From: Arenibacter algicola
Lineage (GTDB): Bacteria; Bacteroidota; Bacteroidia; Flavobacteriales; Flavobacteriaceae
DNA: 64,000 nt
Direction of reading: 5' to 3'
NCBI RefSeq assembly: GCF_018860365.1
Contig: NZ_JAHKPO010000007.1
Coordinates: 124,001-188,000, forward strand
Under the pieces are notes generated by a model. It searched no databases and was not told the origin of the DNA. It saw only the letters and a program-made list of their open reading frames with translations. Both the position numbers and the translations under genes were made by a program. Below are positions 1 through 64,000 of the stretch, piece after piece; position 1 is the stretch's first letter, and each line of letters opens with the position of its first letter.

Positions 1-1
1 G

Positions 2-421
2 GCCATCTTCGCAGCTCCCATGGTGGCCAATGCCTCGGACGGACTGTATCAATTGCTGCAAGAACTTAACGGAATATTTTTTATTCCTATTGCCTCCATT
101 TTATTGGCAGGGTTCTTTATGAAAAAAGTCTCGGCAACCGGGGCTAAAGTGGCCCTAATATTTGGGCTCTGTTTTTATATTTTTATGACTTGGGGCTACA
201 CTAGCCACGGTATCCATTTTGTACATCTATGGGGCATAGAATTCGTGCTGAATGTAGCTATAATGTATTCGGTGTCCTATTTCTATCCCAACAAGAACTT
301 GTATGAAATTACCGATGTTGGCGCTGTAAACCTAAAAGCTTGGAAATACACTGTTCCCATGTCCATTGGACTGTGCGCCGTTACTGTATTAATATATGTT
401 TTGCTCTGGAACAACCAGTAG
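2..421 (+). CDS. Sodium:solute symporter (SSS family), C-terminal fragment
   Basis: This is the 3' end of a gene that begins before the window; the frame is open from base 2, so the ATG at 20 is internal. The visible 140 residues hold about four hydrophobic segments separated by short loops, and end in a membrane helix followed by a short tail. The pattern and residues resemble the C-terminal helices of SSS-family Na+-coupled symporters (sodium/glucose and sodium/myo-inositol type). It lies 35 bp upstream of inositol-type catabolic genes on the same strand, so a role as sodium-driven importer of inositol or a related polyol or sugar is inferred from context. The substrate-binding core is outside the window, so specificity cannot be judged. 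Confidence 0.75.
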   Translation, partial: AIFAAPMVANASDGLYQLLQELNGIFFIPIASILLAGFFMKKVSATGAKVALIFGLCFYIFMTWGYTSHGIHFVHLWGIEFVLNVAIMYSVSYFYPNKNLYEITDVGAVNLKAWKYTVPMSIGLCAVTVLIYVLLWNNQ

Positions 422-456
422 CAATACCATGATCAAAATTATTAAATAATTAAAAA

Positions 457-1932
457 ATGGAAATTCTAAAAAATTATATCGATGGAGCTTGGACACCAAG
501 CACATCCAAAGAAACAATAGATATTGTAAACCCTGCTACCCAGGAAATCTTGGCCAAGGTGCCTTATGGAAAGGGTACCCAAAAAGATATTGATTTGGCG
601 GTAGCTTCAGCGTCCAAAGCATATCAAGAATGGAGTAAGGTTCCGGTGCTTAAAAGGGTTCAAGTGCTATATCGGTTAAAGTCCCTAATGGAGGAAAATA
701 CCGAGGTACTTGCCGAAATTATTACCAAGGAATCTGGTAAAACCTATGGGGAATCCGTAGGGGAAATTCAAAGAGCAATCGAAAATATTGAGGTAGCCTG
801 TGGAACGCCTATGTTAATGGCGGGAGATGTTATTGAGGATATTGCTACGGGAATAGACGAGATGATGATCAGGCAGCCTATAGGCGTGGCAGCTTGTATA
901 ACCCCGTTCAACTTTCCCAGTATGATTGTTTTTTGGTTCTTGCCCTATGCCATTGCAACGGGTAATGCCTTTGTGGTAAAACCTTCCGAAAAGGTGCCCA
1001 TGACCATGATGAAGATTTTTGAGTTCATAGATCAGTTGGATATACCCAAAGGGTTGGTCAGCTTGGTGCACGGAGGCAAGGATTCTGTGGATGCCATTTT
1101 GGAACACCCTACTATTAAAGCAGTCAGTTTTGTTGGTAGTACTCCGGTGGCCAGGTATATATATTCCAAGGGCACGGCCAATGGAAAGAGGGTACAGGCA
1201 CAGGGTGGGGCCAAAAACCCGGTAGTGATCCTGCCCGATGCGGATATTGAAATGTCCACAAGAATAATCGCGGATTCCGTTTATGGATGTGCGGGCCAAA
1301 GATGTTTGGCCGCTTCTACGATTATCACTGTGGATGACCAAAAAAGACAGATAAAGGATGCTCTCTATGAAACCGTTAAATCCAGAACTACCGGTTACGG
1401 TTTGGACAGGGAGGTTAATATGGGGCCTGTAATTACTCCTGAAAGTAAGGCGAGAATAACTGGATTGATACAAAAAGGAATAGATGAAGGTGCCAAAATA
1501 CTATTGGACGGTCGAAATGCTTCCATTGCGGGCTATGAAAAAGGAAACTTCCTAAACCCTACTATTTTGGAGAACGTAGCCTTGGACAAGGAACTTATTA
1601 GGACGGAGATTTTTGGCCCCGTGATGAGTCTTATATCCATGAAAAATATAGATGACGCCCTAAAGTTTGTCAATAGTGGGAATTACGGAAATATGGCCTG
1701 TTTATTTACCGGTAGCGGTGCCAATGCCAGAAGGTTTAGAAATGAGGCCGATGCCGGAAATATTGGAATCAATATAGGGGTGGCGGCCCCTATGGCCCAA
1801 TTCCCCTTTAGTGGTTGGAAGGATAGCTTTTTTGGTGACCTGCACGGTCAGGGCAAACATGCTATAGAATTCTTTACACAGACCAAGGTAATTATAGAAA
1901 GATGGCCGAATATTTGGTCAAGAAAATTTTAA
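457..1932 (+). CDS. mmsA: CoA-acylating methylmalonate-semialdehyde dehydrogenase
   Basis: This 491-residue aldehyde dehydrogenase converts methylmalonate or malonate semialdehyde plus CoA and NAD+ to propionyl-CoA or acetyl-CoA. In inositol catabolism (as IolA) it performs the last step. Visible marks are the N-terminal NYIDGAW segment, the cofactor-site stretch PFNFPSM, the FVGSTPVARYIY loop and the catalytic cysteine in GQRCLA at residue 283. The position usually occupied by the general-base Glu of hydrolytic ALDHs reads QGGAKN (about residues 249-254), as in the CoA-acylating MmsA subfamily. Length is normal for the family. The gene is followed 12 bp later by an IolE-like gene, consistent with one operon. 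Valine breakdown is an alternative role, but the neighbours favour inositol. Confidence 0.9.
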   Translation: MEILKNYIDGAWTPSTSKETIDIVNPATQEILAKVPYGKGTQKDIDLAVASASKAYQEWSKVPVLKRVQVLYRLKSLMEENTEVLAEIITKESGKTYGESVGEIQRAIENIEVACGTPMLMAGDVIEDIATGIDEMMIRQPIGVAACITPFNFPSMIVFWFLPYAIATGNAFVVKPSEKVPMTMMKIFEFIDQLDIPKGLVSLVHGGKDSVDAILEHPTIKAVSFVGSTPVARYIYSKGTANGKRVQAQGGAKNPVVILPDADIEMSTRIIADSVYGCAGQRCLAASTIITVDDQKRQIKDALYETVKSRTTGYGLDREVNMGPVITPESKARITGLIQKGIDEGAKILLDGRNASIAGYEKGNFLNPTILENVALDKELIRTEIFGPVMSLISMKNIDDALKFVNSGNYGNMACLFTGSGANARRFRNEADAGNIGINIGVAAPMAQFPFSGWKDSFFGDLHGQGKHAIEFFTQTKVIIERWPNIWSRKF

Positions 1933-1944
1933 TCGGATTATAAA

Positions 1945-2850
1945 ATGATGAAAATCGCAAATGCTCCATGCTCATGGGGCGCCTTGGAATTTGACCTGGA
2001 GGAAAAATCCGAAGAGATAGGTTTTGAACAGGTTCTGGATGAAATAAAGGAAACTGGATATATTGGTACCGAATTGGGCGACTGGGGCTATATGCCCACC
2101 ACGCCCAGCCTACTAAAGGTGGAATTGGACAAAAGACATTTGGATCTTTTGGGAGCCTTTGTTCCTGTTGCTTTGGCTCAGGAGTCCAACCATGATGCAG
2201 GGGTGATCTCCGCCTTAAAAGTAGCGGAGCTTATGTTCAATGCCGGCTACAAAAATTCCTTTATTGTATTGGCAGATGATAATGGTGCCATACCGGAACG
2301 TACCAAAAATGCGGGGAGAATTACAGCGGCAATGGGACTCACGGAAGAACAGTGGAAAGTATATGCCGCGGGTGCAGAAAAGATAGCGAAGGCAGTGAAG
2401 GATGCCTATGGCATAAGAACAGTGTTCCACCACCATTGTGCGGGATATGTAGAAACCCCTGAGGAAATAGATAAGCTTATGTCCTTGACCGATCCGGATT
2501 TATTGGGATTGTGTTTGGATATGGGGCATTATGCCTTTGGAGGAGGTGATCCCGTAAAGGCCCTGAAAAAGTATGGCAAAAGAATATGGCATGTCCATTT
2601 TAAGGATTATAGTCCAGAAGCCGCCAAAGCTTCACGGGAGGTAAACGGGGATTATTTTGATGCCATTAGACGTGGGGTGTTTTGTGAGTTGGGGAAAGGT
2701 GCGGTAGATTTTCAGGCTATTGTAAAATTGTTGGAAGAAATGAAATATAATGATTGGATCGTTGTTGAACAGGATATTTTACCAGGCATGGGAAACCCAA
2801 AAATATGTGCACAGGCCAATAGGGACTATATAAAATCCTTGGGGCTTTAG
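1945..2850 (+). CDS. iolE: IolE-like inosose dehydratase / sugar phosphate isomerase family
   Basis: This 301-residue protein has the xylose-isomerase-like TIM barrel fold (AP endonuclease 2 family). The N-terminal NAPCSWG motif (residues 6-12) is characteristic of 2-keto-myo-inositol (inosose) dehydratases. Other likely metal or active-site stretches are FHHHCAGYVET (161-171), LDMGHYAFGGGDP (191-203), WHVHFKD (215-221) and the C-terminal VVEQD (273-277). The expected reaction is dehydration of scyllo-inosose to the diketone intermediate, in the cytoplasm. Two adjacent ATG codons (1945, 1948) could start it; the choice changes one residue. It sits between mmsA and the iolG-like gene. An isomerase acting on another keto-sugar is possible, since family members diverge in substrate. 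Confidence 0.82.
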   Translation: MMKIANAPCSWGALEFDLEEKSEEIGFEQVLDEIKETGYIGTELGDWGYMPTTPSLLKVELDKRHLDLLGAFVPVALAQESNHDAGVISALKVAELMFNAGYKNSFIVLADDNGAIPERTKNAGRITAAMGLTEEQWKVYAAGAEKIAKAVKDAYGIRTVFHHHCAGYVETPEEIDKLMSLTDPDLLGLCLDMGHYAFGGGDPVKALKKYGKRIWHVHFKDYSPEAAKASREVNGDYFDAIRRGVFCELGKGAVDFQAIVKLLEEMKYNDWIVVEQDILPGMGNPKICAQANRDYIKSLGL

Positions 2851-2893
2851 TTAATTGAATATTGAGAAAACTATCATTAAGAAATATAAAACG

Positions 2894-3904
2894 ATGACAA
2901 AAGTTAAATTCGCCGTAGCAGGATTGGGAAGGATAGGGAAGATCCATTTGGAAAACCTGCTTCAGATGGACCATGTGGAAGTGGTAGCCGTAATGGATCC
3001 TATGGAAGAATGTCGGAAATATGCGCAGGAAAAGAAGATACCTCATATCACGGATACCTTTGAGCAGTTATTGGCTATTGCCCCCTTCGATTCTGTGGTC
3101 ATCTGTTCCCCAACCGATACCCATGCCGATTATGTTGAGATGGCGGCCAAAGCGGGTATCCATGTTTTTTGCGAAAAACCGTTGGATCTATCTATGCAAC
3201 GCGTTGTTGAGGTTTTAAAAGTGGTCAAAGAAGCCAATATTAAATTGATGTTGGGTTTTAATCGCCGGTTCGATAAGGAGTTTAGAAAAGTTCATGATTT
3301 GGTAAAGCAGGGTGCCGTAGGGCAGCCCCACTTGGTGAAAATTACAAGTCGGGACCCAGGAGCACCACCGGTAAGCTATATTAAACAATCCGGAGGTCTC
3401 TTTTTGGATATGACCATACACGATTTTGATATGGCCAGATTTGTAGTAGGTAAGGAAGTTCAGGAGGTCTATGCCAAAGGGGCAGTTCTTGTGGATCCTG
3501 CTATTGGCGAGGCCGGGGATATAGACACTGCAGTGGTTACCTTGACCTATACGGACGGTACCATGGCCGTTATAGACAATAGTAGGGAAGCTGCTTATGG
3601 CTATGACCAAAGAATAGAGGTGTTCGGATCCAAGGGAATGGCACAGGCAGACAATAATTATGAAGATTCACATCGTCTTTATACCAACAAGGGAATCCTA
3701 GGGGCACTACCCCTGCATTTCTTTTTGGAAAGGTATGCGGCAGCTTATAAATCCGAAATGGCCAGTTATGTGGCAAGTCTAAAAAATGGTGATGCCATGG
3801 CGGTAGACGGCACCGATGGATTACGGTCACTGCAAATTGGACTAGCTGCCATAAAATCATTAAAGGAAAAAAGACCCGTAAAAATTGCAGAAATAGGCAA
3901 TTAG
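2894..3904 (+). CDS. iolG: Inositol 2-dehydrogenase-like Gfo/Idh/MocA oxidoreductase
   Basis: This NAD(P)-dependent dehydrogenase of about 336 residues is predicted to oxidise myo-inositol to scyllo-inosose. The Rossmann motif AGLGRIGKIH lies at residues 9-18, the EKP signature puts Lys at 95, and the loop DMTIHDFD puts Asp at 172 and His at 176. These match the Lys-Asp-His catalytic set known for IolG-type inositol dehydrogenases. GFNRRFD (121-127) is also typical. The ATG at 2894 was chosen because the glycine-rich strand then begins at the usual distance; an in-frame TTG at 2855 would add 13 unlikely residues. It closes the symporter-mmsA-iolE-iolG set. The family includes scyllo-inositol and other polyol dehydrogenases, so exact substrate is inferred. 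Confidence 0.83.
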   Translation: MTKVKFAVAGLGRIGKIHLENLLQMDHVEVVAVMDPMEECRKYAQEKKIPHITDTFEQLLAIAPFDSVVICSPTDTHADYVEMAAKAGIHVFCEKPLDLSMQRVVEVLKVVKEANIKLMLGFNRRFDKEFRKVHDLVKQGAVGQPHLVKITSRDPGAPPVSYIKQSGGLFLDMTIHDFDMARFVVGKEVQEVYAKGAVLVDPAIGEAGDIDTAVVTLTYTDGTMAVIDNSREAAYGYDQRIEVFGSKGMAQADNNYEDSHRLYTNKGILGALPLHFFLERYAAAYKSEMASYVASLKNGDAMAVDGTDGLRSLQIGLAAIKSLKEKRPVKIAEIGN

Positions 3905-3929
3905 GTTCCGAAAAATTAAGAAAATCTAA

Positions 3930-3965
3930 AATCAATTTTTATAGGCTGAGTAAAAAAAATTGATT
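3930..3965. terminator. AT-rich hairpin after the inositol genes
   Basis: An 11-bp perfect inverted repeat (AATCAATTTTT at 3930-3940 and AAAAATTGATT at 3955-3965) lies 26 bp after the iolG stop. The stem is AT-only apart from one C/G pair, so it is a weak candidate rho-independent terminator or mRNA 3' end. The rest of 3966-4190 is AT-rich and shows no other clear structure. Confidence 0.4.
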
Positions 3966-4190
3966 CTTGGTTAAATTGTAATTTTTTGTTAAATTGGGAT
4001 GAATTTGTATTTATCAAGAATTGGGATGCTGCTGGGCAAGGGAAACGAATTGGATGCATTACCTATAAATTTAGAATGATCGGGATGGTGAAGAGGAAAG
4101 TTTAGATGGGTCCCTAGGCCATTTTAATAGGAAGAAGATGCTTTCTAGGTTGGTAAATTCATAGAACCGGAATTTAAACCCATTTATAAG

Positions 4191-4775
4191 TTGAAAAAAG
4201 GTCAGCCTAATATCAACAATGAGCTTTTTCTTTCCCTTTTGGAAAAGGGTGAGAAGTGCGCATTTGAGACCTTGTTCAGACTCTACTATACCAAACTCGT
4301 ACAAATTGCAAAAGGATATCTAGTCTACCAACAGGAAGCCGAAAGTATAGTACAGAACGTATTTCTTAAAATATGGGAAAATAAAGAATCTCTGGGCGAA
4401 GTGTCCAATATTAATAATTATTTATATACCATGACCAAGAATTTGTGCCTGGACCAACTAAGGCACGAAAAGGTTAAAAGGAACTACATAGATAACAGTT
4501 ATCGCCTAAAATCTCAAATTCAGTATAAATTTATTCAGGATGAGGCGGCCTCCCTGTTACTTGAAAATGAATTGGAAAGCAAAATAATTCAGAGCATAGA
4601 ATTATTACCTGAAAAATGTAAAAATATTTTCAAAAAGAGCCGACTAGAGGGATTGAAGCATGGTGAAATAGCTGTGCAGATGGGCATTTCACACAAAACG
4701 GTAGATAACCATATTGCCACTGCCCTGAGGCATATGAGGTTTCATTTAAGGGAATTTATCTCAATTTCCCAATAA
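4191..4775 (+). CDS. RNA polymerase ECF-type sigma factor
   Basis: A 194-residue extracytoplasmic-function sigma factor. The sigma-2 region spans about residues 22-92, with the core-binding stretch ESIVQNVFLKIWENKESL and the -10-recognition stretch NNYLYTMTKNLCLDQLRH. The sigma-4 helix-turn-helix spans about 135-185, with LPEKCKNIF and ISHKTVDNHIATALRHM. It is directly followed by a FecR anti-sigma gene and an STN-bearing SusC, the standard Bacteroidota trans-envelope set, so it probably activates the downstream susCD genes when substrate is sensed. The frame is closed by TAG at 4146 and the first plausible start is a TTG at 4191; no ATG lies near the N-terminus, so TTG initiation is likely. 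Confidence 0.93.
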   Translation: MKKGQPNINNELFLSLLEKGEKCAFETLFRLYYTKLVQIAKGYLVYQQEAESIVQNVFLKIWENKESLGEVSNINNYLYTMTKNLCLDQLRHEKVKRNYIDNSYRLKSQIQYKFIQDEAASLLLENELESKIIQSIELLPEKCKNIFKKSRLEGLKHGEIAVQMGISHKTVDNHIATALRHMRFHLREFISISQ

Positions 4776-4832
4776 ATTTATTATTCAGCACTAGGTGTAA
4801 ATCTTTTTTGAATCGTCTATAAATGGTAACAC

Positions 4833-5981
4833 ATGACGATGCTGGATCAAAAAATATATAAATACTTAAGGGGTACTGCAACTTCAAAGGAGGAAAAGGA
4901 AGTTCAGGACTGGATTGTTTCTTCAGATCAAAATGCAGAAAGATTCTTTGAGATCAAGGCCAAATATGTGGCCTCCACCTTGGGTGATACGGATGTAGAT
5001 TTAGATGCTTCTTACCATGGCATTTTCAATACCAATAATCCTACTTCCAGAAATAGAGGTCGCATTCCAGGAACAATTTTGAAATCTGCTGCTGTTTTAG
5101 CAATTCTTGTAGGGCTAGGTTTTATATTTAGGGATGTCATTATAGATTCCCGTACGGCACCAATTATTCCAGGGGATGCCATTATATTACAATTGGAAAA
5201 TGGGAATATTGAGGTAATTTCTGAAGGTGGGGCTACTAAGGTGGTAGATACAGAAGGTAATGTATTGGGGGCACAACAAGGGTCACAATTAATCTATAAA
5301 AACAATGGGACTTCAAAAGAGGAGTTGATCTACAATACGCTCACGGTTCCCTATGGCAAAAGATTTGACTTATTGCTTTCCGATGGTACAGAGGTAACTC
5401 TTAATTCAGGAACATCCCTCAAGTATCCAGTACAGTTCTTAAAAACAAAAAACAGGCAGGTTTTTCTGGATGGGGAAGCTTTTTTTAATGTAGCTAAGGA
5501 CTCGGTAAATCCATTTATAGTCAATACTAATGAACTTAATGTACGTGTACTGGGGACAAAATTTAATTTATCCTCCTATCCGGAAGATCAATTTGTCAAT
5601 ACTACGCTTTTAGAGGGGTCGGTTTCGGTTTACAATGAACGGGACACTTTTGATTCTTCCAATGCTTTTTTGCTGGAACCTGGCTTTAAGGCAGAATGGA
5701 ATAAAAACAATAAACAAATTTTAGTAGAAGAAGCAGATATTGCTATGCATACCGATTGGTTGAATGGGAAAATCATATTGAGGCATGTGCCTTTTAAGAA
5801 TATTGTGAAAAAATTGGAACGGCACTATAATGTGGATATCGTGAACAATAATCCCGAACTTAATGACGAATTGTTTACGGCAAGTTTTGACGTTGAAAGC
5901 ATTGATCAAGTGTTTAAAACCTTCAACGTCACCTACGAAATGGAATACAAGATCAACGACAGACAAATAATTATCAACTAA
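4833..5981 (+). CDS. FecR-family anti-sigma factor
   Basis: A 382-residue single-pass inner-membrane regulator. The N-terminal cytoplasmic part (1-80) should bind the ECF sigma factor encoded just upstream. One membrane helix spans about residues 82-99. The periplasmic FecR domain (about 168-280) contains VPYGKRFDLLLSDGTEVTLN. The C-terminal DUF4974-like domain (about 310-382) contains LRHVPFKNIVKKLERHYNVD. By family knowledge the periplasmic part contacts the STN domain of the partner TonB-dependent transporter, here the 6160-9681 product, and releases or activates the sigma factor. There are 57 bp between the sigma stop and this ATG; a second in-frame ATG at 4839 is equally usable. Confidence 0.93.
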   Translation: MTMLDQKIYKYLRGTATSKEEKEVQDWIVSSDQNAERFFEIKAKYVASTLGDTDVDLDASYHGIFNTNNPTSRNRGRIPGTILKSAAVLAILVGLGFIFRDVIIDSRTAPIIPGDAIILQLENGNIEVISEGGATKVVDTEGNVLGAQQGSQLIYKNNGTSKEELIYNTLTVPYGKRFDLLLSDGTEVTLNSGTSLKYPVQFLKTKNRQVFLDGEAFFNVAKDSVNPFIVNTNELNVRVLGTKFNLSSYPEDQFVNTTLLEGSVSVYNERDTFDSSNAFLLEPGFKAEWNKNNKQILVEEADIAMHTDWLNGKIILRHVPFKNIVKKLERHYNVDIVNNNPELNDELFTASFDVESIDQVFKTFNVTYEMEYKINDRQIIIN

Positions 5982-6159
5982 CTAACTAAACAAAACAATA
6001 GCCAATGAATTAGACTTTCCAAAATTTGAACAGATCACAATATTTTTTTAACACTTAAATTATAAGGTGTAAAAGCAAAAAAAAAATCGGAAAGTGCGCC
6101 AACACTCCCCGATAGAACGTGATTAAATTAATTAACCACTTAAAAAACACTGCAAAAAT

Positions 6160-9100
6160 ATGAAAAACCTAATTAGGCTGGGGAGGGAATCCCATTTTCA
6201 GCTACAATATGATTTGAAAATGAAGCTAACTACATTGTTGCTATTGATTGTTTCGTTTTTTCAAATTCATGCTAACGAAACTTATGGTCAAAAGACCAAA
6301 GTTACCTTGAACCTCAAAAATGTAAGCGTAGAAAGTGTATTGAACAAAATTGAGTCGCTTACAGAATTCAAATTCATGTATAATGATAAGGAGGTAGATT
6401 ATAAAAAAATTGTCTCTGTGAGCGCTGATAAAGAATTGGTAACTACAATTCTAGATAGAATTTTTTCTAAGATGCACATTACCTATGAGGTATTGGATAA
6501 ACAGATAGTGCTTAGGCCGGAAAAAAATATTCCCCCTTTAACTAGGGAGGAAGAAAAAAAGGTGGAGCTGTATCAGCCGTTTAAGGTAAATGGTACTATT
6601 TTGGACAGCGATGGTAGTCCTTTGCCTGGGGCGAACGTATTGGAAAAAGGAACTACCAACGGTACCCAGTCCGATTTTGACGGTAATTTTTCCTTAGATG
6701 TAAATGGGCCAAACGCAGTTCTGGTCGTTTCATACATAGGGTTTACTACCACGGAAAAGTCACTAAATGGGCAAACCAATGTCTCCATTGCCTTGGAAGA
6801 GAGTGCTACAGGTCTAAGTGAAGTAGTAGTAACCGCCTTGGGTATTAAGAGGGAAAAGAAGTCCTTGGGATATGCGTCCCAGGAGCTTGATGGAGACCAG
6901 GTATCCGCGGCTAGGGAACCCAATCTTTTAAATGGCATTTCAGGAAAAGTGGCCGGTCTACAGATTACCAACAGCCCCTCGGGCCTGGGAGGTTCTGCCA
7001 GGGTATCTATAAGGGGTGATGCTTCCTTGAACATCAATGGCAACTCCCCTTTGTTTATTGTGGATGGTACTCCTATTAGCAATGAAATTGTAGGTTCCAG
7101 CGGTTCTGGAACACAGGATGTGGATTACGGAAATGGGGCTTCCGAAATAAATCCTGAGAACATAGAATCCATCAACGTGTTAAAAGGTCCTGCCGCCGCG
7201 GCACTTTATGGGGCCAGGGCTGCTAACGGAGCCATTATTATAACCACTAAAAAGGGATATACCAAAAAAGGCCAATTGGGAGTTAGCATCAATTCTGGAA
7301 TTACAATGGAAAGTGTTTTGTTATTGCCAGATTGGCAAAACGAATACGGTCAAGGTAACAACCAGCAGTTTGCATTTGTTGATGGAAGTGGAAGTGGTAT
7401 CGCCGATGGTGTTGACGAAAGTTGGGGGCCAAGATTGGACACTGGGCTAATGATCCCACAGTTTGATTCACCTAGGGCCGATGGAACAAGGGGAGGAGAC
7501 TACCTGGTGAGCGATTCGCCAATTACCCCTACACCATGGGTGTCCATGCCGGACAATACCTTGGATTTCTTTAATACGGGATACACAAAGACCAATAGCA
7601 TTGCCATTTCCAAATCTGGAGACTTGGGCAATATCAGGTTCTCCTACCAAAATTTGGATCAGGAGGGCATAGTACCCAATACGGACCTAAGGCGAAATAG
7701 CTTTAATTTGAATACAGGCCTTAACCTGACCGATAAATTAACGATCAATACCAATGTAAATTATATAAAATCCGATAGTGACAATAGGCCATCCCTAAGC
7801 TATGGTACGGAAAGTATCATGTATCTCTTTATTTGGTACGGAAGGCAATTGAATACCAATAGTATGAGGGATTATTGGATGCCCGGCAGGGAAAATCTTC
7901 AGCAGTTCAACTATAATTACAATTATCACGACAACCCTTTCTTCAACGTATATGAGAATACCAATTCACAGAACAAGGACAGGGTATATGGAAATATTAG
8001 TGCCAATTACACCATAAACGATAATTGGAGTTTAATGGTAAGGACCGGGAGGGATTTTTATCGAGATCTAAGGACCAAGAAAAGAGCGTTTAGTACCCAG
8101 CGTTTCCCTCTAGGTTATTATAGGGAGGACAATGTATTTTTTGAAGAATCCAATACGGATTTCCTTTTGTCCTATGATAAGACCTTCAACGAAAAATGGA
8201 ACGTAAATATATCTGCCGGTGGCAACCAATTTCGTCAGAAACAGGAGTATACACAGACAGTTGCCCCGCAGTTGATCAATCCCGGCGTGTATTCCTTTAA
8301 TAACACCAGAAGACCGCTGGAGGTATATACCAACAACGAACAGAAGAGGATAAACAGTCTCTATGGTTTTGCCAGGTTTGCCTATGACAATTTGCTTTTC
8401 TTGGATGTAACGGGACGTAACGATTGGTCCAGTACACTGCCTACGGATAATAATTCATATTTCTACCCTTCGGTTACCTTGAGTGCCATAGCTAGCGATA
8501 TTTTTAAAATGCCGGAATTTGTGTCCTTTGCAAAATTAAGGGCGGCATATGCCGAGGTGGGTAATGATACGGACCCTTATAAGTTGTCCAGTTTCTTTAC
8601 CAATGAAACACCTTTTGGGGATAATCCAATTTTAACGGAATCCTCTTTGATCCCCAATGCCGATTTAAAACCTGAGATTACATCATCCTATGAGATTGGT
8701 GCCGATATCCGTTTGTTCCAAAGTAGGCTGAATTTGGATGCTACCTATTACGATGGGCGTACCAAGAACCAGATCATACCTATAAGCACGGATATTTCCA
8801 GTGGATATACCAGTAAGTTGATCAACGCGGGTGAAGTAAGGAATTATGGGTTCGAGGCCATGTTGAACGTTGTTCCCGTGAGGACGGAAAATTTCAGTTG
8901 GAACACTATGTTCAACTATTCCAGAAACAGAAGTGAGGTTACCGATCTGGGAGGTATAGATTATACGCTTACAGAAAGGAACAGTGTTTTTATCCAAGCT
9001 AGGGAAGGCGGTTCCATCAGTGCTATTTATGGAAGGGGATTCCAACGCGTAGAAGATGAGAACAGTCAGTATTATGGCCAAATGATCGTAAATAACAGTG

Positions 9101-9681
9101 GTATCCCCATTAGGACGGACGATTTGGTGTATCAGGGCGATTATGCCCCTGATTATACCTTGGGAATACTCAACAGTTTTAAGTATAAATCTTTGGATTT
9201 TGGATTTATGTTCGATATAAGACAAGGGGGAATAGTAGTATCCAGGACCAAAACGATAGGATCCACTTCTGGGCAATTAAAGGAAACTTTGGAAGGAAGG
9301 GAAACTGGAATCGTTGCAGAAGGGGTATTGGAGACATCTCCTGGGGTATATACGCCCAACACCATAAACGTGGATGTTAGGACCTACAATAACCGCTACT
9401 ATGAGCGGGATAATGTAGAGGCGGCCAAATATGATGCTTCATATACCAAATTGCGCGAAGTAACTTTGGGCTATAGTCTTTCCAAGAAAATTATAGATAA
9501 GCTTCCCATAAGTAAGGCAAGATTATCCCTGACAGGTAGAAATTTGGCACTTTGGACGGACAACCCTCATTTTGATCCGGAAACGGTCTCGGTTGCTGGT
9601 GGTACCCTGCAGCCCGGTATAGAGAATATGTCCTATCCCAGTACCAAAACATACACTCTGAATTTACAAATCGATTTTTAA
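6160..9681 (+). CDS. SusC/RagA TonB-dependent transporter with STN signalling domain
   Basis: A 1173-residue outer-membrane transporter. Order of parts: a long N-terminal signal region with the hydrophobic core at about 22-37; STN (secretin/TonB N-terminal) domain 50-118; carboxypeptidase-regulatory-like barrel 142-215, with LPGANVLEKGTTNGTQSDFDG; TonB box region LSEVVVTALGI (219-229); plug about 232-365, with NINGNSPLFIVDGTPI; then the beta-barrel to the terminal strand LNLQIDF. The STN domain matches the FecR gene upstream, so the protein is both transporter and surface signal receptor. It pairs with the SusD-like lipoprotein 11 bp downstream. Substrate is unknown and there is no glycoside hydrolase in the same transcription unit. 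The signal peptide may really start at the internal ATG near 6220. Confidence 0.95.
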   Translation: MKNLIRLGRESHFQLQYDLKMKLTTLLLLIVSFFQIHANETYGQKTKVTLNLKNVSVESVLNKIESLTEFKFMYNDKEVDYKKIVSVSADKELVTTILDRIFSKMHITYEVLDKQIVLRPEKNIPPLTREEEKKVELYQPFKVNGTILDSDGSPLPGANVLEKGTTNGTQSDFDGNFSLDVNGPNAVLVVSYIGFTTTEKSLNGQTNVSIALEESATGLSEVVVTALGIKREKKSLGYASQELDGDQVSAAREPNLLNGISGKVAGLQITNSPSGLGGSARVSIRGDASLNINGNSPLFIVDGTPISNEIVGSSGSGTQDVDYGNGASEINPENIESINVLKGPAAAALYGARAANGAIIITTKKGYTKKGQLGVSINSGITMESVLLLPDWQNEYGQGNNQQFAFVDGSGSGIADGVDESWGPRLDTGLMIPQFDSPRADGTRGGDYLVSDSPITPTPWVSMPDNTLDFFNTGYTKTNSIAISKSGDLGNIRFSYQNLDQEGIVPNTDLRRNSFNLNTGLNLTDKLTINTNVNYIKSDSDNRPSLSYGTESIMYLFIWYGRQLNTNSMRDYWMPGRENLQQFNYNYNYHDNPFFNVYENTNSQNKDRVYGNISANYTINDNWSLMVRTGRDFYRDLRTKKRAFSTQRFPLGYYREDNVFFEESNTDFLLSYDKTFNEKWNVNISAGGNQFRQKQEYTQTVAPQLINPGVYSFNNTRRPLEVYTNNEQKRINSLYGFARFAYDNLLFLDVTGRNDWSSTLPTDNNSYFYPSVTLSAIASDIFKMPEFVSFAKLRAAYAEVGNDTDPYKLSSFFTNETPFGDNPILTESSLIPNADLKPEITSSYEIGADIRLFQSRLNLDATYYDGRTKNQIIPISTDISSGYTSKLINAGEVRNYGFEAMLNVVPVRTENFSWNTMFNYSRNRSEVTDLGGIDYTLTERNSVFIQAREGGSISAIYGRGFQRVEDENSQYYGQMIVNNSGIPIRTDDLVYQGDYAPDYTLGILNSFKYKSLDFGFMFDIRQGGIVVSRTKTIGSTSGQLKETLEGRETGIVAEGVLETSPGVYTPNTINVDVRTYNNRYYERDNVEAAKYDASYTKLREVTLGYSLSKKIIDKLPISKARLSLTGRNLALWTDNPHFDPETVSVAGGTLQPGIENMSYPSTKTYTLNLQIDF

Positions 9682-9692
9682 TTGCATAAAAG

Positions 9693-11273
9693 ATGAAAAA
9701 CATACATATATCAAAAAAGGGTTTCTTCGTGATGTTTCTTTTGGCAGCTTTCATGGGTTGTACGGAAGACTTTGAGGAAATAAATCAAAACCCCAACTTT
9801 CCCGAGCAGGCTTCCTCGGAACTGCTTTTGCCCGGGGTTTTAAGACAAATGGCCTATAACTGGGGTAACCAAGGATGGGAAGAAGGCTTTACAGTAGTTC
9901 AATATGGAGCTCGACTGCAGTTTACCTCCGGGGATATATACCAGTGGTCCCCGACCGACAATCCATACAACGATGCCTATGACGGGCTGCGCGATATTGA
10001 GAATATTATTCGTGATACCAGGGAAAATCCGGATCGCCAGAATTACTATGGCGTTGGGCTGATCGTTAAATCGTGGATCTATTCCTATCTAACGGATTCT
10101 TATGGCGATGTCCCCTACACGGATGCTGTAAAGGGGATCAGCGATGATAATATTACACCCGAGTTTACGCCTCAACAGGAAATTTATGACGGATTATTGG
10201 CCGACCTAAAAGCCGCCAACACCGCATTGACAGGTACTCAAAATATATCCGGGGATATATTGTACGGTGGTGATGTATTGAAATGGAGGAAGTTTGCCAA
10301 TTCGCTCAGGCTTCGTCTCTTAATGAGGATAAGTGATGTGGATCAATCCAAAGCTACCGCCGGTATGGTGGAGATTATGGGAGATCCAACAACCTATCCC
10401 ATATTTGAGAGCAATGGGGATGCAGCATTATTGCAGTGGAATTCCGATAATCCACAACCCAAATATAATACCCGATCCGGTAGTTTTGATGAGGTTAGGT
10501 TGAGCCTTACCTTGGAGACCAGATTGAAGGATCTAAATGATAGAAGACTTATCGTTTTTGCACAGCCTACTTCCAATTCCGGAAAAGGAATCTATTCCGA
10601 CAATTTGGATGATTACGTAGGTATGCCCAACGGTTTGGACGATGAGGCGGCCTTAGGGTACAGCCCCACCGGAAACCCCAATGAGGTAGGGTCCAATTTT
10701 ATCTCCAGAATAGGGATTTTATTGGCGTGCAGGGCCTGTAACGTGGAGCTTGCTTCACCAACAGCTTCCCAGACGATCATAATGGATTATTCAGAGCTTC
10801 AGTTTATCCTGGCCGAGGCTAGGGAAAGAAATTTCATAACTGTAGGCGATGCCGCCACTTACTATGAAAATGGTATAAGAGCTTCCTTTTCGTATTATTT
10901 GGATAGGATAATTGCTGGGGGATGGAACGAGATTGCTGCCGACCTACAAGCTTTTGACCTGGATGCCTATATTGCACAAACGGCAGTGGCCTATACAGGA
11001 ACAACCGCTGAAAAGCTGGAAAAAGTAGCCTTGCAAAAATGGATAGCCCTCTTTTATACCGGTTTTGAAGCCTGGTCCGATTGGAGACGTACCGGAATGC
11101 CGGAAGTAATACCTGGTCCTGATGCTGTAAATGATAAAAAGGTCCCGGTGAGGTTTCAGTATCCAAATGCTGTGAAATCAACAAATAATGCCAACTATCA
11201 GCAGGCCGTTACCCGTATGGGGGGAGACGATTTAAATACCCTACTTTGGTGGGATGTTGCCAGTAATAATTAA
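9693..11273 (+). CDS. SusD/RagB-family surface lipoprotein
   Basis: A 526-residue SusD-like outer-membrane lipoprotein, the lid and binding partner of the SusC encoded 11 bp upstream. The N-terminus has a basic stretch, a hydrophobic core and the lipobox FMGC with the lipidated Cys at residue 23, followed by acidic residues typical of surface export in this phylum. The helical TPR-like regions and the sequence EEINQNPNFP resemble the SusD-like_2 subgroup. Length is within the usual 480-620 range. It ends the operon: a strong terminator starts 37 bp after the stop. Substrate cannot be read from the sequence; many pairs of this subgroup take up glycans, but some handle peptides or other oligomers. 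Confidence 0.93.
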   Translation: MKNIHISKKGFFVMFLLAAFMGCTEDFEEINQNPNFPEQASSELLLPGVLRQMAYNWGNQGWEEGFTVVQYGARLQFTSGDIYQWSPTDNPYNDAYDGLRDIENIIRDTRENPDRQNYYGVGLIVKSWIYSYLTDSYGDVPYTDAVKGISDDNITPEFTPQQEIYDGLLADLKAANTALTGTQNISGDILYGGDVLKWRKFANSLRLRLLMRISDVDQSKATAGMVEIMGDPTTYPIFESNGDAALLQWNSDNPQPKYNTRSGSFDEVRLSLTLETRLKDLNDRRLIVFAQPTSNSGKGIYSDNLDDYVGMPNGLDDEAALGYSPTGNPNEVGSNFISRIGILLACRACNVELASPTASQTIIMDYSELQFILAEARERNFITVGDAATYYENGIRASFSYYLDRIIAGGWNEIAADLQAFDLDAYIAQTAVAYTGTTAEKLEKVALQKWIALFYTGFEAWSDWRRTGMPEVIPGPDAVNDKKVPVRFQYPNAVKSTNNANYQQAVTRMGGDDLNTLLWWDVASNN

Positions 11274-11309
11274 ATGTTCAATTAATATAAACTTATTATG
11301 AATCTTACG

Positions 11310-11344
11310 GACCATGGGGATTCCTCCCCATGGTCTTTTTATTG
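11310..11344 (+). terminator. Rho-independent terminator after susCD
   Basis: A perfect 11-bp stem (GACCATGGGGA at 11310-11320, TCCCCATGGTC at 11325-11335) with a TTCC loop is followed by TTTTTATTG. It lies 37 bp after the SusD stop and separates this operon from the amine-permease gene at 11451. Confidence 0.93.
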
Positions 11345-11450
11345 ACAATATTAATCCTTCAAGTTTAAAAGGTGATATTTTTCTTATTTCATGGTATATT
11401 AGTTACCAACTTAGAAGTGTATAATCAAACCAAAAACCAAGAGAATAGAT

Positions 11451-12941
11451 ATGAGCAAAGGCGTTAAGTACAAGAAAATGGACAAATCCTATTTTGAATC
11501 CAGGGAACTTAAACGCCATGCAGGTGTTTGGTCCTTGTGGGCTTTGGGTGTAGGAGCCGTGATATCGGGACATTTTTCCGGATGGAACCTCGGTTTGGCA
11601 TCTGGGGGATGGGGCGGTATGTTCGTTGCTACCTGTATTGTAGCCGTAATGTACATTGGACTTACCCAGAGCGTTGCAGAAATGTCTCCAGCCTTGCCGC
11701 ATACCGGTGGTGCTTATTCTTTTGCCAGATCGGCCATGGGGCCTTGGGGCGGATTTTTTACTGGTTTGGTAGAGAATTTGGAATTTATACTTACTCCGGC
11801 CGTAATCGTTTTTTTTCTTAGTAATTATATGCAGGGTATTTTTGAGACGGCACCAGAAATGTTGCCTTTTTGGTGGTTCGGATTTTATACGGTCTTCACC
11901 CTTTTGAATATTGTGGGGGTAGAGTTATCTTTTCGTTTTACAGTGGCCTTAACTTTATTGGCTTTGGGATGTTTGGGCATATTTTGGGTGTCTTCTATTG
12001 GAAGTGCCGATTTTATGACTTATGCCTTGGATATAAAGGCGGGCGCCGACGGAAGTGCAGAACATTTGGAAGGAGGAGGAGGTTCCCTTTTCCCAATGGG
12101 ATGGGAAGGGGCGCTTAAAGCAATGCCCTTTGCTGTGTGGTTGTTTTTGGCTATTGAACAGTTGCCCTTGGCAGCTGAAGAATCCGTTGATCCCAAAAAA
12201 GATATGCCCAAGGGATTGACTTATGGCATCATCACCTTGATTATTTCGGCCTTTTTAATCCTTTGGCTAAATGCCTCCATACCTTTGGGGTCCTATGCAC
12301 TTTCACAGTCTGGAGAACCTTTATTGGACGGATTTAAGGTGTTGTATGGGGATAATATAGCCAAGCTCTTGGCCTTGGTAGCCTCCATTGGCCTGTTGGC
12401 TTCTTTTCATACCATAATTTTTGCGTTTGGCAGACAGATTTATTCCTTGTCCAGGGCCGGATATTTCCCTGTAATATTGTCCTTGACCCATAGCAAAAGA
12501 AAAACGCCCTATACCGCATTGATTCTTGGCTCTCTCATTGGTTTTACGGTTTTAATGGTTACCAAATTTTTAGCCGGTAATGAAAGTGAGGTATTTATTG
12601 GGGGTGCTTTATTGAACATCGCTGTTTTTAGTGCCATGCTCTCCTATATTTTACAATGTGGTTCCTTTTTGTTGCTAAGGAAGAATAAGCCTGGTCTTGA
12701 AAGACCCTATGTTAGCCCGTTTGGAAAACTAGGTGCTTGGTCCACTATTTTCTTGGCCAGTGTAATCATATATTTTCAGTTACAGGATCAGTCGTATAGA
12801 ACGGCAGTATTTATATCCATTGGGTATTTGATCATTGGGTTGGTGTACTTTGGGCTACAAGGTAGGCATCGATTGATACTCTCTCCAGAAGAAGAGTTTG
12901 CCTTGGAACACGATGCAAAAAAAGCAAACGTAAAAAACTAA
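11451..12941 (+). CDS. APC-family amine permease, ethanolamine-permease-like
   Basis: A 496-residue inner-membrane transporter of the amino acid-polyamine-organocation superfamily with about twelve hydrophobic segments. The first helix carries WSLWALGVGAVISGHFSGWN, which resembles the ethanolamine permease (Eat) subgroup. Helix 3 has SPALPHTGGAYSFARSAMG, and the loop PLAAEESVDPKKDMPKG is the conserved cytoplasmic E-E-x-x-x-P region of the family. It is followed on the same strand by a glutamine-synthetase-like ligase, aldehyde and alcohol dehydrogenases and a class I amidotransferase, which together imply an imported primary amine with an alcohol group. Ethanolamine is the simplest choice; propanolamine-type amino alcohols are alternatives. 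Start could also be the ATG at 11478. Confidence 0.85.
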   Translation: MSKGVKYKKMDKSYFESRELKRHAGVWSLWALGVGAVISGHFSGWNLGLASGGWGGMFVATCIVAVMYIGLTQSVAEMSPALPHTGGAYSFARSAMGPWGGFFTGLVENLEFILTPAVIVFFLSNYMQGIFETAPEMLPFWWFGFYTVFTLLNIVGVELSFRFTVALTLLALGCLGIFWVSSIGSADFMTYALDIKAGADGSAEHLEGGGGSLFPMGWEGALKAMPFAVWLFLAIEQLPLAAEESVDPKKDMPKGLTYGIITLIISAFLILWLNASIPLGSYALSQSGEPLLDGFKVLYGDNIAKLLALVASIGLLASFHTIIFAFGRQIYSLSRAGYFPVILSLTHSKRKTPYTALILGSLIGFTVLMVTKFLAGNESEVFIGGALLNIAVFSAMLSYILQCGSFLLLRKNKPGLERPYVSPFGKLGAWSTIFLASVIIYFQLQDQSYRTAVFISIGYLIIGLVYFGLQGRHRLILSPEEEFALEHDAKKANVKN

Positions 12942-13153
12942 ATTTTATAGCTAGAGGTGGGCATTATTCAATAATTTTATGGAGGATTTTTATTTAGGGA
13001 TGGGAGTTGTGGAAACAGGAAGATGTATCAACGGGCTATAATGTTGAATCTTGGAATAAGAATAGAATAATCAACCAGAAAGTAGTCAAGTGAAACCTTA
13101 CGTTCCATTAAGAGGTTTTCATTGGGCCAATAGAAAACAATAATAATAAACCT

Positions 13154-14530
13154 ATGAAAAAGGAAGTACCAAAAATGACCATAGAATCGGTCAAAAGTTA
13201 TATACAGGAACATCAAATTGAAAATATAAAGTTGGCCGTTGTTGATGTCGATGGCGTTCTCCGCGGGAAATACGTAAATTCCAAAAAGTTCCTATCCGCT
13301 TTGGACAAGGGATTTGGTTTTTGTAGTGTAATCTTTGGTTGGGACTCCAATGATGTATTATATAAGAATGATTCCTTTACTGGCTGGGCAGACGGTTTTA
13401 CCGATGCCAATGCTACAATAGATGCCTCCAGTATGAGAATGTTGCCAACGGAAGACTTCAAGTCCGTTATTTTTTTGGTGGATTTTTCCGAGAGTAGTGC
13501 TGCTAGTGTTTGTCCAAGATCTATACTGCGCAAAACCTTGGAAAGATTGGGGAAGTTAGGGCTTAAGGCAAGTGCCTCTTTTGAATTCGAGTTTTTCCTT
13601 TTTAATGAATCCCCTAAATCCGTTCGCGATAAGAACTATCATAATCTGGAGCCGATGACCCCAGGTAATTTTGGATATTCCATATTGCGAAGTTCTACCC
13701 ATGCCAATTTTTATCATGAAATAATGGAACTCTCCAAGGAGATGGAAATGCCTTTGGAAGGACTGCATACAGAGACTGGTGCAGGGGTACTGGAAGGGGC
13801 GCTTGAATATTCCGAAGCGTTAAGGGCGGCCGATAATGGAGCATTGTTTAAAAATTTCGTAAAGGTTTGGGCACAACAAAACAATTTGATGGCTTGCTTT
13901 ATGGCCAAATGGTCTTCCAGTTATCCCGGTCAATCCGGCCATATTCATATTTCTTTGCAAAATACTGATGGTACATCTGCCTTCTACGATAAAAATAAGG
14001 CAAATGGCATGTCCGATGTGATGCGCTGGTTTATTGGAGGACAGCAAAAGTTAATGCCCGAATTTTTGGCCATGGTGGCCTCTACATGTAACAGTTATAC
14101 GCGACTCATCCCGGGTTTTTGGGCTCCTACGGCGGCCTCATGGGGTTTAGATAATAGAACCTGTGCCCTTAGGGCCATCCCTGGTTCCGAAAAGTCACAA
14201 AGAGTGGAATACAGGGTGTCTGCAGCCGATATTAATCCCCATTTGGCACTGGCAGCCGCTATTGGTTCGGGATTGTGGGGCATAGAGAATAAAATTGAAC
14301 CTACAAAAGGAGTTGAAGGAAACGCTTACGATGTAGACTTCTCCCAGGAACTTCAGTTGCCCAGGACATTATCACATGCTGCTGAGAAATTTAAGAATTC
14401 AAAAATTGCACGGGACCTGTTTGGTGATATATTTGTGGATCACTATGCGTATACCCGACTATGGGAAGATCAACAACAACTTGGAGCTATAACCGACTGG
14501 CAATTAAAACGTTATTTCGAAATAATTTAA
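13154..14530 (+). CDS. Glutamine-synthetase-like gamma-glutamyl-amine ligase
   Basis: A protein of about 458 residues of the glutamine synthetase superfamily, predicted to join glutamate to a primary amine using ATP (as in PuuA, IpuC or GlnA4-type enzymes) rather than to make glutamine. Visible parts: beta-grasp domain with VVDVDGVLRGKYV near the N-terminus; first catalytic glutamates in SASFEFEFFLF; HTETGAGVLEGALEY in place of the classic E-x-GPGQ-E block; SGHIHISL with the nucleotide-site His; NSYTRLIPGFWAPTAASWG and NRTCALRAIP; and VEYRVSAADINPHLALAA near the end. The canonical Tyr-adenylation loop is not evident. Second in-frame ATG at 13175 is also possible. The 212-bp gap upstream has no clear terminator, so co-transcription with the permease is possible. 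Confidence 0.88.
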   Translation: MKKEVPKMTIESVKSYIQEHQIENIKLAVVDVDGVLRGKYVNSKKFLSALDKGFGFCSVIFGWDSNDVLYKNDSFTGWADGFTDANATIDASSMRMLPTEDFKSVIFLVDFSESSAASVCPRSILRKTLERLGKLGLKASASFEFEFFLFNESPKSVRDKNYHNLEPMTPGNFGYSILRSSTHANFYHEIMELSKEMEMPLEGLHTETGAGVLEGALEYSEALRAADNGALFKNFVKVWAQQNNLMACFMAKWSSSYPGQSGHIHISLQNTDGTSAFYDKNKANGMSDVMRWFIGGQQKLMPEFLAMVASTCNSYTRLIPGFWAPTAASWGLDNRTCALRAIPGSEKSQRVEYRVSAADINPHLALAAAIGSGLWGIENKIEPTKGVEGNAYDVDFSQELQLPRTLSHAAEKFKNSKIARDLFGDIFVDHYAYTRLWEDQQQLGAITDWQLKRYFEII

Positions 14531-14534
14531 AAAA

Positions 14535-15920
14535 ATGATAAATACCATATCACCTATAGACGGCACTATTTATTATACTGCCGAAGAACATGGCCCAAAG
14601 GATATTGAAAGGGCCCTACATTTGGCTGAAAGTGCTTTTCCACTTTGGTCCAATCTTTCTATTGCCGAGCGAGCTAAATATATAACGGCCTTCGTGGATG
14701 CCATTGTTCAGGATAAAAATGATATTGCCCTAGAAATTACCTGGCAAATGGGGAGACCATTGGGTCAATCCCCTGGAGAAATAAAGGGTTTTGGAGATCG
14801 CGCCCATTATATGATCGGAGTGGCGGAAGAGGCTTTGGGCGACTATAAAGTTGTAGATGCCGAGAATCCGGATAAAAGATGGGTAGAGCGTGTTCCAATC
14901 GGGGTTGTTAGTGTGTTGAGCCCATGGAACTATCCTTTCTTGACCTCTGTAAATGCTATTGTTCCGGCTTTAATGGCAGGAAACGTGGTAATTTTAAAGC
15001 ATTCGTTTCAAACCCCATTGGTGGCGGAACGTTATGCCAAGGCAGCTGCCAAGGCCGGATTGCCAAAAGGCGTTTTTCAAATACTGCACCTGAACCATAA
15101 AAATACAGGCCAATTAATTGCGGATAGCCGTATAGACGGGGTGTACTTTACAGGCTCCGTGCAGGGTGGAGTAGCCGTTCAAAATTCATTGCAGAACAAG
15201 TTTATTCCCTGTGGTTTGGAATTGGGAGGAAAAGATCCCGCCTATGTAATGGCCGATGCCAATTTGGAGAATAGTGTAGAAAATTTGGTAGATGGAGCAT
15301 TCTTTAATAGCGGTCAATCTTGTTGCGGTATCGAAAGAATTTATGTTCATGAAACCCTTTACGACAAGTTTGTAGATGGATTTGTAGCGCTTACAAAGCA
15401 GTACAAGTTAGGGAATCCTTTGGATGCCGGGACCAATTTGGGGCCTATGGTAAAGACCGATGCGGCCAATTACGTAAGAAAACAAATAGAGCAGGCCTTG
15501 GGTAAAGGGGCAAAATCCTTGGTGCCGGAGTCTTTGTTCTCATCATCCAAAAAAGATACCCCTTATTTATCCCCTCATGTGCTGGTGAATGTGGATCATA
15601 CTATGGACGTAATGACCGAGGAAAGCTTTGGACCTGTAGTAGGGATAATGAAGGTTAAGAGCGATGAAGAAGCATTGCGATTGATGAATGATTCCCAATA
15701 TGGACTTACCGCTTCCCTGTGGGCAAATGATATGGATAAGGCTATTGATTTGGGGAGGAAAATAGAGACTGGTACCGTATTCATGAACCGTTGCGATTAT
15801 TTGGATCCTGCCTTGGCTTGGACGGGTGTTAAAAATTCCGGTAAGGGCGTTACATTATCAAAAATTGGATACGACCATGTTACCCGGGTTAAATCATTCA
15901 ATTTTAGAAAAGGGAAATAA
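14535..15920 (+). CDS. Aldehyde dehydrogenase (putative gamma-glutamyl aldehyde oxidation)
   Basis: A 461-residue NAD(P)-dependent aldehyde dehydrogenase. Seen: PWNYPF cofactor-site motif, FTGSVQGG loop, LELGGKDPAYV with the general-base Glu, and catalytic Cys at residue 263 in NSGQSCCGIERI. It begins 4 bp after the ligase stop, so translation is probably coupled. In the proposed pathway it would oxidise the aldehyde formed by the iron alcohol dehydrogenase to the matching gamma-glutamyl amino acid (gamma-glutamylglycine if the amine is ethanolamine), the equivalent of PuuC in the Puu pathway. ALDH sequence alone does not fix the substrate; the role rests on gene order. Confidence 0.88.
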   Translation: MINTISPIDGTIYYTAEEHGPKDIERALHLAESAFPLWSNLSIAERAKYITAFVDAIVQDKNDIALEITWQMGRPLGQSPGEIKGFGDRAHYMIGVAEEALGDYKVVDAENPDKRWVERVPIGVVSVLSPWNYPFLTSVNAIVPALMAGNVVILKHSFQTPLVAERYAKAAAKAGLPKGVFQILHLNHKNTGQLIADSRIDGVYFTGSVQGGVAVQNSLQNKFIPCGLELGGKDPAYVMADANLENSVENLVDGAFFNSGQSCCGIERIYVHETLYDKFVDGFVALTKQYKLGNPLDAGTNLGPMVKTDAANYVRKQIEQALGKGAKSLVPESLFSSSKKDTPYLSPHVLVNVDHTMDVMTEESFGPVVGIMKVKSDEEALRLMNDSQYGLTASLWANDMDKAIDLGRKIETGTVFMNRCDYLDPALAWTGVKNSGKGVTLSKIGYDHVTRVKSFNFRKGK

Positions 15921-15960
15921 AATTTATAAATCAATTTATTGAATTAAAAAATAAGAATTA

Positions 15961-17133
15961 ATGCAATTAGCAAATACAAATTGGAATTATCCTACCACCA
16001 TCTGGTTTGGAAATGGTAGAATAAATGAAATCTCACAGGCATGCCAAAAATTGGGGATCAAGAATCCTTTATTTGTTACTGACGAGGGCTTGGTGAAATT
16101 GAATATTGTTGAAAATACCATAAACATCTTAAAAAAGGATGGGTTAAATTTTACGGTATACAGTGATGTGCAAGGAAATCCTACCGAGAAGAATGTTGTT
16201 GACGGAGTGGCCCATTATGTAAAACATAAACATGATGGAGTTATAGCCTTTGGAGGTGGTTCTGCCATTGATGCGGCCAAGACCATCGCATTTATGTCCG
16301 GACAGACCAGGTCTCTTTGGGATTTTGAAGATGTGGGCGATAATTGGAGTTATGCCGATCCTGCCGGAATTGCTCCCATTATAGCTGTCCCCACTACTGC
16401 CGGCACAGGGTCGGAGGTAGGTAGGGCATCGGTGATTCTGGATGAAAAATTGCATACCAAGAAAATCATTTTTCACCCAAAAATGTTACCGGCAATAGTG
16501 ATATCCGATCCCGAACTTACTTTGGGCCTGCCACCACATATTACGGCTTGGACCGGAGTAGATGCCATGGTGCATGCCATTGAGGCCTATTGTGCTCCAG
16601 GGTATCATCCTATGGCCGATGGTATCGCCATTGAAGCCATCCGCATTATTGCCAAGTATTTGCCAATAGCCGTTAAGGACGGAAAAAATTTGGAGGCTAG
16701 GGGGCAAATGCTGGTAGCTGCCTCTATGGGGGCAACGGCCTTTCAAAAAGGATTGGGTTCCGTGCATTCCGTGGCCCATCAATTGGGAGCCATTTACAAT
16801 AAGCAACACGGTTTGTTAAATGCTATAATATTGCCATATGCCTTAAAACAGAATAAGGCGGCTATTGAGGATAGAATGGTGCATTTAAGTAAAGTCCTTG
16901 GATTGGAAAAGGAAGGTACCGATGCTATTATCGATTATATAATCGGTCTGAGAAAAGAATTGAATATTCCGCATACATTGAAAGATATAGACATTAATAC
17001 TGATAACGCGAAAGAAATAGGGGAAATGGCTTTTAAAGATCCCTCGACACCTTCCAACGCAAAACCTGTTAACGCAAAGGATTTGGAGCAACTTTTTAGA
17101 GTAGCGGTAACTGGAGATATAAATGGACTGTAA
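15961..17133 (+). CDS. Iron-containing alcohol dehydrogenase
   Basis: A 390-residue group III (Fe-type) alcohol dehydrogenase. Seen: NAD-site FGGGSAIDAAKT (about 97-108), TTAGTGSEV (about 145-153), metal-ligand Asp and His in TGVDAMVHAIEAY, and the two further His in GLGSVHSVAHQLGAIYNKQHG. All ligands appear intact. It is placed between the aldehyde dehydrogenase and the amidotransferase. A Puu-type putrescine locus has an FAD oxidase (PuuB) here, because the group to be oxidised is an amine; an alcohol dehydrogenase instead implies an alcohol group, which fits gamma-glutamyl-ethanolamide. The physiological direction and substrate are inferred. Confidence 0.9.
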   Translation: MQLANTNWNYPTTIWFGNGRINEISQACQKLGIKNPLFVTDEGLVKLNIVENTINILKKDGLNFTVYSDVQGNPTEKNVVDGVAHYVKHKHDGVIAFGGGSAIDAAKTIAFMSGQTRSLWDFEDVGDNWSYADPAGIAPIIAVPTTAGTGSEVGRASVILDEKLHTKKIIFHPKMLPAIVISDPELTLGLPPHITAWTGVDAMVHAIEAYCAPGYHPMADGIAIEAIRIIAKYLPIAVKDGKNLEARGQMLVAASMGATAFQKGLGSVHSVAHQLGAIYNKQHGLLNAIILPYALKQNKAAIEDRMVHLSKVLGLEKEGTDAIIDYIIGLRKELNIPHTLKDIDINTDNAKEIGEMAFKDPSTPSNAKPVNAKDLEQLFRVAVTGDINGL

Positions 17134-17135
17134 GC

Positions 17136-17936
17136 GTGAAACTGTTAATTGTAGAAGGAAATAACGAACAAACACGCCTGCAAAGGGGGGCTTTTGGGAT
17201 AAAGCCATATCATCTAATGTTCCAAGAAATGCTGAGGGGCTTGGTCCCAAAGGTACAGACAGATTTTGCCTTTCCGGCCGATGGGGCAAGTGAATTGCCT
17301 ACAGCTGCACAATTGGAAAAATATGATGGGGTATTGTGGACAGGCAGCTCCCTTAGTGTCCTTGATGATATCCCTGATGTTCAACAGCAATTAAATTTTG
17401 CCTCTGAGGTTTTCAAGAGCGGTGTACCGTTTTACGGCAGCTGCTGGGGCATGCAGATAGCTACTGTAGTAGCTGGGGGCAAGGTGGCACTTAGCAAGAA
17501 CGGCTTGGAGTTTGGAATCTCCGAACCAATTGATCTTACCCCGCTGGGAAGGAAAAGTCCGTTAACTTCCCACCGTCAAAAGACGTATTCAGCACTGTGT
17601 ATTCATTATGATGAAGTAGCAAAGGTGCCCGAAAACGCCATTGTTTTAGCCAGTAATTCCCATTCCAAGGTGCAGGCCATGACATTCGACTTTAAAAAAG
17701 GTTCATTTTTTGGGGTGCAATATCATCCTGAATTCAATCCTTCGGACATGGCATTGATAGGCTTGTTTTTATCAGAAAAATTGGTCAAAAGCGGTGCTTT
17801 TAAATCTTTGGAGGAAGTAAAGGAATTCGCCTTATCATTAAAGGAACAGAAAGGAATTCCACCGGAGATTTGCGATTACCAACTCCATACCCAAGAAATA
17901 ATGGCTTGGTTAAAGTTAATAGCTGGAAAACAATAG
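17136..17936 (+). CDS. Class I glutamine amidotransferase-like gamma-glutamyl hydrolase
   Basis: A 266-residue class I GATase domain protein. The nucleophile is Cys103 in YGSCWGMQ, and the His-Glu pair is His197 and Glu199 in QYHPEF, so the triad is complete. There is no attached synthetase domain; it stands alone like PuuD-type gamma-glutamyl hydrolases or GMP-synthase-like GATases. Start is a GTG at 17136, only 2 bp after the alcohol dehydrogenase stop, and no ATG is available before LLIVEG. As last enzyme of the proposed pathway it would release glutamate and an amino acid (glycine if ethanolamine is the substrate), recycling the glutamate spent by the ligase. The reaction is inferred from neighbours. 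Confidence 0.87.
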   Translation: MKLLIVEGNNEQTRLQRGAFGIKPYHLMFQEMLRGLVPKVQTDFAFPADGASELPTAAQLEKYDGVLWTGSSLSVLDDIPDVQQQLNFASEVFKSGVPFYGSCWGMQIATVVAGGKVALSKNGLEFGISEPIDLTPLGRKSPLTSHRQKTYSALCIHYDEVAKVPENAIVLASNSHSKVQAMTFDFKKGSFFGVQYHPEFNPSDMALIGLFLSEKLVKSGAFKSLEEVKEFALSLKEQKGIPPEICDYQLHTQEIMAWLKLIAGKQ

Positions 17937-17957
17937 GAAGAACTTTTATAAAATTAA

Positions 17958-17999
17958 TAAACGGATGGATTTTAATTATTAATCCATCCGTTTATTTTG
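17958..17999. terminator. Bidirectional terminator between convergent genes
   Basis: A perfect 14-bp inverted repeat (arms 17958-17971 and 17981-17994, core ACGGATGGATT) with a 9-nt AT loop, followed by TTTTGTTTTGG. It lies 21 bp after the amidotransferase stop and 44 bp from the end of the opposing GH92 gene, so it can serve the plus operon and probably also the minus gene. Confidence 0.9.
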
Positions 18000-18043
18000 T
18001 TTTGGACTCATAGCCAAGTCTCCAAATTAACTATACTCCTTTT

Positions 18044-20302
18044 TTAGTTGTTTTTAAAAGCACTGGTATTGGGGCTTTTCCCCATTTCAAATTCAAGGAC
18101 ATTGCCATTCATTATCTGGGTATAGGTGATAAAGGGTTCGTCCAATACCTTTCCGTCCAATTTCAGGGATTGAATGTACATGTTCTCTTCGGAGAGGTTG
18201 TTGGTTTTTATTTTAAATGATTTTAGTTCTCCGTTCTTGCGTAAGCTAAGGGTGAGTTCTGGAAATTGAGGTGCCCCAATGGCGAATATTTCTGTACCTG
18301 GGGTAACTGGGTAAAATCCCATAACCCCAAAAACGTACCAAGCTGACATTTGTCCGCAATCATCGTTTCCGTTGATTCCTAGAGGGTGATTTCTATAATT
18401 AATGGTAGAGGTGTGCTTGCGGATAAGCTCTTGGGTTTTCCAAGGTTGCCCTGCATAGTTGAATAGGTAGGCATAATGATGTCCGGGCTCATTATCATGT
18501 CGGTAATGTTGCCCATCAAAATTTTCATTTAATTTGGCGGCAAACTTTTCCTTCCCGCCAAAGAGTTCGATGCTTCCTTCAATATCGTGCATGGCGCCAA
18601 ATAAATAGGTCCATCTCCCACCTTCCGTAAACCCTTCCTGTTCGTTTTTGTCCCAATCGCCATTAAATAGTCGGGCATTAAGGAACCCCGTTTCCTTGTT
18701 GTAAAGGTTTTTGTAGTTTTTGCTCCATCCCATTAATCGCTCATAATCTTCAATTTTACCCATGTCCTTGGCCATTTGGGCAATGCTATAGTCGTCTATT
18801 CCAAACTCGATGGTCCGTGTTACGGATTCCCGTGTCTTATCTGCCGCAACATATCCTAAGGAATGATAGTAGGTGAGTCCGCCCCTTGCTTCGTAGAGAG
18901 TACCCTCATCCCTATCCCCCCAAGGTTTTTCGGTGTCCCTATAAGGTGGGTGCATGGCATTTTTTCTAACGGCTTCATAGGCTAGATCCAGATCGTAATC
19001 CCGAAATCCCTTTACGTAGGCATCTGCAATTACGGCATCGGCATGGGTGCCGGTCATTATATTGGTATAGGTAGGATTGGGCCATTTTGGCAACCAACCT
19101 CCCTCTTGGTACATCTGTAATAAGGATTGTATCATAGGGCTAACCCGTTCTGGCTGTGTAAAATGCAGTAGGGGGTGCAGGGCCCTAAATGTATCCCAAA
19201 GGGAGTAGTCGTTATAAGAAACCCCTTCATGGACCTTATCGTCAAACGGACTGTAATAGCGGCCGTACTCTGAAAACTCCCTAGGGAACAACATGGTGTG
19301 GAACAAGGCGGTATAGAAAATGTTTTTTTGATCTTCCGTAGTTCCATTTGCTTTAATCCTGGAAAGATTTTCTTGCCAAATATCCCGGGTGTTTTCTACC
19401 ACTTTGTTAAAATCCCAATCTGGTATTTCCTTGGATAAGTTTTCACGGGCTTGATCCAAGCTTATAAAGGAAGTGGCAATTTTGACTTTGACCTTTTCAT
19501 TTTTTTCCGTTTTAAAACTAATGTATCCGCCCATTCTGGCTCCTGTCTGCTCCTTGCCCATTTCTATGATATCGGGCTCCGTTCTAAAGGAATTCCAAGT
19601 TCCAAATCGCTCAAAGGGTTTATCAAATTGAATTATAAAATAACCTTTAAAGTTTTTGAGTTCAGGACCTAAATGGGAAGACATCCTCTCAGGATTGTAA
19701 CCAGTAATTTCTCTTTTATTTTCATCTATTTTGATATACCCGTGAAACGCCTTTTTGTTCTCGGTAATATTAATACCTTGGATAATGATATGGGATTCAT
19801 CGGACTTGGGAAAGGTGAATTGAAAGATGCCACAGCGGGAGGCAGCTGCTATTTCCCCTTTTATTTTTCGACTTTTATCACCCATGGAAACACTGTAATA
19901 ATTAGGTTTGGATATTTCATCCTTATGGGTAAAGGGCAAGGCCCTGTCTTTGGGAAGTAGTTTTAATTTCCCTACTTGAGGCATAACGGACACGTAGCCA
20001 TAATCGCCCATCCACACCGTAGGTTGGTGAGTGGCCAAAAATCCCTGAATGGTATTGTCTTCATAAAAGTATGGCATTTCACTGATCTTATTTTCCCGTG
20101 TCTGTGCCACAAAATTGGTCATTGCAAAAGGGGTCCCCACGCAGGGCATGGTGCCTCCACCATCCCTGCCTTCCATAAAGCCGGCTGATGGGGTTCCAAT
20201 CAGTGGATTTACATAGTCAACCTCCATTTTGTTTTGGGCGGATAAAACTGTTATCCATAATAGTGGAAGGAGGGAGTACAAGAATTTCTTATTCGTTTTC
20301 AT
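18044..20302 (-). CDS. Secreted GH92 alpha-mannosidase
   Basis: A 752-residue glycoside hydrolase family 92 exo-alpha-mannosidase (Ca2+-dependent, inverting). N-terminal type I signal peptide (about 1-22, ending LSAQ). The mature start YVNPLIGT is a family hallmark. Further marks are the sugar-binding LWDTFRALHPL, WLPKWPNPTYTNIMTGTHAD, the general-acid loop HDNEPGHHYAYLFNYAGQPW with Glu605 (same position as the acid Glu in characterised members such as BT3990), and GNDDCGQMSAWYVFGVMGFY with the base Asp. All catalytic residues appear present. It is a single gene, divergent from ppc, with its own long 5' region. Likely substrate is alpha-linked mannose of yeast mannan, N-glycans or algal glycoproteins; linkage cannot be fixed here. 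Confidence 0.94.
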   Translation of the reverse strand: MKTNKKFLYSLLPLLWITVLSAQNKMEVDYVNPLIGTPSAGFMEGRDGGGTMPCVGTPFAMTNFVAQTRENKISEMPYFYEDNTIQGFLATHQPTVWMGDYGYVSVMPQVGKLKLLPKDRALPFTHKDEISKPNYYSVSMGDKSRKIKGEIAAASRCGIFQFTFPKSDESHIIIQGINITENKKAFHGYIKIDENKREITGYNPERMSSHLGPELKNFKGYFIIQFDKPFERFGTWNSFRTEPDIIEMGKEQTGARMGGYISFKTEKNEKVKVKIATSFISLDQARENLSKEIPDWDFNKVVENTRDIWQENLSRIKANGTTEDQKNIFYTALFHTMLFPREFSEYGRYYSPFDDKVHEGVSYNDYSLWDTFRALHPLLHFTQPERVSPMIQSLLQMYQEGGWLPKWPNPTYTNIMTGTHADAVIADAYVKGFRDYDLDLAYEAVRKNAMHPPYRDTEKPWGDRDEGTLYEARGGLTYYHSLGYVAADKTRESVTRTIEFGIDDYSIAQMAKDMGKIEDYERLMGWSKNYKNLYNKETGFLNARLFNGDWDKNEQEGFTEGGRWTYLFGAMHDIEGSIELFGGKEKFAAKLNENFDGQHYRHDNEPGHHYAYLFNYAGQPWKTQELIRKHTSTINYRNHPLGINGNDDCGQMSAWYVFGVMGFYPVTPGTEIFAIGAPQFPELTLSLRKNGELKSFKIKTNNLSEENMYIQSLKLDGKVLDEPFITYTQIMNGNVLEFEMGKSPNTSAFKNN

Positions 20303-20415
20303 GTAAAAGATAAATACGCTTAAACTTTTGGATAATCATAAATAATTATTGCGGAAGGGGCTAATCAAAAAAACAATAAAATATTGATAATGCGAAAGAT
20401 AGGGAAATATTAATT

Positions 20416-20431
20416 ATGCAAAGGTTTGCAT
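20416..20431. promoter_or_regulatory. Palindrome upstream of the GH92 gene
   Basis: Perfect inverted repeat ATGCAAA-GG-TTTGCAT, 114 bp before the GH92 start codon. Size and symmetry suit a dimeric regulator site, but no regulator gene is adjacent and there is only one copy seen, so this is tentative. Confidence 0.3.
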
Positions 20432-20548
20432 GATTAGCCATTTTATAGGTGCGGGAATAGAGCGCATTGGATAGTTAAAGGCACACACAAGGAAGATCTT
20501 AATATGTTGATTATTTTAGGGTGTTGGAGTTTAATTTGGCCCAAACTA

Positions 20549-20581
20549 AAAAGAGCCTTGCCGGTCAGGCAAAGCTCTTTT
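20549..20581. terminator. Terminator-like hairpin 240 bp upstream of ppc
   Basis: 14-bp stem with one C/A mismatch (arms 20549-20562 and 20568-20581), 5-nt loop GGTCA, A-run on the left flank and a short T-run on the right. It is not at the end of any recognised gene, so it could be an attenuator in the ppc leader or the end of a small RNA. Confidence 0.5.
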
Positions 20582-20824
20582 ACGAGAACACTATATGAAA
20601 ATGAAAAAATTACTTTTTTATTATTACAATGTAAATGTACCTTGTTACCCTGCGTTGTGAAAATTATTGTTGTCAAGTCAACTGATTATGAGGTGTCCCT
20701 ATTAAATTTTGATGTTTGGCACATAATTCCTCCTTCAAATCTAAAAATATGCCGATATTTAATGTTTGAAATTCATGTTCCCAAATTAAGGGAGGATGTT
20801 TATGTAGAATGTAATTAAAGACGT

Positions 20825-23371
20825 ATGCTTCAATCAGAGAGATTAGACGAATTTAAAAAATCAGTCCAGAACAAGTTCAATATTTATAATAGCTTGTTTC
20901 TTAATTTGCCATACCAAAATATTGAAAATGTTGGGATGCTGATTCCATTATTGTTAGATCAGGCCGAAAAGGGGTTGAAATCCGGGAAAAATCCACAGGA
21001 AATTTTAGACGCTTTCTTTCAAAACTATGCCAAGATAGATTCGGAAAAGGATAGGATAGATTTTATGTTCCGGATTATTCAGTACGTGGAAAGACAGGTG
21101 GTGTTGTATGACAGTGTTGAGGATGCGGCTTTCCCAAAGCTTCAGAAACACAGTAGTTCCCTGACTATTGGGGATTATTTTCAGTTAGTGGACAAAAATA
21201 AAAGTTGGGACCAGATTTCGGAAAAATTGTCCACCTTTAGTGCACGTATCGTTTTAACGGCGCACCCTACCCAATTTTATACCCCTGCTGTATTGGATAT
21301 CATTAGTAATTTAAGGAGTCTTATTTTGGAAAACAAGATCAATGACATTGATCTTGTGCTTCAACAATTGGGACTAACCTCCTTGATCAATGCTAAAAAG
21401 CCTACTCCATTGGATGAAGCCAAAAATATAATATACATTTTACGAAATGTTTATTATGATGCTGTTGGGGACCTTTATGCTTACATCAAGGATAATATTG
21501 GCGATATGGATTTTAATAATCACAACATCATGAAACTTGGGTTTTGGCCCGGTGGGGATAGGGATGGAAACCCTTTTGTAACTTCCAGTATTACCAAGGA
21601 TGTGGCCGACGAGCTACGTATTACCCTAATGAAATGTTATTATCACGATGTAAAAAACTTACAGCAAAAATTAACTTTTAGGGAACTTCAAGATGTAATT
21701 TCCAATTTAAGGGGGCGCTTGTACAATACCATGTTCGATGCCACCAAAGTGTTGCGCTACGATGAAATTATAGAACCCCTTCTTGAAATTAGGTCGATAT
21801 TGATTAATAAATACCACAAGTTATACCTAAAGGATTTAGATCATCTTATAGACAAGGTTAAGATCTTCAGGACACATTTTGCCACTTTGGATATTAGGCA
21901 GGACCATAGCGTTCATACCCAGGTTGTAGAGGCTATTCTAAAGGCCAACGGACTAATTTCAGAAAGTATAGGGGAATTGGATAGGCAGGAATTAATAGAT
22001 ATTTTAATCCATAAGGATATAGATCTGCAAGTCCAGAATTATGAGGAGGATATTGTTAAGGAAACCATTCAAAATATTCTACAATTAAGGGGAATTCAGG
22101 AGAAAAATGGTGAGGAGGGTTGTAACCGATATGTTATTAGTAATTCCGAGAGCGTTTTTTCTGTACTTTTTGTTTACGGACTATTTAGATGGTGTGGTTG
22201 GGATTCGGATAAAATTACCTTCGATATTATTCCTTTGTTCGAAACCATGAGAGGCATGGAAAGTTCTGAAAATACAATGAACGAATTGTTTGACCTTCCA
22301 GAGTATAAAAAGCATCTGGCCCAACGCCATAATAAGCAAACCATAATGCTCGGATTTTCAGATGGCACCAAGGACGGTGGATATGTGAAAGCAAATTGGG
22401 AAATCTTTAAAACAAAGGAAAAATTGTCTGCCGTATGCGATCAAAATAATATAAAGGCTATCTTTTTTGACGGGCGTGGCGGACCTCCGGCCCGAGGAGG
22501 AGGAAAAACACATAGATTTTATGCTGCACAGACCAAGGATATTGCCAATAATGAAATTCAATTAACCATTCAGGGCCAGACCATAACCAGTACTTATGGC
22601 ACTAAGGAGCAGTTTATTCATAATTCTGAGCAATTATTAACGGCCGGACTTTCCAATAACTTTTTTGGTAAGGAAAATGTTATTTCCAAGGAATCAAGAC
22701 AATTATTGGAGGAGTTGTCCGATCTGAGTTTCGAGAAATACGATGCTTTAAAGAATCATGATAAGTTTATTGCATATTTGGAAAACAAGAGTACTTTAAA
22801 ATACTACCAAAAGGCAAATATAGGAAGTAGGCCAGGTAAAAGAGGCCATAAGAAAAAATTGGAACTCACAGACTTGAGGGCCATTTCCTTTGTAGGTTCA
22901 TGGAGCCAGCTTAAACAGAATGTCCCGGGTTATTTTGGAATTGGAACGGCTATAAAGATTTTAAAGGACCAAGGAAAATTGGAGGATATAAAAAAATTAT
23001 TCAAAGAAGTTCCGTTGTTTAAAGCATTGATGCTTAATAGTATGATGTCTTTGGCCAAGTGTTATTTTGAACTGACCAGCTATATGAAGGATGATGAGGA
23101 ATATGGTGAATTCTGGAACATCCTATATGAGGAATATTTGCTTTCCAAAGAAATGCTGTTACTTATTTCTGAATCCAAGATCTTAATGGAGAAAGAGTCG
23201 GTTTCACGTGAATCGGTTAAAATAAGGGAAAACATAGTGTTGCCTTTATTGGTAATCCAACAATTTGCCCTTCAGCAATTGAGTAGGGAATCGGAATATA
23301 AAGAATTGTATGAGAAAATAGTAATTAGGTCTTTGTACGGTAACATTAACGCAAGTAGGAATTCTGCTTAA
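20825..23371 (+). CDS. ppc: Phosphoenolpyruvate carboxylase
   Basis: An 848-residue PEP carboxylase, which makes oxaloacetate from PEP and bicarbonate to refill the TCA cycle. Seen: catalytic His147 in VLTAHPTQ, substrate and bicarbonate-site block GFWPGGDRDGNPFVT, LGFSDGTKDGGY (equivalent of the usual GYSDSxKDxG) and the mobile-loop DGRGGPPARGGGKTH with Arg551. The variant TAHPTQ (Gln for the usual Glu) and SDGTKDGG are small departures seen in the Bacteroidota branch. The length is slightly shorter than the enterobacterial 883. It stands alone and ends in a strong hairpin terminator; housekeeping rather than part of a catabolic locus. Confidence 0.95.
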   Translation: MLQSERLDEFKKSVQNKFNIYNSLFLNLPYQNIENVGMLIPLLLDQAEKGLKSGKNPQEILDAFFQNYAKIDSEKDRIDFMFRIIQYVERQVVLYDSVEDAAFPKLQKHSSSLTIGDYFQLVDKNKSWDQISEKLSTFSARIVLTAHPTQFYTPAVLDIISNLRSLILENKINDIDLVLQQLGLTSLINAKKPTPLDEAKNIIYILRNVYYDAVGDLYAYIKDNIGDMDFNNHNIMKLGFWPGGDRDGNPFVTSSITKDVADELRITLMKCYYHDVKNLQQKLTFRELQDVISNLRGRLYNTMFDATKVLRYDEIIEPLLEIRSILINKYHKLYLKDLDHLIDKVKIFRTHFATLDIRQDHSVHTQVVEAILKANGLISESIGELDRQELIDILIHKDIDLQVQNYEEDIVKETIQNILQLRGIQEKNGEEGCNRYVISNSESVFSVLFVYGLFRWCGWDSDKITFDIIPLFETMRGMESSENTMNELFDLPEYKKHLAQRHNKQTIMLGFSDGTKDGGYVKANWEIFKTKEKLSAVCDQNNIKAIFFDGRGGPPARGGGKTHRFYAAQTKDIANNEIQLTIQGQTITSTYGTKEQFIHNSEQLLTAGLSNNFFGKENVISKESRQLLEELSDLSFEKYDALKNHDKFIAYLENKSTLKYYQKANIGSRPGKRGHKKKLELTDLRAISFVGSWSQLKQNVPGYFGIGTAIKILKDQGKLEDIKKLFKEVPLFKALMLNSMMSLAKCYFELTSYMKDDEEYGEFWNILYEEYLLSKEMLLLISESKILMEKESVSRESVKIRENIVLPLLVIQQFALQQLSRESEYKELYEKIVIRSLYGNINASRNSA

Positions 23372-23399
23372 TGTTAAGAATACAAAGTATAGTCTAAAT

Positions 23400-23456
23400 G
23401 GCCATAAAAAAGGATATGCCAACATTGTTGGAACTAACCTATCCTTTTTTGTGGCC
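23400..23456. terminator. Terminator after ppc
   Basis: Long 17-bp stem (GGCCATAAAAAAGGATA at 23400-23416, TATCCTTTTTTGTGGCC at 23440-23456, one G-U pair) with a 23-nt loop. It begins 29 bp after the ppc stop. A/T runs lie inside both arms, so it can work from either side. Confidence 0.75.
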
Positions 23457-23828
23457 ATCTTATTATTGACGGTTGGTGAAAATTTAATGGATTTTATTTA
23501 GTAATATTAGTAGATCGATATAATTTATCAATTTTGAAATCGTTTTAGAGTTAACGGTTTCATTGTTTATATTTGACTATATTGGTATAAGCACAATAAT
23601 AGCATTGATCCAATACCGATTGGGAATTCTGTTACGATTACAAGGTACTCCCCCCTCTCCTTTCAAGTAGCATTTTAATGTATATAATAAAGCGCCTTAC
23701 CATTCTGTGCGTTATTAGCTTTAGTGGGAATTGAAATAATTCATTGGATTTCTACGTAATATATAAATTGCAATTCCATCTCCCATAGAATGGTTGGGGA
23801 ATGCACGTTTTATTTTAAGGAGTATTTT
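23457..23828. other. Leader region of the multi-PAS kinase
   Basis: About 370 bp without a gene. A TATATTTG box at 23568-23575 matches the Bacteroidota -7 consensus, but no good TTG lies 17-23 bp upstream, so it is only a possible promoter. AAGGAG at 23816-23821 precedes the ATG at 23829 with normal spacing and decides that start over the ATG at 23790. Confidence 0.45.
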
Positions 23829-26800
23829 ATGCCAAAAAACAACATTACTGCACTAAAAAATACATTTAACGATCTATTAAAAAAGGAAGATGATTTTTTC
23901 AATTTTGCAGGAGAAAGTTTAATGGATGGTTTATGGTGCTGGAATTTAGCACATCCTGAAAGGAGCTTTATCAGTAGTAAATTTTCCCAATTGCTCGGTT
24001 ATACTTCAGGCTCAAATGCTGCCATTGAAATAGATTTTTTATCCTTGGTTCATGTAGGGGATTTAGATCGGGTCCAAAGTGCTTGCCAAGGCCTTATAAC
24101 CAATTCCCAGAATAAACCACTGAACATAGATGTAAGATTCATCCATGTGGACGGACATTATATTTGGTTAAACCTCAGGGGCAGCCTGGTTGCTGACGAA
24201 TCCCAAGATTGCCAAGGTCTTATTGGTGCAGCCCTATGTATAGATAGGTACATGGAGAGCGAAAAACAATTACAGATCAACAAGGATTATTACGAAAATG
24301 TAATTAAGGGCGCCAATATAGGGGTCTGGGAAGGTAATCTTGTCACAGGTAACGTTATATGTAATGAAAGATGGGCAGATATGTTCGGATATACCTTGGC
24401 CGAGCTGGAACCATTAACCTATGGTACCTTTTTAAATATGGTTCATCCAGAAGATGTAGGGAATATAGATATTTCCTTGGAAAATCATGTTAAAGAAAGT
24501 GGTATTTACGAGGTAGAATTTAGAATGCAACATAAAATGGGGCATTGGGTTTGGGTGCTAAGTCGTGGAGAGGTAACTAAATACGGTGCAGATGGCCTTC
24601 CTGAAGTCGTTTCGGGCATACATTACGATATAAGTAATCGTAAAGTCAATGAAATTTTGTTGGAGAAGTACAAGAATCTCTTTGAACGGTCAAGTGAAGC
24701 AGCAAAAATCGGATATTGGGAAGTTGATCAAGAGGAAGAAACTGTTTTTTGGAGTAAGGTTGCCAATCAAATTCACGGGGTATCCGAGGAATTTAGTCCA
24801 ACACTGGAAAAAGGATTGGAGTTTTATATGGAAGGCGAGCATAGGGATCGTTTAAAGTTAATTGTGGATAAGGCGCTTACAGAGCCCATGGAGTTTGATG
24901 AGCAATTACAACTAAAAACGCAAAACGGTCACTTAAAATGGGTGAGGGTAATAGGGGTCTCCGAACATAGGGGCAATGAGCGAGCAAAGTTGTACGGACT
25001 TATCCAGGATATTGATGAAATTAAAAAAGTCCAATTGGAGATTAGATTTCGGGAGGAGCAGTTTAGGCAAACCTTTAATCATTCTGCCATGGGCATGGCC
25101 TTGGTAAATAATGAAAATAAATTATTAAGGGCAAACAAAAGTTTATGTAATATTTTCGGTTACACCGAGGAAGAAATGCAAAAGTTAGACCTTGCTGACA
25201 TGGCGCATCCCGAGGACTTAAAATTGAACAGAAAGTATATAGAAGAATTATTTCAGGGCAAGCATAAAAATATAAAATTAGATCACAGGTTTATACATAA
25301 AGACGGTACTGTTATTTGGGCCAACATATCTATGTCTGCTATTCATAACGATCAAGGGCAGGTAATACATTATGTTTCCCAAGTGCAGGATATTACGGAG
25401 CGTAAGCAAAATGAATTGTTGCTGGCCCATAATGCCCAGGTAATGCAGCGCATCAACGATGCAGTGCGTATAGGAATTTGGGAGCTTGATTTGGGTACAA
25501 ATAATGTTTATTGGAGTCCTACCATAAAAAGTATGGTAGGGGTTCCAGAAGATTATAAACCTACTTTAGAGGAAGTTTATCCTTTTTTTCAGAAAGGGGA
25601 GCATAGGGAAATCCTAATAGAGGCTTTAAGTAGGGCCGTTGAACAGGGAGAGGGATTTGATCTTGAACTAAAGGTGGTTACTACTTCCCAAAGGATATTT
25701 TGGTCCAGAACGATAGGAATTCCGGAAATGGTGGATGGGGTATGTAACAGATTATATGGTTTTTTTCAGGATATTGACGAAAAGACAAGGGCCACAAAGG
25801 ATTTAGCCGTCAAGGAAGAGGAAATGAGGCAAACCTTTGAACATGCCCAGCACGGTATGGCCTTTATCGATTTAAATGGGAACCTACAGAAATCCAACCG
25901 CAGTCTTAGCCGTATTATTGGCTATTCTGAGGCAGAATTGCGCAAACTAACCTTGGTAAATATTACTTATCCAGACGATTACGCAAAATCCCAGGCCTTA
26001 ATGTTCGAGGTATGGGACCAGAAAAGGGACTCTTTCAGTGTAGAAAAGCGGTTTATTCATAAGAATGGTGATATTATTTGGGTTAATCACTCTTTATCAG
26101 CCATTAAAAACGATAAGGGGGAATATATACACCTATTGTCCCAGGTTGAGGACATTACCGATCGTAAGAAAAGCGAATTACTACTTATAGAAAATAAAAA
26201 CCTCTTGGAGCGTTCCCATGAAATAGGGAAGATAGGTTCATGGGTGTATTTACCTCAGGAGAATAAGGTGACCTGGAGTGAGAATCTCATAAAAATGTTG
26301 GAGGCCGATAACTATAAACCACATAATCTGGAATTCTCAATTGCCAATTACGCCCTTAAAAAGGACCAGGATCGAATTGCGAAAATTATGCATTTGGCGG
26401 TAGTGGAGGGCAAAAGTTTCGATTTTGAAGTTGAAATTTTAAGTAAGTCAAAAGGAATATTTTGGACACGTAATATCGGAGTGCCAGAATTTAAAGATGG
26501 GAAATGCATCCGGATATCTGGGCTTATGCAGGATATTGACCATGAAAAGCGATTAAAATTGGAGCTTGCTTTTAGTGAGGAAATGTTTAGAACAACTTTT
26601 GAGCATGCAGCCATAGGAATGGTTGTCATAGATTTAGAGGGAAGATTGCGAAAGGCCAATCCAAAAATCTGTGAGATATTGGGTTATGGGGAAGAGGAGA
26701 TTCTTGAAAAATCAATATCGGATTTTGTGCACCCAGAGGATGTGGAAACCGCTAAAGTAATGTTTGAAAGGACCGTTGCTACAAATAGTGGATTTAAAAT

Positions 26801-27626
26801 GGAGAAGCGCTGCAGGCATAGGAACGGAAATTATATTTGGATTTTTGAGGCAGTAGCTGCTGTAAAGAGTGACAGGGGTGAACTCATGCATTTCGTGGCC
26901 CAAATCCAAGATATTTCTGATAAAAAACAAATGACCGAAAATCTAACCGAGCACAACAACCGCCTTACGAATTTTGCACATATCGTTTCCCATAACTTAA
27001 GATCGCATACCAGTAATATTTCCATGCTCTTGGATCTGGCATTGCAAGATGATCCCAAAGTACTTGAAAATGAATACTGCCGTAATATTAAGGTCGTTTC
27101 GGATAATATGAACGAAACTATTCATCAGCTTAGTGAGATTGTGGAGATAAATTCTCAGGTGAGTTCAACCTTAACCTCTCAAAACCTATTAAAAAGGGTT
27201 CAGAAAGCCATGAAGACTGTTGATCCATTGGTTAAGAAAAACGGTGCTAAAATCTATTTGGAGGTTGCAGCCGATATTAATGTAATGGCAGTACATGCCT
27301 ATTTGGAGAGTATTATTCTAAATATGATTACCAACGCTATAAAATATAGATCTCCAGAAAGACTGCCAGAGTTGAAAATTTCCAGTGGAGTAAAAGGGGA
27401 ATATGCTTTTTTAAGTTTTGAGGATAATGGCCTTGGGATCGATTTGGACCGGCATGGCTCCAAGCTTTTCGGCATGTACAAAACATTTCACAGTCACCCG
27501 GAAGCACGTGGCATCGGACTCTTTATCAGTAAGAATCAGATCGAAGCTATGGGAGGTAAGATCGAGGTTGAAAGTGAGTTAAATAAGGGTACCAAATTCA
27601 CCGCATATTTTCGAATTGCTTTATAG
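23829..27626 (+). CDS. Cytoplasmic multi-PAS sensor histidine kinase
   Basis: A kinase of about 1265 residues with no signal peptide or membrane helix. Eight PAS/PAC modules run in series, each ending in a Q-D-I-type PAC strand. Modules 3, 5 and 7 share the pattern IGxW...FW and modules 4, 6 and 8 share FRQTFxHAxxGMA...YxSQVQDIT, so three A-B pairs appear duplicated. The dimerisation helix has the phospho-acceptor His1055 in IVSHNLRSHTSN, followed by a HATPase domain with NMITNAIKY (N box), EDNGLGIDL (G1) and ARGIGLFIS (G2). No receiver domain is attached; a receiver-only protein is encoded 182 bp downstream and is the likely partner. Signals could be light, redox or small ligands; I cannot tell which. 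The ATG at 23790 would add 13 residues. Confidence 0.92.
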   Translation: MPKNNITALKNTFNDLLKKEDDFFNFAGESLMDGLWCWNLAHPERSFISSKFSQLLGYTSGSNAAIEIDFLSLVHVGDLDRVQSACQGLITNSQNKPLNIDVRFIHVDGHYIWLNLRGSLVADESQDCQGLIGAALCIDRYMESEKQLQINKDYYENVIKGANIGVWEGNLVTGNVICNERWADMFGYTLAELEPLTYGTFLNMVHPEDVGNIDISLENHVKESGIYEVEFRMQHKMGHWVWVLSRGEVTKYGADGLPEVVSGIHYDISNRKVNEILLEKYKNLFERSSEAAKIGYWEVDQEEETVFWSKVANQIHGVSEEFSPTLEKGLEFYMEGEHRDRLKLIVDKALTEPMEFDEQLQLKTQNGHLKWVRVIGVSEHRGNERAKLYGLIQDIDEIKKVQLEIRFREEQFRQTFNHSAMGMALVNNENKLLRANKSLCNIFGYTEEEMQKLDLADMAHPEDLKLNRKYIEELFQGKHKNIKLDHRFIHKDGTVIWANISMSAIHNDQGQVIHYVSQVQDITERKQNELLLAHNAQVMQRINDAVRIGIWELDLGTNNVYWSPTIKSMVGVPEDYKPTLEEVYPFFQKGEHREILIEALSRAVEQGEGFDLELKVVTTSQRIFWSRTIGIPEMVDGVCNRLYGFFQDIDEKTRATKDLAVKEEEMRQTFEHAQHGMAFIDLNGNLQKSNRSLSRIIGYSEAELRKLTLVNITYPDDYAKSQALMFEVWDQKRDSFSVEKRFIHKNGDIIWVNHSLSAIKNDKGEYIHLLSQVEDITDRKKSELLLIENKNLLERSHEIGKIGSWVYLPQENKVTWSENLIKMLEADNYKPHNLEFSIANYALKKDQDRIAKIMHLAVVEGKSFDFEVEILSKSKGIFWTRNIGVPEFKDGKCIRISGLMQDIDHEKRLKLELAFSEEMFRTTFEHAAIGMVVIDLEGRLRKANPKICEILGYGEEEILEKSISDFVHPEDVETAKVMFERTVATNSGFKMEKRCRHRNGNYIWIFEAVAAVKSDRGELMHFVAQIQDISDKKQMTENLTEHNNRLTNFAHIVSHNLRSHTSNISMLLDLALQDDPKVLENEYCRNIKVVSDNMNETIHQLSEIVEINSQVSSTLTSQNLLKRVQKAMKTVDPLVKKNGAKIYLEVAADINVMAVHAYLESIILNMITNAIKYRSPERLPELKISSGVKGEYAFLSFEDNGLGIDLDRHGSKLFGMYKTFHSHPEARGIGLFISKNQIEAMGGKIEVESELNKGTKFTAYFRIAL

Positions 27627-27808
27627 TGTATAATCTTGCGGTTAGTGATTCTAATAGGATATAAAGCTGTTTTGTATACTTTAAACAATTTGTTAATAAA
27701 CATTAGAGGTCCTATTTGGGAAAAATAAATTATATTAGTAACCAACAAATTCTATAGGATAACAAGAAATGCATTTTATAAATGCAAGAATAAACAATAT
27801 TTACAGGA

Positions 27809-28204
27809 ATGACGATTAATACAGTATGCATCATTGATGATGATCCTATTTTTATTTTTGGTTCTAAAATACTTTTAAGGAATAATAGTTTCGCTTCAGA
27901 TTTTCTAGTCTGTCAAAATGGGAAAGAAGCTTTGGATGTAATAACACCTCTGATTGAATCGGAAGAAGGGTTGCCCGAGGTTATTTTTTTGGATTTGAAC
28001 ATGCCCATAATGGACGGATGGGAGTTTTTGGATGAGTTTGGTAAAATATCCCGGGAAAGGGAGATTAGGATATATATTTTAAGCTCATCTGTAGATTCTA
28101 GGGATATGGAGCGCGCCAAAAAATATGACATGGTCAATGGTTTTATAGCCAAGCCCTTGACAGATGTAAAGATCAAGGAATTGGCCCAAGAAATTGAAGG
28201 GTAG
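27809..28204 (+). CDS. Receiver-only response regulator
   Basis: A 131-residue CheY-like receiver with no output domain. Acidic pocket in VCIIDDDP (about 6-13), phospho-acceptor Asp62 in FLDLNMPIMDGWEF, switch Ser in LSSS (about 93) and conserved Lys in IAKPL (about 116). It belongs to the Bacteroidota group with the extended loop between beta-3 and alpha-3. It follows the multi-PAS kinase on the same strand and is probably its phosphorylation target, acting by protein-protein contact or as a phosphorelay intermediate. No DNA-binding or effector gene for it is visible nearby. Confidence 0.92.
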   Translation: MTINTVCIIDDDPIFIFGSKILLRNNSFASDFLVCQNGKEALDVITPLIESEEGLPEVIFLDLNMPIMDGWEFLDEFGKISREREIRIYILSSSVDSRDMERAKKYDMVNGFIAKPLTDVKIKELAQEIEG

Positions 28205-28250
28205 GGTTTCCTTGTGTTTTCAATTTTATAGTTTTGCTGCACTATTAATA

Positions 28251-28282
28251 GGCATGGCGCACTTTGCATGCCGTTAACTTTG
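28251..28282 (+). promoter_or_regulatory. Possible promoter with adjacent inverted repeat
   Basis: A TAACTTTG box (28275-28282) matches the TAnnTTTG -7 consensus of Flavobacteriia. Directly before it is the inverted repeat GGCATG-N10-CATGCC (28251-28272), where an operator would overlap the spacer. No clear -33 TTG at the right distance, so confidence is low. It would serve the cytochrome lipoprotein gene 140 bp downstream. Confidence 0.35.
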
Positions 28283-28421
28283 GCCTTGGAACTTAGGTGT
28301 TATAACCCTAATATTCTCCAAATATCATAAAGTATTGTTCGGATAGTCTGTTTTTTGCCAAATATATATTAATCCATTAGTATTTTAAATGCCTCTGTAT
28401 TAATTTAGTGGCCTTGTCAAA

Positions 28422-30689
28422 ATGTCAGAATACAAACCTCCAATATTAATGAGATTATCATTTTGTTTTTTCCTTTCTCTTTCGCTTATCGTTATTTCAT
28501 GTAAACCATCTTACCAGGAACCTCAAATTTCCCTTGAGGATTATAGGGTGGAAGAGGGTTTTGAACTGGAGATGGTGGCGTCCGAACCCCTTTTGACAGC
28601 ACCGGTCGCCATAGATTTCGATTCTAAGGGACGGATTTGGGTAGCTGAAATGGCTGGATTTATGGTCAATTTAGAAGGTGATGGGGAAGATTTGCCTAGT
28701 GGATCTATTAAAATCCTTGAGGATCTTGACGAGGACGGAATTATGGACCATGCCAAAACCTTTTTGGATAGTTTGGTTATGCCAAGGGCTTTGGCCCTTG
28801 TTTATGGTGGGTTGCTTTATGCAGAATCACCTAATCTTTGGTTTGTTGAAATTGAGAATGATAAACCAGTAAACAGAGTGTTGGTAGATTCCCTTTATGC
28901 AACCGTAGGAAATCCTGAACATCAGCCAAATGGTTTAATGATGAATTTGGACAACTGGATCTACAATGCCAAATCTAATTTCAGATACCAACGTAAAGAT
29001 GGGGTGTGGTATAAGGAACCTACTACCCAGAGAGGGCAGTGGGGTATTTCCCATGATAATTTTGGAAGGCTTTATTACAATAATAATTCCACCCAATTAT
29101 TGGGCGATCATATACTGCCCAATAGGTTGGTCCGCAATAAATATTTTGTTCCAAGAAAAGGTGTTGATGAAACTTTGACCAAAGATCAACGTGTTTATCC
29201 GCTTCATGCTGCCTCAGTGAATAGGGGATATGAAGAGGGGGTTTTAGACCAGGATAGTCTATTGGTTAATGTTACGGCGGCCTGCGGACCATTGGTCTAC
29301 AGGGGAGGAATGTTCCCGGCTGATTATGATCAAAATGTCTTTGTTTGCGTACCTGAGGCCAATTTGATAAAAAGAAATATCCTATCCTTTTACGGAGATC
29401 GTGTTGAGGCCAAACAAGCCTGGCAGGGAAAAGAGTTTTTAGCCTCTACGGACGAAGGTTTCCGGCCAGTAAATTTATCCACTGGGCCGGATGGGAATAT
29501 GTATGTTGTGGATATGCACCGGGGTGTAATTCAGCATTATGCATTTTTGAGCCCTTATTTAAAGAAAATATCGGCCGAGAAAAAATTGGATACCATATTG
29601 GATTATGGAAGGATATTAAGGGTTCGGAGTAAGGATAAGCCGGCACGGGAAATTCCTGACCTGGAGACTTTATCTGCATCCCAAATGTTAGTGTTGCTGA
29701 AGGACTCCAACGGTTGGATACGTGATAGGGTTCAGCAATATTTGATTCAAAATAAGGACAAAAGTGTTTTGCCTGAACTCAAAAAAATGGCTTTGGACAA
29801 TACTGGTCCATTGGCCCAATTGCACGCTCTCTATGTCTTAAAAGGCCTTAATGCCCTTTCTTTCGACTTCCTACAAGAGTTGGCTCAAAATGGTGGCCCT
29901 GAAGCTGCATCTCATGCCATTGTCCTTTTGGAGGAATATGCTTCCGAAAAAAATGTTCCCAAAGCAAAAGTTCTTTTTGCCGAACTATTGAAAAGGAATG
30001 AGCCCATGCTGGATTTGTACCTTTCAACAACAATGGGGATTTGGGCCAAATACGATCAGGAAGTGTTTTTCTCTTTTATTTATGATTTGTCGAATAAATA
30101 CAGTGATAATAAAATATATCAGGAAGCCATTGTTAGTGGATCGGAAGATGTCCTTACGGCTCTTGACTCCCAACTTGGAGATCTTGTAAACCTAAAGGAT
30201 TCGAACCTTGCCAGTCTAACAACTGAAAGCGTTGAGCGTAAAGGAAACGACAAACCTAATTATATTTATTCAACAAAAATTGCAAGAGCGGATTCCAGGA
30301 CCAATGGAGCCATCCTGTTCCGTCAAATATGTGCCTCTTGCCATTCGTCCAGTGGGGAAGGTATCCACGGATTGGCACCACCACTTGTGGGGTCTGAGTA
30401 TATTTCTACACATTTGGAACAATTGGGGCTTATTATTCTTCACGGCCTAAAAGGTCCCCTGAAAATTAAAGGGGAATTGTATGATGAGAACCATCAAATG
30501 CCAGGCCTTAAGTATAATAAGAATCTGTCCGATAAGGACATCTCGGATATAATATCCTATGTGACCAATGCATTTTCTGTTAACCCTAAGGGTTTAAAAC
30601 CGGAAAAAATAAAGGAACTTAGGGAAGTCCAATCAAAAGACGGTATGGAATATACCGAAAAGGAATTATACGAGCAGATCGGAAAATAA
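28422..30689 (+). CDS. Lipoprotein dehydrogenase-like beta-propeller with C-terminal cytochrome c domain
   Basis: A protein of 755 residues (746 if the ATG at 28449 is used, which gives the neater signal peptide). Lipobox VISC predicts lipidation. The N-terminal part, starting near EGFELEMVASEPLLTAPVAI, resembles the putative membrane-bound dehydrogenase propeller common in Planctomycetes, Verrucomicrobia and Bacteroidota. Residues about 400-580 look like helical HEAT-type repeats. The C-terminal cytochrome c domain binds haem through Cys637, Cys640 and His641 (CASCH), with a likely distal Met in HQMPGLK. It would oxidise a sugar or related alcohol outside the inner membrane and pass electrons to a carrier. 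It precedes glucuronate isomerase by 72 bp. Substrate is unknown. Confidence 0.8.
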   Translation: MSEYKPPILMRLSFCFFLSLSLIVISCKPSYQEPQISLEDYRVEEGFELEMVASEPLLTAPVAIDFDSKGRIWVAEMAGFMVNLEGDGEDLPSGSIKILEDLDEDGIMDHAKTFLDSLVMPRALALVYGGLLYAESPNLWFVEIENDKPVNRVLVDSLYATVGNPEHQPNGLMMNLDNWIYNAKSNFRYQRKDGVWYKEPTTQRGQWGISHDNFGRLYYNNNSTQLLGDHILPNRLVRNKYFVPRKGVDETLTKDQRVYPLHAASVNRGYEEGVLDQDSLLVNVTAACGPLVYRGGMFPADYDQNVFVCVPEANLIKRNILSFYGDRVEAKQAWQGKEFLASTDEGFRPVNLSTGPDGNMYVVDMHRGVIQHYAFLSPYLKKISAEKKLDTILDYGRILRVRSKDKPAREIPDLETLSASQMLVLLKDSNGWIRDRVQQYLIQNKDKSVLPELKKMALDNTGPLAQLHALYVLKGLNALSFDFLQELAQNGGPEAASHAIVLLEEYASEKNVPKAKVLFAELLKRNEPMLDLYLSTTMGIWAKYDQEVFFSFIYDLSNKYSDNKIYQEAIVSGSEDVLTALDSQLGDLVNLKDSNLASLTTESVERKGNDKPNYIYSTKIARADSRTNGAILFRQICASCHSSSGEGIHGLAPPLVGSEYISTHLEQLGLIILHGLKGPLKIKGELYDENHQMPGLKYNKNLSDKDISDIISYVTNAFSVNPKGLKPEKIKELREVQSKDGMEYTEKELYEQIGK

Positions 30690-30693
30690 TTAA

Positions 30694-30721
30694 GGATAGT
30701 TTATCCCTATTCTAGGATAAA
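30694..30721 (+). promoter_or_regulatory. Overlapping inverted repeats between the cytochrome gene and uxaC
   Basis: GGATA-GTT-TATCC (30694-30706) and TTTATCC-N8-GGATAAA (30700-30721) share the central TATCC, so in RNA only one of the two hairpins can form at a time. The site lies in the 72-bp gap. It may be a processing site, a weak intercistronic terminator or an operator. Confidence 0.35.
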
Positions 30722-30761
30722 GCAGGTAGATTAAGAATTAAAATTAAATTACGGTAGTAAG

Positions 30762-32168
30762 ATGAAGACTTTTATAAATGATGATTTTCTTTTGCAGAGC
30801 GATTTTGCTAAAACCTTATATCACAATTATGCAAAGGAATTGCCCATAATTGATTATCACAATCATTTACCTCCCCTAGAAATTGATGGGAACCGGGTTT
30901 TTGAAAATATAAGTCAAGCTTGGTTGGCGGGAGATCATTATAAATGGCGTGCCATGCGTGCTTTTGGGATAGATGAACACTTTATAACCGGTAATGCTAC
31001 GGACAAAGAAAAATTTCTTAAATGGGCCGAAACTGTACCTTATACGGTAAGAAACCCATTGTACCACTGGACTCATTTGGAGCTGCAGCGCTATTTTGGG
31101 GTGCAGGAATTGTTGGGGCCTGATAATGCGGAGGAAATATATGAGCGTTGTTCGGCAATACTACAGCAAACATCGCACAATACCGTTGGATTGTTGCAAC
31201 AACAAAAAGTGGAGTCTTTATGTACTACGGATGAATCTATAGACTCCCTTCAATTTCATAAGAGCATCAAGCAAAAAGGGATTTCGCCAAAAGTTTTTCC
31301 AACCTTTCGCCCGGATAAGACATTTGTCATAGAGCAGGGGAGTGCCTATGTTGCTTACATGGAAAAATTGGGTCAGGCCGCCAATATTAGTATTACATCG
31401 TACAACGATTTGTTGGCAGCTTTGGAAAACCGAATCGACTATTTTCATGCACAGGGAGGTAGGCTGGCCGATCATGGGTTGGAACAATTGTATTATTTCA
31501 GGGAAGGTACCTTTAATGCCGAGAGTATATTTAAAAAAGTAATGGAAGGGAAGGCTATTTCTGAGGAGGAGGTCCAATACTTTAAGGCACAGGTGTTGTT
31601 GTTTTTGGGAAGGAGTTATCATAAAAAAGGCTGGGTGCAACAATTCCATATTGGCGCTATTAGGGACAATAACAAAAGGCTATTGTCCAAATTGGGCCCT
31701 GATACCGGGTTCGATTCCATAGGTGATTTTTCACAGGCACGTGCATTGAGCGGTTTCTTAAATGAATTGGATGGAACGGATCAATTGGCAAAAACTATAA
31801 TCTATAACCTTAACCCTGCCGATAACGAAGTCATAGCTACCATGGTAGGTAATTTTAATGACGGAAGCGTTAAAGGAAAGGTGCAGTTCGGTTCGGGATG
31901 GTGGTTTCTAGATCAGAAAGACGGAATGGAAAAACAAATGAACACGTTGTCCAATATGGGGCTTTTAAGCTGTTTTGTGGGAATGTTGACCGATTCTAGG
32001 AGCTTTTTATCCTTTCCAAGACACGAATATTTTAGAAGGATCTTGTGTAACTTAATAGGTAAGGATGTGGTAAATAGTGAGTTGCCGGCAGATGAAAAGT
32101 TGTTAGGAAAAATTGTGTCCGATATATCCTATTACAACGCCAAAAACTTTTTCGATTTTAATAAATAA
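30762..32168 (+). CDS. uxaC: Glucuronate isomerase
   Basis: A 468-residue uronate isomerase of the amidohydrolase superfamily, interconverting D-glucuronate with D-fructuronate and D-galacturonate with D-tagaturonate in the cytoplasm. Seen: metal-site DYHNHLPP (His33, His35), WLAGDHYKWRAMRAFG typical of UxaC, TTDESIDSL and STFRPDK-like segment FPTFRPDK, and the late block FGSGWWFLDQKDGMEKQ. Length matches the family. It begins the cytoplasmic uronate route completed by the SDR fructuronate reductase and mannonate dehydratase at 43856-45880. A bidirectional terminator follows 47 bp after the stop. Confidence 0.95.
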   Translation: MKTFINDDFLLQSDFAKTLYHNYAKELPIIDYHNHLPPLEIDGNRVFENISQAWLAGDHYKWRAMRAFGIDEHFITGNATDKEKFLKWAETVPYTVRNPLYHWTHLELQRYFGVQELLGPDNAEEIYERCSAILQQTSHNTVGLLQQQKVESLCTTDESIDSLQFHKSIKQKGISPKVFPTFRPDKTFVIEQGSAYVAYMEKLGQAANISITSYNDLLAALENRIDYFHAQGGRLADHGLEQLYYFREGTFNAESIFKKVMEGKAISEEEVQYFKAQVLLFLGRSYHKKGWVQQFHIGAIRDNNKRLLSKLGPDTGFDSIGDFSQARALSGFLNELDGTDQLAKTIIYNLNPADNEVIATMVGNFNDGSVKGKVQFGSGWWFLDQKDGMEKQMNTLSNMGLLSCFVGMLTDSRSFLSFPRHEYFRRILCNLIGKDVVNSELPADEKLLGKIVSDISYYNAKNFFDFNK

Positions 32169-32215
32169 GACCTTTTAGAAGTGATTGTTTAATGCTACTA
32201 CTTTTAGCTAGAAAC

Positions 32216-32252
32216 AAAAAATGCGCATCCTTTTAAGATGCGCATTTTTTAT
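32216..32252. terminator. Bidirectional terminator between uxaC and thuA-like gene
   Basis: Perfect 14-bp stem (AAAAAATGCGCATC at 32216-32229, GATGCGCATTTTTT at 32237-32250) with a 7-nt loop. T-runs exist in both directions. The flanking genes converge, so it can end both transcripts. Confidence 0.92.
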
Positions 32253-32281
32253 TGATGTTATAATATTGATAAGAGTTTGGG

Positions 32282-33199
32282 TCAAGGTTTTCCTATAGGG
32301 CTATCATCGCATTTTAGGTCGCCCACTACGTATTGCATACCGTCCAAAAAGAACTGAAGCAATTCCGGATTGTCCATGCTCTGTGCGTTATGTGAAGGGG
32401 AGCTATAGAATACCCTGCCTTTGCCATGTCGTTTTATCCAGGACACGTAGATGGTGTTATCCGTAACTTCTTTACGTACACCTTCCAATTTGTCAGCTTC
32501 TATATACAGTAAAGGTCTAAAGTTGTAGTCCGAATAGGCATTGTTGAAAAAATAGGGTTCATCCACGTGGGTAAAGCCCTTCCCTTTAAAGGCCTGTACC
32601 ATCGGGTGATTGGCATTAACCTCCTTTAGGTGCATTTCTTGTTGTTTTGGATGGTAGTCAAAGCTGCCCCCGGTCATTTTGCTGAATTCCTTGGAATTGT
32701 TTTGAACAGTGATAGCACCGTGCATGATCATTAAACCACCGCCCTTTGCAACATAATCCATTAAATTCTTTTCATATTCTGCCGCCATTTTTGCTATGGT
32801 GTTGTCATTCAAGGTAGTGTTCTTCTTTATTAGGTCCCAGAACAAGTCACGTTTAGGTCCGGCCGGATTGGAATTATTTAAAATTATGGCATCGTATTGC
32901 TTTAGGTTTTTTTTATCAAAACTATCTATGTCGTGGGCAATGGTAATCTCAAATGCTCCCGATTTTCTAGCCAATATTTTCAGCATTTCGTCATTATGTG
33001 GAATGGTCCAATGGTAGAATCCGGTGTGCTGTGAAAAAACCAATATTTTCTTTACTTCCGCCTTTACCCTCGGTGCGGATGGAGCCAAAGATTCTATCTT
33101 GGCGAGCCATTGGTCATTTATTGGTAATTCTTCTATGCTTTGGGCGAAAATTGTTCCAACAAAAAGGAATGTAATTAATGAGTAAACTGTTTTGTTCAT
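32282..33199 (-). CDS. Exported ThuA-like domain protein
   Basis: A 305-residue protein with a cleavable signal peptide (about 1-19, ending FAQ) and a ThuA-like (trehalose-utilisation, GATase-like fold) domain. Seen: ILVFSQHTGFYHWTIPHND near residue 51, the strand ending LNNSNPAGP, GGGLMIMHGA (about 150), and GRVFYSSPSHNAQS near the end. By family knowledge ThuA proteins act with Gfo/Idh-type ThuB enzymes in keto-disaccharide formation, but the exact reaction is not settled. It sits 12 bp after lacI on the minus strand and so is probably co-transcribed with the regulator. In this locus it could work in the periplasm with the exported Gfo/Idh proteins at 40845-43700. Confidence 0.85.
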   Translation of the reverse strand: MNKTVYSLITFLFVGTIFAQSIEELPINDQWLAKIESLAPSAPRVKAEVKKILVFSQHTGFYHWTIPHNDEMLKILARKSGAFEITIAHDIDSFDKKNLKQYDAIILNNSNPAGPKRDLFWDLIKKNTTLNDNTIAKMAAEYEKNLMDYVAKGGGLMIMHGAITVQNNSKEFSKMTGGSFDYHPKQQEMHLKEVNANHPMVQAFKGKGFTHVDEPYFFNNAYSDYNFRPLLYIEADKLEGVRKEVTDNTIYVSWIKRHGKGRVFYSSPSHNAQSMDNPELLQFFLDGMQYVVGDLKCDDSPIGKP

Positions 33200-33211
33200 T
33201 TTAGATATTTA

Positions 33212-34225
33212 TTAAAGTGTAGATTCTCTTATGATCAATTTATGCCTTAGGGTAATGGAATTTGCAGGATGCAAATCTATGCCCCCGTTTAAATGGCTTA
33301 TAACGCTTTGTCCGGCCAAAACCCCTAATTCGTAACCTGGGTAATTTATAGTACTAAGGGTAGGGGTGACCAATTCCGAGATAGGGTCATTATTAAATCC
33401 AATTATTTTAATATCACCGGGAATTTTATAATTCTCTTTTTTTAATTCTTTAATACAATGGGCGGCAAAAGTGTCGTTGGCTACGAACAGTCCATCAATG
33501 GGTATGTTATTATTTTTGATATGCGCAATCACATCTTTAACACTACTTGGGCCAAGATCGGATTCCAGTAAATTGGCCTTGTCAAATTTTAAATTGTGTT
33601 TGGCCATAGCTTCTTTAAATCCTTTCAGTCGCTCGGAATAAACGTTACGTTTTAGATTGCCGCTAATATACAGAAGATTTTTGCAGCCCTGTGTTATCAA
33701 ATGCTCTGTAGCCTCAAATCCGGCCAATTTGTTATCTATTATTATGGTGGAACAATTGGGCAAATTGTGCACCCTATCAATAAAGATAAGTGGTATTTTG
33801 TTTCTAATGTAATTTGCAAAATGATCAAAGTCGGTAGTGTCGTAGGCCAAGGATACCAAAAGGGCATCAACTCCACTATCGTAGAGCGTTTTTGCATTTA
33901 ACTTTTCTTTTTCCATAGATTCCAAAGACTGACTTATAATCAAATTATAGCCGGCCTCATTGGCTATTTTTTCAATCCCCGCAAGAACGGTGGACATGAA
34001 AATAGAATTGAGCTTGGGGACAATGACTCCAATGGTATTGGACTTCTGTTTGCTGAGGTTTACTGCAAATTTATTGGTTTTGTAGCCCAGTTCATTGGCT
34101 TTTGAAATTACACGATCCTTGGTTTTTTGGCTTATGGATGGATGGTCGTTTAGACTCCTGCTTACGGTTCCGGCCGAAACACCCAGCGTTTTTGCCAGAT
34201 CGTAAATGGTTATTCTCTTGTCCAT
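33212..34225 (-). CDS. LacI-family transcriptional regulator
   Basis: A 337-residue repressor. The DNA-binding HTH and hinge occupy residues 4-60, with ITIYDLAKTLGVSAGTVSRS and LGYKTNKFAVNLS. The periplasmic-binding-protein-like effector domain covers 62-335, beginning TIGVIVPKLNS. It is divergent from the second susC and 275 bp away; a CG-centred palindrome in between overlaps the susC promoter. It likely represses the uronate or glycan locus until a sugar acid or oligosaccharide derivative binds. A 9-bp-arm inverted repeat just upstream of its own start may be an autoregulatory site. Effector identity is not visible. Confidence 0.95.
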   Translation of the reverse strand: MDKRITIYDLAKTLGVSAGTVSRSLNDHPSISQKTKDRVISKANELGYKTNKFAVNLSKQKSNTIGVIVPKLNSIFMSTVLAGIEKIANEAGYNLIISQSLESMEKEKLNAKTLYDSGVDALLVSLAYDTTDFDHFANYIRNKIPLIFIDRVHNLPNCSTIIIDNKLAGFEATEHLITQGCKNLLYISGNLKRNVYSERLKGFKEAMAKHNLKFDKANLLESDLGPSSVKDVIAHIKNNNIPIDGLFVANDTFAAHCIKELKKENYKIPGDIKIIGFNNDPISELVTPTLSTINYPGYELGVLAGQSVISHLNGGIDLHPANSITLRHKLIIRESTL

Positions 34226-34232
34226 ATTATTA

Positions 34233-34257
34233 ATTGTTGCACAAACTCTGCAACAAT
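34233..34257. promoter_or_regulatory. Inverted repeat in front of lacI
   Basis: Perfect 9-bp arms ATTGTTGCA and TGCAACAAT with a 7-bp spacer, starting 8 bp upstream of the lacI start codon. It could be an autoregulation site or a hairpin in the lacI mRNA leader. Its TTGCA half-site resembles, but is not identical to, the TTGCG half-site of the palindrome at 34385-34400. Confidence 0.45.
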
Positions 34258-34384
34258 AATACGAATAATATATAATTATTTAATTCAAATCATGAATTAA
34301 CCATAATAAATACATATTTGCGTATATATATTGGTATTAATTGCACAAAAAGTATTTTTTTGATTTAAAAACATTAAAATATTA

Positions 34385-34400
34385 ACGCAATCGGTTGCGT
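34385..34400. promoter_or_regulatory. LacI-type operator overlapping the susC -33 box
   Basis: ACGCAATCGGTTGCGT has 6-bp perfect arms around a central CG step, the usual design of LacI-family operators. It contains the TTG at 34395-34397 that serves as -33 element of the susC promoter, so binding would block RNA polymerase. The LacI gene is divergent and adjacent. Confidence 0.65.
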
Positions 34401-34425
34401 AATAAGTTGCAATTATTTAGATTTG
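34395..34425 (+). promoter_or_regulatory. Bacteroidota-type promoter of the second susC
   Basis: TTG at 34395-34397 and TAGATTTG at 34418-34425, with 20 bp between them, match the TTG/TAnnTTTG consensus. Transcription would start near 34432, giving a leader of about 70 nt before the ATG at 34501. Confidence 0.7.
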
Positions 34426-34500
34426 TCAGGAATGTAATCATGATTTGGGTTTGCAGCCATGACTAATATTCAATAACTAACCAACTTTAAACATTTATGT

Positions 34501-37500
34501 ATGAAAAATTTAATTAAAAAAGTTAGGTGCAGGACGTTATTACTTCTAACGTTTCTCTGTACATTATTATCAATGTCCGCTTATGGACAAGATGGTTTTA
34601 CCGTTTCGGGAACTGTAGTAGATGAGTTCGGTGTTCCTCTGCCTGGAGCATCCATTATTGAAAAAGGAACAACCAATGGGGTGGTTTCTGATTTTGATGG
34701 AAATTTTAGTTTTGAGGTAGCCAGCCAAAATGCCACCTTAACTATTAGTTATATTGGTTTTGAAGAGCAGCAAATACCGATTAATGGTAACGATCAAATT
34801 AATGTTACTATGCAATCTACTGCGTCTACCTTGGATGAGGTAGTTCTAGTTGGTTATGGTGCAGTTAAGAAAAAGGATCTAACAGGGGCTATTTCACAAG
34901 TTGATGCAGCCGCACTTTCCGACCAATCTACCAACTCAGTGACAGACGTGTTGAGAGGGAATGTGGCTGGTCTTAGTATAGGGCTTTCTGCCTCCCCTAA
35001 AGGTACTAGTCAAATCCGAATCCGTGGTAACAATAGTCTTAGTGCGGGTTCAAGTCCTTTGATAGTGGTAGATGGAATGATCTATAATGGTGACCTATCC
35101 GATATTGCTCCTTCGGATATCGATAAGCTTGATGTGATGAAAGATGCCAGTTCTGCCGCCGTTTATGGAGCAAGGGGGGCAAGTGGTGTTATTTTGGTGA
35201 CCACAAAAAGAGGTGCCAGTGATAAGCCTACCATTAATATCAATACTAGTGTGGGAATGGCCTCTGATGCCTATAAGGAGCGACCATATGATGCACAAGG
35301 GTATGTGAACTGGAGAACTGAAGTATTCAAAAGTATCAATCCACAGAATACTATAGATAATCCGGGAAGATATGATGATCCCAACAACTTGCCATCTGGT
35401 GTAACCTTGGATCAATGGTTGGCCTATGATGGATCTGCTGGAGACCCCACTAGGGCCTGGTTGAACAGAATTGGTTTTCAGGATGTAGAAATAGAAAATT
35501 ATTTGGCCGGAAATAGTATCAATTGGTACGATAGGATAATGCAGAAAGGTTTTCGAAATGATATCAATACCAGTATCTCCGGAAGAAACGGTGGGTTAAA
35601 TTATTATTGGTCCATTGGTAGAACCTCCAATGAAGGTATAATTAACGGAGAAAAGTTTGAGGCATTGCGATCGCGATTAAATTTGGATGCTAAGATCACC
35701 GATTGGCTGACTGTTGGAATGAATACCCAATTTGCAAAACGTAATGAAGGTTTTATTGCCGCAGACCGTGGTCAAATAGAAAGATCTTCTCCTTGGGGTT
35801 CGGAATTCGATGATGAAGGCAATATACGCTTAAGTCCTCAGGACGATAACGGGGCGGGTGCAGTTAACGCATTTTTGGCTCAAAAGTTTAATGATCGTAT
35901 AGACTTGGACCATACCTTTAATTCTAGGGTGTATGCCAAATTAAAATTGCCATTGGGTTTCTCCTATGAAGTAGGGTATACCAATCGTTTGGAATTTCGG
36001 GAATATTACAATCATGCATCTGCAGCTAGCCCACAAAACGTAGTAGGTTCTGCTGAAAGACAGGTGACCAAGATTAACGAATGGCAGTTGGATAACATTT
36101 TACGTTGGGACAAGACTATAGATAAGCACTCCTTTAATTTAATGTTTTTGGTGTATGGGGAAAAATATCAAAGTTATTTCACCCGTGCCAGAGCCAATAC
36201 ATTTGAGCCTAGTGATGCCTTGGGCTATAGTGCCTTGGAATTGGGTACCGTGCAAACAGTGGATAGTGAGGATGAAACAAGTACGGGCGATGCAGTAATG
36301 ACGAGATTGAACTATAATTACGATTCCCGCTACCTTTTAACGATGACCATGCGTAGGGATGGTTACTCGGCCTTTGGAACCAACAATAAGCGAGCATATT
36401 TTCCTTCCATAGCAGGTGCTTGGACCATTTCCAATGAATCTTTTTTTAATTCGGAATTTGTTAATTTCCTAAAACTTAGATTGTCTTATGGGGAAAACGG
36501 GAATAGGGATATTGGAAGGTTTACTGCATTATCTAGGCTTGGTGCAAACAAATATTTAAATGTGGATGCCGGAGGCAATGTTATTACCGTGCCTACATTC
36601 GACAATGGAACCCAGGAAAATACAGAGCTTAGATGGGAGCGTACCAAGGCTACCAATTTAGGGTTGGATTTTAGTTTGGCCAACGGAGTGGTGGAAGGTT
36701 CTATTGAGGCTTACCAAAATATTACCAATGATCTTATAGTTACCAGGGAGTTGCCCAATATTATTGGTTTTAACAATGTAACTACCAATTTGGGAGAAAT
36801 AGAAAATAAAGGTCTCGAATTTACCTTGGCCACCCAAAATTATAACAGGGAGAATTTCCAATGGAATACCAGTTTTAATTTCTCTTTGAACAGGAACAAA
36901 ATCAGGAAATTATATGGAGATCTTGATGAAAATGGAAATGAATTGGATGACATTACAAATCAGCGTTTTATAGGACAGGCCACTGATGTTATTTGGGGTC
37001 AGGAAGCCATAGGTATCTGGCAGACCAATGAAGCTGCCCAAGCTGCTGAGTATGGCGTTTTTCCAGGTGATTGGAAAATAAATGATGTTGATAACAGTGG
37101 GGATTTTACCGTGGATGATAATGTTTTCCAGGGACATAGATCACCGCGTTTCAGTTGGGCGATGTCCAATAGATTCACGATGCTAAAGAATTTTGATTTT
37201 TCCTTTGAGGTTTATTCCAATTGGGGTCAGAAAAGAGTGTTTAATGAAGCAAAAAACAGAAACGGATTTATAGATAGGACCAACTCCATTCAAACCCCGT
37301 TTTGGACACCGGATAATCCAATTAACGATTATGCAAGATTGTTTTCAAGTGATGGTAGTTCTAATTTTGCCATTTGGAGAGATGCTTCATTTATACGTTT
37401 AAGTAATATTACCATTGCTTATAGATTTCCAAAACCCCTTCTTGAAAAATTGTCTTTGCAGAGTCTTAGATTATATGCCAACGCTAGAAATGTTGCGGTT

Positions 37501-37629
37501 TATGCACCTCATTGGGACTTTTACGATCCAGAGCCAACCAACATAGACGGAAGAAATTCCAATGGAAGTACTGATCCAAGTTTGCCTACACCTAGGTTTT
37601 TCACCTTTGGAATTGATTTAAGTCTTTAA
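34501..37629 (+). CDS. SusC/RagA TonB-dependent transporter (no STN domain)
   Basis: A 1042-residue outer-membrane transporter. Signal peptide 1-30 (ending AYGQ); carboxypeptidase-regulatory-like domain 33-106 with VPLPGASIIEKGTTNG; TonB-box and RagA signature LDEVVLVGYGAVKKKDLTGA (111-130); plug about 130-245, with NSLSAGSSPLIVVDGMIY; beta-barrel to the final strand FFTFGIDLSL. Unlike the 6160-9681 transporter it has no STN domain and no sigma/FecR partner; control is more likely by the divergent LacI. It pairs with the SusD at 37646 and should import an oligosaccharide whose products feed the uronate genes around it. Confidence 0.96.
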   Translation: MKNLIKKVRCRTLLLLTFLCTLLSMSAYGQDGFTVSGTVVDEFGVPLPGASIIEKGTTNGVVSDFDGNFSFEVASQNATLTISYIGFEEQQIPINGNDQINVTMQSTASTLDEVVLVGYGAVKKKDLTGAISQVDAAALSDQSTNSVTDVLRGNVAGLSIGLSASPKGTSQIRIRGNNSLSAGSSPLIVVDGMIYNGDLSDIAPSDIDKLDVMKDASSAAVYGARGASGVILVTTKRGASDKPTININTSVGMASDAYKERPYDAQGYVNWRTEVFKSINPQNTIDNPGRYDDPNNLPSGVTLDQWLAYDGSAGDPTRAWLNRIGFQDVEIENYLAGNSINWYDRIMQKGFRNDINTSISGRNGGLNYYWSIGRTSNEGIINGEKFEALRSRLNLDAKITDWLTVGMNTQFAKRNEGFIAADRGQIERSSPWGSEFDDEGNIRLSPQDDNGAGAVNAFLAQKFNDRIDLDHTFNSRVYAKLKLPLGFSYEVGYTNRLEFREYYNHASAASPQNVVGSAERQVTKINEWQLDNILRWDKTIDKHSFNLMFLVYGEKYQSYFTRARANTFEPSDALGYSALELGTVQTVDSEDETSTGDAVMTRLNYNYDSRYLLTMTMRRDGYSAFGTNNKRAYFPSIAGAWTISNESFFNSEFVNFLKLRLSYGENGNRDIGRFTALSRLGANKYLNVDAGGNVITVPTFDNGTQENTELRWERTKATNLGLDFSLANGVVEGSIEAYQNITNDLIVTRELPNIIGFNNVTTNLGEIENKGLEFTLATQNYNRENFQWNTSFNFSLNRNKIRKLYGDLDENGNELDDITNQRFIGQATDVIWGQEAIGIWQTNEAAQAAEYGVFPGDWKINDVDNSGDFTVDDNVFQGHRSPRFSWAMSNRFTMLKNFDFSFEVYSNWGQKRVFNEAKNRNGFIDRTNSIQTPFWTPDNPINDYARLFSSDGSSNFAIWRDASFIRLSNITIAYRFPKPLLEKLSLQSLRLYANARNVAVYAPHWDFYDPEPTNIDGRNSNGSTDPSLPTPRFFTFGIDLSL

Positions 37630-37645
37630 TAAAAAAAATATAACG

Positions 37646-39490
37646 ATGAGAAATATTATATACAACTATAGAAAAGCCTTTTTAAGCTTTACCCTAATTG
37701 TGGCCTTTGCCTTTACGGGCTGTGAGGAAGAATTCTTGGATGCAGATCCACAATCGTTCTTCACTCCAAGTAATGCCCTAAATACGCCGGAAGGATTAAA
37801 TAGCCTTTTGTCACAGGCTATGAGAAACTTAAGAGCAGAGTTTTATGGAGATGGTGCACCAATGATTACAGAGAATATCTTTTCTGAGGTTTCAGTGGAA
37901 GGAACAACGGATAAATCAGGTCCTGCCCAGGATTTAAATCTATTGATTTTGCCAGATGCGAACTTGAATAGTGCCAACTTTAACCGAATAGGATGGTTTT
38001 GGGAGGAATTCTATAAAGGAATTAAATATGCCAATACCGTTATTGGAAGATTGGATGACGCAGAGTTTGAAAGTGATGCGCAAAAAAATGATATTTTGGG
38101 TCGTGCTTTGTTTCATAGAGCTTATAGGTATTATAGGTTGACACAGCAGTTTGGGGATGTTCCCTTAATATTGGAAGAGATTACCTCGGCACGCTTGGAT
38201 TTTGTTACCACAGCTAGAGAGACCATCCTAAAAAAAATGCAGGAGGACCTCAATCTAGCGGTTCCTATGGTGAACGCAGTTGCCAACAACGGTGATATTA
38301 ATAAAGATGCAGTTTTGCATCTACTGACAAAAGTTAACCTTGCTCTTGGTGATTTCGATGCCGCTATTACTTCCTCTACCCAAATAATCAATGGGGGTAC
38401 ACATGCACTTACCACGGATAGGTTTGGCATTGATGCAGGTAATGCAGCAAAGGATGTAACTTGGGATTTACATCGAGTGGAAAACAAAAGTATTCCGGGT
38501 AACACTGAGGGAATATTGGTTGTTATAGATAGGTTGGGTTATGAGGACAACGGTGACTATGCAGGTGGCACCAGTATTCAAAGACAAGCAGTTCCACTTT
38601 GGTGGCGCTTTATTAACACTCCGGATGGCCAGAATGGTATGTCCGATGCCCCAGGGATAGATATTGATCAAGTTACGGCAATAGGTAGGGGTATTGGTAG
38701 AAATAGGGGTACACATTATAGTACCAAAGAGATTTGGAAAGATGCAAATAATGACCAACGGCATAAGTTGGGTAATTGGTACGATATGGAAGATTTAGTG
38801 TACAATGCACCTAGTCTACAAAGTTCTGGAAACTCTTATTATGGAAAGAATTTGGAGCTTTATTTGCCCAATGGAACTCCACTTTGTTCAGATACTATAA
38901 GGAATTGGTATGGCTTTCCACATTATAAATTTTTTGTTCCAGATCCTTTAAATGTAAAACCAGCAGGAGGTCACGGCGATTGGTATGTATATAGGGTTGC
39001 GGAAACATATTTGTTAAGGGCCGAGGCTTACTTCTGGAAAGGAAATTTAGGTGCTGCGGCAGATGATATCAATGTTGTGAGAAGAAGGGCGGAGGCAGAT
39101 GAAATTACTGCTACCGATGTGGATATAGCTTATATCTTGGATGAGCGTGCACGTGAATTGTATTATGAGGAAGGAAGGAAAACTGAACTCACACGCATTG
39201 CCTATATTTTTGCTAAGACGGGTAAAGCAGCATATAATGGTAAGACCTATAGTTTGGATAATTTCTCTACCGATAATTTTTGGTATGACCGAATAATGGA
39301 GGTTACCGACTTTTACAATAAGGGTGTGAAAACTATTCACGGTGATGAATATACCATGAGTCCTTATCATGTGTTGTGGCCAATCCCTGCTTCGGCAATT
39401 AATGCCAATACACAAGGGATAATAAATCAAAACGAAGGATATCCCGGAGCGGAAAATAATATTCCACCCCTGACCACTATCCCTGAATAA
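37646..39490 (+). CDS. SusD/RagB-family glycan-binding lipoprotein
   Basis: A 614-residue SusD-like surface lipoprotein, 16 bp after its SusC partner. The lipobox FTGC places the lipidated Cys at residue 26, followed by EEEF. Typical SusD traits are the N-terminal LDADPQSFFTPSNALNTPEGL, the TPR-like FHRAYRYYRLTQQFGDVPLIL and the C-terminal block AEAYFWKGNLGAAADDINVVRRRA, LDERARELYYEEGRKTEL and WPIPASAINAN. Length is normal to slightly long. It should bind the glycan on the cell surface and form the lid of SusC. Confidence 0.96.
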   Translation: MRNIIYNYRKAFLSFTLIVAFAFTGCEEEFLDADPQSFFTPSNALNTPEGLNSLLSQAMRNLRAEFYGDGAPMITENIFSEVSVEGTTDKSGPAQDLNLLILPDANLNSANFNRIGWFWEEFYKGIKYANTVIGRLDDAEFESDAQKNDILGRALFHRAYRYYRLTQQFGDVPLILEEITSARLDFVTTARETILKKMQEDLNLAVPMVNAVANNGDINKDAVLHLLTKVNLALGDFDAAITSSTQIINGGTHALTTDRFGIDAGNAAKDVTWDLHRVENKSIPGNTEGILVVIDRLGYEDNGDYAGGTSIQRQAVPLWWRFINTPDGQNGMSDAPGIDIDQVTAIGRGIGRNRGTHYSTKEIWKDANNDQRHKLGNWYDMEDLVYNAPSLQSSGNSYYGKNLELYLPNGTPLCSDTIRNWYGFPHYKFFVPDPLNVKPAGGHGDWYVYRVAETYLLRAEAYFWKGNLGAAADDINVVRRRAEADEITATDVDIAYILDERARELYYEEGRKTELTRIAYIFAKTGKAAYNGKTYSLDNFSTDNFWYDRIMEVTDFYNKGVKTIHGDEYTMSPYHVLWPIPASAINANTQGIINQNEGYPGAENNIPPLTTIPE

Positions 39491-39548
39491 TATTAGAAGA
39501 ATTGAGTTAATTAGTTTTTTGTAAATTCCATCCTTTAAACCTATTTAA

Positions 39549-40775
39549 ATGAAGTATGTATTTCTTGGTTATATTTTAATGTTGTTACTTTCATGTAATA
39601 ACAAAGAAGTGTATAAGTTTGAAATAGCCGAGAAGGATGGAATTACTCAAGCCTCTCCAATTTCTTTAAAAGTTGATACTTTAGGGTTGGGAGATGTGGG
39701 CGACCAAAGTAATTTGGCTTTGAAGAATAATGGCAAACAGATACCTTTTCAATTTGATAAGGGTCAAAATAAACTATGGTTTGTTCATTCGCCCAACAAT
39801 AGCAGTTCTTATGAAATAGTAAAGGAAGAGGTTAAAACCCAGGGCTCGGAAGGAGTGAAAGCGGATAAAAGCAATGGAAACCTTCAATTGTTGAAAGGTT
39901 CCGTTCCGTTGCTAACCTATAGATATGGAATGACCTATCCTCCAGAGGGTGTGGATTCCATCTTTCGGAAATCCGGATACCTCCATCCTTTGCTTTCTCC
40001 CTCGGGAGATACCCTTAGCCGAATTCAACCTCCGGACCATTACCATCATTATGGCATATGGGGGCCGTGGACACATACCCAGATCGAGGGGGAACGCGTC
40101 GACTTTTGGAATTTGGTGGAACGCCAAGGGACGGTCCTATTTAAGGATTTTAATGACACTTATTCTGGGGACGTATATGGGGGCTTCAACGCCCGTCAAG
40201 AACATATTAACTTGAAAGCTTCCGAGGATAACCGAATAGCCTTGAACGAAGATTTGGACGTTAAGGTGTGGGACTTGGATCGCCCGGATAGGTATATGGT
40301 AGATTACACATCTAATTTTTCTTCCCCCTTAAAGAACGGTATTCTTTTTGAAGCCTATCGCTATGGAGGAGGTTTAGGAATGCGTTTTACGGAACGCTGG
40401 CATAAGGATAATTGTTCCGTGCTTACTTCGGAAGGCAACGATCGTCTCACCGCTGATGGTACCAACGCCCGCTGGTGTATGGTAACCGGGGAGTCTGCAG
40501 ATGGTAAGGGAACCAATGGTGTTTTGTTTTTAAGTTACCCGGAAAATAGGTCCCACCCAGAGCCAATGCGTATATGGCCCATTGATGGAAATGGGGGCAG
40601 GGGAGATATGTTTTTCGAATTTTGCCCGATACGTCACCAGGAATGGAAAATTGAGCCCAATGAAGACTACAGTCTAAAATATAGGATGGTGGTTTTTGAT
40701 GGCGAACTTACGGCTGAGGAAGCGGAATCCTATTGGAAGAGTTTTGCGGAGATGCCCAGAATTGTTAATAATTAA
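39549..40775 (+). CDS. DUF6807 (PmoA-type) family lipoprotein
   Basis: A 408-residue lipoprotein: signal peptide with lipobox LLSC and Cys at residue 16. The body matches the DUF6807 family often labelled methane oxygenase PmoA, a name that almost certainly does not describe its function. The recognisable core is the His-rich stretch PPDHYHHYGIWGPWTHTQ (about 157-174), then RVDFWNL, RYGGGLGMRFTERW, and GVLFLSYPENRSHPEPMRIWP near the C-terminus. The clustered His and acidic residues suggest a metal or sugar site. Family members commonly neighbour Gfo/Idh proteins, ThuA and SusCD in glycan loci, as here. Function unknown; probably a periplasmic sugar-modifying or lyase-like enzyme. Confidence 0.8.
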   Translation: MKYVFLGYILMLLLSCNNKEVYKFEIAEKDGITQASPISLKVDTLGLGDVGDQSNLALKNNGKQIPFQFDKGQNKLWFVHSPNNSSSYEIVKEEVKTQGSEGVKADKSNGNLQLLKGSVPLLTYRYGMTYPPEGVDSIFRKSGYLHPLLSPSGDTLSRIQPPDHYHHYGIWGPWTHTQIEGERVDFWNLVERQGTVLFKDFNDTYSGDVYGGFNARQEHINLKASEDNRIALNEDLDVKVWDLDRPDRYMVDYTSNFSSPLKNGILFEAYRYGGGLGMRFTERWHKDNCSVLTSEGNDRLTADGTNARWCMVTGESADGKGTNGVLFLSYPENRSHPEPMRIWPIDGNGGRGDMFFEFCPIRHQEWKIEPNEDYSLKYRMVVFDGELTAEEAESYWKSFAEMPRIVNN

Positions 40776-40844
40776 ATATGGGGACAGGGGAAATACCCAT
40801 GTTTTCAACCAAATAATTTGTGAATTAAATTAAAATCAAAAAAG

Positions 40845-42221
40845 ATGCAAAGAAGAAAATTCATTAATAACTCCCTATTGACCACTGCAGCCGTAGTTGG
40901 ATTTCCAACTATAGTTCCTGCAAGTGTATTTGGCAAGAACGCACCGAGCAATAAGATTAATATTGGGCAAATTGGTTGTGGACGTATTGCCCGCGACCAT
41001 GATATTCACGATACCATCAGGTTCGACCAATCCCGTTATGTTGCCGTATGTGATCTGGATTCCAATAGGGCAGCCGATGCCAAGGTTTTGGTGGATAAGT
41101 TCTACAAGGAGAAAACGGGGAAGGATAAATACATGAATACCAAAATCTACGATGACTATCGTGAAATGTTACTCAATAAGGACATAGATGCCGTGGTTAT
41201 CAGTACCCCTGACCACTGGCATTCCCAGCCGGCAATGGAAGCGGCATTGGCTGGAAAGGATATATACCTGCAAAAACCTACATCGCTAACCGTGAGGGAA
41301 GGTCAACAGTTGCGTGAGGCCGTTCAAAAAACGGGCGTTATACTTCAAGTTGGAACACAGCAAAGAGCCATGCCCCAATTTCGGGTGGCTGCCGAGCTGG
41401 TCAGAAATGGTCGTATTGGTAAAATACATACGGTTAAGATCGGACTTCCAGGAGATCCTGCCGGACCGGAAGCACCTGCAATGCCGGTACCTAAAAATTT
41501 AAATTTTGATATGTGGTTGGGGTCAACCCCAGAAGTGCCTTATACCGAAATTGGTGTACACCCGCAACAGGGTTATAGTAGGCCAGGTTGGCTTCGCCTA
41601 AGAAGTTACGGTGCAGGAATGATCACAGGTTGGGGACAACACCATTATGATTCAGCGGCATGGGGAATGGATACCGAGCTAACGGGGCCAAAATCAGTGG
41701 AGGCTTTGGCAGAATTCCCGAAATCGGGTCTGTGGAATGTACATGGCGATTTCTTTGTGAAACACGAATATGACAACGGAATTACGGTCTATACCAGTGG
41801 CGGTTATACCAATGGAATACGTTATGAAGGTACCGATGGTTGGATCTTTGTATCCCGAGGTGCTTATACGGCTTCTGCTTCGGATCCGGTAGATCAGGAA
41901 AAGAGCAGTAAAGCCCTTAATGCCTCCGATCCTAAAATATTGGAATCGGTAATTGGTGAGAATGAGATCAATTTGGAGAAGATCGATGATCAGCACGGGA
42001 ACTGGTTGGATTGCATTAAAACGCGTAAGGCACCTATTTCACCCATTGAAAAAGGACATAAGGCCTGTGTAACTTGTCTGATCAGTGATATTGCCATGCA
42101 ATTCGATAGAAAATTGGAGTGGGACAACGAGAAAGAGATGTTTATTAATGATGACGAAGCCAACGCCATGTTGCACAGGGAACAGAGAAAACCTTACGGG
42201 ACCGACTTTGTGAAAATTTAG
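40845..42221 (+). CDS. Tat-exported Gfo/Idh/MocA-family oxidoreductase
   Basis: A 458-residue Gfo/Idh/MocA protein with an N-terminal twin-arginine-type signal (RRKFINNSLLTTAAVV, Arg at 3 and 4). Export in folded form would carry a bound nicotinamide cofactor. The Rossmann strand INIGQIGCGRIARDHD lies at 38-53, STPDHWHSQPAMEAALAG at about 125, and the variant EKP position reads QKPTSLT. The later WGQHHYDSAAWGMD probably supplies the catalytic His. Glu-to-Gln in the EKP motif still keeps the Lys. It follows the DUF6807 gene by 69 bp. A role in oxidising or epimerising a sugar unit in the periplasm is inferred; substrate unknown. Confidence 0.88.
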   Translation: MQRRKFINNSLLTTAAVVGFPTIVPASVFGKNAPSNKINIGQIGCGRIARDHDIHDTIRFDQSRYVAVCDLDSNRAADAKVLVDKFYKEKTGKDKYMNTKIYDDYREMLLNKDIDAVVISTPDHWHSQPAMEAALAGKDIYLQKPTSLTVREGQQLREAVQKTGVILQVGTQQRAMPQFRVAAELVRNGRIGKIHTVKIGLPGDPAGPEAPAMPVPKNLNFDMWLGSTPEVPYTEIGVHPQQGYSRPGWLRLRSYGAGMITGWGQHHYDSAAWGMDTELTGPKSVEALAEFPKSGLWNVHGDFFVKHEYDNGITVYTSGGYTNGIRYEGTDGWIFVSRGAYTASASDPVDQEKSSKALNASDPKILESVIGENEINLEKIDDQHGNWLDCIKTRKAPISPIEKGHKACVTCLISDIAMQFDRKLEWDNEKEMFINDDEANAMLHREQRKPYGTDFVKI

Positions 42222-42256
42222 TAAACATGTTGTATATTGAATGATGTAAAAATAAT

Positions 42257-42300
42257 CCCTCCTTTGGTCAAAATAACTTGAGCCAAGGAGGGGTTTGTCA
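42257..42300 (+). terminator. Hairpin after the Tat-type oxidoreductase gene
   Basis: 15-position stem with two mismatches (arms 42257-42271 and 42278-42292, core CCCTCCTT/AAGGAGGG), 6-nt loop, followed by a weak T-run (GGTTTGTCATT). It probably reduces read-through into the next gene rather than stopping it fully. Confidence 0.6.
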
Positions 42301-42323
42301 TTATTCATAAAAAAAATCAATAA

Positions 42324-43700
42324 ATGAAATATAGTGTATCGACCTTTCTTTTGGTATTGTTTCTTAGCTGTGGTCAAAAAAAAGAAGAAGTGAAAGCAAC
42401 TGCTGATAGTGCTCCTGACAAGGTAAGTTTAATGACTTTGGATCCAGGGCATTTTCATGCCGCCTTGGTTCAAAAAACAATGTATAATGCAGTAGATTCC
42501 ACCATTTATGTTTTTGCTCCCGAAGGGCCGGAGGTAAACGATTTTTTGAACAAAATTGAAGCCTACAATTCAAGGTCGGAAAACCCTACCCATTGGAAGG
42601 TGAATAGTTATTTCGGGGATGATTATTTGGAAAAAATGATTGCCCAAAAACCTGGCAATGTCATGGTAGTTGCCGGTAAGAACTCCAAAAAGATAGATTA
42701 TATTTTGGCCGCAGTAAAAGCTGGGTTGAACGTTTATGCGGATAAGCCGTTGGTGATAAATCCGGAAGGTTTCCAGAAACTGGAGGAGGCCTTCAAAATA
42801 GCAGAGGAAAAGGGGGTCATGATCTACGATATTATGACCGAGCGTTTTGAGGTTACTACTGGAATGCAAAGGCAGTTTTCCATGTTGCCCGATGTATTTG
42901 GCCAAGTGCTGGAAGGAAGCCCTGAGGAACCGGCCATTATTAAGGAAAGTGTGCATCATTTTTTCAAGTACGTTTCAGGACAGCCATTGGTGAGACCGGC
43001 ATGGTTCTTTGATGTGAATGAAGAGGGTGAAGGAATTGTAGATGTAACTACCCATTTGGTGGATTTAGTGCAATGGGAGCTTTTCCCGGACGAGATTATT
43101 AACCGCGCGGACATAGAAATGGTTCATGCAAAGCGTTGGCCAACAATCTTGACGTTGGAAGAGTTTAAAAGGGTTACCGGTTTGGAAACTTACCCGGATT
43201 ACCTTAAAAAGGATTTGGATGGCGATAAACTTGAGGTGTACTGCAATGGGGAAATGTTGTATAAAATTAAGGGGAAGTATGCCAAGGTTTCTGTGATATG
43301 GAATTATGAAGCGCCCGAAGGAACAGGGGATACCCATTATAGTATTATGAGGGGAACTAAAAGTGACCTTATCATTAAACAGGGGGCGGAAGAAAATTAT
43401 AAGCCTACCTTATATATTAAATCCAAGGGTGGGGAAAATTTTGATAATATCATAGCCGAGGCAATAGAACTGCATATAAACTCGAAATTTGCGGGAACTA
43501 AAGCAGAAAAAGTGTCAGAGGATATGTGGAAAATCAATATTCCCGATGAATTTAAAATTGGTCATGAGGCACATTTTGCCCAAGTAACCCAAAATTATTT
43601 ACGGTATTTGGAAGAGGGTAAATTGCCCACTTGGGAGGTGCCCAATATGATTACCAAGTATTACACAACCATTGAAGGTTATAAAATGGCTAAAAAATAA
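42324..43700 (+). CDS. Lipoprotein oxidoreductase with Gfo/Idh fold and Oxidoreduct_C-type C-terminus
   Basis: A 458-residue lipoprotein (lipobox FLSC, Cys16). The N-terminal part resembles a Gfo/Idh NAD-binding domain: VSLMTLDPGHFHAALVQ, VMVVAGKNSKKIDYILAAVKAG and ADKPLVI, where the last corresponds to EKP with the Lys kept. The C-terminal half corresponds to the putative oxidoreductase C-terminal family. The glycine-rich loop is degenerate (no GxGxxG), so NAD binding may be altered or lost. It lies after a weak terminator and 155 bp before fructuronate reductase. Together with the Tat-exported homologue upstream it suggests oxidoreductase chemistry outside the cytoplasm; whether it is catalytic is uncertain. 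Confidence 0.75.
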   Translation: MKYSVSTFLLVLFLSCGQKKEEVKATADSAPDKVSLMTLDPGHFHAALVQKTMYNAVDSTIYVFAPEGPEVNDFLNKIEAYNSRSENPTHWKVNSYFGDDYLEKMIAQKPGNVMVVAGKNSKKIDYILAAVKAGLNVYADKPLVINPEGFQKLEEAFKIAEEKGVMIYDIMTERFEVTTGMQRQFSMLPDVFGQVLEGSPEEPAIIKESVHHFFKYVSGQPLVRPAWFFDVNEEGEGIVDVTTHLVDLVQWELFPDEIINRADIEMVHAKRWPTILTLEEFKRVTGLETYPDYLKKDLDGDKLEVYCNGEMLYKIKGKYAKVSVIWNYEAPEGTGDTHYSIMRGTKSDLIIKQGAEENYKPTLYIKSKGGENFDNIIAEAIELHINSKFAGTKAEKVSEDMWKINIPDEFKIGHEAHFAQVTQNYLRYLEEGKLPTWEVPNMITKYYTTIEGYKMAKK

Positions 43701-43811
43701 GACCCTGAAATTTTCATTAAGACGTAAAGGTATTGGCTGAACTAGGCAAATCTTTGCGCAATTGGCCAAGGGTAAATATTGGATATTATGTTTATTATTG
43801 TGCCCTTGTGT

Positions 43812-43819
43812 TATATTTG
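43812..43819 (+). promoter_or_regulatory. -7 box upstream of fructuronate reductase
   Basis: TATATTTG matches the TAnnTTTG consensus, 36 bp before the ATG at 43856. The -33 region at the right spacing reads TTT (43791-43793) rather than TTG. It suggests a separate promoter for the uxuB-uxuA pair. Confidence 0.5.
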
Positions 43820-43855
43820 GGTTTTGTTAAAATAGAATTATAAAAAATAGAATTG

Positions 43856-44674
43856 ATGAGTGAACTTTTTTCGATTGAAAATAAAATTTATGCCCTATCC
43901 GGAGCAACTGGAACTTTAGGAGGGTCAATTGCCAAGTATCTTGTAGAAAATGGAGCCAAGGTATTGCTTTTGGGCAGGTCTTTGGATAAGCTGGAGGAAA
44001 AGTGTAAGGAATTGAATGCAATTGCTTCCAACAGTGCGCATTTGTTCGTTTTGGATGTGATGGACGAAAAGCAATTAACCGAATTGAAGAATTCTATAAT
44101 CACCAAGTTTAAGAAGTTGGACGGACTGGTAAATTTGGCAGGAGGAAACATTCCTGGGGCTACTTTAAAACCAGATCAGACGATTTACGATATTGAGCTG
44201 GGAGATACCCAAAAAGTAGTGGATATAAATTTGTTCGGTACTGTAATTCCAACTATAGTGTTAAGTGAAATTATGGCCAAACAAGGTTTTGGATCCATAG
44301 TAAATATATCTTCCATGGCGGCCAAACAGACTATTTCACGAGTGTTGGGCTATTCCATGGCTAAGGCAGGAGTGGATATTTTCACCAAATGGATGGCCAA
44401 TGAACTGGCGTCCAAGTTTAGTGACAAGATAAGGGTTAACGCCATTGCACCAGGATTTTTCATCGGAAATCAGAATAGAAGACTGTTGACCAATGAAGAT
44501 GGATCCTTTACGGACAGGGGAGAAAAAATTATTACCAATACACCTATGGGACGTTTTGGGGATGCCTCCGAACTCAATGGAATGGTACATTATCTGCTAA
44601 GTGATGCATCTTCATTTGTAACTGGTACCATTTATGATATCGACGGCGGATTCAGTTCATTTTCCGGAGTATAG
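43856..44674 (+). CDS. uxuB: SDR-type fructuronate reductase (D-mannonate oxidoreductase)
   Basis: A 272-residue short-chain dehydrogenase predicted to reduce D-fructuronate to D-mannonate with NAD(P)H. Seen: cofactor motif SGATGTLGG (15-23), NLAGGN (93-98), catalytic Ser in NISSMAA (about 152) and Tyr166/Lys170 in YSMAK. It is the SDR type known from Bacillus-like uronate clusters, not the long-chain enterobacterial UxuB. It precedes mannonate dehydratase by 3 bp, which strongly supports the assignment. Start is the ATG at 43856; the TTG one codon earlier is less likely. The symbol reflects function, not homology to the E. coli protein. Confidence 0.88.
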   Translation: MSELFSIENKIYALSGATGTLGGSIAKYLVENGAKVLLLGRSLDKLEEKCKELNAIASNSAHLFVLDVMDEKQLTELKNSIITKFKKLDGLVNLAGGNIPGATLKPDQTIYDIELGDTQKVVDINLFGTVIPTIVLSEIMAKQGFGSIVNISSMAAKQTISRVLGYSMAKAGVDIFTKWMANELASKFSDKIRVNAIAPGFFIGNQNRRLLTNEDGSFTDRGEKIITNTPMGRFGDASELNGMVHYLLSDASSFVTGTIYDIDGGFSSFSGV

Positions 44675-44677
44675 TCC

Positions 44678-45880
44678 ATGCAATATTTAAAAAGGACACT
44701 TAGGTGGTTCGGGCCCAGTTTTGGAGTGTCCCTAAAGGATATAAAGGAGCTAGGTGTGGAGGGCGTAGTCACGGCATGCCACCAAGTGCCCATTGGAGAG
44801 GTTTGGTCTACTGAAGTTATAAGGGGTGTCCAAAAGGAAATAGAGTCCAATGGCTTGGAATGGTCCGTAGTGGAAAGTGTTAATATCCATAGGGCTATTA
44901 AATACGGTTTGCCCGAAAGGGACATCTACATTCATAATTATATTGAGACCCTTAAGAATTTGGCAGAGAACAATATTAAGGTGGTCTGCTATAACTTTAT
45001 GCAATTGATAGATTGGACCCGTACCCATTTAAATTTTGTACTTCCAACCGGGGCTATAAGTTTATTGTACGACCCTGTGGCTATTGCTGCATTTGATTTG
45101 TACATCTTGCAAAGGGATAGGGCAGCTGAGGTCTATGGAGATGAAATGGTCAATAAGGCCGAAAAGTATTATAATGCGTTGGGCCAAAAGGGACGTGAGC
45201 TACTAAAAAATGCTGTCTTGGCAGGGATGCCTGGTTCCAAGGTGGCCATTCCCCTTTCCGATTTTAGGTCCACCCTTGAAGAAGTCAGTAAGATTGAAAA
45301 ATCGGTCCTTAGGGAAAATCTGGCATATTTTTTAAAAGCGGTTATTCCCGAGGCCGAAAAGTTGGGTGTAAAAATGGCCCTGCATCCAGATGACCCACCA
45401 TTTCCTGTTTTTGGTATTCCCCGTATTGCTTCTACCTATGAGGATTTAAAATATATCCTGGATTGTTTTCCTTCCCCAAGTAACGGATTAACCTTTTGTT
45501 CAGGTTCTTTGGGAGCAGTAGCTTCCAATGACCTTCTTAAGATTATTAGGGATTTTGGACCTCAAATTCATTTTTTACATCTAAGAAATGTGTCTAGGGA
45601 AGAAGACGGTAGTTTTTATGAGGCTGCCCATTTGGATGGGTCCCTGCCTATGCCCAAGATAATGCTGGAGATTGTTAAGGAGCAACTAAGGAGACATGAA
45701 AGCGGATTTGGAGAAGTGGCCATTCCTATCAGGCCAGATCACGGACATGTTTTGTTGGATGATAAAGAAAGAAAAGATGAGTTCTACTCTGGATATTCCC
45801 TTATTGGGAGAGCCATCGGAATGGCAGAGCTTTATGGGTTGGAAAAAGGCATCAGGGAAATGCTTATAGAAGCTACATAG
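44678..45880 (+). CDS. uxuA: Mannonate dehydratase
   Basis: A 400-residue UxuA-type mannonate dehydratase that dehydrates D-mannonate to 2-keto-3-deoxy-D-gluconate. Typical segments: RTLRWFGPSFGVSLKDIKE at the start, VWSTEVIRGVQKEIES, VVESVNIHRAIKYGLPERD, MALHPDDPPFPVFGIPRI (metal-site His), FCSGSLGA, FLHLRNVSREEDGSFYEAAH and IPIRPDHGHVLLDD. Length is normal. It is translationally coupled to the fructuronate reductase gene. No KDG kinase or KDPG aldolase gene is in the window, so those must be elsewhere. Confidence 0.96.
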   Translation: MQYLKRTLRWFGPSFGVSLKDIKELGVEGVVTACHQVPIGEVWSTEVIRGVQKEIESNGLEWSVVESVNIHRAIKYGLPERDIYIHNYIETLKNLAENNIKVVCYNFMQLIDWTRTHLNFVLPTGAISLLYDPVAIAAFDLYILQRDRAAEVYGDEMVNKAEKYYNALGQKGRELLKNAVLAGMPGSKVAIPLSDFRSTLEEVSKIEKSVLRENLAYFLKAVIPEAEKLGVKMALHPDDPPFPVFGIPRIASTYEDLKYILDCFPSPSNGLTFCSGSLGAVASNDLLKIIRDFGPQIHFLHLRNVSREEDGSFYEAAHLDGSLPMPKIMLEIVKEQLRRHESGFGEVAIPIRPDHGHVLLDDKERKDEFYSGYSLIGRAIGMAELYGLEKGIREMLIEAT

Positions 45881-46010
45881 TGAAAATTTAAAATGAAGAG
45901 GAGATAATTAAGGAAGACGCAATTATTTGGCTAGAATTGTAAGGAATTGTTGCTAAAGTTTAAAAAAAGAGTATTTTTAGGCTTTGGAAATAAAATATAA
46001 AAGACAATTG

Positions 46011-46024
46011 CGTTAACGTTAACG
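46011..46024. promoter_or_regulatory. Perfect LacI-like palindrome before the TRAP genes
   Basis: CGTTAACGTTAACG is a perfect 14-bp palindrome with a central CG step, as in LacI/PurR-family operators. It ends 13 bp before the first dctP start codon. The upstream sequence has an imperfect -7 box (TAGGCTTTG at 45978-45986), which would put the site just downstream of the transcription start. The LacI regulator at 33212 is the only family member in the window. Confidence 0.6.
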
Positions 46025-46037
46025 TCCAAATTAAAAA

Positions 46038-47039
46038 ATGTATATGCAAGTTTATAAACCCCTAATGAGAAAAGTAGTTATTGCGATTGGTGTTTTGGCA
46101 TGTTTGGGCTTATATTCTTGTTCAGATATTACAGATCATAAAACCTTATTCTTTGCCCACTCCCTACCAATAACCCATCCGGTCCATAAAGGCATATTGG
46201 CCATGCAAGAGGCTCTTCATGAAAAATCGGGAGGTAAGTTGCAGATCAAGATATTTCCCGATGGCCAGTTGGGTACAGAAAGGGAGGTCTTGGAGTTGTT
46301 GCAGATAGGCAGTGTGGCCATGACCAAGGTAAGTGCGGCCTCCATGTCCAGTTTTTCACCGGAATATAGGGTATTGGGAGTTCCTTATTTGTTTAGGGAC
46401 AGTGAACATATGTTTGGGGTATTGGAAGGACCTATAGGAAAGGAACTCCTGGAAGGGGGCAGTGAATATTTGCTACGTGGCCTATGTTTTTACGATGCTG
46501 GTAGTAGAAGCTTCTATACCTTGGACGGTTTTATAAAGACACCAGAGGATTTAAAGGGTAAAAAGATTAGGGTAATGAACGACCAAATGGCCGTTAATAT
46601 GGTAAACGACCTAGGTGGCTCCGCCACTCCCATGGCCTACGGTGAACTATATACCGCCTTGCAACAACGGGTGGTAGATGGTGCGGAGAACAATGTTCCT
46701 TCATTTGTGACCTCCAATCACTACGAAGTATGTAAATTTTATACCCTGGACCAACACAGTATGGTGCCAGATGTTGTTGTGGTAGGTACCAAGTTTTGGG
46801 ATACCTTGAGCGATATAGAAAAGGGTTGGTTACAGGATGCGGCGGACGACAGCGTAAAAAAACAAAAAATATATTGGCAGGAAACGGTAGAGGAAGGAAT
46901 GGAGATCTTGGAAAAGGCCAATGTGCAGATTTATAATCCTGATAAAAGTCCCTTCGTAGAAAAGACCAAGCCTATTTTGGAGGAATTGAAGAAGGATCCA
47001 AAAATGAAGAAAATAATCGACCAAATTAACAATCAATAA
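46038..47039 (+). CDS. dctP: TRAP transporter solute-binding lipoprotein (DctP type)
   Basis: A 333-residue TRAP substrate-binding protein with a lipobox (LYSC, Cys28), so it is membrane-anchored rather than free. Seen: FAHSLPITHPVHKGILAMQE, LQIKIFPDGQLGTEREVLE, GKKIRVMND with the Arg that usually binds the substrate carboxylate, and DGAENNVPSF. Downstream dctQ and dctM complete the transporter, and mannonate dehydratase lies upstream, so uronates such as glucuronate or galacturonate are the likely cargo. An in-frame ATG at 46065 would give a more standard signal peptide and leave more room for the palindrome at 46011. Confidence 0.93.
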   Translation: MYMQVYKPLMRKVVIAIGVLACLGLYSCSDITDHKTLFFAHSLPITHPVHKGILAMQEALHEKSGGKLQIKIFPDGQLGTEREVLELLQIGSVAMTKVSAASMSSFSPEYRVLGVPYLFRDSEHMFGVLEGPIGKELLEGGSEYLLRGLCFYDAGSRSFYTLDGFIKTPEDLKGKKIRVMNDQMAVNMVNDLGGSATPMAYGELYTALQQRVVDGAENNVPSFVTSNHYEVCKFYTLDQHSMVPDVVVVGTKFWDTLSDIEKGWLQDAADDSVKKQKIYWQETVEEGMEILEKANVQIYNPDKSPFVEKTKPILEELKKDPKMKKIIDQINNQ

Positions 47040-47527
47040 TGCATACGACGTACAGAATATTGAATAAGGCCATTGAAGGATTGTTGGTACTAATATTTAG
47101 TTTATTGGTACTGGACGTGGTTTGGCAGGTAGTTTCCAGATATGTAGTGGGTCAATCCAGCTCCTTTACGGAGGAGTTTGCCAGATTTTCATTGATCTGG
47201 TTAACGGTCTTGGGTGCCGCTTATATCAATGGACAAAAGGAAGGACATCTTTCCATGGATTTTTTATTGTCTAAGCTTCCGGCGGACAAACAAAAAAGGA
47301 GACATAGGATAATACAGGTAGTGATGGCTGTTTTTGCCTTGGTTATTATGGTTATCGGCGGAGGTAATTTGGTGTACACCACCTTAAAGTTGGGGCAGTT
47401 ATCCCCTGCTTTACTGGTGCCACTTGGCTATGTTTACGCTATTGTACCTATTTGTGGTCTTATGATCATTTTCTTTTCCATATATCACATTAAAATAACC
47501 TTTAACGCCAACAACAATGAGTATTGA
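47039..47527 (+). CDS. dctQ: TRAP transporter small membrane subunit (DctQ type)
   Basis: A 162-residue inner-membrane protein with four predicted helices (about 15-35, 50-65, 88-110, 128-150). The stretch SSSFTEEFARFSLIWLTVLG is the usual conserved DctQ block (EE/R before helix 2), and GHLSMDFLLSKLP follows. Its ATG overlaps the dctP stop by one base (TAATG), indicating coupling. It forms the membrane complex with the DctM protein that follows. Confidence 0.93.
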   Translation: MHTTYRILNKAIEGLLVLIFSLLVLDVVWQVVSRYVVGQSSSFTEEFARFSLIWLTVLGAAYINGQKEGHLSMDFLLSKLPADKQKRRHRIIQVVMAVFALVIMVIGGGNLVYTTLKLGQLSPALLVPLGYVYAIVPICGLMIIFFSIYHIKITFNANNNEY

Positions 47528-48827
47528 AACCATAAGTATCCTAGTATTGTTTATTAGTTTTATGGGCTTGTTGGCCTATGGGGTGCCTGTGGCATATGCC
47601 ATTGGGATATCTACAACGATTACCTTATTGATCAATATAGCCTATATGCCCGCTACTACCACGGTTAGTCAGAGAATGACAACGGGTATCGATAATTTTG
47701 CACTATTGGCCATTCCTTTCTTTATCCTGGCGGGGGAAATTATGAACCGTGGGGGTATTGCCAATCGTTTGATCGATTTTGCAAAATCGCTTATAGGAAG
47801 TTTGCCCGGGGGGTTGGCATATGTAAATATAATTTCCGCTATGTTGTTCGGTGCCATTTCAGGTTCGGCTATTGCAGCGGCATCGGCCATTGGGAGTACA
47901 CTTACGGAAAAGATGGCGAAAGACGGTTATCCCAGGGAATTTAGTGCTGCCGTAAATATTAGTTCATCAACTACCGGTCTTTTAATTCCGCCTAGTAACG
48001 TATTAATAATTTTTGCCTTGGCCAGTGGAGGTACGGCTTCGGTAGCGGCATTGTTTATTGCGGGTTATATTCCAGGGATTTTGGTTGGACTTGCCATAAT
48101 GCTGATGGTATATTTTTACGCCAGAAAAAAAGGTTTGCCAAAGGAAGAAAGGGTAAGTTTTAAAAAGCTGTTTCACGATTTCAAGAATGCCATTTTAAGT
48201 TTAACCTTGTTGGTTATTGTAGTTGGTGGAATTGTGGCAGGAATTTTTACCGCCACGGAAGCAGCTGCCATTGCTGTAGTTTATGCAGTTTTACTCGGTT
48301 TTGTGAACAAGGAGCTTAAGTTTGCCGATTTTAGGCCAATACTACTCCGCAGTGCCAAAACAACGGCCATTGTAATGTTCCTGATTTCAACGTCTATGGC
48401 TATGTCCTGGTTGTTCTCGTTCGAGTCTATTCCGCAGTCATTAACGGGCTTCCTTTTGGAATCTGTAAAAAATCCATTATTGGTACTTCTTTTTATAAAT
48501 ATCACCTTGCTTGTGGTAGGCACGTTTATGGATATGACCCCAGCGGTACTTATCTTTACACCTATATTTTTGCCTGTAGTTATGGCATTGGGGATGCACC
48601 CGGTACAATTTGGAATGGTAATCGTTCTCAATTTGTGTATAGGGGTATGTACCCCTCCAGTAGGTACGCTGCTGTTTGTGGGTAGTGGTGTTGCCAAAGT
48701 GCCGGTCACAAAGGTCATAAAGCCATTGTTGCCGTTATTGGCGGCTATGACTACCGTATTGTTGATCCTTACCTATGTGCCGGAACTTTCCTTATGGCTG
48801 CCTAGAGCTTTTGGGTTGATCGATTAA
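47517..48827 (+). CDS. dctM: TRAP transporter large permease subunit (DctM type)
   Basis: A 436-residue polytopic membrane protein with about twelve hydrophobic segments. Typical DctM blocks are LAIPFFILAGEIMNRGGIANRL, the Na+/substrate region FGAISGSAIAAASAIGSTL and LLIPPSNVLIIFALASGG, and late FMDMTPAVLIFTPIFLPV and LCIGVCTPPVGTLLFVG. It overlaps dctQ by 11 bp. With DctP and DctQ it should import a sugar acid driven by the sodium gradient. A strong terminator follows. Confidence 0.94.
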   Translation: MSIETISILVLFISFMGLLAYGVPVAYAIGISTTITLLINIAYMPATTTVSQRMTTGIDNFALLAIPFFILAGEIMNRGGIANRLIDFAKSLIGSLPGGLAYVNIISAMLFGAISGSAIAAASAIGSTLTEKMAKDGYPREFSAAVNISSSTTGLLIPPSNVLIIFALASGGTASVAALFIAGYIPGILVGLAIMLMVYFYARKKGLPKEERVSFKKLFHDFKNAILSLTLLVIVVGGIVAGIFTATEAAAIAVVYAVLLGFVNKELKFADFRPILLRSAKTTAIVMFLISTSMAMSWLFSFESIPQSLTGFLLESVKNPLLVLLFINITLLVVGTFMDMTPAVLIFTPIFLPVVMALGMHPVQFGMVIVLNLCIGVCTPPVGTLLFVGSGVAKVPVTKVIKPLLPLLAAMTTVLLILTYVPELSLWLPRAFGLID

Positions 48828-48854
48828 TAATCATACACTTATAAAATTTACAAG

Positions 48855-48889
48855 TCCCTATTTCTTAAATGAGATAGGGATTTTTTTTT
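48855..48889 (+). terminator. Terminator after the TRAP operon
   Basis: 10-bp stem with one G-U pair (TCCCTATTTC at 48855-48864, GAGATAGGGA at 48871-48880), 6-nt loop, then nine T residues. It lies 27 bp after the dctM stop. Confidence 0.92.
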
Positions 48890-49148
48890 GGGCCTTGTTG
48901 GTCTAAAGTTGCTCTAGTTTTAAGGCAAAACAAGGTCAATTTAATATAAGGAATTTAGTGTTTAGCTAACGATAAAATAACTTCAAATTGGCTGTTTTGG
49001 TTCGTATTAGATTGATTTTTGTTGGACAATTATACTCCTCCTATTCTTGACTAAATATCATTTATTTTTTGTGAGTAAAATTATCCTATTAGTAAAAAAT
49101 TTGTACTTTAGTGCAAAATATTTATTCAACGCAAAGTTATTCTTAAAC
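48890..49148. other. AT-rich leader of the phosphonate genes
   Basis: About 260 bp without a gene. An open frame continues upstream of phnA to a TTG at 49047, but its sequence is low-complexity and AT-driven. I find no exact TAnnTTTG box; TACTTTAG near 49109 is the nearest match. Confidence 0.4.
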
Positions 49149-50366
49149 ATGAACATTAACGACAGAAGTTACCCAAAGCAAAAGCAGACCATTATTGGAA
49201 TATGTATGGATGGAACCTCTTATCCATATTATGAAGGCGCCAAAGAAGTGATGCCGAATTTGCAACGTTTTATAAAGGAAGGTTCTATGGGAATGGTGAA
49301 AAGTGTTATCCCATCTTTTACCAACCCAAATAACATGGCTATTGTTACTGGAGTTACCCCAAAAGTAAACGGAATTTGCGGAAATTTTTATTGGGATACA
49401 GAGCTGCAACAGGAGGTTATGATGAACGACCCAAAGTATTTAAAAGTACCTACAATCCTGTCTGAACTGAGCAAAAATGGAAGAAAGGTTGCAGTAGTGA
49501 CCGCCAAGGATAAGTTGCGGAAGATGTTGGCCCATAATCTGGACGGCATTTGCTTTTCTGCGGAATTTGCCAATCAGGCTACTTTGGAAGAAAACGGTAT
49601 TGAAAATGTAGAGGAAGGATTAATGGGCAAGGAAAGACCAGGAATCTATGACCCTTATATTTCTGTTTATTGTATTGAGGCCGGAGCCAAGTTGTTGAAG
49701 AGGGAACATTTTGATGTTATGTATCTGACTACAACGGATTTCGTGCAACATAAATATGCCCCTGGAAGTGCTGATGCGAACGATTTTTTATCGAAAATTG
49801 ACCTTTGGCTGGGTGAGTTGGACAAGTTGGGTGCCATTATTGGTGTAACCGCGGATCATGGAATGCAGGCCAAGACCAATCCGGATGGCAGTCCCAAAGT
49901 TCAGTTTATAGAACAACTTCTGGATGCCCAAAATATTAAAACAAGGGTAATTTTGCCTATCACCGATCCCTATGTAGTACATCACGGAGCCTTAGGTGGC
50001 TATGGGACTCTGTATTTGGAGGATAAATCACAGTTAAAGGCGGCCAAGGAATATTTGTTGTCCCTTGACGGAATTGAAAAGGTGCTGACCAATAAGGAAG
50101 CTGTGGAAGAATTTGAATTACCAGGGGATAGAATAGGAGATTTGGTAGTATTGGCAGATTCTGCTACTACTATTGGAAGAACTCCGGATTGGCACGAACT
50201 GGACAAGGTGAAGGAAGGTTTGCGCTCACATGGTGGAGAACACTGTCAAGAGGTGCCAATGATATTCAATAAGAAATTGAACGCCGAATACAGTAATAAA
50301 TTGGCATCTGGTACCAGTAGGAATTTTGATCTGTTCCACTTTTTGAGTAACGGATTTTCTAATTAA
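49149..50366 (+). CDS. phnA: Phosphonoacetate hydrolase
   Basis: A 405-residue alkaline-phosphatase-superfamily enzyme that cleaves the C-P bond of phosphonoacetate to acetate and phosphate using two metal ions. Seen: metal Asp in ICMDGTSYPYY (Asp21), nucleophile Thr58 in PSFTNPNNMAIVTG, metal ligands in TTTDFVQHKYAP, VTADHGMQAK and RSHGGEHCQEVPM. The ATG at 49149 is chosen because the conserved beta-strand then starts after a short lead; the TTG at 49047 would add 34 unlikely residues. It is followed at once by phosphonoacetaldehyde dehydrogenase and AEP transaminase genes, which fixes the function well. Confidence 0.94.
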   Translation: MNINDRSYPKQKQTIIGICMDGTSYPYYEGAKEVMPNLQRFIKEGSMGMVKSVIPSFTNPNNMAIVTGVTPKVNGICGNFYWDTELQQEVMMNDPKYLKVPTILSELSKNGRKVAVVTAKDKLRKMLAHNLDGICFSAEFANQATLEENGIENVEEGLMGKERPGIYDPYISVYCIEAGAKLLKREHFDVMYLTTTDFVQHKYAPGSADANDFLSKIDLWLGELDKLGAIIGVTADHGMQAKTNPDGSPKVQFIEQLLDAQNIKTRVILPITDPYVVHHGALGGYGTLYLEDKSQLKAAKEYLLSLDGIEKVLTNKEAVEEFELPGDRIGDLVVLADSATTIGRTPDWHELDKVKEGLRSHGGEHCQEVPMIFNKKLNAEYSNKLASGTSRNFDLFHFLSNGFSN

Positions 50367-50385
50367 ACCATTTAAAAACACTGCT

Positions 50386-51813
50386 ATGATCGAATTTGGA
50401 AGTATAATCAATGGAAAACAGGTGAAAAGCGGTGAATGGATCGATATTTATAATCCATTTACCAAGAAACAGGTGGGTAGGGTGTCATCCATAGATACAA
50501 AAACTTTGGATAAGGTTTTAACGGATACCAAAAATACCAAGATGACCCTTACGCGCTATGAGCGCTATGATATATTGAATAAAATTGCAAATGCCCTTGA
50601 AGAGCGGGTTGATGAGGTTAGCAAAATGATTACCGATGAAACGGGACTTTGTTTAAAGGATACCCGCTATGAAGCCAGTAGGGTTTCCGATGTGCTTCGA
50701 TTTTCCGCTATGAAGGCATTGGATGATGATTCCCAGGTGTTTCCTTGTGATGTTTCCAAAAACGGAAAACCCAGAAGGATCTACACTACTCGTGTTCCCT
50801 TGGGATTGATCAGCTGTATTACGCCGTTCAACCATCCTATGAACCAAGTGGTTCACAAAATAGCTCCCGCAATCGCTACCAACAATACAGTGGTTTTAAA
50901 ACCTTCTGAAAAAACCCCGCTGTCGGCATATTATTTTGCCCAACTGGCGTTGGACTGTGGTCTGCCACCCAATATGTTAAATGTCATTAATGGTGCCGAT
51001 GTACAGGCTACAGCTGAAATGATGACCATACATCCGGAAATTACTATGGTCTCATTTACTGGAGGAAGTAAAGTGGGGAAAATAATAGCCTCCAAAGCAG
51101 GATATAAAAAATTGGTTTTGGAACTTGGTGGAAGTTCAGCCTTGTTAATTCTCGAAGATGCCGATATAGATGAGGCAGTTGAGGTAACCATGTCCGGAAC
51201 CTTTAAAAATTCGGCCCAGCGTTGTACGGCCATTAGAAGGATTTTGGTCCATGAGAGTATAGCGGACACTTATGCCGCCAAATTGGCAACTCGAGTAAAA
51301 GCCTTAAAGTATGGGGATCCCTATAATGCTGAAAACGATATGGGAACTGTTATTAACGAAGAATCTGCCATGGAAATGGAAGCGCGTGTCCAAAATGCAA
51401 TAGATAATGGTGCAGTGCTTTTGGCTGGACATAAAAGGGATGGTGCCCTTTATGCCCCTACCGTATTAGACCATGTGCAAAATGCCCATGAAGTGGTTGC
51501 AAAAGAGACCTTTGGTCCTGTTGCTCCAATAATACGATTCACAACTTTGGATGAAGCTATAGATATCGCCAATGATACTCCATATGGTTTGTCCGGAGGT
51601 GTAGTAAGTAATCACTGGCCATCCATTCAGCGGGTAATTACCGAGTTGGATACGGGCACGGTAAATGTAAACGAAGCACCAAGTTATCGATTGGAATGGA
51701 CTCCTTTTGGAGGAGTTAAGGATTCCGGCTTGGGGTATAAGGAAGGGGTAATAGAGACCATGAAAGGGTATACCTATGTTAAGACCTATTCCTTGCCTTG
51801 GGATATTGCCTAG
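50386..51813 (+). CDS. phnY: Phosphonoacetaldehyde dehydrogenase
   Basis: A 475-residue NAD-dependent aldehyde dehydrogenase, 19 bp after phnA. Seen: TPFNHPMNQVVHKIAPAIA, FTGGSKVGKII, general-base Glu in LELGGSSALL, and catalytic Cys280 in NSAQRCTAIRRI. In the PhnWAY route it oxidises phosphonoacetaldehyde (from the PhnW transaminase) to phosphonoacetate, the PhnA substrate. The Arg/His-rich surroundings of the active site fit a phosphonate group, but the strongest evidence is gene order. Confidence 0.92.
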   Translation: MIEFGSIINGKQVKSGEWIDIYNPFTKKQVGRVSSIDTKTLDKVLTDTKNTKMTLTRYERYDILNKIANALEERVDEVSKMITDETGLCLKDTRYEASRVSDVLRFSAMKALDDDSQVFPCDVSKNGKPRRIYTTRVPLGLISCITPFNHPMNQVVHKIAPAIATNNTVVLKPSEKTPLSAYYFAQLALDCGLPPNMLNVINGADVQATAEMMTIHPEITMVSFTGGSKVGKIIASKAGYKKLVLELGGSSALLILEDADIDEAVEVTMSGTFKNSAQRCTAIRRILVHESIADTYAAKLATRVKALKYGDPYNAENDMGTVINEESAMEMEARVQNAIDNGAVLLAGHKRDGALYAPTVLDHVQNAHEVVAKETFGPVAPIIRFTTLDEAIDIANDTPYGLSGGVVSNHWPSIQRVITELDTGTVNVNEAPSYRLEWTPFGGVKDSGLGYKEGVIETMKGYTYVKTYSLPWDIA

Positions 51814-51879
51814 GGATATATTTAAATTTTTCAATCATTATTTGAGTAAGTATAAATCTTAATCGAAAAAAAATATTAC

Positions 51880-52992
51880 ATGCAAATAAAAAGAAATGTG
51901 TTGTTGAACCCCGGTCCTGCAACAACTACTGACTCCGTAAAATTGGCTCAGGCAGTTACCGATATTTGCCCTAGGGAAAAAGAGTTCGGAGATCTTATGG
52001 AATACTGTGCCACTGAGATTACCAAATTTGTGGGAGACCCTAACGACTATGCCACTGTTTTGTTCGGGGGTTCTGGGACGGCAACGGTAGAGGCTATATT
52101 AAGTTCCGTAGTTCCGGACAACGGCCGTATTCTTATAATAGATAATGGTGCCTATGGTAAACGTATGTGCCAGATTACCAAAATATATAAGTTGGATACG
52201 GTGGTTTTTGAATCTTCATCCATAGCTCCGATCAATTTAAAGGCTCTTGAAGAAGTTATTAAAGCTGAAAAGGGATTAACGCACTTGGCCATGATACATC
52301 ATGAAACCACTACGGGTCTCTTGAATGATATTACAGCGGTAGGGAAATTATGTGCCAACCATGATATAAGTTTTATTGTAGACTCCATGAGCGGTTTTGC
52401 GGCTATTCCAGTAGACATGAAAGCCATGAATATTGATTATTTGGCGGCCAGCTCCAACAAGAACATACAAGGAATGGCCGGAATAGGATTCGCCATTTGT
52501 AATAAAAAGGCATTATTGGCAACAGAATCCATTCCCATGCGGAACCTGTATTTAAACTTATATGCACAGTATGCCTATTTTGAAAAAACACATCAAACTA
52601 GATTTACTCCTCCGGTACAAACCTTCTATGCCCTAAAGCAGGCCATTATCGAAACCAAAGAGGAAACTATTGAAAAGCGCTATGCACGGTATGCCAAATC
52701 TTGGGAAACATTATTAAGCGGAATAGGGGAGATGGGATTGGAGTATTTAATAGATAGGGAACATCATTCAAAAATAATTACCTCCATTATTGAGCCTAAG
52801 AACGATAAATATGATTTTGATGAAATGCACGATTTTTTCTTTGAAAGAGGCTTTACCATTTATCCGGGAAAGGTTAATAACTATGATACGTTCAGGATAT
52901 CCAATATAGGGCAGATAGATTATACCGATATTCAAAATTTTCTAAAGGTCTTAAAGGAATACCTTGTACAAATAGGTTTTGTAAAAGCTTAA
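51880..52992 (+). CDS. phnW: 2-aminoethylphosphonate:pyruvate transaminase
   Basis: A 370-residue fold-type I PLP aminotransferase that converts 2-aminoethylphosphonate and pyruvate to phosphonoacetaldehyde and alanine. Seen: NVLLNPGPATTTDSVK at the N-terminus, LFGGSGTATVEA (PLP phosphate loop), Asp168 in FIVDSMSGF and Schiff-base Lys194 in SSNKNIQGMAGIGF. The NIQG segment and NPGPA start are typical of PhnW among the serine-glyoxylate transaminase relatives. It is third in a phnA-phnY-phnW operon; the 66-bp gap has no terminator. Confidence 0.94.
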   Translation: MQIKRNVLLNPGPATTTDSVKLAQAVTDICPREKEFGDLMEYCATEITKFVGDPNDYATVLFGGSGTATVEAILSSVVPDNGRILIIDNGAYGKRMCQITKIYKLDTVVFESSSIAPINLKALEEVIKAEKGLTHLAMIHHETTTGLLNDITAVGKLCANHDISFIVDSMSGFAAIPVDMKAMNIDYLAASSNKNIQGMAGIGFAICNKKALLATESIPMRNLYLNLYAQYAYFEKTHQTRFTPPVQTFYALKQAIIETKEETIEKRYARYAKSWETLLSGIGEMGLEYLIDREHHSKIITSIIEPKNDKYDFDEMHDFFFERGFTIYPGKVNNYDTFRISNIGQIDYTDIQNFLKVLKEYLVQIGFVKA

Positions 52993-53066
52993 TCCGCATT
53001 ACAGATTATCGTTTGTTAAATGTCTACGATTCTTAATAAAGTTTAATTTAGGTGTAAATTTCAACC

Positions 53067-54329
53067 ATGAGTTTAACCGCAGATCAGAAGTATTGGAGGA
53101 AAAGAATTTTTGTTCTCACCTGGCTCGCCTATGCGGGATTTTATTTTGGTAGGAAAAACTTATCGGTTACATGGAGTTCCATGGAGACAGATTTGGGGTT
53201 GGACAACTCTGATTATGCTTCTATTATTTTCGTTTACAGTTTGATATATACCATTGGGCAATTTGTTAATGGGTACTTGTCCGATACTTTTGGGCCTAGG
53301 AAGGTGGTTACGGTTGGGTTGTTTCTAGCAGCCATAGGAAACTTATTTCTTGGAATGACATTTTCTGCAGGGGTAATTGTTTTTCTGATAGCGGTTAATG
53401 GCTATGGGCAATCTACCGGCTGGAGTGGTCTGATCAAGAACATGACCCCTTGGTTCAGGAGGACCGAGCGTGGTATAGTGATGTCCTGGTGGTCTACCTG
53501 TTATGTTACTGGTGGCTTTTTGGCTACCATCTTTGCCACCTATGCAGCTTTTGATATGGAGTTCCTTTCGGAACTGGGTTGGAAACGAGGTTTTATTTTT
53601 CCCTCCCTTATTCTCTTTGTGATCGCCATTCTCTATCTCTTGTTCACTAGGAACAGCCCACAAGATGTTGGGTTGCCTAAAATAGTCGAAAATAAATATG
53701 ATTTTGAAGGCGGGGCTAAGGCGGAGAAACTAAAGATATTGGGATTGCTATTAAGGAATAGTTCCCTTTGGATATATTCCAGTTGTTATATGATCCTAAA
53801 GATGACCAGATATGCCTTTCTTTTTTGGTTGCCGGTTTATTTGGAAAAAGCGCTGCACTATGATGTCAGTGATGCAGGTTATATGTCATCGGTATATGAG
53901 CTGATTGGCTTTTTTGGGGTGATCCTAGCTGGATATAGTTCGGATAAGATCTTTAAATCCAATAGGTTTAGTACGGTATCCCTTATGATGATAGGGTTGG
54001 GGCTTGCCTGTCTTGCCCATCCGTATATGGTTCCCTATGGGAAAATAGCGACCATTATCAGTATCGCCTTAATAGGGATAGCCACTTACGGACCGGATTC
54101 CCTAATCTGTACGGCTGGTTCTATGGATGTTGGGGGTACAAAGGGTGCTGCAATGGCTGCTGGCATCATCAATGGAATGGGGTCTGTGGGACAGATGTTC
54201 TCCGGTTTTATTGTGGTGGCTATCAATGAGTATTACGGCTGGGATAGTCTATTTTACTTTTTTGTTATCATGTCTTTCATAGGTGGGGGATTGGCCGCCA
54301 TAAAGTGGAATCTTCAAAGTTCGGATTAA
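53067..54329 (+). CDS. MFS transporter, organophosphate:phosphate antiporter (GlpT/UhpT) type
   Basis: A 420-residue major facilitator with about twelve helices. The start WLAYAGFYFGRKNLSVTW is the signature of the OPA family (GlpT, UhpT), whose Arg residues bind phosphate. NGYGQSTGWSGLIKNMTPWF and GTKGAAMAAGIINGMGSVGQ are matching loop and helix motifs. Located between phnW and an FAD oxidoreductase in the AEP cluster, it is a good candidate importer of AEP or a related phosphonate, possibly in exchange for phosphate released by PhnA. No ABC-type AEP importer is present. Substrate is inferred from context. Confidence 0.87.
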   Translation: MSLTADQKYWRKRIFVLTWLAYAGFYFGRKNLSVTWSSMETDLGLDNSDYASIIFVYSLIYTIGQFVNGYLSDTFGPRKVVTVGLFLAAIGNLFLGMTFSAGVIVFLIAVNGYGQSTGWSGLIKNMTPWFRRTERGIVMSWWSTCYVTGGFLATIFATYAAFDMEFLSELGWKRGFIFPSLILFVIAILYLLFTRNSPQDVGLPKIVENKYDFEGGAKAEKLKILGLLLRNSSLWIYSSCYMILKMTRYAFLFWLPVYLEKALHYDVSDAGYMSSVYELIGFFGVILAGYSSDKIFKSNRFSTVSLMMIGLGLACLAHPYMVPYGKIATIISIALIGIATYGPDSLICTAGSMDVGGTKGAAMAAGIINGMGSVGQMFSGFIVVAINEYYGWDSLFYFFVIMSFIGGGLAAIKWNLQSSD

Positions 54330-54441
54330 ACCAAACACGGGTTATATCAACTGTTATTTCCAATATCGTTTTATTCCAAGTACAAAGGAGAATAAAAATG
54401 ATTTGGCTTCAAATAATATACAATAAGAGAAAAACAATTAA

Positions 54442-55662
54442 ATGGGAAAGACCGATCTAGTGATAATTGGAGGAGGTATATTCGGCTGTGCCATTGCCTA
54501 TTATTACACCAAAAACAATCCGGAAAAACAAGTAGTGCTCTTGGAGCGCAATGAGTTGAATAATGCTGCTACCAGTAGGGCGGCGGCCCTTATGACCATG
54601 GTAAGGTCCAAACGCTCCTATATTCCGCTGACCATTGAGACCTTTAAAGTAGCCAAGGAAATGGAGGAGGAACTAGGGGAAACTTTGGATTTTAAGGTGG
54701 TGGGCATGATGCATGTAGCAGCAAGTGAAGCCAAGGTAAGAGATCTGGAAGTGTTAATGGATATTGCAAGGGAATACGATCAGGAAGCCTATTACATCAA
54801 TAAGGAAGAAGCCAAGGAAAAAGCTCCTTGGTTAGATGTGGAAGAGGCTTTGAAAATAGGGTTCGTCCCTAATGAAGCCTATTGTGACCCCTATATGTTG
54901 GGGACTTTTTTTGCAAGATGTGCCAGAAACCGGGGAGCTAAAATTCGTCAAGGGGTAGAGGTAGTTGGTATAATACATGAGGCCGGTACGGTGAAAGGTG
55001 TAAAGACTACAGAAGGGGACATCCTTGCAGAGACCGTTGTGGATGCGGCTGGAGTTTGGGCACCCCTGCTTGCTGGCATGGTGGGGGCAGGCCTTCCTAT
55101 GGCCCCGGTGCGAAGTCAGTATTGGATAACGGAACGCTCCGATCTGTTTCCCGCAAATTCGCCCATGGTCCTTTTGCCGGATGCTCAAGCCTATGCCCGA
55201 CCTGAAGGTGGGGGGCTGCTGTTTGGGATACGCGAGGGGAAATCGTTGGTTGCTTCCCCAAAAGATGTGCCAAAGGACATAACGGATTTTGTATTTAGTG
55301 CCGATGAAGGAATGGACGATCTTTTTGAAAACGGGGAGCGACTTGCGCGATTTTTTCCTGCCTTCTATGATATGGGGATTAAGTATTACGTGGCGGGATT
55401 TTCGGGATATACGCCTGATTCCCAATTGGTATTGGGGGCAGTTCCCGGTATAAAGGGTTTTTTGGTAGCTTCAGGGTGTTGCGGGGCGGGTATTTCGGTG
55501 GCCGGAGGTGTAGGCCTGGGTATTGCGGAAATGGCTTCCGGTAGGTCAAATCCCATGGATTTTTCAGAGTTTGAAATTTCAAGGTTTGGTGAAATAGACC
55601 CCTTTGGGGAAGAATGGCTGAACAAGTGTGCCGCCGCCAGATCCAATAAAGTAAGTGGTTAA
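54442..55662 (+). CDS. FAD-dependent oxidoreductase of the DAO (glycine/sarcosine oxidase) family
   Basis: A 406-residue flavoprotein. N-terminal FAD-binding GGGIFGCAIAYYY (10-22) and the acidic end of strand 2 (LLERNELNNAATSRAA). C-terminal FAD-contact FSGYTPDSQLVLG and ASGCCGAGISVAGGVG. The family oxidises secondary or primary amines such as sarcosine and glycine. Inside an AEP cluster it may oxidise an N-substituted AEP (for example N-methyl-AEP) or another aminophosphonate so that it can enter the PhnW route; flavin oxidoreductases (PbfD-type) have been reported in such clusters. Its own stop overlaps the possible GTG of the next gene. Substrate unproven. Confidence 0.85.
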   Translation: MGKTDLVIIGGGIFGCAIAYYYTKNNPEKQVVLLERNELNNAATSRAAALMTMVRSKRSYIPLTIETFKVAKEMEEELGETLDFKVVGMMHVAASEAKVRDLEVLMDIAREYDQEAYYINKEEAKEKAPWLDVEEALKIGFVPNEAYCDPYMLGTFFARCARNRGAKIRQGVEVVGIIHEAGTVKGVKTTEGDILAETVVDAAGVWAPLLAGMVGAGLPMAPVRSQYWITERSDLFPANSPMVLLPDAQAYARPEGGGLLFGIREGKSLVASPKDVPKDITDFVFSADEGMDDLFENGERLARFFPAFYDMGIKYYVAGFSGYTPDSQLVLGAVPGIKGFLVASGCCGAGISVAGGVGLGIAEMASGRSNPMDFSEFEISRFGEIDPFGEEWLNKCAAARSNKVSG

Positions 55663-55681
55663 ACAAACAAGAAAGATTATC

Positions 55682-56686
55682 ATGCAAAAGCAGGAAAAAG
55701 GACGTCGTAAGTTTATGGCCAAGATGGGATTGGGAACCTTGGCCTTGGGAATGGGTAATGTTGGGGCTTACGCCTTCGCTCCTAAAAATGAAATCACTAA
55801 AAAAAACAAAGTCAATATTGGTTTTATAACCGATGTACACCACGGCTTTTGTGCAGACGGGCTTGAGCGTTTGCAGGTCTTTATAAAAGAGGCATCCTCC
55901 CGAAAATTGGATTTTATTATTCAAGGAGGTGATTTTTGCTATGCAACAGAGGAAGCCCAAGAATGTATGGATCTTTGGAACACCTACAAGGGTGAAAAAT
56001 ATCATGTGCTTGGGAACCATGATATGGACAAGGTTACCAAGAAGGAAGCCATGGATTTTTTTGGGATGGAGAGTAATTATTATTCCTTTGATAAGGGCGA
56101 CTTTCATTTTGTGATAATGGATGGTAATTACATTCTGAAGGAAGGGAAGTATGAGGATTATGGCAATGCCAATTTTTATATTGAACAGCAAAATAGAAGT
56201 TTGGTCAACCCGGAACAAATAGCATGGTTAAAGGAGGATTTGGAAAAAACCGATAAACAGACTATAATCATTTCCCATCAGGCCTTTGACGAAATATGGG
56301 ATGGTTGGTCCTCACCCAGTAGGTTTGCGGTAAGAAAAGTTATTGATGATGCCAATAATAGAACGGATTATCAAAAAGTAATTGCCTGTTTCTGTGGCCA
56401 CCATCATGTGGACGATCACAGTTATATAAACAATGTGCACTATTTCCAAATGAACAGTGCTTCCTACTTTTACGTAGGGGAAGGATATGGTTCTGATGGA
56501 AGTAGGGCCATGTACAAGGATTCCATTTTTGCCTTTTTAACCTTGGATCCTTCTGGTCAAATTTCAATTGAAGGTCGTCAAAGTCAATTTGTGAAACCTA
56601 CCCCATTGGAAAAAGGCCACCCCGATGCCCCAAGACTATCGGCATCCATAAGTGATAGAAATGTAGATTTTAAACAAAAAGGATAG
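55682..56686 (+). CDS. Tat-exported calcineurin-like metallophosphoesterase
   Basis: A protein of about 334 residues with an N-terminal twin-arginine-type signal (GRRKFMAKMGLGTLALG, Arg at 8-9). The mature domain has the five metallophosphoesterase blocks: FITDVHHG, QGGDF, LGNHDMDKV, ISHQ and FCGHHHVDDH, so the two-metal site looks complete. The ATG at 55682 is preferred to the GTG at 55655, which overlaps the previous stop. As last enzyme gene of the AEP cluster it may hydrolyse a phosphodiester or phosphonate ester in the periplasm, for example freeing AEP from phosphonolipids or decorated glycans. That role is inference; the fold also covers phosphatases and nucleotidases. Confidence 0.83.
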   Translation: MQKQEKGRRKFMAKMGLGTLALGMGNVGAYAFAPKNEITKKNKVNIGFITDVHHGFCADGLERLQVFIKEASSRKLDFIIQGGDFCYATEEAQECMDLWNTYKGEKYHVLGNHDMDKVTKKEAMDFFGMESNYYSFDKGDFHFVIMDGNYILKEGKYEDYGNANFYIEQQNRSLVNPEQIAWLKEDLEKTDKQTIIISHQAFDEIWDGWSSPSRFAVRKVIDDANNRTDYQKVIACFCGHHHVDDHSYINNVHYFQMNSASYFYVGEGYGSDGSRAMYKDSIFAFLTLDPSGQISIEGRQSQFVKPTPLEKGHPDAPRLSASISDRNVDFKQKG

Positions 56687-56885
56687 CAAAAGAGCAAGTC
56701 CTATTATTGCAAAAGGCACATTTTTCCATTATAGTCTTGATATTGTGCGCTTTAAATGATTGGTGGTTGATTTTGTAGAAAAAAGGGTATATTCAAGTAG
56801 ATTAAAATCCAATCGACGTTCCGAGTATTAAATCCCCTTTAAATCATGCTGTGGTTTTTAGTATTTTTCTATTAAAATAAATGTC

Positions 56886-56916
56886 TATTTTTGCTGTAAT
56901 AACGTCTTTGCAGCAA
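56886..56916 (+). promoter_or_regulatory. -7 box and inverted repeat upstream of the XRE-cupin gene
   Basis: TATTTTTG (56886-56893) fits TAnnTTTG, with no clear TTG at -33. It overlaps the inverted repeat TTGCTG-N14-CAGCAA (56891-56916), a possible autoregulation site for the HTH protein encoded at 56950. Confidence 0.35.
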
Positions 56917-56949
56917 GTTCTTTGCCAGCACATGACCAATAATGGATAA

Positions 56950-57507
56950 ATGGATGACATTCTTATAAATATTGGGCGGCAATTAAAATTGGCCCGCCAA
57001 AAAAGAGATTTGACCTTGCAGCAAGTAGCCAAAAGAACCGGTGTTAGTGCCGGGCTTATTTCTAAAATTGAGAATTTAAGAACCACCCCATCTCTCCCAG
57101 TACTTTTAAAAATAATGCAGACCCTGAGTATAGATTTGTCCGAGTTGGACCTGTCCTCCAATGTAACTGGGGATTATATAGTTATCAAAAACGGAACAGG
57201 GACCAAGGAAGATCGTGAAGATTCCGTTAATCTGGAATATACCCATTTATTGTCCAGCCCTTCTTCGGACAGTAGTATTAGGGTGTATATTGTTAATGTT
57301 GCTGCTGGAGCTTATCGGAAGCCTATCTCTACCAATGCCAATGAATTGATATATGTGTTGGGAGGCAAGGTAAACTACTTACTCAAGAAAGATAAGGTGC
57401 TTATTGAAAAGGGAGATCTTCTTTATTTTGATGGGTCTATACCCCATGGAGTGTCCAATGAATTTAATGAGGAGGCTATCATGTTGAAAATTTACTTTTT
57501 ACATTAA
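56950..57507 (+). CDS. XRE-family regulator with cupin sensor domain
   Basis: A 185-residue regulator. HTH of the XRE type at about 8-62, with LTLQQVAKRTGVSAGLISKI and TTPSLPVLLKIM. C-terminal cupin_2 domain at about 105-180, with NELIYVLGGKVNYLL and KGDLLYFDGSIPHGVSN. Such proteins (PuuR, and many amine or amino acid regulators) sense a small ligand in the cupin barrel. It follows the AEP cluster on the same strand after 263 bp and precedes the proline genes. It is the most likely local regulator of the phosphonate genes; control of the distant gamma-glutamyl amine cluster is also possible since PuuR regulates a related pathway. Confidence 0.9.
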   Translation: MDDILINIGRQLKLARQKRDLTLQQVAKRTGVSAGLISKIENLRTTPSLPVLLKIMQTLSIDLSELDLSSNVTGDYIVIKNGTGTKEDREDSVNLEYTHLLSSPSSDSSIRVYIVNVAAGAYRKPISTNANELIYVLGGKVNYLLKKDKVLIEKGDLLYFDGSIPHGVSNEFNEEAIMLKIYFLH

Positions 57508-57907
57508 GGAAGGGTAAATCCATAGCCCTATTTATTATTACTTGCCGGTTCTTCTATGCAAGGATAGGACTGTTTCATACATCTAACCCATTACAGGGTC
57601 AATTTACTACAATTGATATTATTTGAAAGGGTGGACTGGCATGGTTCATTCTTGCCAATTCTTATGGGCAGACACCATTTTGTCAGGTTTTGCAATAATT
57701 TATTCTACGCTTGAAGGCCTTGAAGCAAAAATTTTCCAATCCAGATTAAAAATCGAATTGCAACAATAGTATAGGCTAAGGGCAATGTATAGGTTTTGTC
57801 TATGTTAAAATCATATCAACAGTTAAACTCGATATGGAATACTGGGGTATCGCATGGTTATTGTGCAAATGGGGTTGTAAATTAAAGTATTAACTTAAAA
57901 ACAATAC
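57508..57907. other. 400-bp gap between the XRE-cupin gene and proC
   Basis: I see no gene, no clear terminator and no tRNA cloverleaf here. TAGGTTTTG at 57790-57798 is a near-match to the -7 consensus but has one base too many in the spacer, and no -33 TTG at the right distance. The proC promoter must lie in this interval. Confidence 0.45.
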
Positions 57908-58714
57908 ATGAAAGTATTAGTAATTGGGGCGGGGAACATGGGATTGACCTACGCGGAGTCCATGTCAAAATCAAAATTGTTAAAGAAAAGAAATTTAATG
58001 ATCTTGGACAGTTCCCAGGAAAAGACCTTGTCCTTAAAAAAGATTTTACATTTTGAAGTACATGAAAATTTGGAGGATTGCGTACCCAAGGCAGATTTAA
58101 TTTTCATTGCGGTTAAGCCGTTTCATAGCGAGGATTTATTTAAGAAGATGAAAAACCTCGTCAATGAGGGGCAAATCGTTATTTCAATAATGGCCGGAGT
58201 AACAATAAAGTCGATGCAAGACCAGCTTGGGCTTCAAAAAATTGTCCGTGCTATGCCAAATTTACCTGCTCAGATTGGGAAAGGGGTAACTTCATATACG
58301 GCTTCCAAGGAAGTTTCAAGGATAGAATTATTGACCATAGAAAATTTATTGGACACGACTGGGAAATCAATTTTGGTAAGCTCGGAAAAATTCATTGATG
58401 CCTCCACAGGTATTTCTGGTAGCGGCCCGGCTTATGTTTTCTATTTTATGCAGAGTATGATGGAAGCTGCCTTAAAAATGGGATTTTCGGCCAATGACAG
58501 CAAGATGTTGGTAAGCCACACTTTTGAAGGAGCGGTAGACCTATTCAATCAATCCGATCTTTCTCCCAATTCGTGGATGGATAAAGTAGCATCTAAAGGA
58601 GGGACAACCAGGGCAGCATTGGATTCCATGGAAGATAACAATGTAAAGGAACTTATAAAGGAAGCAGCCTATTCCGCTTTTAATAGAGCAGTAGAGCTGG
58701 GAAAGGAAAAATAA
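57908..58714 (+). CDS. proC: Pyrroline-5-carboxylate reductase
   Basis: A 268-residue NAD(P)H-dependent reductase making proline from P5C. Seen: N-terminal GAGNMGLTYAESM, AVKPFH, MAGVTIKSM, RAMPNLPAQIGKGVTSY and the conserved C-terminal signature block around GISGSGPAYVFYFMQSM and SKGGTTRAALDSM. Length is normal. It starts a proC-proB-proA operon with 3-bp and 25-bp gaps. The order with proC first is common in Flavobacteriia. Confidence 0.95.
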   Translation: MKVLVIGAGNMGLTYAESMSKSKLLKKRNLMILDSSQEKTLSLKKILHFEVHENLEDCVPKADLIFIAVKPFHSEDLFKKMKNLVNEGQIVISIMAGVTIKSMQDQLGLQKIVRAMPNLPAQIGKGVTSYTASKEVSRIELLTIENLLDTTGKSILVSSEKFIDASTGISGSGPAYVFYFMQSMMEAALKMGFSANDSKMLVSHTFEGAVDLFNQSDLSPNSWMDKVASKGGTTRAALDSMEDNNVKELIKEAAYSAFNRAVELGKEK

Positions 58715-58717
58715 GAT

Positions 58718-59488
58718 ATGTATAAACAGAGAGTAGTTATAAAAGTGGGTACCAATGTAATGACCAACAAGGACAATAGGATCGTTAAGCCTGTTCTTGA
58801 TCATTTGGTACAACAGATAGCAGAATTGTACGAACGCAATATAATGTCGGTTTTGGTTTCGTCGGGATCGGTTATTGCCGGCATGGAAGTGATGGGGGAG
58901 AGCCAGATTACGGACAAGGCCACCAGGCGACAAGTGTATTCGGCCATTGGCCAGCCTAGGATGATGCGCCACTACTACAATATATTTCAAGATTACGGAA
59001 TGAAGTGTGCCCAAGTGCTGGCAACCAAAAGGGATTTTAACCCTGGAAACCACCGCGATAATATGATTAATTGTTATGAAGGCCTATTGGCAGAAGGTGT
59101 AGTGCCAATTGCCAATGAGGATGACGCTGTTTCCTTGACCAACTCCATGTTCTCGGACAACGATGAGTTGGCCAGTCTGGTTGCGGAACTTACCAAAGCC
59201 GATAAATTGATCATCCTTACGGATACGGATGGCTTATTTACAGGACATCCAGATGATAAGGATACCGAGGTAATAAAGAATGTGAGCGTAGACCAGAACG
59301 TGGAGAAATATATAAAGACCATAGACAAAGGTGAAGCAGAAGGTAGAGGGGGTATGGGCTCTAAGTTGAATATCGCGAAGCAGACCGCCTCCAAGAATAT
59401 CCCGACATATATTGCCAATGGTAAAAGAAAACGTGTTATTCTGGATATTGTGGAAGGGAAGAGCGTGGGTACCAAGATTACGGTATAA
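58718..59488 (+). CDS. proB: Glutamate 5-kinase, short form without PUA domain
   Basis: A 256-residue amino-acid kinase that phosphorylates glutamate. Seen: VVIKVGTNVMTN (phosphate site), VSSGSVIAGMEVMG, PIANEDDAVS, SDNDELASLVAEL, LTDTDGLFTGHP and GRGGMGSKLNIAK. The C-terminal PUA domain found in the enterobacterial 367-residue enzyme is absent; the protein ends just after the kinase fold (VGTKITV). Short ProB proteins are known and active, and regulation by proline may differ. It lies between proC and proA. Confidence 0.94.
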   Translation: MYKQRVVIKVGTNVMTNKDNRIVKPVLDHLVQQIAELYERNIMSVLVSSGSVIAGMEVMGESQITDKATRRQVYSAIGQPRMMRHYYNIFQDYGMKCAQVLATKRDFNPGNHRDNMINCYEGLLAEGVVPIANEDDAVSLTNSMFSDNDELASLVAELTKADKLIILTDTDGLFTGHPDDKDTEVIKNVSVDQNVEKYIKTIDKGEAEGRGGMGSKLNIAKQTASKNIPTYIANGKRKRVILDIVEGKSVGTKITV

Positions 59489-59513
59489 CATAAGCTAACG
59501 AAAAATAAAACAA

Positions 59514-60716
59514 ATGAAATTATTAAATACGGATATTAAAAATAAGGTGTTGCGATCCATGATTCGGATTTTGGATAGCAAAAGGAAAGAAATAATAACG
59601 GCCAATCAGAAAGATTTGGATCTTTTTGATAAAACGGACAGGGCGATGTACGATAGACTCATCGTAGATGATAAAAAGGTGGACGGAATGATTGCAGCTA
59701 TCCAAGAGGTGCTACAGCAAGAAGATCCAGTGGGTAAAATAAAATCGGAACAGGCCCTGGAAAATGGATTGAAAATTGAAAACAAGACAGCGCCTTTTGG
59801 GACCATAATGATTATTTATGAATCCAGGCCTGATGTTACCATAGAAGCCGCTGTTTTGGCCTTCAAAGCCAATAATAAAATTTTGTTGAAGGGAGGAAAG
59901 GAAGCTGTACACAGTAATGTTGAATTGGAGAAATGTTGGCACTTGGCGCTAAAGGAAAATGGTTTGGATACCCAATGGATCCAACTGCTGCATATGAATA
60001 GGGAGGAGACCCAGGAGTTTTTGAGGAATCCTACCGAAAAGTTGGACTTGATTGTCCCTCGTGGCGGGGAACGCTTGATTGCGTTTGTAAAGGAGCATGC
60101 CAAATGTGCGGTATTGGTCAGTGGAAGGGGAAATAATTTCCTTTTTGTGGACAAGGACGCGGATTGGGCACAAAGCTTAGAGGTAATCCTAAATGCGAAG
60201 ACCCAAAAGATCTCGGCCTGTAATGCGCTGGATAAAATCCTGGTTGACGTTAATATTGATAATTATTCCGACAAGATAAAGGAGCTCAATACTATCTTAA
60301 ATGGTCAGGGAGTTTCAGTTGTCGTGGATAGCAAAGTTGCCGAGGTGCTATCTGAAAATAGCGTTGTGGAAGACGAGTCTATATGGTATGAAGAATTCCT
60401 GGCCATGAAATGTGTTGTTGGAGCGGTAGATGATTTGGAATCGGCGGTTCAAAAGATCAACAACTATTCCGGAGGGCATTCCGCAACCATCATGACCAAG
60501 AATAAGGAGCTGGCCATGGAATTCATGGATCAGGTGGATAGTGCCGCAGTATATCACAATGCCTCTACCAGATTTACCGATGGCGGACAAATGGGCGTTG
60601 GTGCGGAACTGGCCATCAGTACGGATAAACTGCACCATAGAGGTCCACTGGGACTGGAGCAGTTGGTAACCAATAAATATTACGTTTATGGGGACGGGCA
60701 AGTAAGAATGTCCTAA
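59514..60716 (+). CDS. proA: Glutamate-5-semialdehyde dehydrogenase (gamma-glutamyl phosphate reductase)
   Basis: A 400-residue ProA that reduces glutamyl-5-phosphate to the semialdehyde with NADPH. Seen: FGTIMIIYESRPDVTIEAA, LKGGKEAVHSN, LIVPRGGERLIAFVKEH, catalytic Cys in KISACNALDKIL, and the C-terminal VYHNASTRFTDGGQMGVGAELAIS and HHRGPLGLEQLV blocks. Length is normal. It is the last gene of the proline operon, followed by a strong hairpin. Confidence 0.95.
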   Translation: MKLLNTDIKNKVLRSMIRILDSKRKEIITANQKDLDLFDKTDRAMYDRLIVDDKKVDGMIAAIQEVLQQEDPVGKIKSEQALENGLKIENKTAPFGTIMIIYESRPDVTIEAAVLAFKANNKILLKGGKEAVHSNVELEKCWHLALKENGLDTQWIQLLHMNREETQEFLRNPTEKLDLIVPRGGERLIAFVKEHAKCAVLVSGRGNNFLFVDKDADWAQSLEVILNAKTQKISACNALDKILVDVNIDNYSDKIKELNTILNGQGVSVVVDSKVAEVLSENSVVEDESIWYEEFLAMKCVVGAVDDLESAVQKINNYSGGHSATIMTKNKELAMEFMDQVDSAAVYHNASTRFTDGGQMGVGAELAISTDKLHHRGPLGLEQLVTNKYYVYGDGQVRMS

Positions 60717-60752
60717 TTATTCCATAACCCCTAAAAGGGTATATATATCGAT

Positions 60753-60804
60753 GCGGCGGTCCTAAAGCAATTTCTTGCTTGTATAAAGGTCCGCCGCTTT
60801 TGAT
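60753..60804. terminator. Terminator between proA and GH92
   Basis: GC-rich stem GCGGCGG (60753-60759) with CCGCCGC (60791-60797), extended by CCT/AGG after one mismatch and by a second inner stem AAGCAA/TTGCTT, then CTTTTG. It lies 36 bp after the proA stop and 44 bp from the end of the opposing GH92 gene. Confidence 0.85.
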
Positions 60805-60847
60805 TTGTAGAAGGTTACATGTTCTATAATAGTTTCACTAATATTGC

Positions 60848-63133
60848 CTATTTTTCATTGGAAAGTGAAAAAGGAAAATCCTCGCTTTTGGTTCCCCTGG
60901 CTTTGTTTGGCGTGTCCGTCATTTCAAAATCCAAAACGGCCCCTTGCATCAATTCCTTATGGCTCAACCAGTTTTTGGAATAGGTCTTTCCATTTAAGGT
61001 CAGTGTATTTACATATTTGTTGGATGCACTATTTTTAGGAGCATTGATGCTAATTTCCTTCCCGTTTTCCAAAACAAGAGTTGTTTTTTGGAACAATGGG
61101 GTCCCCAATACATATTGATCTGTTCCCGGGCAAACCGGATAGAACCCCATGGCCGAGAATACATACCAGGCAGAGGTTTGTCCGTTGTCCTCATCGCCAC
61201 AATATCCGTCAGGTGCCGGGGTATACATCCTATCCATGGTTTCCCTTACCCAATATTGGGTCTTCCAAGGTTGTCCTGCAAAATTATATAAATAGGGCAT
61301 GTGTTGAATTGGTTGATTGCCATGGGCATATTGCCCCATATTGGCTACCTGCATTTCCCGTATTTCATGGATTACAAAGCCGTAATAACTCTCGTCAAAA
61401 ACTGGTGGTAATGAAAATACTTCATCCAACTTGGCGGCAAAGGCTTCATTGCCGCCCATTAGGTTTGCCAAGCCTTGGATGTCGTGAAAAACGGACCAGG
61501 TGTAATGCCAGCTATTGCCTTCGGTAAAGGCATCTCCCCATTTAAAGGGATTAAAGGGGGCCATAAATTCGCCGTTCTTATTCTTGCCACGCATTAATTT
61601 AGTCTCTGGGTCGAACAGGTTTTTATAGTTCAGACTTCGTTTTTTATATAGGTTGATTTCTTTTTTAGGTTTGTTCAAGGCTTTTGCCAACTGATAAATG
61701 GTGAAATCGTCATAGGCATATTCCAAGGTTCTGGCTGCATTTTCATTGATGTCCACGTCATAGGGGACATAGCCAAGTTTGTTGTAATAATCCACTCCGG
61801 CGCGTCCTACTGCTGTTAAGGGGCCTGCATTATTGGCGCCATGGATGAGGGCCTCGTACAATGTGGCAATGTCATAATTTTGGTCGATTCCATTTTTTAA
61901 GTAGGCATCCGCTACAACGGAAGCGGAATTGTTTCCTACCATGACGTTTCTTAGGCCGGGACTTCCCCATTCCGGTAACCAGCCACCCTCTTTATAGGCA
62001 TTGGCAAGACCTTCTTGTATCTGGGAGTTGAGTTCGGGGTACATTAGGTTCAGAAAGGGGAAAAGGGCCCTAAAAGTATCCCAAAATCCAGTGTCGGTAA
62101 ACATATAACCCGGCAATACTTCACCGTTGTATGGGCTGTAATGCACCACTTTTCCGTTAGCATCATATTCGAAGAATTTTCTTGGGAAAAGTAATGATCT
62201 ATACAGACAGGAGTAAAAGGTCCTGAATTGATCTACACTGCCGCCTTCTACCTTGATTCTTCCCAGCTCCTTGTTCCAAGCTGCCCTTCCCTTCTGTTTT
62301 ATAGCGTCAAAATCATCGGTACCAAGCTCTTTTAAATTCAATTCAGCCTGATCATAGCCAATAAAAGAGGAAGCTACTTTGGCAATAATGACCTCGCCTC
62401 TCCTTGACTTAAAGCTTACAATGGCACCTCCGTGGTCCGTTTCAATCTCCAGACCATCCAATAGTTGCTCCCCGCTAAAAGTCTTGGTGGTTTCGAAGTC
62501 CTTATCAAAGACCATCACAAAGTAGTTTTTAAAATTTTCCGGAACCCCGCCACTGTTCTTGGTGGTATATCCTATTATTTTTCGCTCGCTTGGAATAATT
62601 TTCACATAGGAGCCTTTGTCCAAGGCATCGAGTACCACATGTGAATTTTCATTTTCAGGAAAGGTGAACCTGAACATTGCAGCTCTTTCCGTGGGGGTAA
62701 TTTCGGTGGTAATATCATGGTCGGCCAAATAAACACTATAGTAATGAGGCTTTACGATCTCTGATTTATGCGAATACCAACTGGCCCTGTCGTCTTCTGT
62801 GAAGCGTAATTTTCCAGTAAGTGGCATAATGGCAAATTGACCATAATCGTTCATCCATGGGGAGGGTTGGTGGGTTTGTTTAAAGCCCCTTAATTTATCT
62901 GCAGCGTAGGTGTATGCCCAACCATCACCCATTTTTCCCGTTTGTGGAGTCCAAAAGTTCATTCCCCAGGGCATGGCTATGGCCGGGTAGGTATTTCCGT
63001 TGGACATGCTGGGTTTGGAATCTGTGCCAACCAATGGGTTGACATAATCTACTGGTTCTTGTGCACTTGTGGTACAGGTAAGCAATAGCAAAAGGGATAA
63101 GGTTAGATTTTTCAAGTTGATGTAATTGGTCAT
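60848..63133 (-). CDS. Secreted GH92-family glycosidase with Gln at the general-acid position
   Basis: A 761-residue GH92 protein with a signal peptide (about 1-24, ending TSAQ). Family marks: VDYVNPLVGT, TDTGFWDTFRALFPFLNLMY, GGWLPEWGSPG, and CGDEDNGQTSAWYVFSAMGFY with the base Asp. In the loop where the window's other GH92 has HDNEPGHH, this one reads HGNQPIQH, so the general acid is Gln607 instead of Glu. A Gln there has been described in a GH92 enzyme that uncaps mannose from mannose-1-phospho-6-mannose, where a phosphate leaving group needs no acid. Substrate here is therefore probably not an ordinary alpha-mannoside. Monocistronic; start ATG at 63133. Confidence 0.92.
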   Translation of the reverse strand: MTNYINLKNLTLSLLLLLTCTTSAQEPVDYVNPLVGTDSKPSMSNGNTYPAIAMPWGMNFWTPQTGKMGDGWAYTYAADKLRGFKQTHQPSPWMNDYGQFAIMPLTGKLRFTEDDRASWYSHKSEIVKPHYYSVYLADHDITTEITPTERAAMFRFTFPENENSHVVLDALDKGSYVKIIPSERKIIGYTTKNSGGVPENFKNYFVMVFDKDFETTKTFSGEQLLDGLEIETDHGGAIVSFKSRRGEVIIAKVASSFIGYDQAELNLKELGTDDFDAIKQKGRAAWNKELGRIKVEGGSVDQFRTFYSCLYRSLLFPRKFFEYDANGKVVHYSPYNGEVLPGYMFTDTGFWDTFRALFPFLNLMYPELNSQIQEGLANAYKEGGWLPEWGSPGLRNVMVGNNSASVVADAYLKNGIDQNYDIATLYEALIHGANNAGPLTAVGRAGVDYYNKLGYVPYDVDINENAARTLEYAYDDFTIYQLAKALNKPKKEINLYKKRSLNYKNLFDPETKLMRGKNKNGEFMAPFNPFKWGDAFTEGNSWHYTWSVFHDIQGLANLMGGNEAFAAKLDEVFSLPPVFDESYYGFVIHEIREMQVANMGQYAHGNQPIQHMPYLYNFAGQPWKTQYWVRETMDRMYTPAPDGYCGDEDNGQTSAWYVFSAMGFYPVCPGTDQYVLGTPLFQKTTLVLENGKEISINAPKNSASNKYVNTLTLNGKTYSKNWLSHKELMQGAVLDFEMTDTPNKARGTKSEDFPFSLSNEK

Positions 63134-63433
63134 AATAGAGTTGTTGAGCAGTGATGTTGCCAGTGGTACATTTCTTTAAGAAACAAAACCAATGGCATCG
63201 TTTAAAGTTAGTTTAGAATTGCGAATATCGAAATTAGCACTTTTGACCATGGCAATAAAAAATATACACACGATTTTCTATGGAATTAACAAAAACAGCT
63301 AGGTGTATCGCAAAATCTATCCAAAATGAAAGAGGGTCAAGCATTTTGTGTCTTATCTTTGAATGGATTGCTTTTTTATTGGAAAAAGCAATTATTGTAG
63401 GTGCATGTGTATTGGATTAAAACAAGAGGCAAT
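63134..63433. other. Divergent region between GH92 and the siroheme gene
   Basis: 300 bp. A TATCTTTG box (63354-63361) matches the -7 consensus for the plus-strand gene, without a clear -33 TTG. A perfect 10-bp hairpin (ATTGCTTTTT at 63367-63376, AAAAAGCAAT at 63383-63392) follows at the start of the predicted leader, 41 bp before the ATG. No gene seen. Confidence 0.45.
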
Positions 63434-64000
63434 ATGGAAAGGAATGAATTATACCCTGTTTTTTTAAAAGTATCCCAGCTAAATATCCTTATAGTAGGCG
63501 GAGGTAACGTTGGTCTGGAAAAACTGACTTTTATGCTTAAATCCAGCCCACACGCCCAAGTAGAAATGGTGGCACCGGAATTTTTACCTCAAACATTGGA
63601 ACTTGCCAAAAAACATCAAGTAAAAATAACCAAGGATTGGTACAATAAAACGTACTTGGAAGGGCGTCATATGGTTATTGCAACCACTGATAAGGTGGCT
63701 GTAAACGAACAGGTATATCACGATTGCCGGGAAAGGCATATCCTAGTTAACGTAGCCGATAACCCACCTTTTTGTGATTTTTACATGGGAGGGATTGTCA
63801 CCAAGGGCAATGTAAAGGTGGCCATCTCCACCAATGGTAAATCGCCCACTACCGCTAAGCGCCTGCGACAGTTTTTTGAAGATGTAATTCCAGAGAATAT
63901 AGATGATCTGGTAAAAAATTTAAACGAATTCCGGAAAACTATAAAAGGTGACTTCGAGGAAAAGGTGGAAACCTTGAACGAGTTTACCAAAGGTTTGGTG
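63434..64000 (+). CDS. Precorrin-2 dehydrogenase / sirohydrochlorin ferrochelatase (5' part)
   Basis: The frame opens at ATG 63434 and is still open at the window end (189 residues visible). The N-terminus MERNELYPVFLKVSQ followed by ILIVGGGNVGLEKLTFML is the NAD-binding start of CysG(B)/Met8-type enzymes. ATTDKVAVNEQVYHDC, LVNVADNPPFCDFYMG and VAISTNGKSPTTAKRLRQF are the other typical blocks, the last containing the Ser/Pro region before the dimerisation domain. The enzyme oxidises precorrin-2 and inserts iron to make siroheme, needed by sulfite or nitrite reductase. The first gene product to be expected downstream would be sulfur-assimilation or uroporphyrinogen methyltransferase genes, but that is outside the window. 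Confidence 0.9.
   Translation, partial: MERNELYPVFLKVSQLNILIVGGGNVGLEKLTFMLKSSPHAQVEMVAPEFLPQTLELAKKHQVKITKDWYNKTYLEGRHMVIATTDKVAVNEQVYHDCRERHILVNVADNPPFCDFYMGGIVTKGNVKVAISTNGKSPTTAKRLRQFFEDVIPENIDDLVKNLNEFRKTIKGDFEEKVETLNEFTKGLV

Follow-up and report, generated by a model that had tools for sequence, protein, structure and literature searches.

What compound do five consecutive plus-strand genes serve in Arenibacter (Flavobacteriaceae), which encode, in order, a permease, a glutamine synthetase (GS)-like ligase, an aldehyde dehydrogenase (ALDH), an iron alcohol dehydrogenase (FeADH) and a class I GATase? The genes lie at 11451-17936 of the 64,000-nt stretch of DNA analysed here (the window; Table 1), and are separated, in order, by 212, 4, 40 and 2 bases. 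Ethanolamine, a head group found in very common phospholipids of membranes, had been predicted as substrate. We consider it highly probable that the five genes provide a route from ethanolamine to glycine that is free of cobalamin and microcompartments, and that is a variant of a published gamma-glutamylation pathway. We infer the reactions and the substrate from what can be seen directly: the gene set, the catalytic residues, the gene order and the genomic links.

Table 1. Features of the ethanolamine locus and its surroundings (positions in the window).
Feature	Position	Strand	Length	Profile or other support
End of myo-inositol catabolic operon (MMSDH 457-1932, IolE-like 1945-2850, IolG 2855-3904)	457..3904	+		
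ECF sigma factor (FecI type)	4191..4775	+		TIGR02985, 165.6 bits (cut-off 126.4)
FecR anti-sigma factor	4833..5981	+		PF04773, PF16344
SusC/RagA-type TonB-dependent transporter	6160..9681	+		Relatives L076, L205, L206 at 75-78%
SusD-like lipoprotein	9693..11273	+		PF12771, 324.8 bits
APC-family permease, probable ethanolamine importer (Eat-like)	11451..12941	+	496 aa	TIGR00908 best model
GS-fold gamma-glutamyl-amine ligase, probable ethanolamine gamma-glutamylase	13154..14530	+	458 aa	PF00120
Aldehyde dehydrogenase, probable gamma-glutamyl-aminoacetaldehyde dehydrogenase	14535..15920	+	461 aa	PF00171
FeADH, probable gamma-glutamylethanolamide dehydrogenase	15961..17133	+	390 aa	PF00465/PF25137
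Class I GATase-fold hydrolase, probable gamma-glutamylglycine hydrolase	17136..17936	+	266 aa, GTG start	PF00117
GH92 glycoside hydrolase (alpha-mannosidase family)	18044..20302	-		TIGR01180, 555.1 bits

A Conserved Gene Set and the Proposed Pathway

The original prediction of five named gene families in a row is confirmed by the reading frames, their profile matches and intact catalytic residues. The order is identical in all 12 named Arenibacter loci and in 13/13 other ligase-bearing genomes of the genus (largely one species), and it recurs in Pricia, a Maribacter MAG, a Cytophagales MAG and two alphaproteobacterial MAGs (L165 and L180). Because it is conserved across Arenibacter, Pricia and MAGs, the arrangement is not due to chance.

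In the proposed pathway, ethanolamine imported by the permease would be joined to glutamate by the ligase at the expense of ATP. The product, gamma-glutamylethanolamide, would have its amine hidden. FeADH would convert its alcohol to gamma-glutamyl-aminoacetaldehyde, ALDH would convert the latter to gamma-glutamylglycine, and the GATase-fold hydrolase would release glycine and regenerate glutamate. The predicted gamma-glutamylation scheme is supported by a GS-like ligase that lacks E327 and by four predicted enzyme activities that match the published pathway.

The pathway had seemed little described, a view that is not supported: published accounts already cover Streptomyces and Phaeobacter and, by citation, Chromohalobacter. 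A review states it for S. coelicolor and notes a proposal of identical steps in C. salexigens (PMC9397018); other papers name all four enzymes of a Phaeobacter operon (PMC10132767) and report an in vitro assay of GlnA4 (PMC6529630). What is new is the variant: a ligase of another clade joined to an ALDH of the known clade, and a hydrolase with a gamma-glutamyl peptidase fold. No published account of the Bacteroidota form, its ligase clade or its surroundings was found among open-licence PMC papers (mostly listings). The result extends the known marine ethanolamine route into Bacteroidota.

The Ligase

The ligase matches Gln-synt_C at 316.6 bits in profile search. In an alignment with E. coli GlnA (whose numbering is used here), E327 is replaced by W, as in PauA7. 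All six metal ligands (E129, E131, E212, E220, H269 and E357) are kept, as are the arginines for phosphate and glutamate (R321, R339, R344 and R359). The glutamate-site residue N264 is P in the window ligase and A in the 5dm3 group. The column of D50, the second ammonium-site mark, falls in a poorly aligned loop, where the window ligase has K and several relatives in its clade have D (L034, L088, L139, L140, L165, L189 and L197).

The ligase is 29% identical to 5dm3, about 32% to the Paracoccus and Rhizobium ligases and 36% to an annotated IpuC of Paenarthrobacter TC1. In the tree, the window type (type A, the ligases of the window's clade) and 5dm3 with its operon relatives form separate clades (100/100), and a single clade for the two is disfavoured (AU p 0.017). 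Since the Bacteroidota copies nest among alphaproteobacterial ligases, lateral transfer, in an inferred direction, is likely. A second ligase clade, labelled glutamine synthetase by annotation, is brought to notice.

An ordinary glutamine synthetase with unrelated neighbours can practically be dismissed: although the fold is conserved, as are most residues for glutamate, ATP and metal, E327 is W, the glutamine synthetase model TIGR00653 gives 219 bits against a cut-off of 429.15 (the type III cut-off is also far from reached), the genome has two further PF00120 matches elsewhere, and the operon is conserved.

The Other Enzymes and the Permease

ALDH (Aldedh, 421.1 bits in profile search) has its catalytic E229 and C263, and is 48-51% identical to the ALDHs of ethanolamine-type operons in Paracoccus, Rhizobium and Ruegeria. 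With these it forms a 24-row clade (96/99) in the tree. Outside the clade are the ALDHs of type B, the other gene-order type of operon in Flavobacteriaceae; a clade of the window type with type B was rejected (AU p 1.4e-7). The Arthrobacter U41 ALDH, listed beforehand in the known set, also falls outside, and the whole list as one clade fails (p 2.5e-11).

FeADH (Fe-ADH 172.9 and ADH_Fe_C 155.9 bits in profile search) has its metal ligands intact (D201, H205, H269 and H283). It is 49-50% identical to the FeADHs of known ethanolamine operons vs. 36-42% to those of type B; in the tree, neither a grouping with the known set nor one with type B is rejected (AU p 0.43 and 0.28). The variant probably uses the FeADH of the known pathway.

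A hydrolase like PuuD had been predicted, but the likeness did not extend to detail. The protein matches PF00117 at 63.6 bits and Peptidase_C26, the PuuD family, at 36.7 bits, and its nearest fold match is gamma-glutamyl peptidase 1. That match and the catalytic triad (C103, H197 and E199) predict an enzyme capable of cleaving gamma-glutamyl bonds. In this variant, the gamma-glutamyl-peptidase-like hydrolase and a ligase from a different GS-like clade would work with the ALDH of the known pathway. Across bacteria, the pathway's ligase and hydrolase differ in family or clade, while the ALDH stays the same. The permease is 45% identical to a Thermomicrobium permease annotated eat and 17% to the permease of the Rhizobium operon.

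Evidence for Ethanolamine as the Substrate

We examined 103 ligase loci for genes within 6.5 kb; in 66 of them each flank is 6 kb or longer. Type A relatives outside Arenibacter number 68, 34 with complete flanks. In 30 of these 34, ALDH and FeADH flank the ligase (four are without the pair), and in 10 of the 34 both are present with no hydrolase recognised by the reference set. The window-type permease is found in 17/68 relatives, and an EtoX-type TRAP binding protein adjoins the ligase in 7/68 (L170, L189, L190, L196, L197, L201 and L202).

Among the latter are Thalassospira ligases, 58% identical to that of the window. At E 1e-40 or better, the neighbouring binding protein at L189 gives a single PDB match, 4uab/4xf5, which we take to be the ethanolamine binder, 4uab presumably being Csal_0678. 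Csal_0678 is stated to bind ethanolamine (PMC4646407). The presence of such a protein beside ligases of the window's clade is the strongest evidence for ethanolamine. Together with the ALDH clade shared with known operons, it favours the substrate originally predicted.

Operons of known type offer further parallels. Paracoccus L115 carries genes for RpiR, N-formylglutamate amidohydrolase, three TRAP components, ligase, ALDH and FeADH, in the order of the Phaeobacter operon, and Rhizobium L119 has permease, ligase, ALDH and FeADH in the window's order. At Paracoccus L036, the glyoxylate assimilation genes bhcBCD come after ligase, ALDH and FeADH, in keeping with glycine as the product.

The same chemistry could act on alaninol, serinol, aminopropanols or, as in Ipu, an alkylamine-derived alcohol, with alanine or serine as the product. 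We consider this unlikely. It is true that the ligase is nearer to IpuC than to 5dm3, that no assayed member of its clade was found in the literature (open-licence PMC papers), and that the permease scores 348.8 bits with TIGR00908, the ethanolamine permease model, under the cut-off of 381.75. However, ethanolamine-type TRAP binding proteins adjoin ligases of the same clade, the ALDH groups with those of ethanolamine operons, and no P450 or ferredoxin gene was found at 4191-20302, whereas the ipu cluster L113 has both.

A Puu-type polyamine pathway, with the FAD oxidase encoded elsewhere and the alcohol dehydrogenase incidental, is very improbable. The parallel to PuuP, PuuA, PuuC and PuuD is at the family level: the ligase scores 197.4 bits with the PuuA-type model (cut-off 650) and the ALDH 232.5 with the PuuC model (cut-off 850), and their identities to the E. 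coli proteins are 28 and 30%. No PuuB oxidase was found among the window genes at 4191-20302, nor a PuuB-like ORF within 6.5 kb in any of the 103 loci (66 with flanks of 6 kb or more on either side). By contrast, FeADH is present within that distance in 12/12 Arenibacter, 51/68 other type A (31/34 with complete flanks) and 13/13 type B loci, and the predicted replacement of PuuB by an alcohol dehydrogenase is supported. The ethanolamine reading also accords with the predicted bypass of the ammonia-lyase: EutB (PF06751) has no match in the Arenibacter genome (31 contigs, rated 100% complete), and the E. coli control was positive.

Comparison with Known Systems

The Chromohalobacter/Phaeobacter type has EtoVWX, an ethanolamine gamma-glutamylase, gamma-glutamylethanolamide dehydrogenase, ALDH and gamma-glutamylglycine amidohydrolase (PMC10132767). 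The Arenibacter system shares with it the order ligase-ALDH-FeADH (via the syntenic Paracoccus L115), the ALDH clade and the proposed reactions and products. It differs in the ligase clade, in having an APC permease rather than TRAP and a GATase-fold hydrolase rather than N-formylglutamate amidohydrolase, and in having no RpiR regulator, with ECF/FecR and SusC/D upstream instead. The Streptomyces GlnA4 pathway likewise has a GS-like ligase without E327, ALDH, an amidotransferase/amidohydrolase and, in some species, a permease, but its alcohol step is given as a short-chain dehydrogenase (orf2, Fig. 2 legend) and not FeADH (PMC6529630).

E. coli Puu follows the same program of glutamylation, two oxidations and hydrolysis, with ligase, ALDH, hydrolase and transporter of shared superfamilies; the Arenibacter locus lacks the PuuB FAD oxidase and misses the PuuA-type and PuuC cut-offs. 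The isopropylamine pathway, Ipu, shares the GS-like ligase and glutamine-amidotransferase-type hydrolases, but it has P450, ferredoxin and ferredoxin reductase, all lacking in the Arenibacter locus, and a short-chain dehydrogenase in place of FeADH. Eut has the substrate in common and a member of the iron alcohol dehydrogenase family (EutG), but in Arenibacter EutB was not found in the genome, and the expected product is glycine rather than acetaldehyde.

The Surroundings of the Operon

Upstream, the inositol genes match TIGR01722 (540.8 bits, cut-off 448.5) and TIGR04380 (440, cut-off 355), while the IolE-like frame scores 212.5, under its cut-off of 290. The inositol operon precedes the ethanolamine operon, directly or past the SusC/D block, in 13 of the 14 ligase-bearing Arenibacter genomes (window included), the 14th ending at a contig end. 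GH92 and the window-type SusC/D occur together in 10/14 Arenibacter loci, window included; GH92 was not found in the fetched stretch of the four loci without that SusC/D.

In some Flavobacteriaceae such operons adjoin SusC/D, secreted phosphatases or phospholipase C, and close relatives of the window's SusC in other genera accompany phosphodiesterase/phosphatase genes. This suggests, at lower confidence, that the SusC/D and inositol neighbours in Arenibacter are part of a system scavenging ethanolamine-phosphate head groups of lipids or glycans. A broader idea, possible but doubtful, is that Flavobacteriaceae have a class of nutrient loci for polymers or lipids bearing ethanolamine-phosphate (possibly aminoethylphosphonate), combining SusC/D uptake, phosphatase release and gamma-glutamylation. 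Phosphatidylethanolamine head groups or GPI-like glycans would be candidate sources. The TonB-dependent SusC/D pair would take up a piece, and secreted phosphodiesterase, phosphatases or phospholipase C would free the head group, whose ethanolamine the operon would burn. The operon itself would have been put together on two occasions, differing in gene order and hydrolase, and in Arenibacter it adjoins inositol catabolism and a mannosidase-family gene. If so, SusC/D systems serve phospho-amino-alcohol substrates and not glycans alone, and outer-membrane uptake in marine Flavobacteriaceae is tied to phospholipid or GPI turnover. The SusC/D-phosphatase link is directly testable in Arenibacter, which is culturable.

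With a chance somewhat short of even, SusC/D, GH92 and the inositol genes are instead accidental neighbours on a catabolic island, unrelated to ethanolamine supply. The window has several other catabolic blocks, and its segment 4191-20302 yielded no phosphatase gene. In two of the 14 Arenibacter loci, no SusC/D separates the inositol genes from the ethanolamine genes, the window-type SusC/D occurs without the ethanolamine operon in L205 and L206, and neither SusC/D nor these phosphatases were found in the fetched stretch of 6/14 type B loci (L092, L093, L094, L096, L097 and L099). Accidental proximity does not, however, sit well with two phosphatase families, of which 5/22 and 7/21 copies are no more than 15 kb from the ligase, with operons of two gene orders, when random placement predicts about 0.14 and 0.13 copies (shared ancestry is ignored in these counts). 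Nor does it sit well with phospholipase C, which adjoins two type B operons.

The Five Genes and the Family of the Ligase

The original prediction of five consecutive genes is borne out by ORF calls on the window, which lies in a 5.75-Mb assembly: an APC permease, a glutamine synthetase (GS)-like ligase, an aldehyde dehydrogenase (ALDH), an iron alcohol dehydrogenase (FeADH) and a class I GATase hydrolase. Intergenic gaps are small throughout, except for 212 bases after the permease.

Features of the window around the five genes
Feature	Position (nt)	Placement
MMSDH, IolE-like protein, IolG	457-3904	upstream of the ECF/FecR/SusC/SusD block
ECF sigma factor, FecR, SusC, SusD	4191-11273	upstream of the five genes
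Permease, ligase, ALDH, FeADH, GATase hydrolase	11451-17936	forward strand
GH92 gene	18044-20302	downstream of the five genes, convergent
Hexuronate block: glucuronate isomerase, mannonate dehydratase, SusC/D, TRAP transporter	30762-48827	
Aminoethylphosphonate block: PhnA, PhnY-like, PhnW, MFS transporter, FAD oxidoreductase, metallophosphoesterase	49047-56686	
Second GH92 gene	60848-63133	

The genome has two more PF00120 matches, both on another contig, so the window's ligase is an additional GS-like gene. It does not reach the cut-offs of type I GS (219 vs. 429.15), type III GS (178.7 vs. 469.6) and gamma-glutamylputrescine synthetase (197.4 vs. 650). Among solved structures it comes closest to 11zs (228.6 bits) and then to 5dm3 (210.3 bits), the latter being, we assume, the Chromohalobacter enzyme. 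Aligned to E. coli GlnA, the ligase retains the six metal ligands and four arginines and has W for E327. The ammonium-site column D50 is K in the window and D in several relatives, and N264 is P. Since the D50 loop aligns poorly and varies among relatives, and N264 is P, we argue from E327 only. In the available text of PMC6529630, this position is likewise W in PauA7, and F in GlnA4.

Of the familiar pathways, Puu is set aside by the missed gamma-glutamylputrescine synthetase cut-off and by the gene neighborhoods: the original prediction had named PuuB-type oxidases in homologous clusters as evidence against an amino-alcohol pathway, and none of the 103 ligase loci compared carries a PuuB-like ORF within 6.5 kb. 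Membership in Ipu is set aside as well, its P450 with ferredoxin having no counterpart at 4191-20302. Eut drops out since EutB has no match in the genome (an E. coli control was positive), in agreement with what had been claimed. An ordinary GS is set aside by the missed type I cut-off and by the change of E327 to W.

Probably a Known Chemistry, in a New Variant

The pathway itself is published. According to the accessible text of PMC10132767, a Phaeobacter operon encodes RpiR, gamma-glutamylglycine amidohydrolase, the TRAP transporter EtoVWX, ethanolamine gamma-glutamylase, an aldehyde dehydrogenase and gamma-glutamylethanolamide dehydrogenase; its proteins were more abundant on phosphorylethanolamine, and related genes are said to be at work in C. 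salexigens and A. tumefaciens. The whole gamma-glutamylation scheme is laid out in a review (PMC9397018, seen in excerpt). The Paracoccus denitrificans locus L115 has the Phaeobacter gene order, and the family of the Phaeobacter dehydrogenase, which the accessible part of PMC10132767 does not name, is read off the L115 annotation, an iron-containing alcohol dehydrogenase. In Rhizobium (L119) an amino acid permease stands where TRAP would be, and Ruegeria (L114) has ligase-ALDH-FeADH. At another Paracoccus locus (L036) bhcBCD follows the ligase/ALDH/FeADH set, which fits glycine and glyoxylate as the next products. With counterparts in Phaeobacter, Streptomyces, Paracoccus, Rhizobium, Legionella and Thalassospira, the claim that the layout is little described had to be dropped. 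The probable chemistry of the five genes is ordinary and already known; the variant itself is new.

The variant lies in part in the ligase. The window's enzyme is 28-33% identical to the group of 5dm3, 11zs and the Paracoccus, Rhizobium and Ruegeria ligases, within which 5dm3 shares 60-74% identity with the ligases of the three operons. The window's FeADH and ALDH are 49-50% and 48-51% identical, respectively, to those of the known operons. In the ligase tree, the window's clade (type A) and a second Bacteroidota set with a different gene order (type B; L089-L101, 44-49%) form one group (100/100) separate from the 5dm3 group; joining type A with the 5dm3 group gave an AU p of 0.017. In the ALDH tree, type A forms one clade with the Paracoccus, Rhizobium and Ruegeria enzymes (96/99), with type B outside, and a clade of types A and B is rejected (p 1.4e-7). 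As the two trees make opposite groupings, ligase and ALDH have had different histories, and from their sequences two ligase clades would seem to serve one pathway. The window's FeADH has no settled place in either of two sets of trees. The first set left out 10 Arenibacter loci, and the later one used rows of our choosing (39 ligases, 34 FeADHs, 37 ALDHs). The GATase model was built from 23 sequences, that of the window together with 22 chosen from a list of 33. A single ALDH clade of window type plus known set was rejected (AU p 2.5e-11) with a named set that included the Arthrobacter U41 enzyme, whose partner is a short-chain dehydrogenase and whose place in the tree is with PuuC.

Conservation and Distribution

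Of the 103 loci, 66 had flanks of 6 kb or more on each side of the ligase, and in 37 the sequence broke off less than 6 kb from it; ORFs were labeled by the best BLAST reference at E 1e-10. Wide flanks were fetched for 8 of 55 class genomes with a match (besides the window's own), 22 of 24 other family genomes and all 13 other genus genomes. All five genes occur in the window's order in 12/12 named Arenibacter loci. Among non-Arenibacter type A loci with complete flanks, ALDH and FeADH are present in 30 of 34, and 20 of these 30 have a hydrolase matching the reference set. Type B loci have permease, ligase, FeADH, a C26-type hydrolase and ALDH, in that order, in 13/13. Ten further Bacteroidota ligase loci have FeADH nearby in three and ALDH nearby in three, and their ligases may do something else. 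In several Bacteroidota families (L102, L105, L107, L108, L109) a related ligase forms a conserved trio with a 345-aa protein and a HAD phosphatase (family search on the L105 member). These trio loci lack the ALDH/FeADH pair at the usual similarity; their ligase is perhaps used for synthesis, not breakdown. A kinase-like nature of the 345-aa neighbor of type C ligases was not borne out, the L105 protein having no Pfam family and a PDB match at chance level (E 0.17).

Among the best 80 of 222 relatives, all named ones with 84-97% ligase identity are Arenibacter (L125-L136), and type A is common in Alphaproteobacteria (Sneathiella, Thalassospira, Bradyrhizobium, Microvirga and others, 55-62%). 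Any ligase of this kind was found in 25/397 sampled family genomes, type A in 7 of those 25; within the genus, 14/18 genomes have a ligase. Bacteroidota type A ligases form a single clade (100/97) nested inside the alphaproteobacterial ones. The simplest reading is lateral gain from Proteobacteria, a direction that we infer. Base composition gives no clear sign of recent import, the GC of the five genes (0.41-0.43) being close to that of the flank at 6-11 kb. A Legionella lytica plasmid (L034, 9977-14624) has ligase-ALDH-FeADH-GATase in the window's order, with a ligase 53.8% identical; this bacterium, sampled from Acanthamoeba, would have the same route.

A Probable Link of the Window's Ligase Clade to Ethanolamine

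In 7/68 type A loci outside Arenibacter the ligase adjoins a TRAP binding protein that shares 66-73% identity with its Paracoccus L115 counterpart. The Thalassospira locus L189 reads RpiR, a 169-aa ORF, TRAP large subunit, binding protein, type A ligase, ALDH, FeADH and window-type GATase, and 4uab/4xf5 is the sole PDB match of its binding protein at E 1e-40 or better (564.5 bits). We take 4uab to be Csal_0678. As far as the available text of the two papers goes, Csal_0678 bound to ethanolamine (PMC4646407) and ethanolamine is on the list of TRAP ligands (PMC5812351). Among the sequence evidence for ethanolamine as the substrate of the window's ligase clade, the TRAP link is the strongest.

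Several Proteobacteria and one Arthrobacter carry an inositol-monophosphatase-family gene next to an ethanolamine-type ligase (L114 5323-6111, L116 6015-6815, L140, L143-L145, L149, L150, L152). These genes perhaps encode phosphoethanolamine phosphatases.

What May Feed the Five Genes

The most promising point is what feeds the five genes, rather than the five genes themselves. Our hypothesis is that the feed would be ethanolamine-phosphate lipids or glycans, because SusC/D, phosphatases, phospholipase C, inositol catabolism and GH92 recur nearby, though not universally. In 13/14 Arenibacter genomes, the window's included, the operon has inositol genes upstream; in the 14th the locus is cut off by the end of the contig. 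Window-type SusC/D and GH92 occur together in 10/14 Arenibacter loci; the other four have neither in the fetched stretch, and two of these have another SusC/D pair (SusCDe). Locus L208 has ECF-FecR-SusC-SusD, a phosphodiesterase, a phosphatase and GH92, its SusC, SusD and GH92 being 52, 40 and 78% identical to the window's. Among the open-licence PMC papers listed for SusD with ethanolamine or phosphoethanolamine, none was to the point.

In each of the four type A loci of other Flavobacteriaceae genomes (L074-L077), one or both of two phosphatase genes directly precede the permease. In L076, window-type SusC-SusD, a type I phosphodiesterase and a metallo-beta-lactamase-like protein are followed by purple-acid-phosphatase-like and AP-superfamily genes and then the five genes. 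In type B, both phosphatases lie downstream of the operon at L091, L209 and L210, SusCDe occurs at L089/L209, L090/L210, L098/L211 and L212, and a phospholipase C above its cut-off (TIGR03396) adjoins L098/L211 and L100; 6/14 type B loci have none of these in the stretch fetched.

Counting only matches of at least 62% identity (27/39 and 28/30 in the two match lists), 5/22 copies of the purple-acid-phosphatase-like gene sit no more than 15 kb from the ligase vs. about 0.14 expected at random placement, as do 7/21 copies of the AP-superfamily gene vs. about 0.13 (70 genomes; shared ancestry uncorrected). The former is present in 22/36 ligase-positive vs. 6/34 ligase-negative genomes and the latter gene in 19/36 vs. 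6/34, the 34 negatives coming from match listings rather than a random draw.

The L076-type module also occurs without the ethanolamine operon (L205, L206). In the window's own genome, contig C1 (L207, 141000-160000) carries a module of SusCDe, phosphodiesterase, metallo-beta-lactamase-like protein, the aminotransferase PbfA and a phosphatase, with the look of a locus for using phosphonates or phospho-esters taken up by SusC/D. The likeness of the modules' metallo-beta-lactamase-like protein to phosphorylcholine esterase extends over only about 38 residues (E 3.8e-5) and can be taken only as a hint. In the window's block for aminoethylphosphonate, the compound that is phosphoethanolamine's phosphonate analogue, PhnA (TIGR02335, 460.2 vs. 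407.55) and PhnW (TIGR03301, 406.8 vs. 360.8) score above their cut-offs and the PhnY-like protein slightly under (627.7 vs. 635.65).
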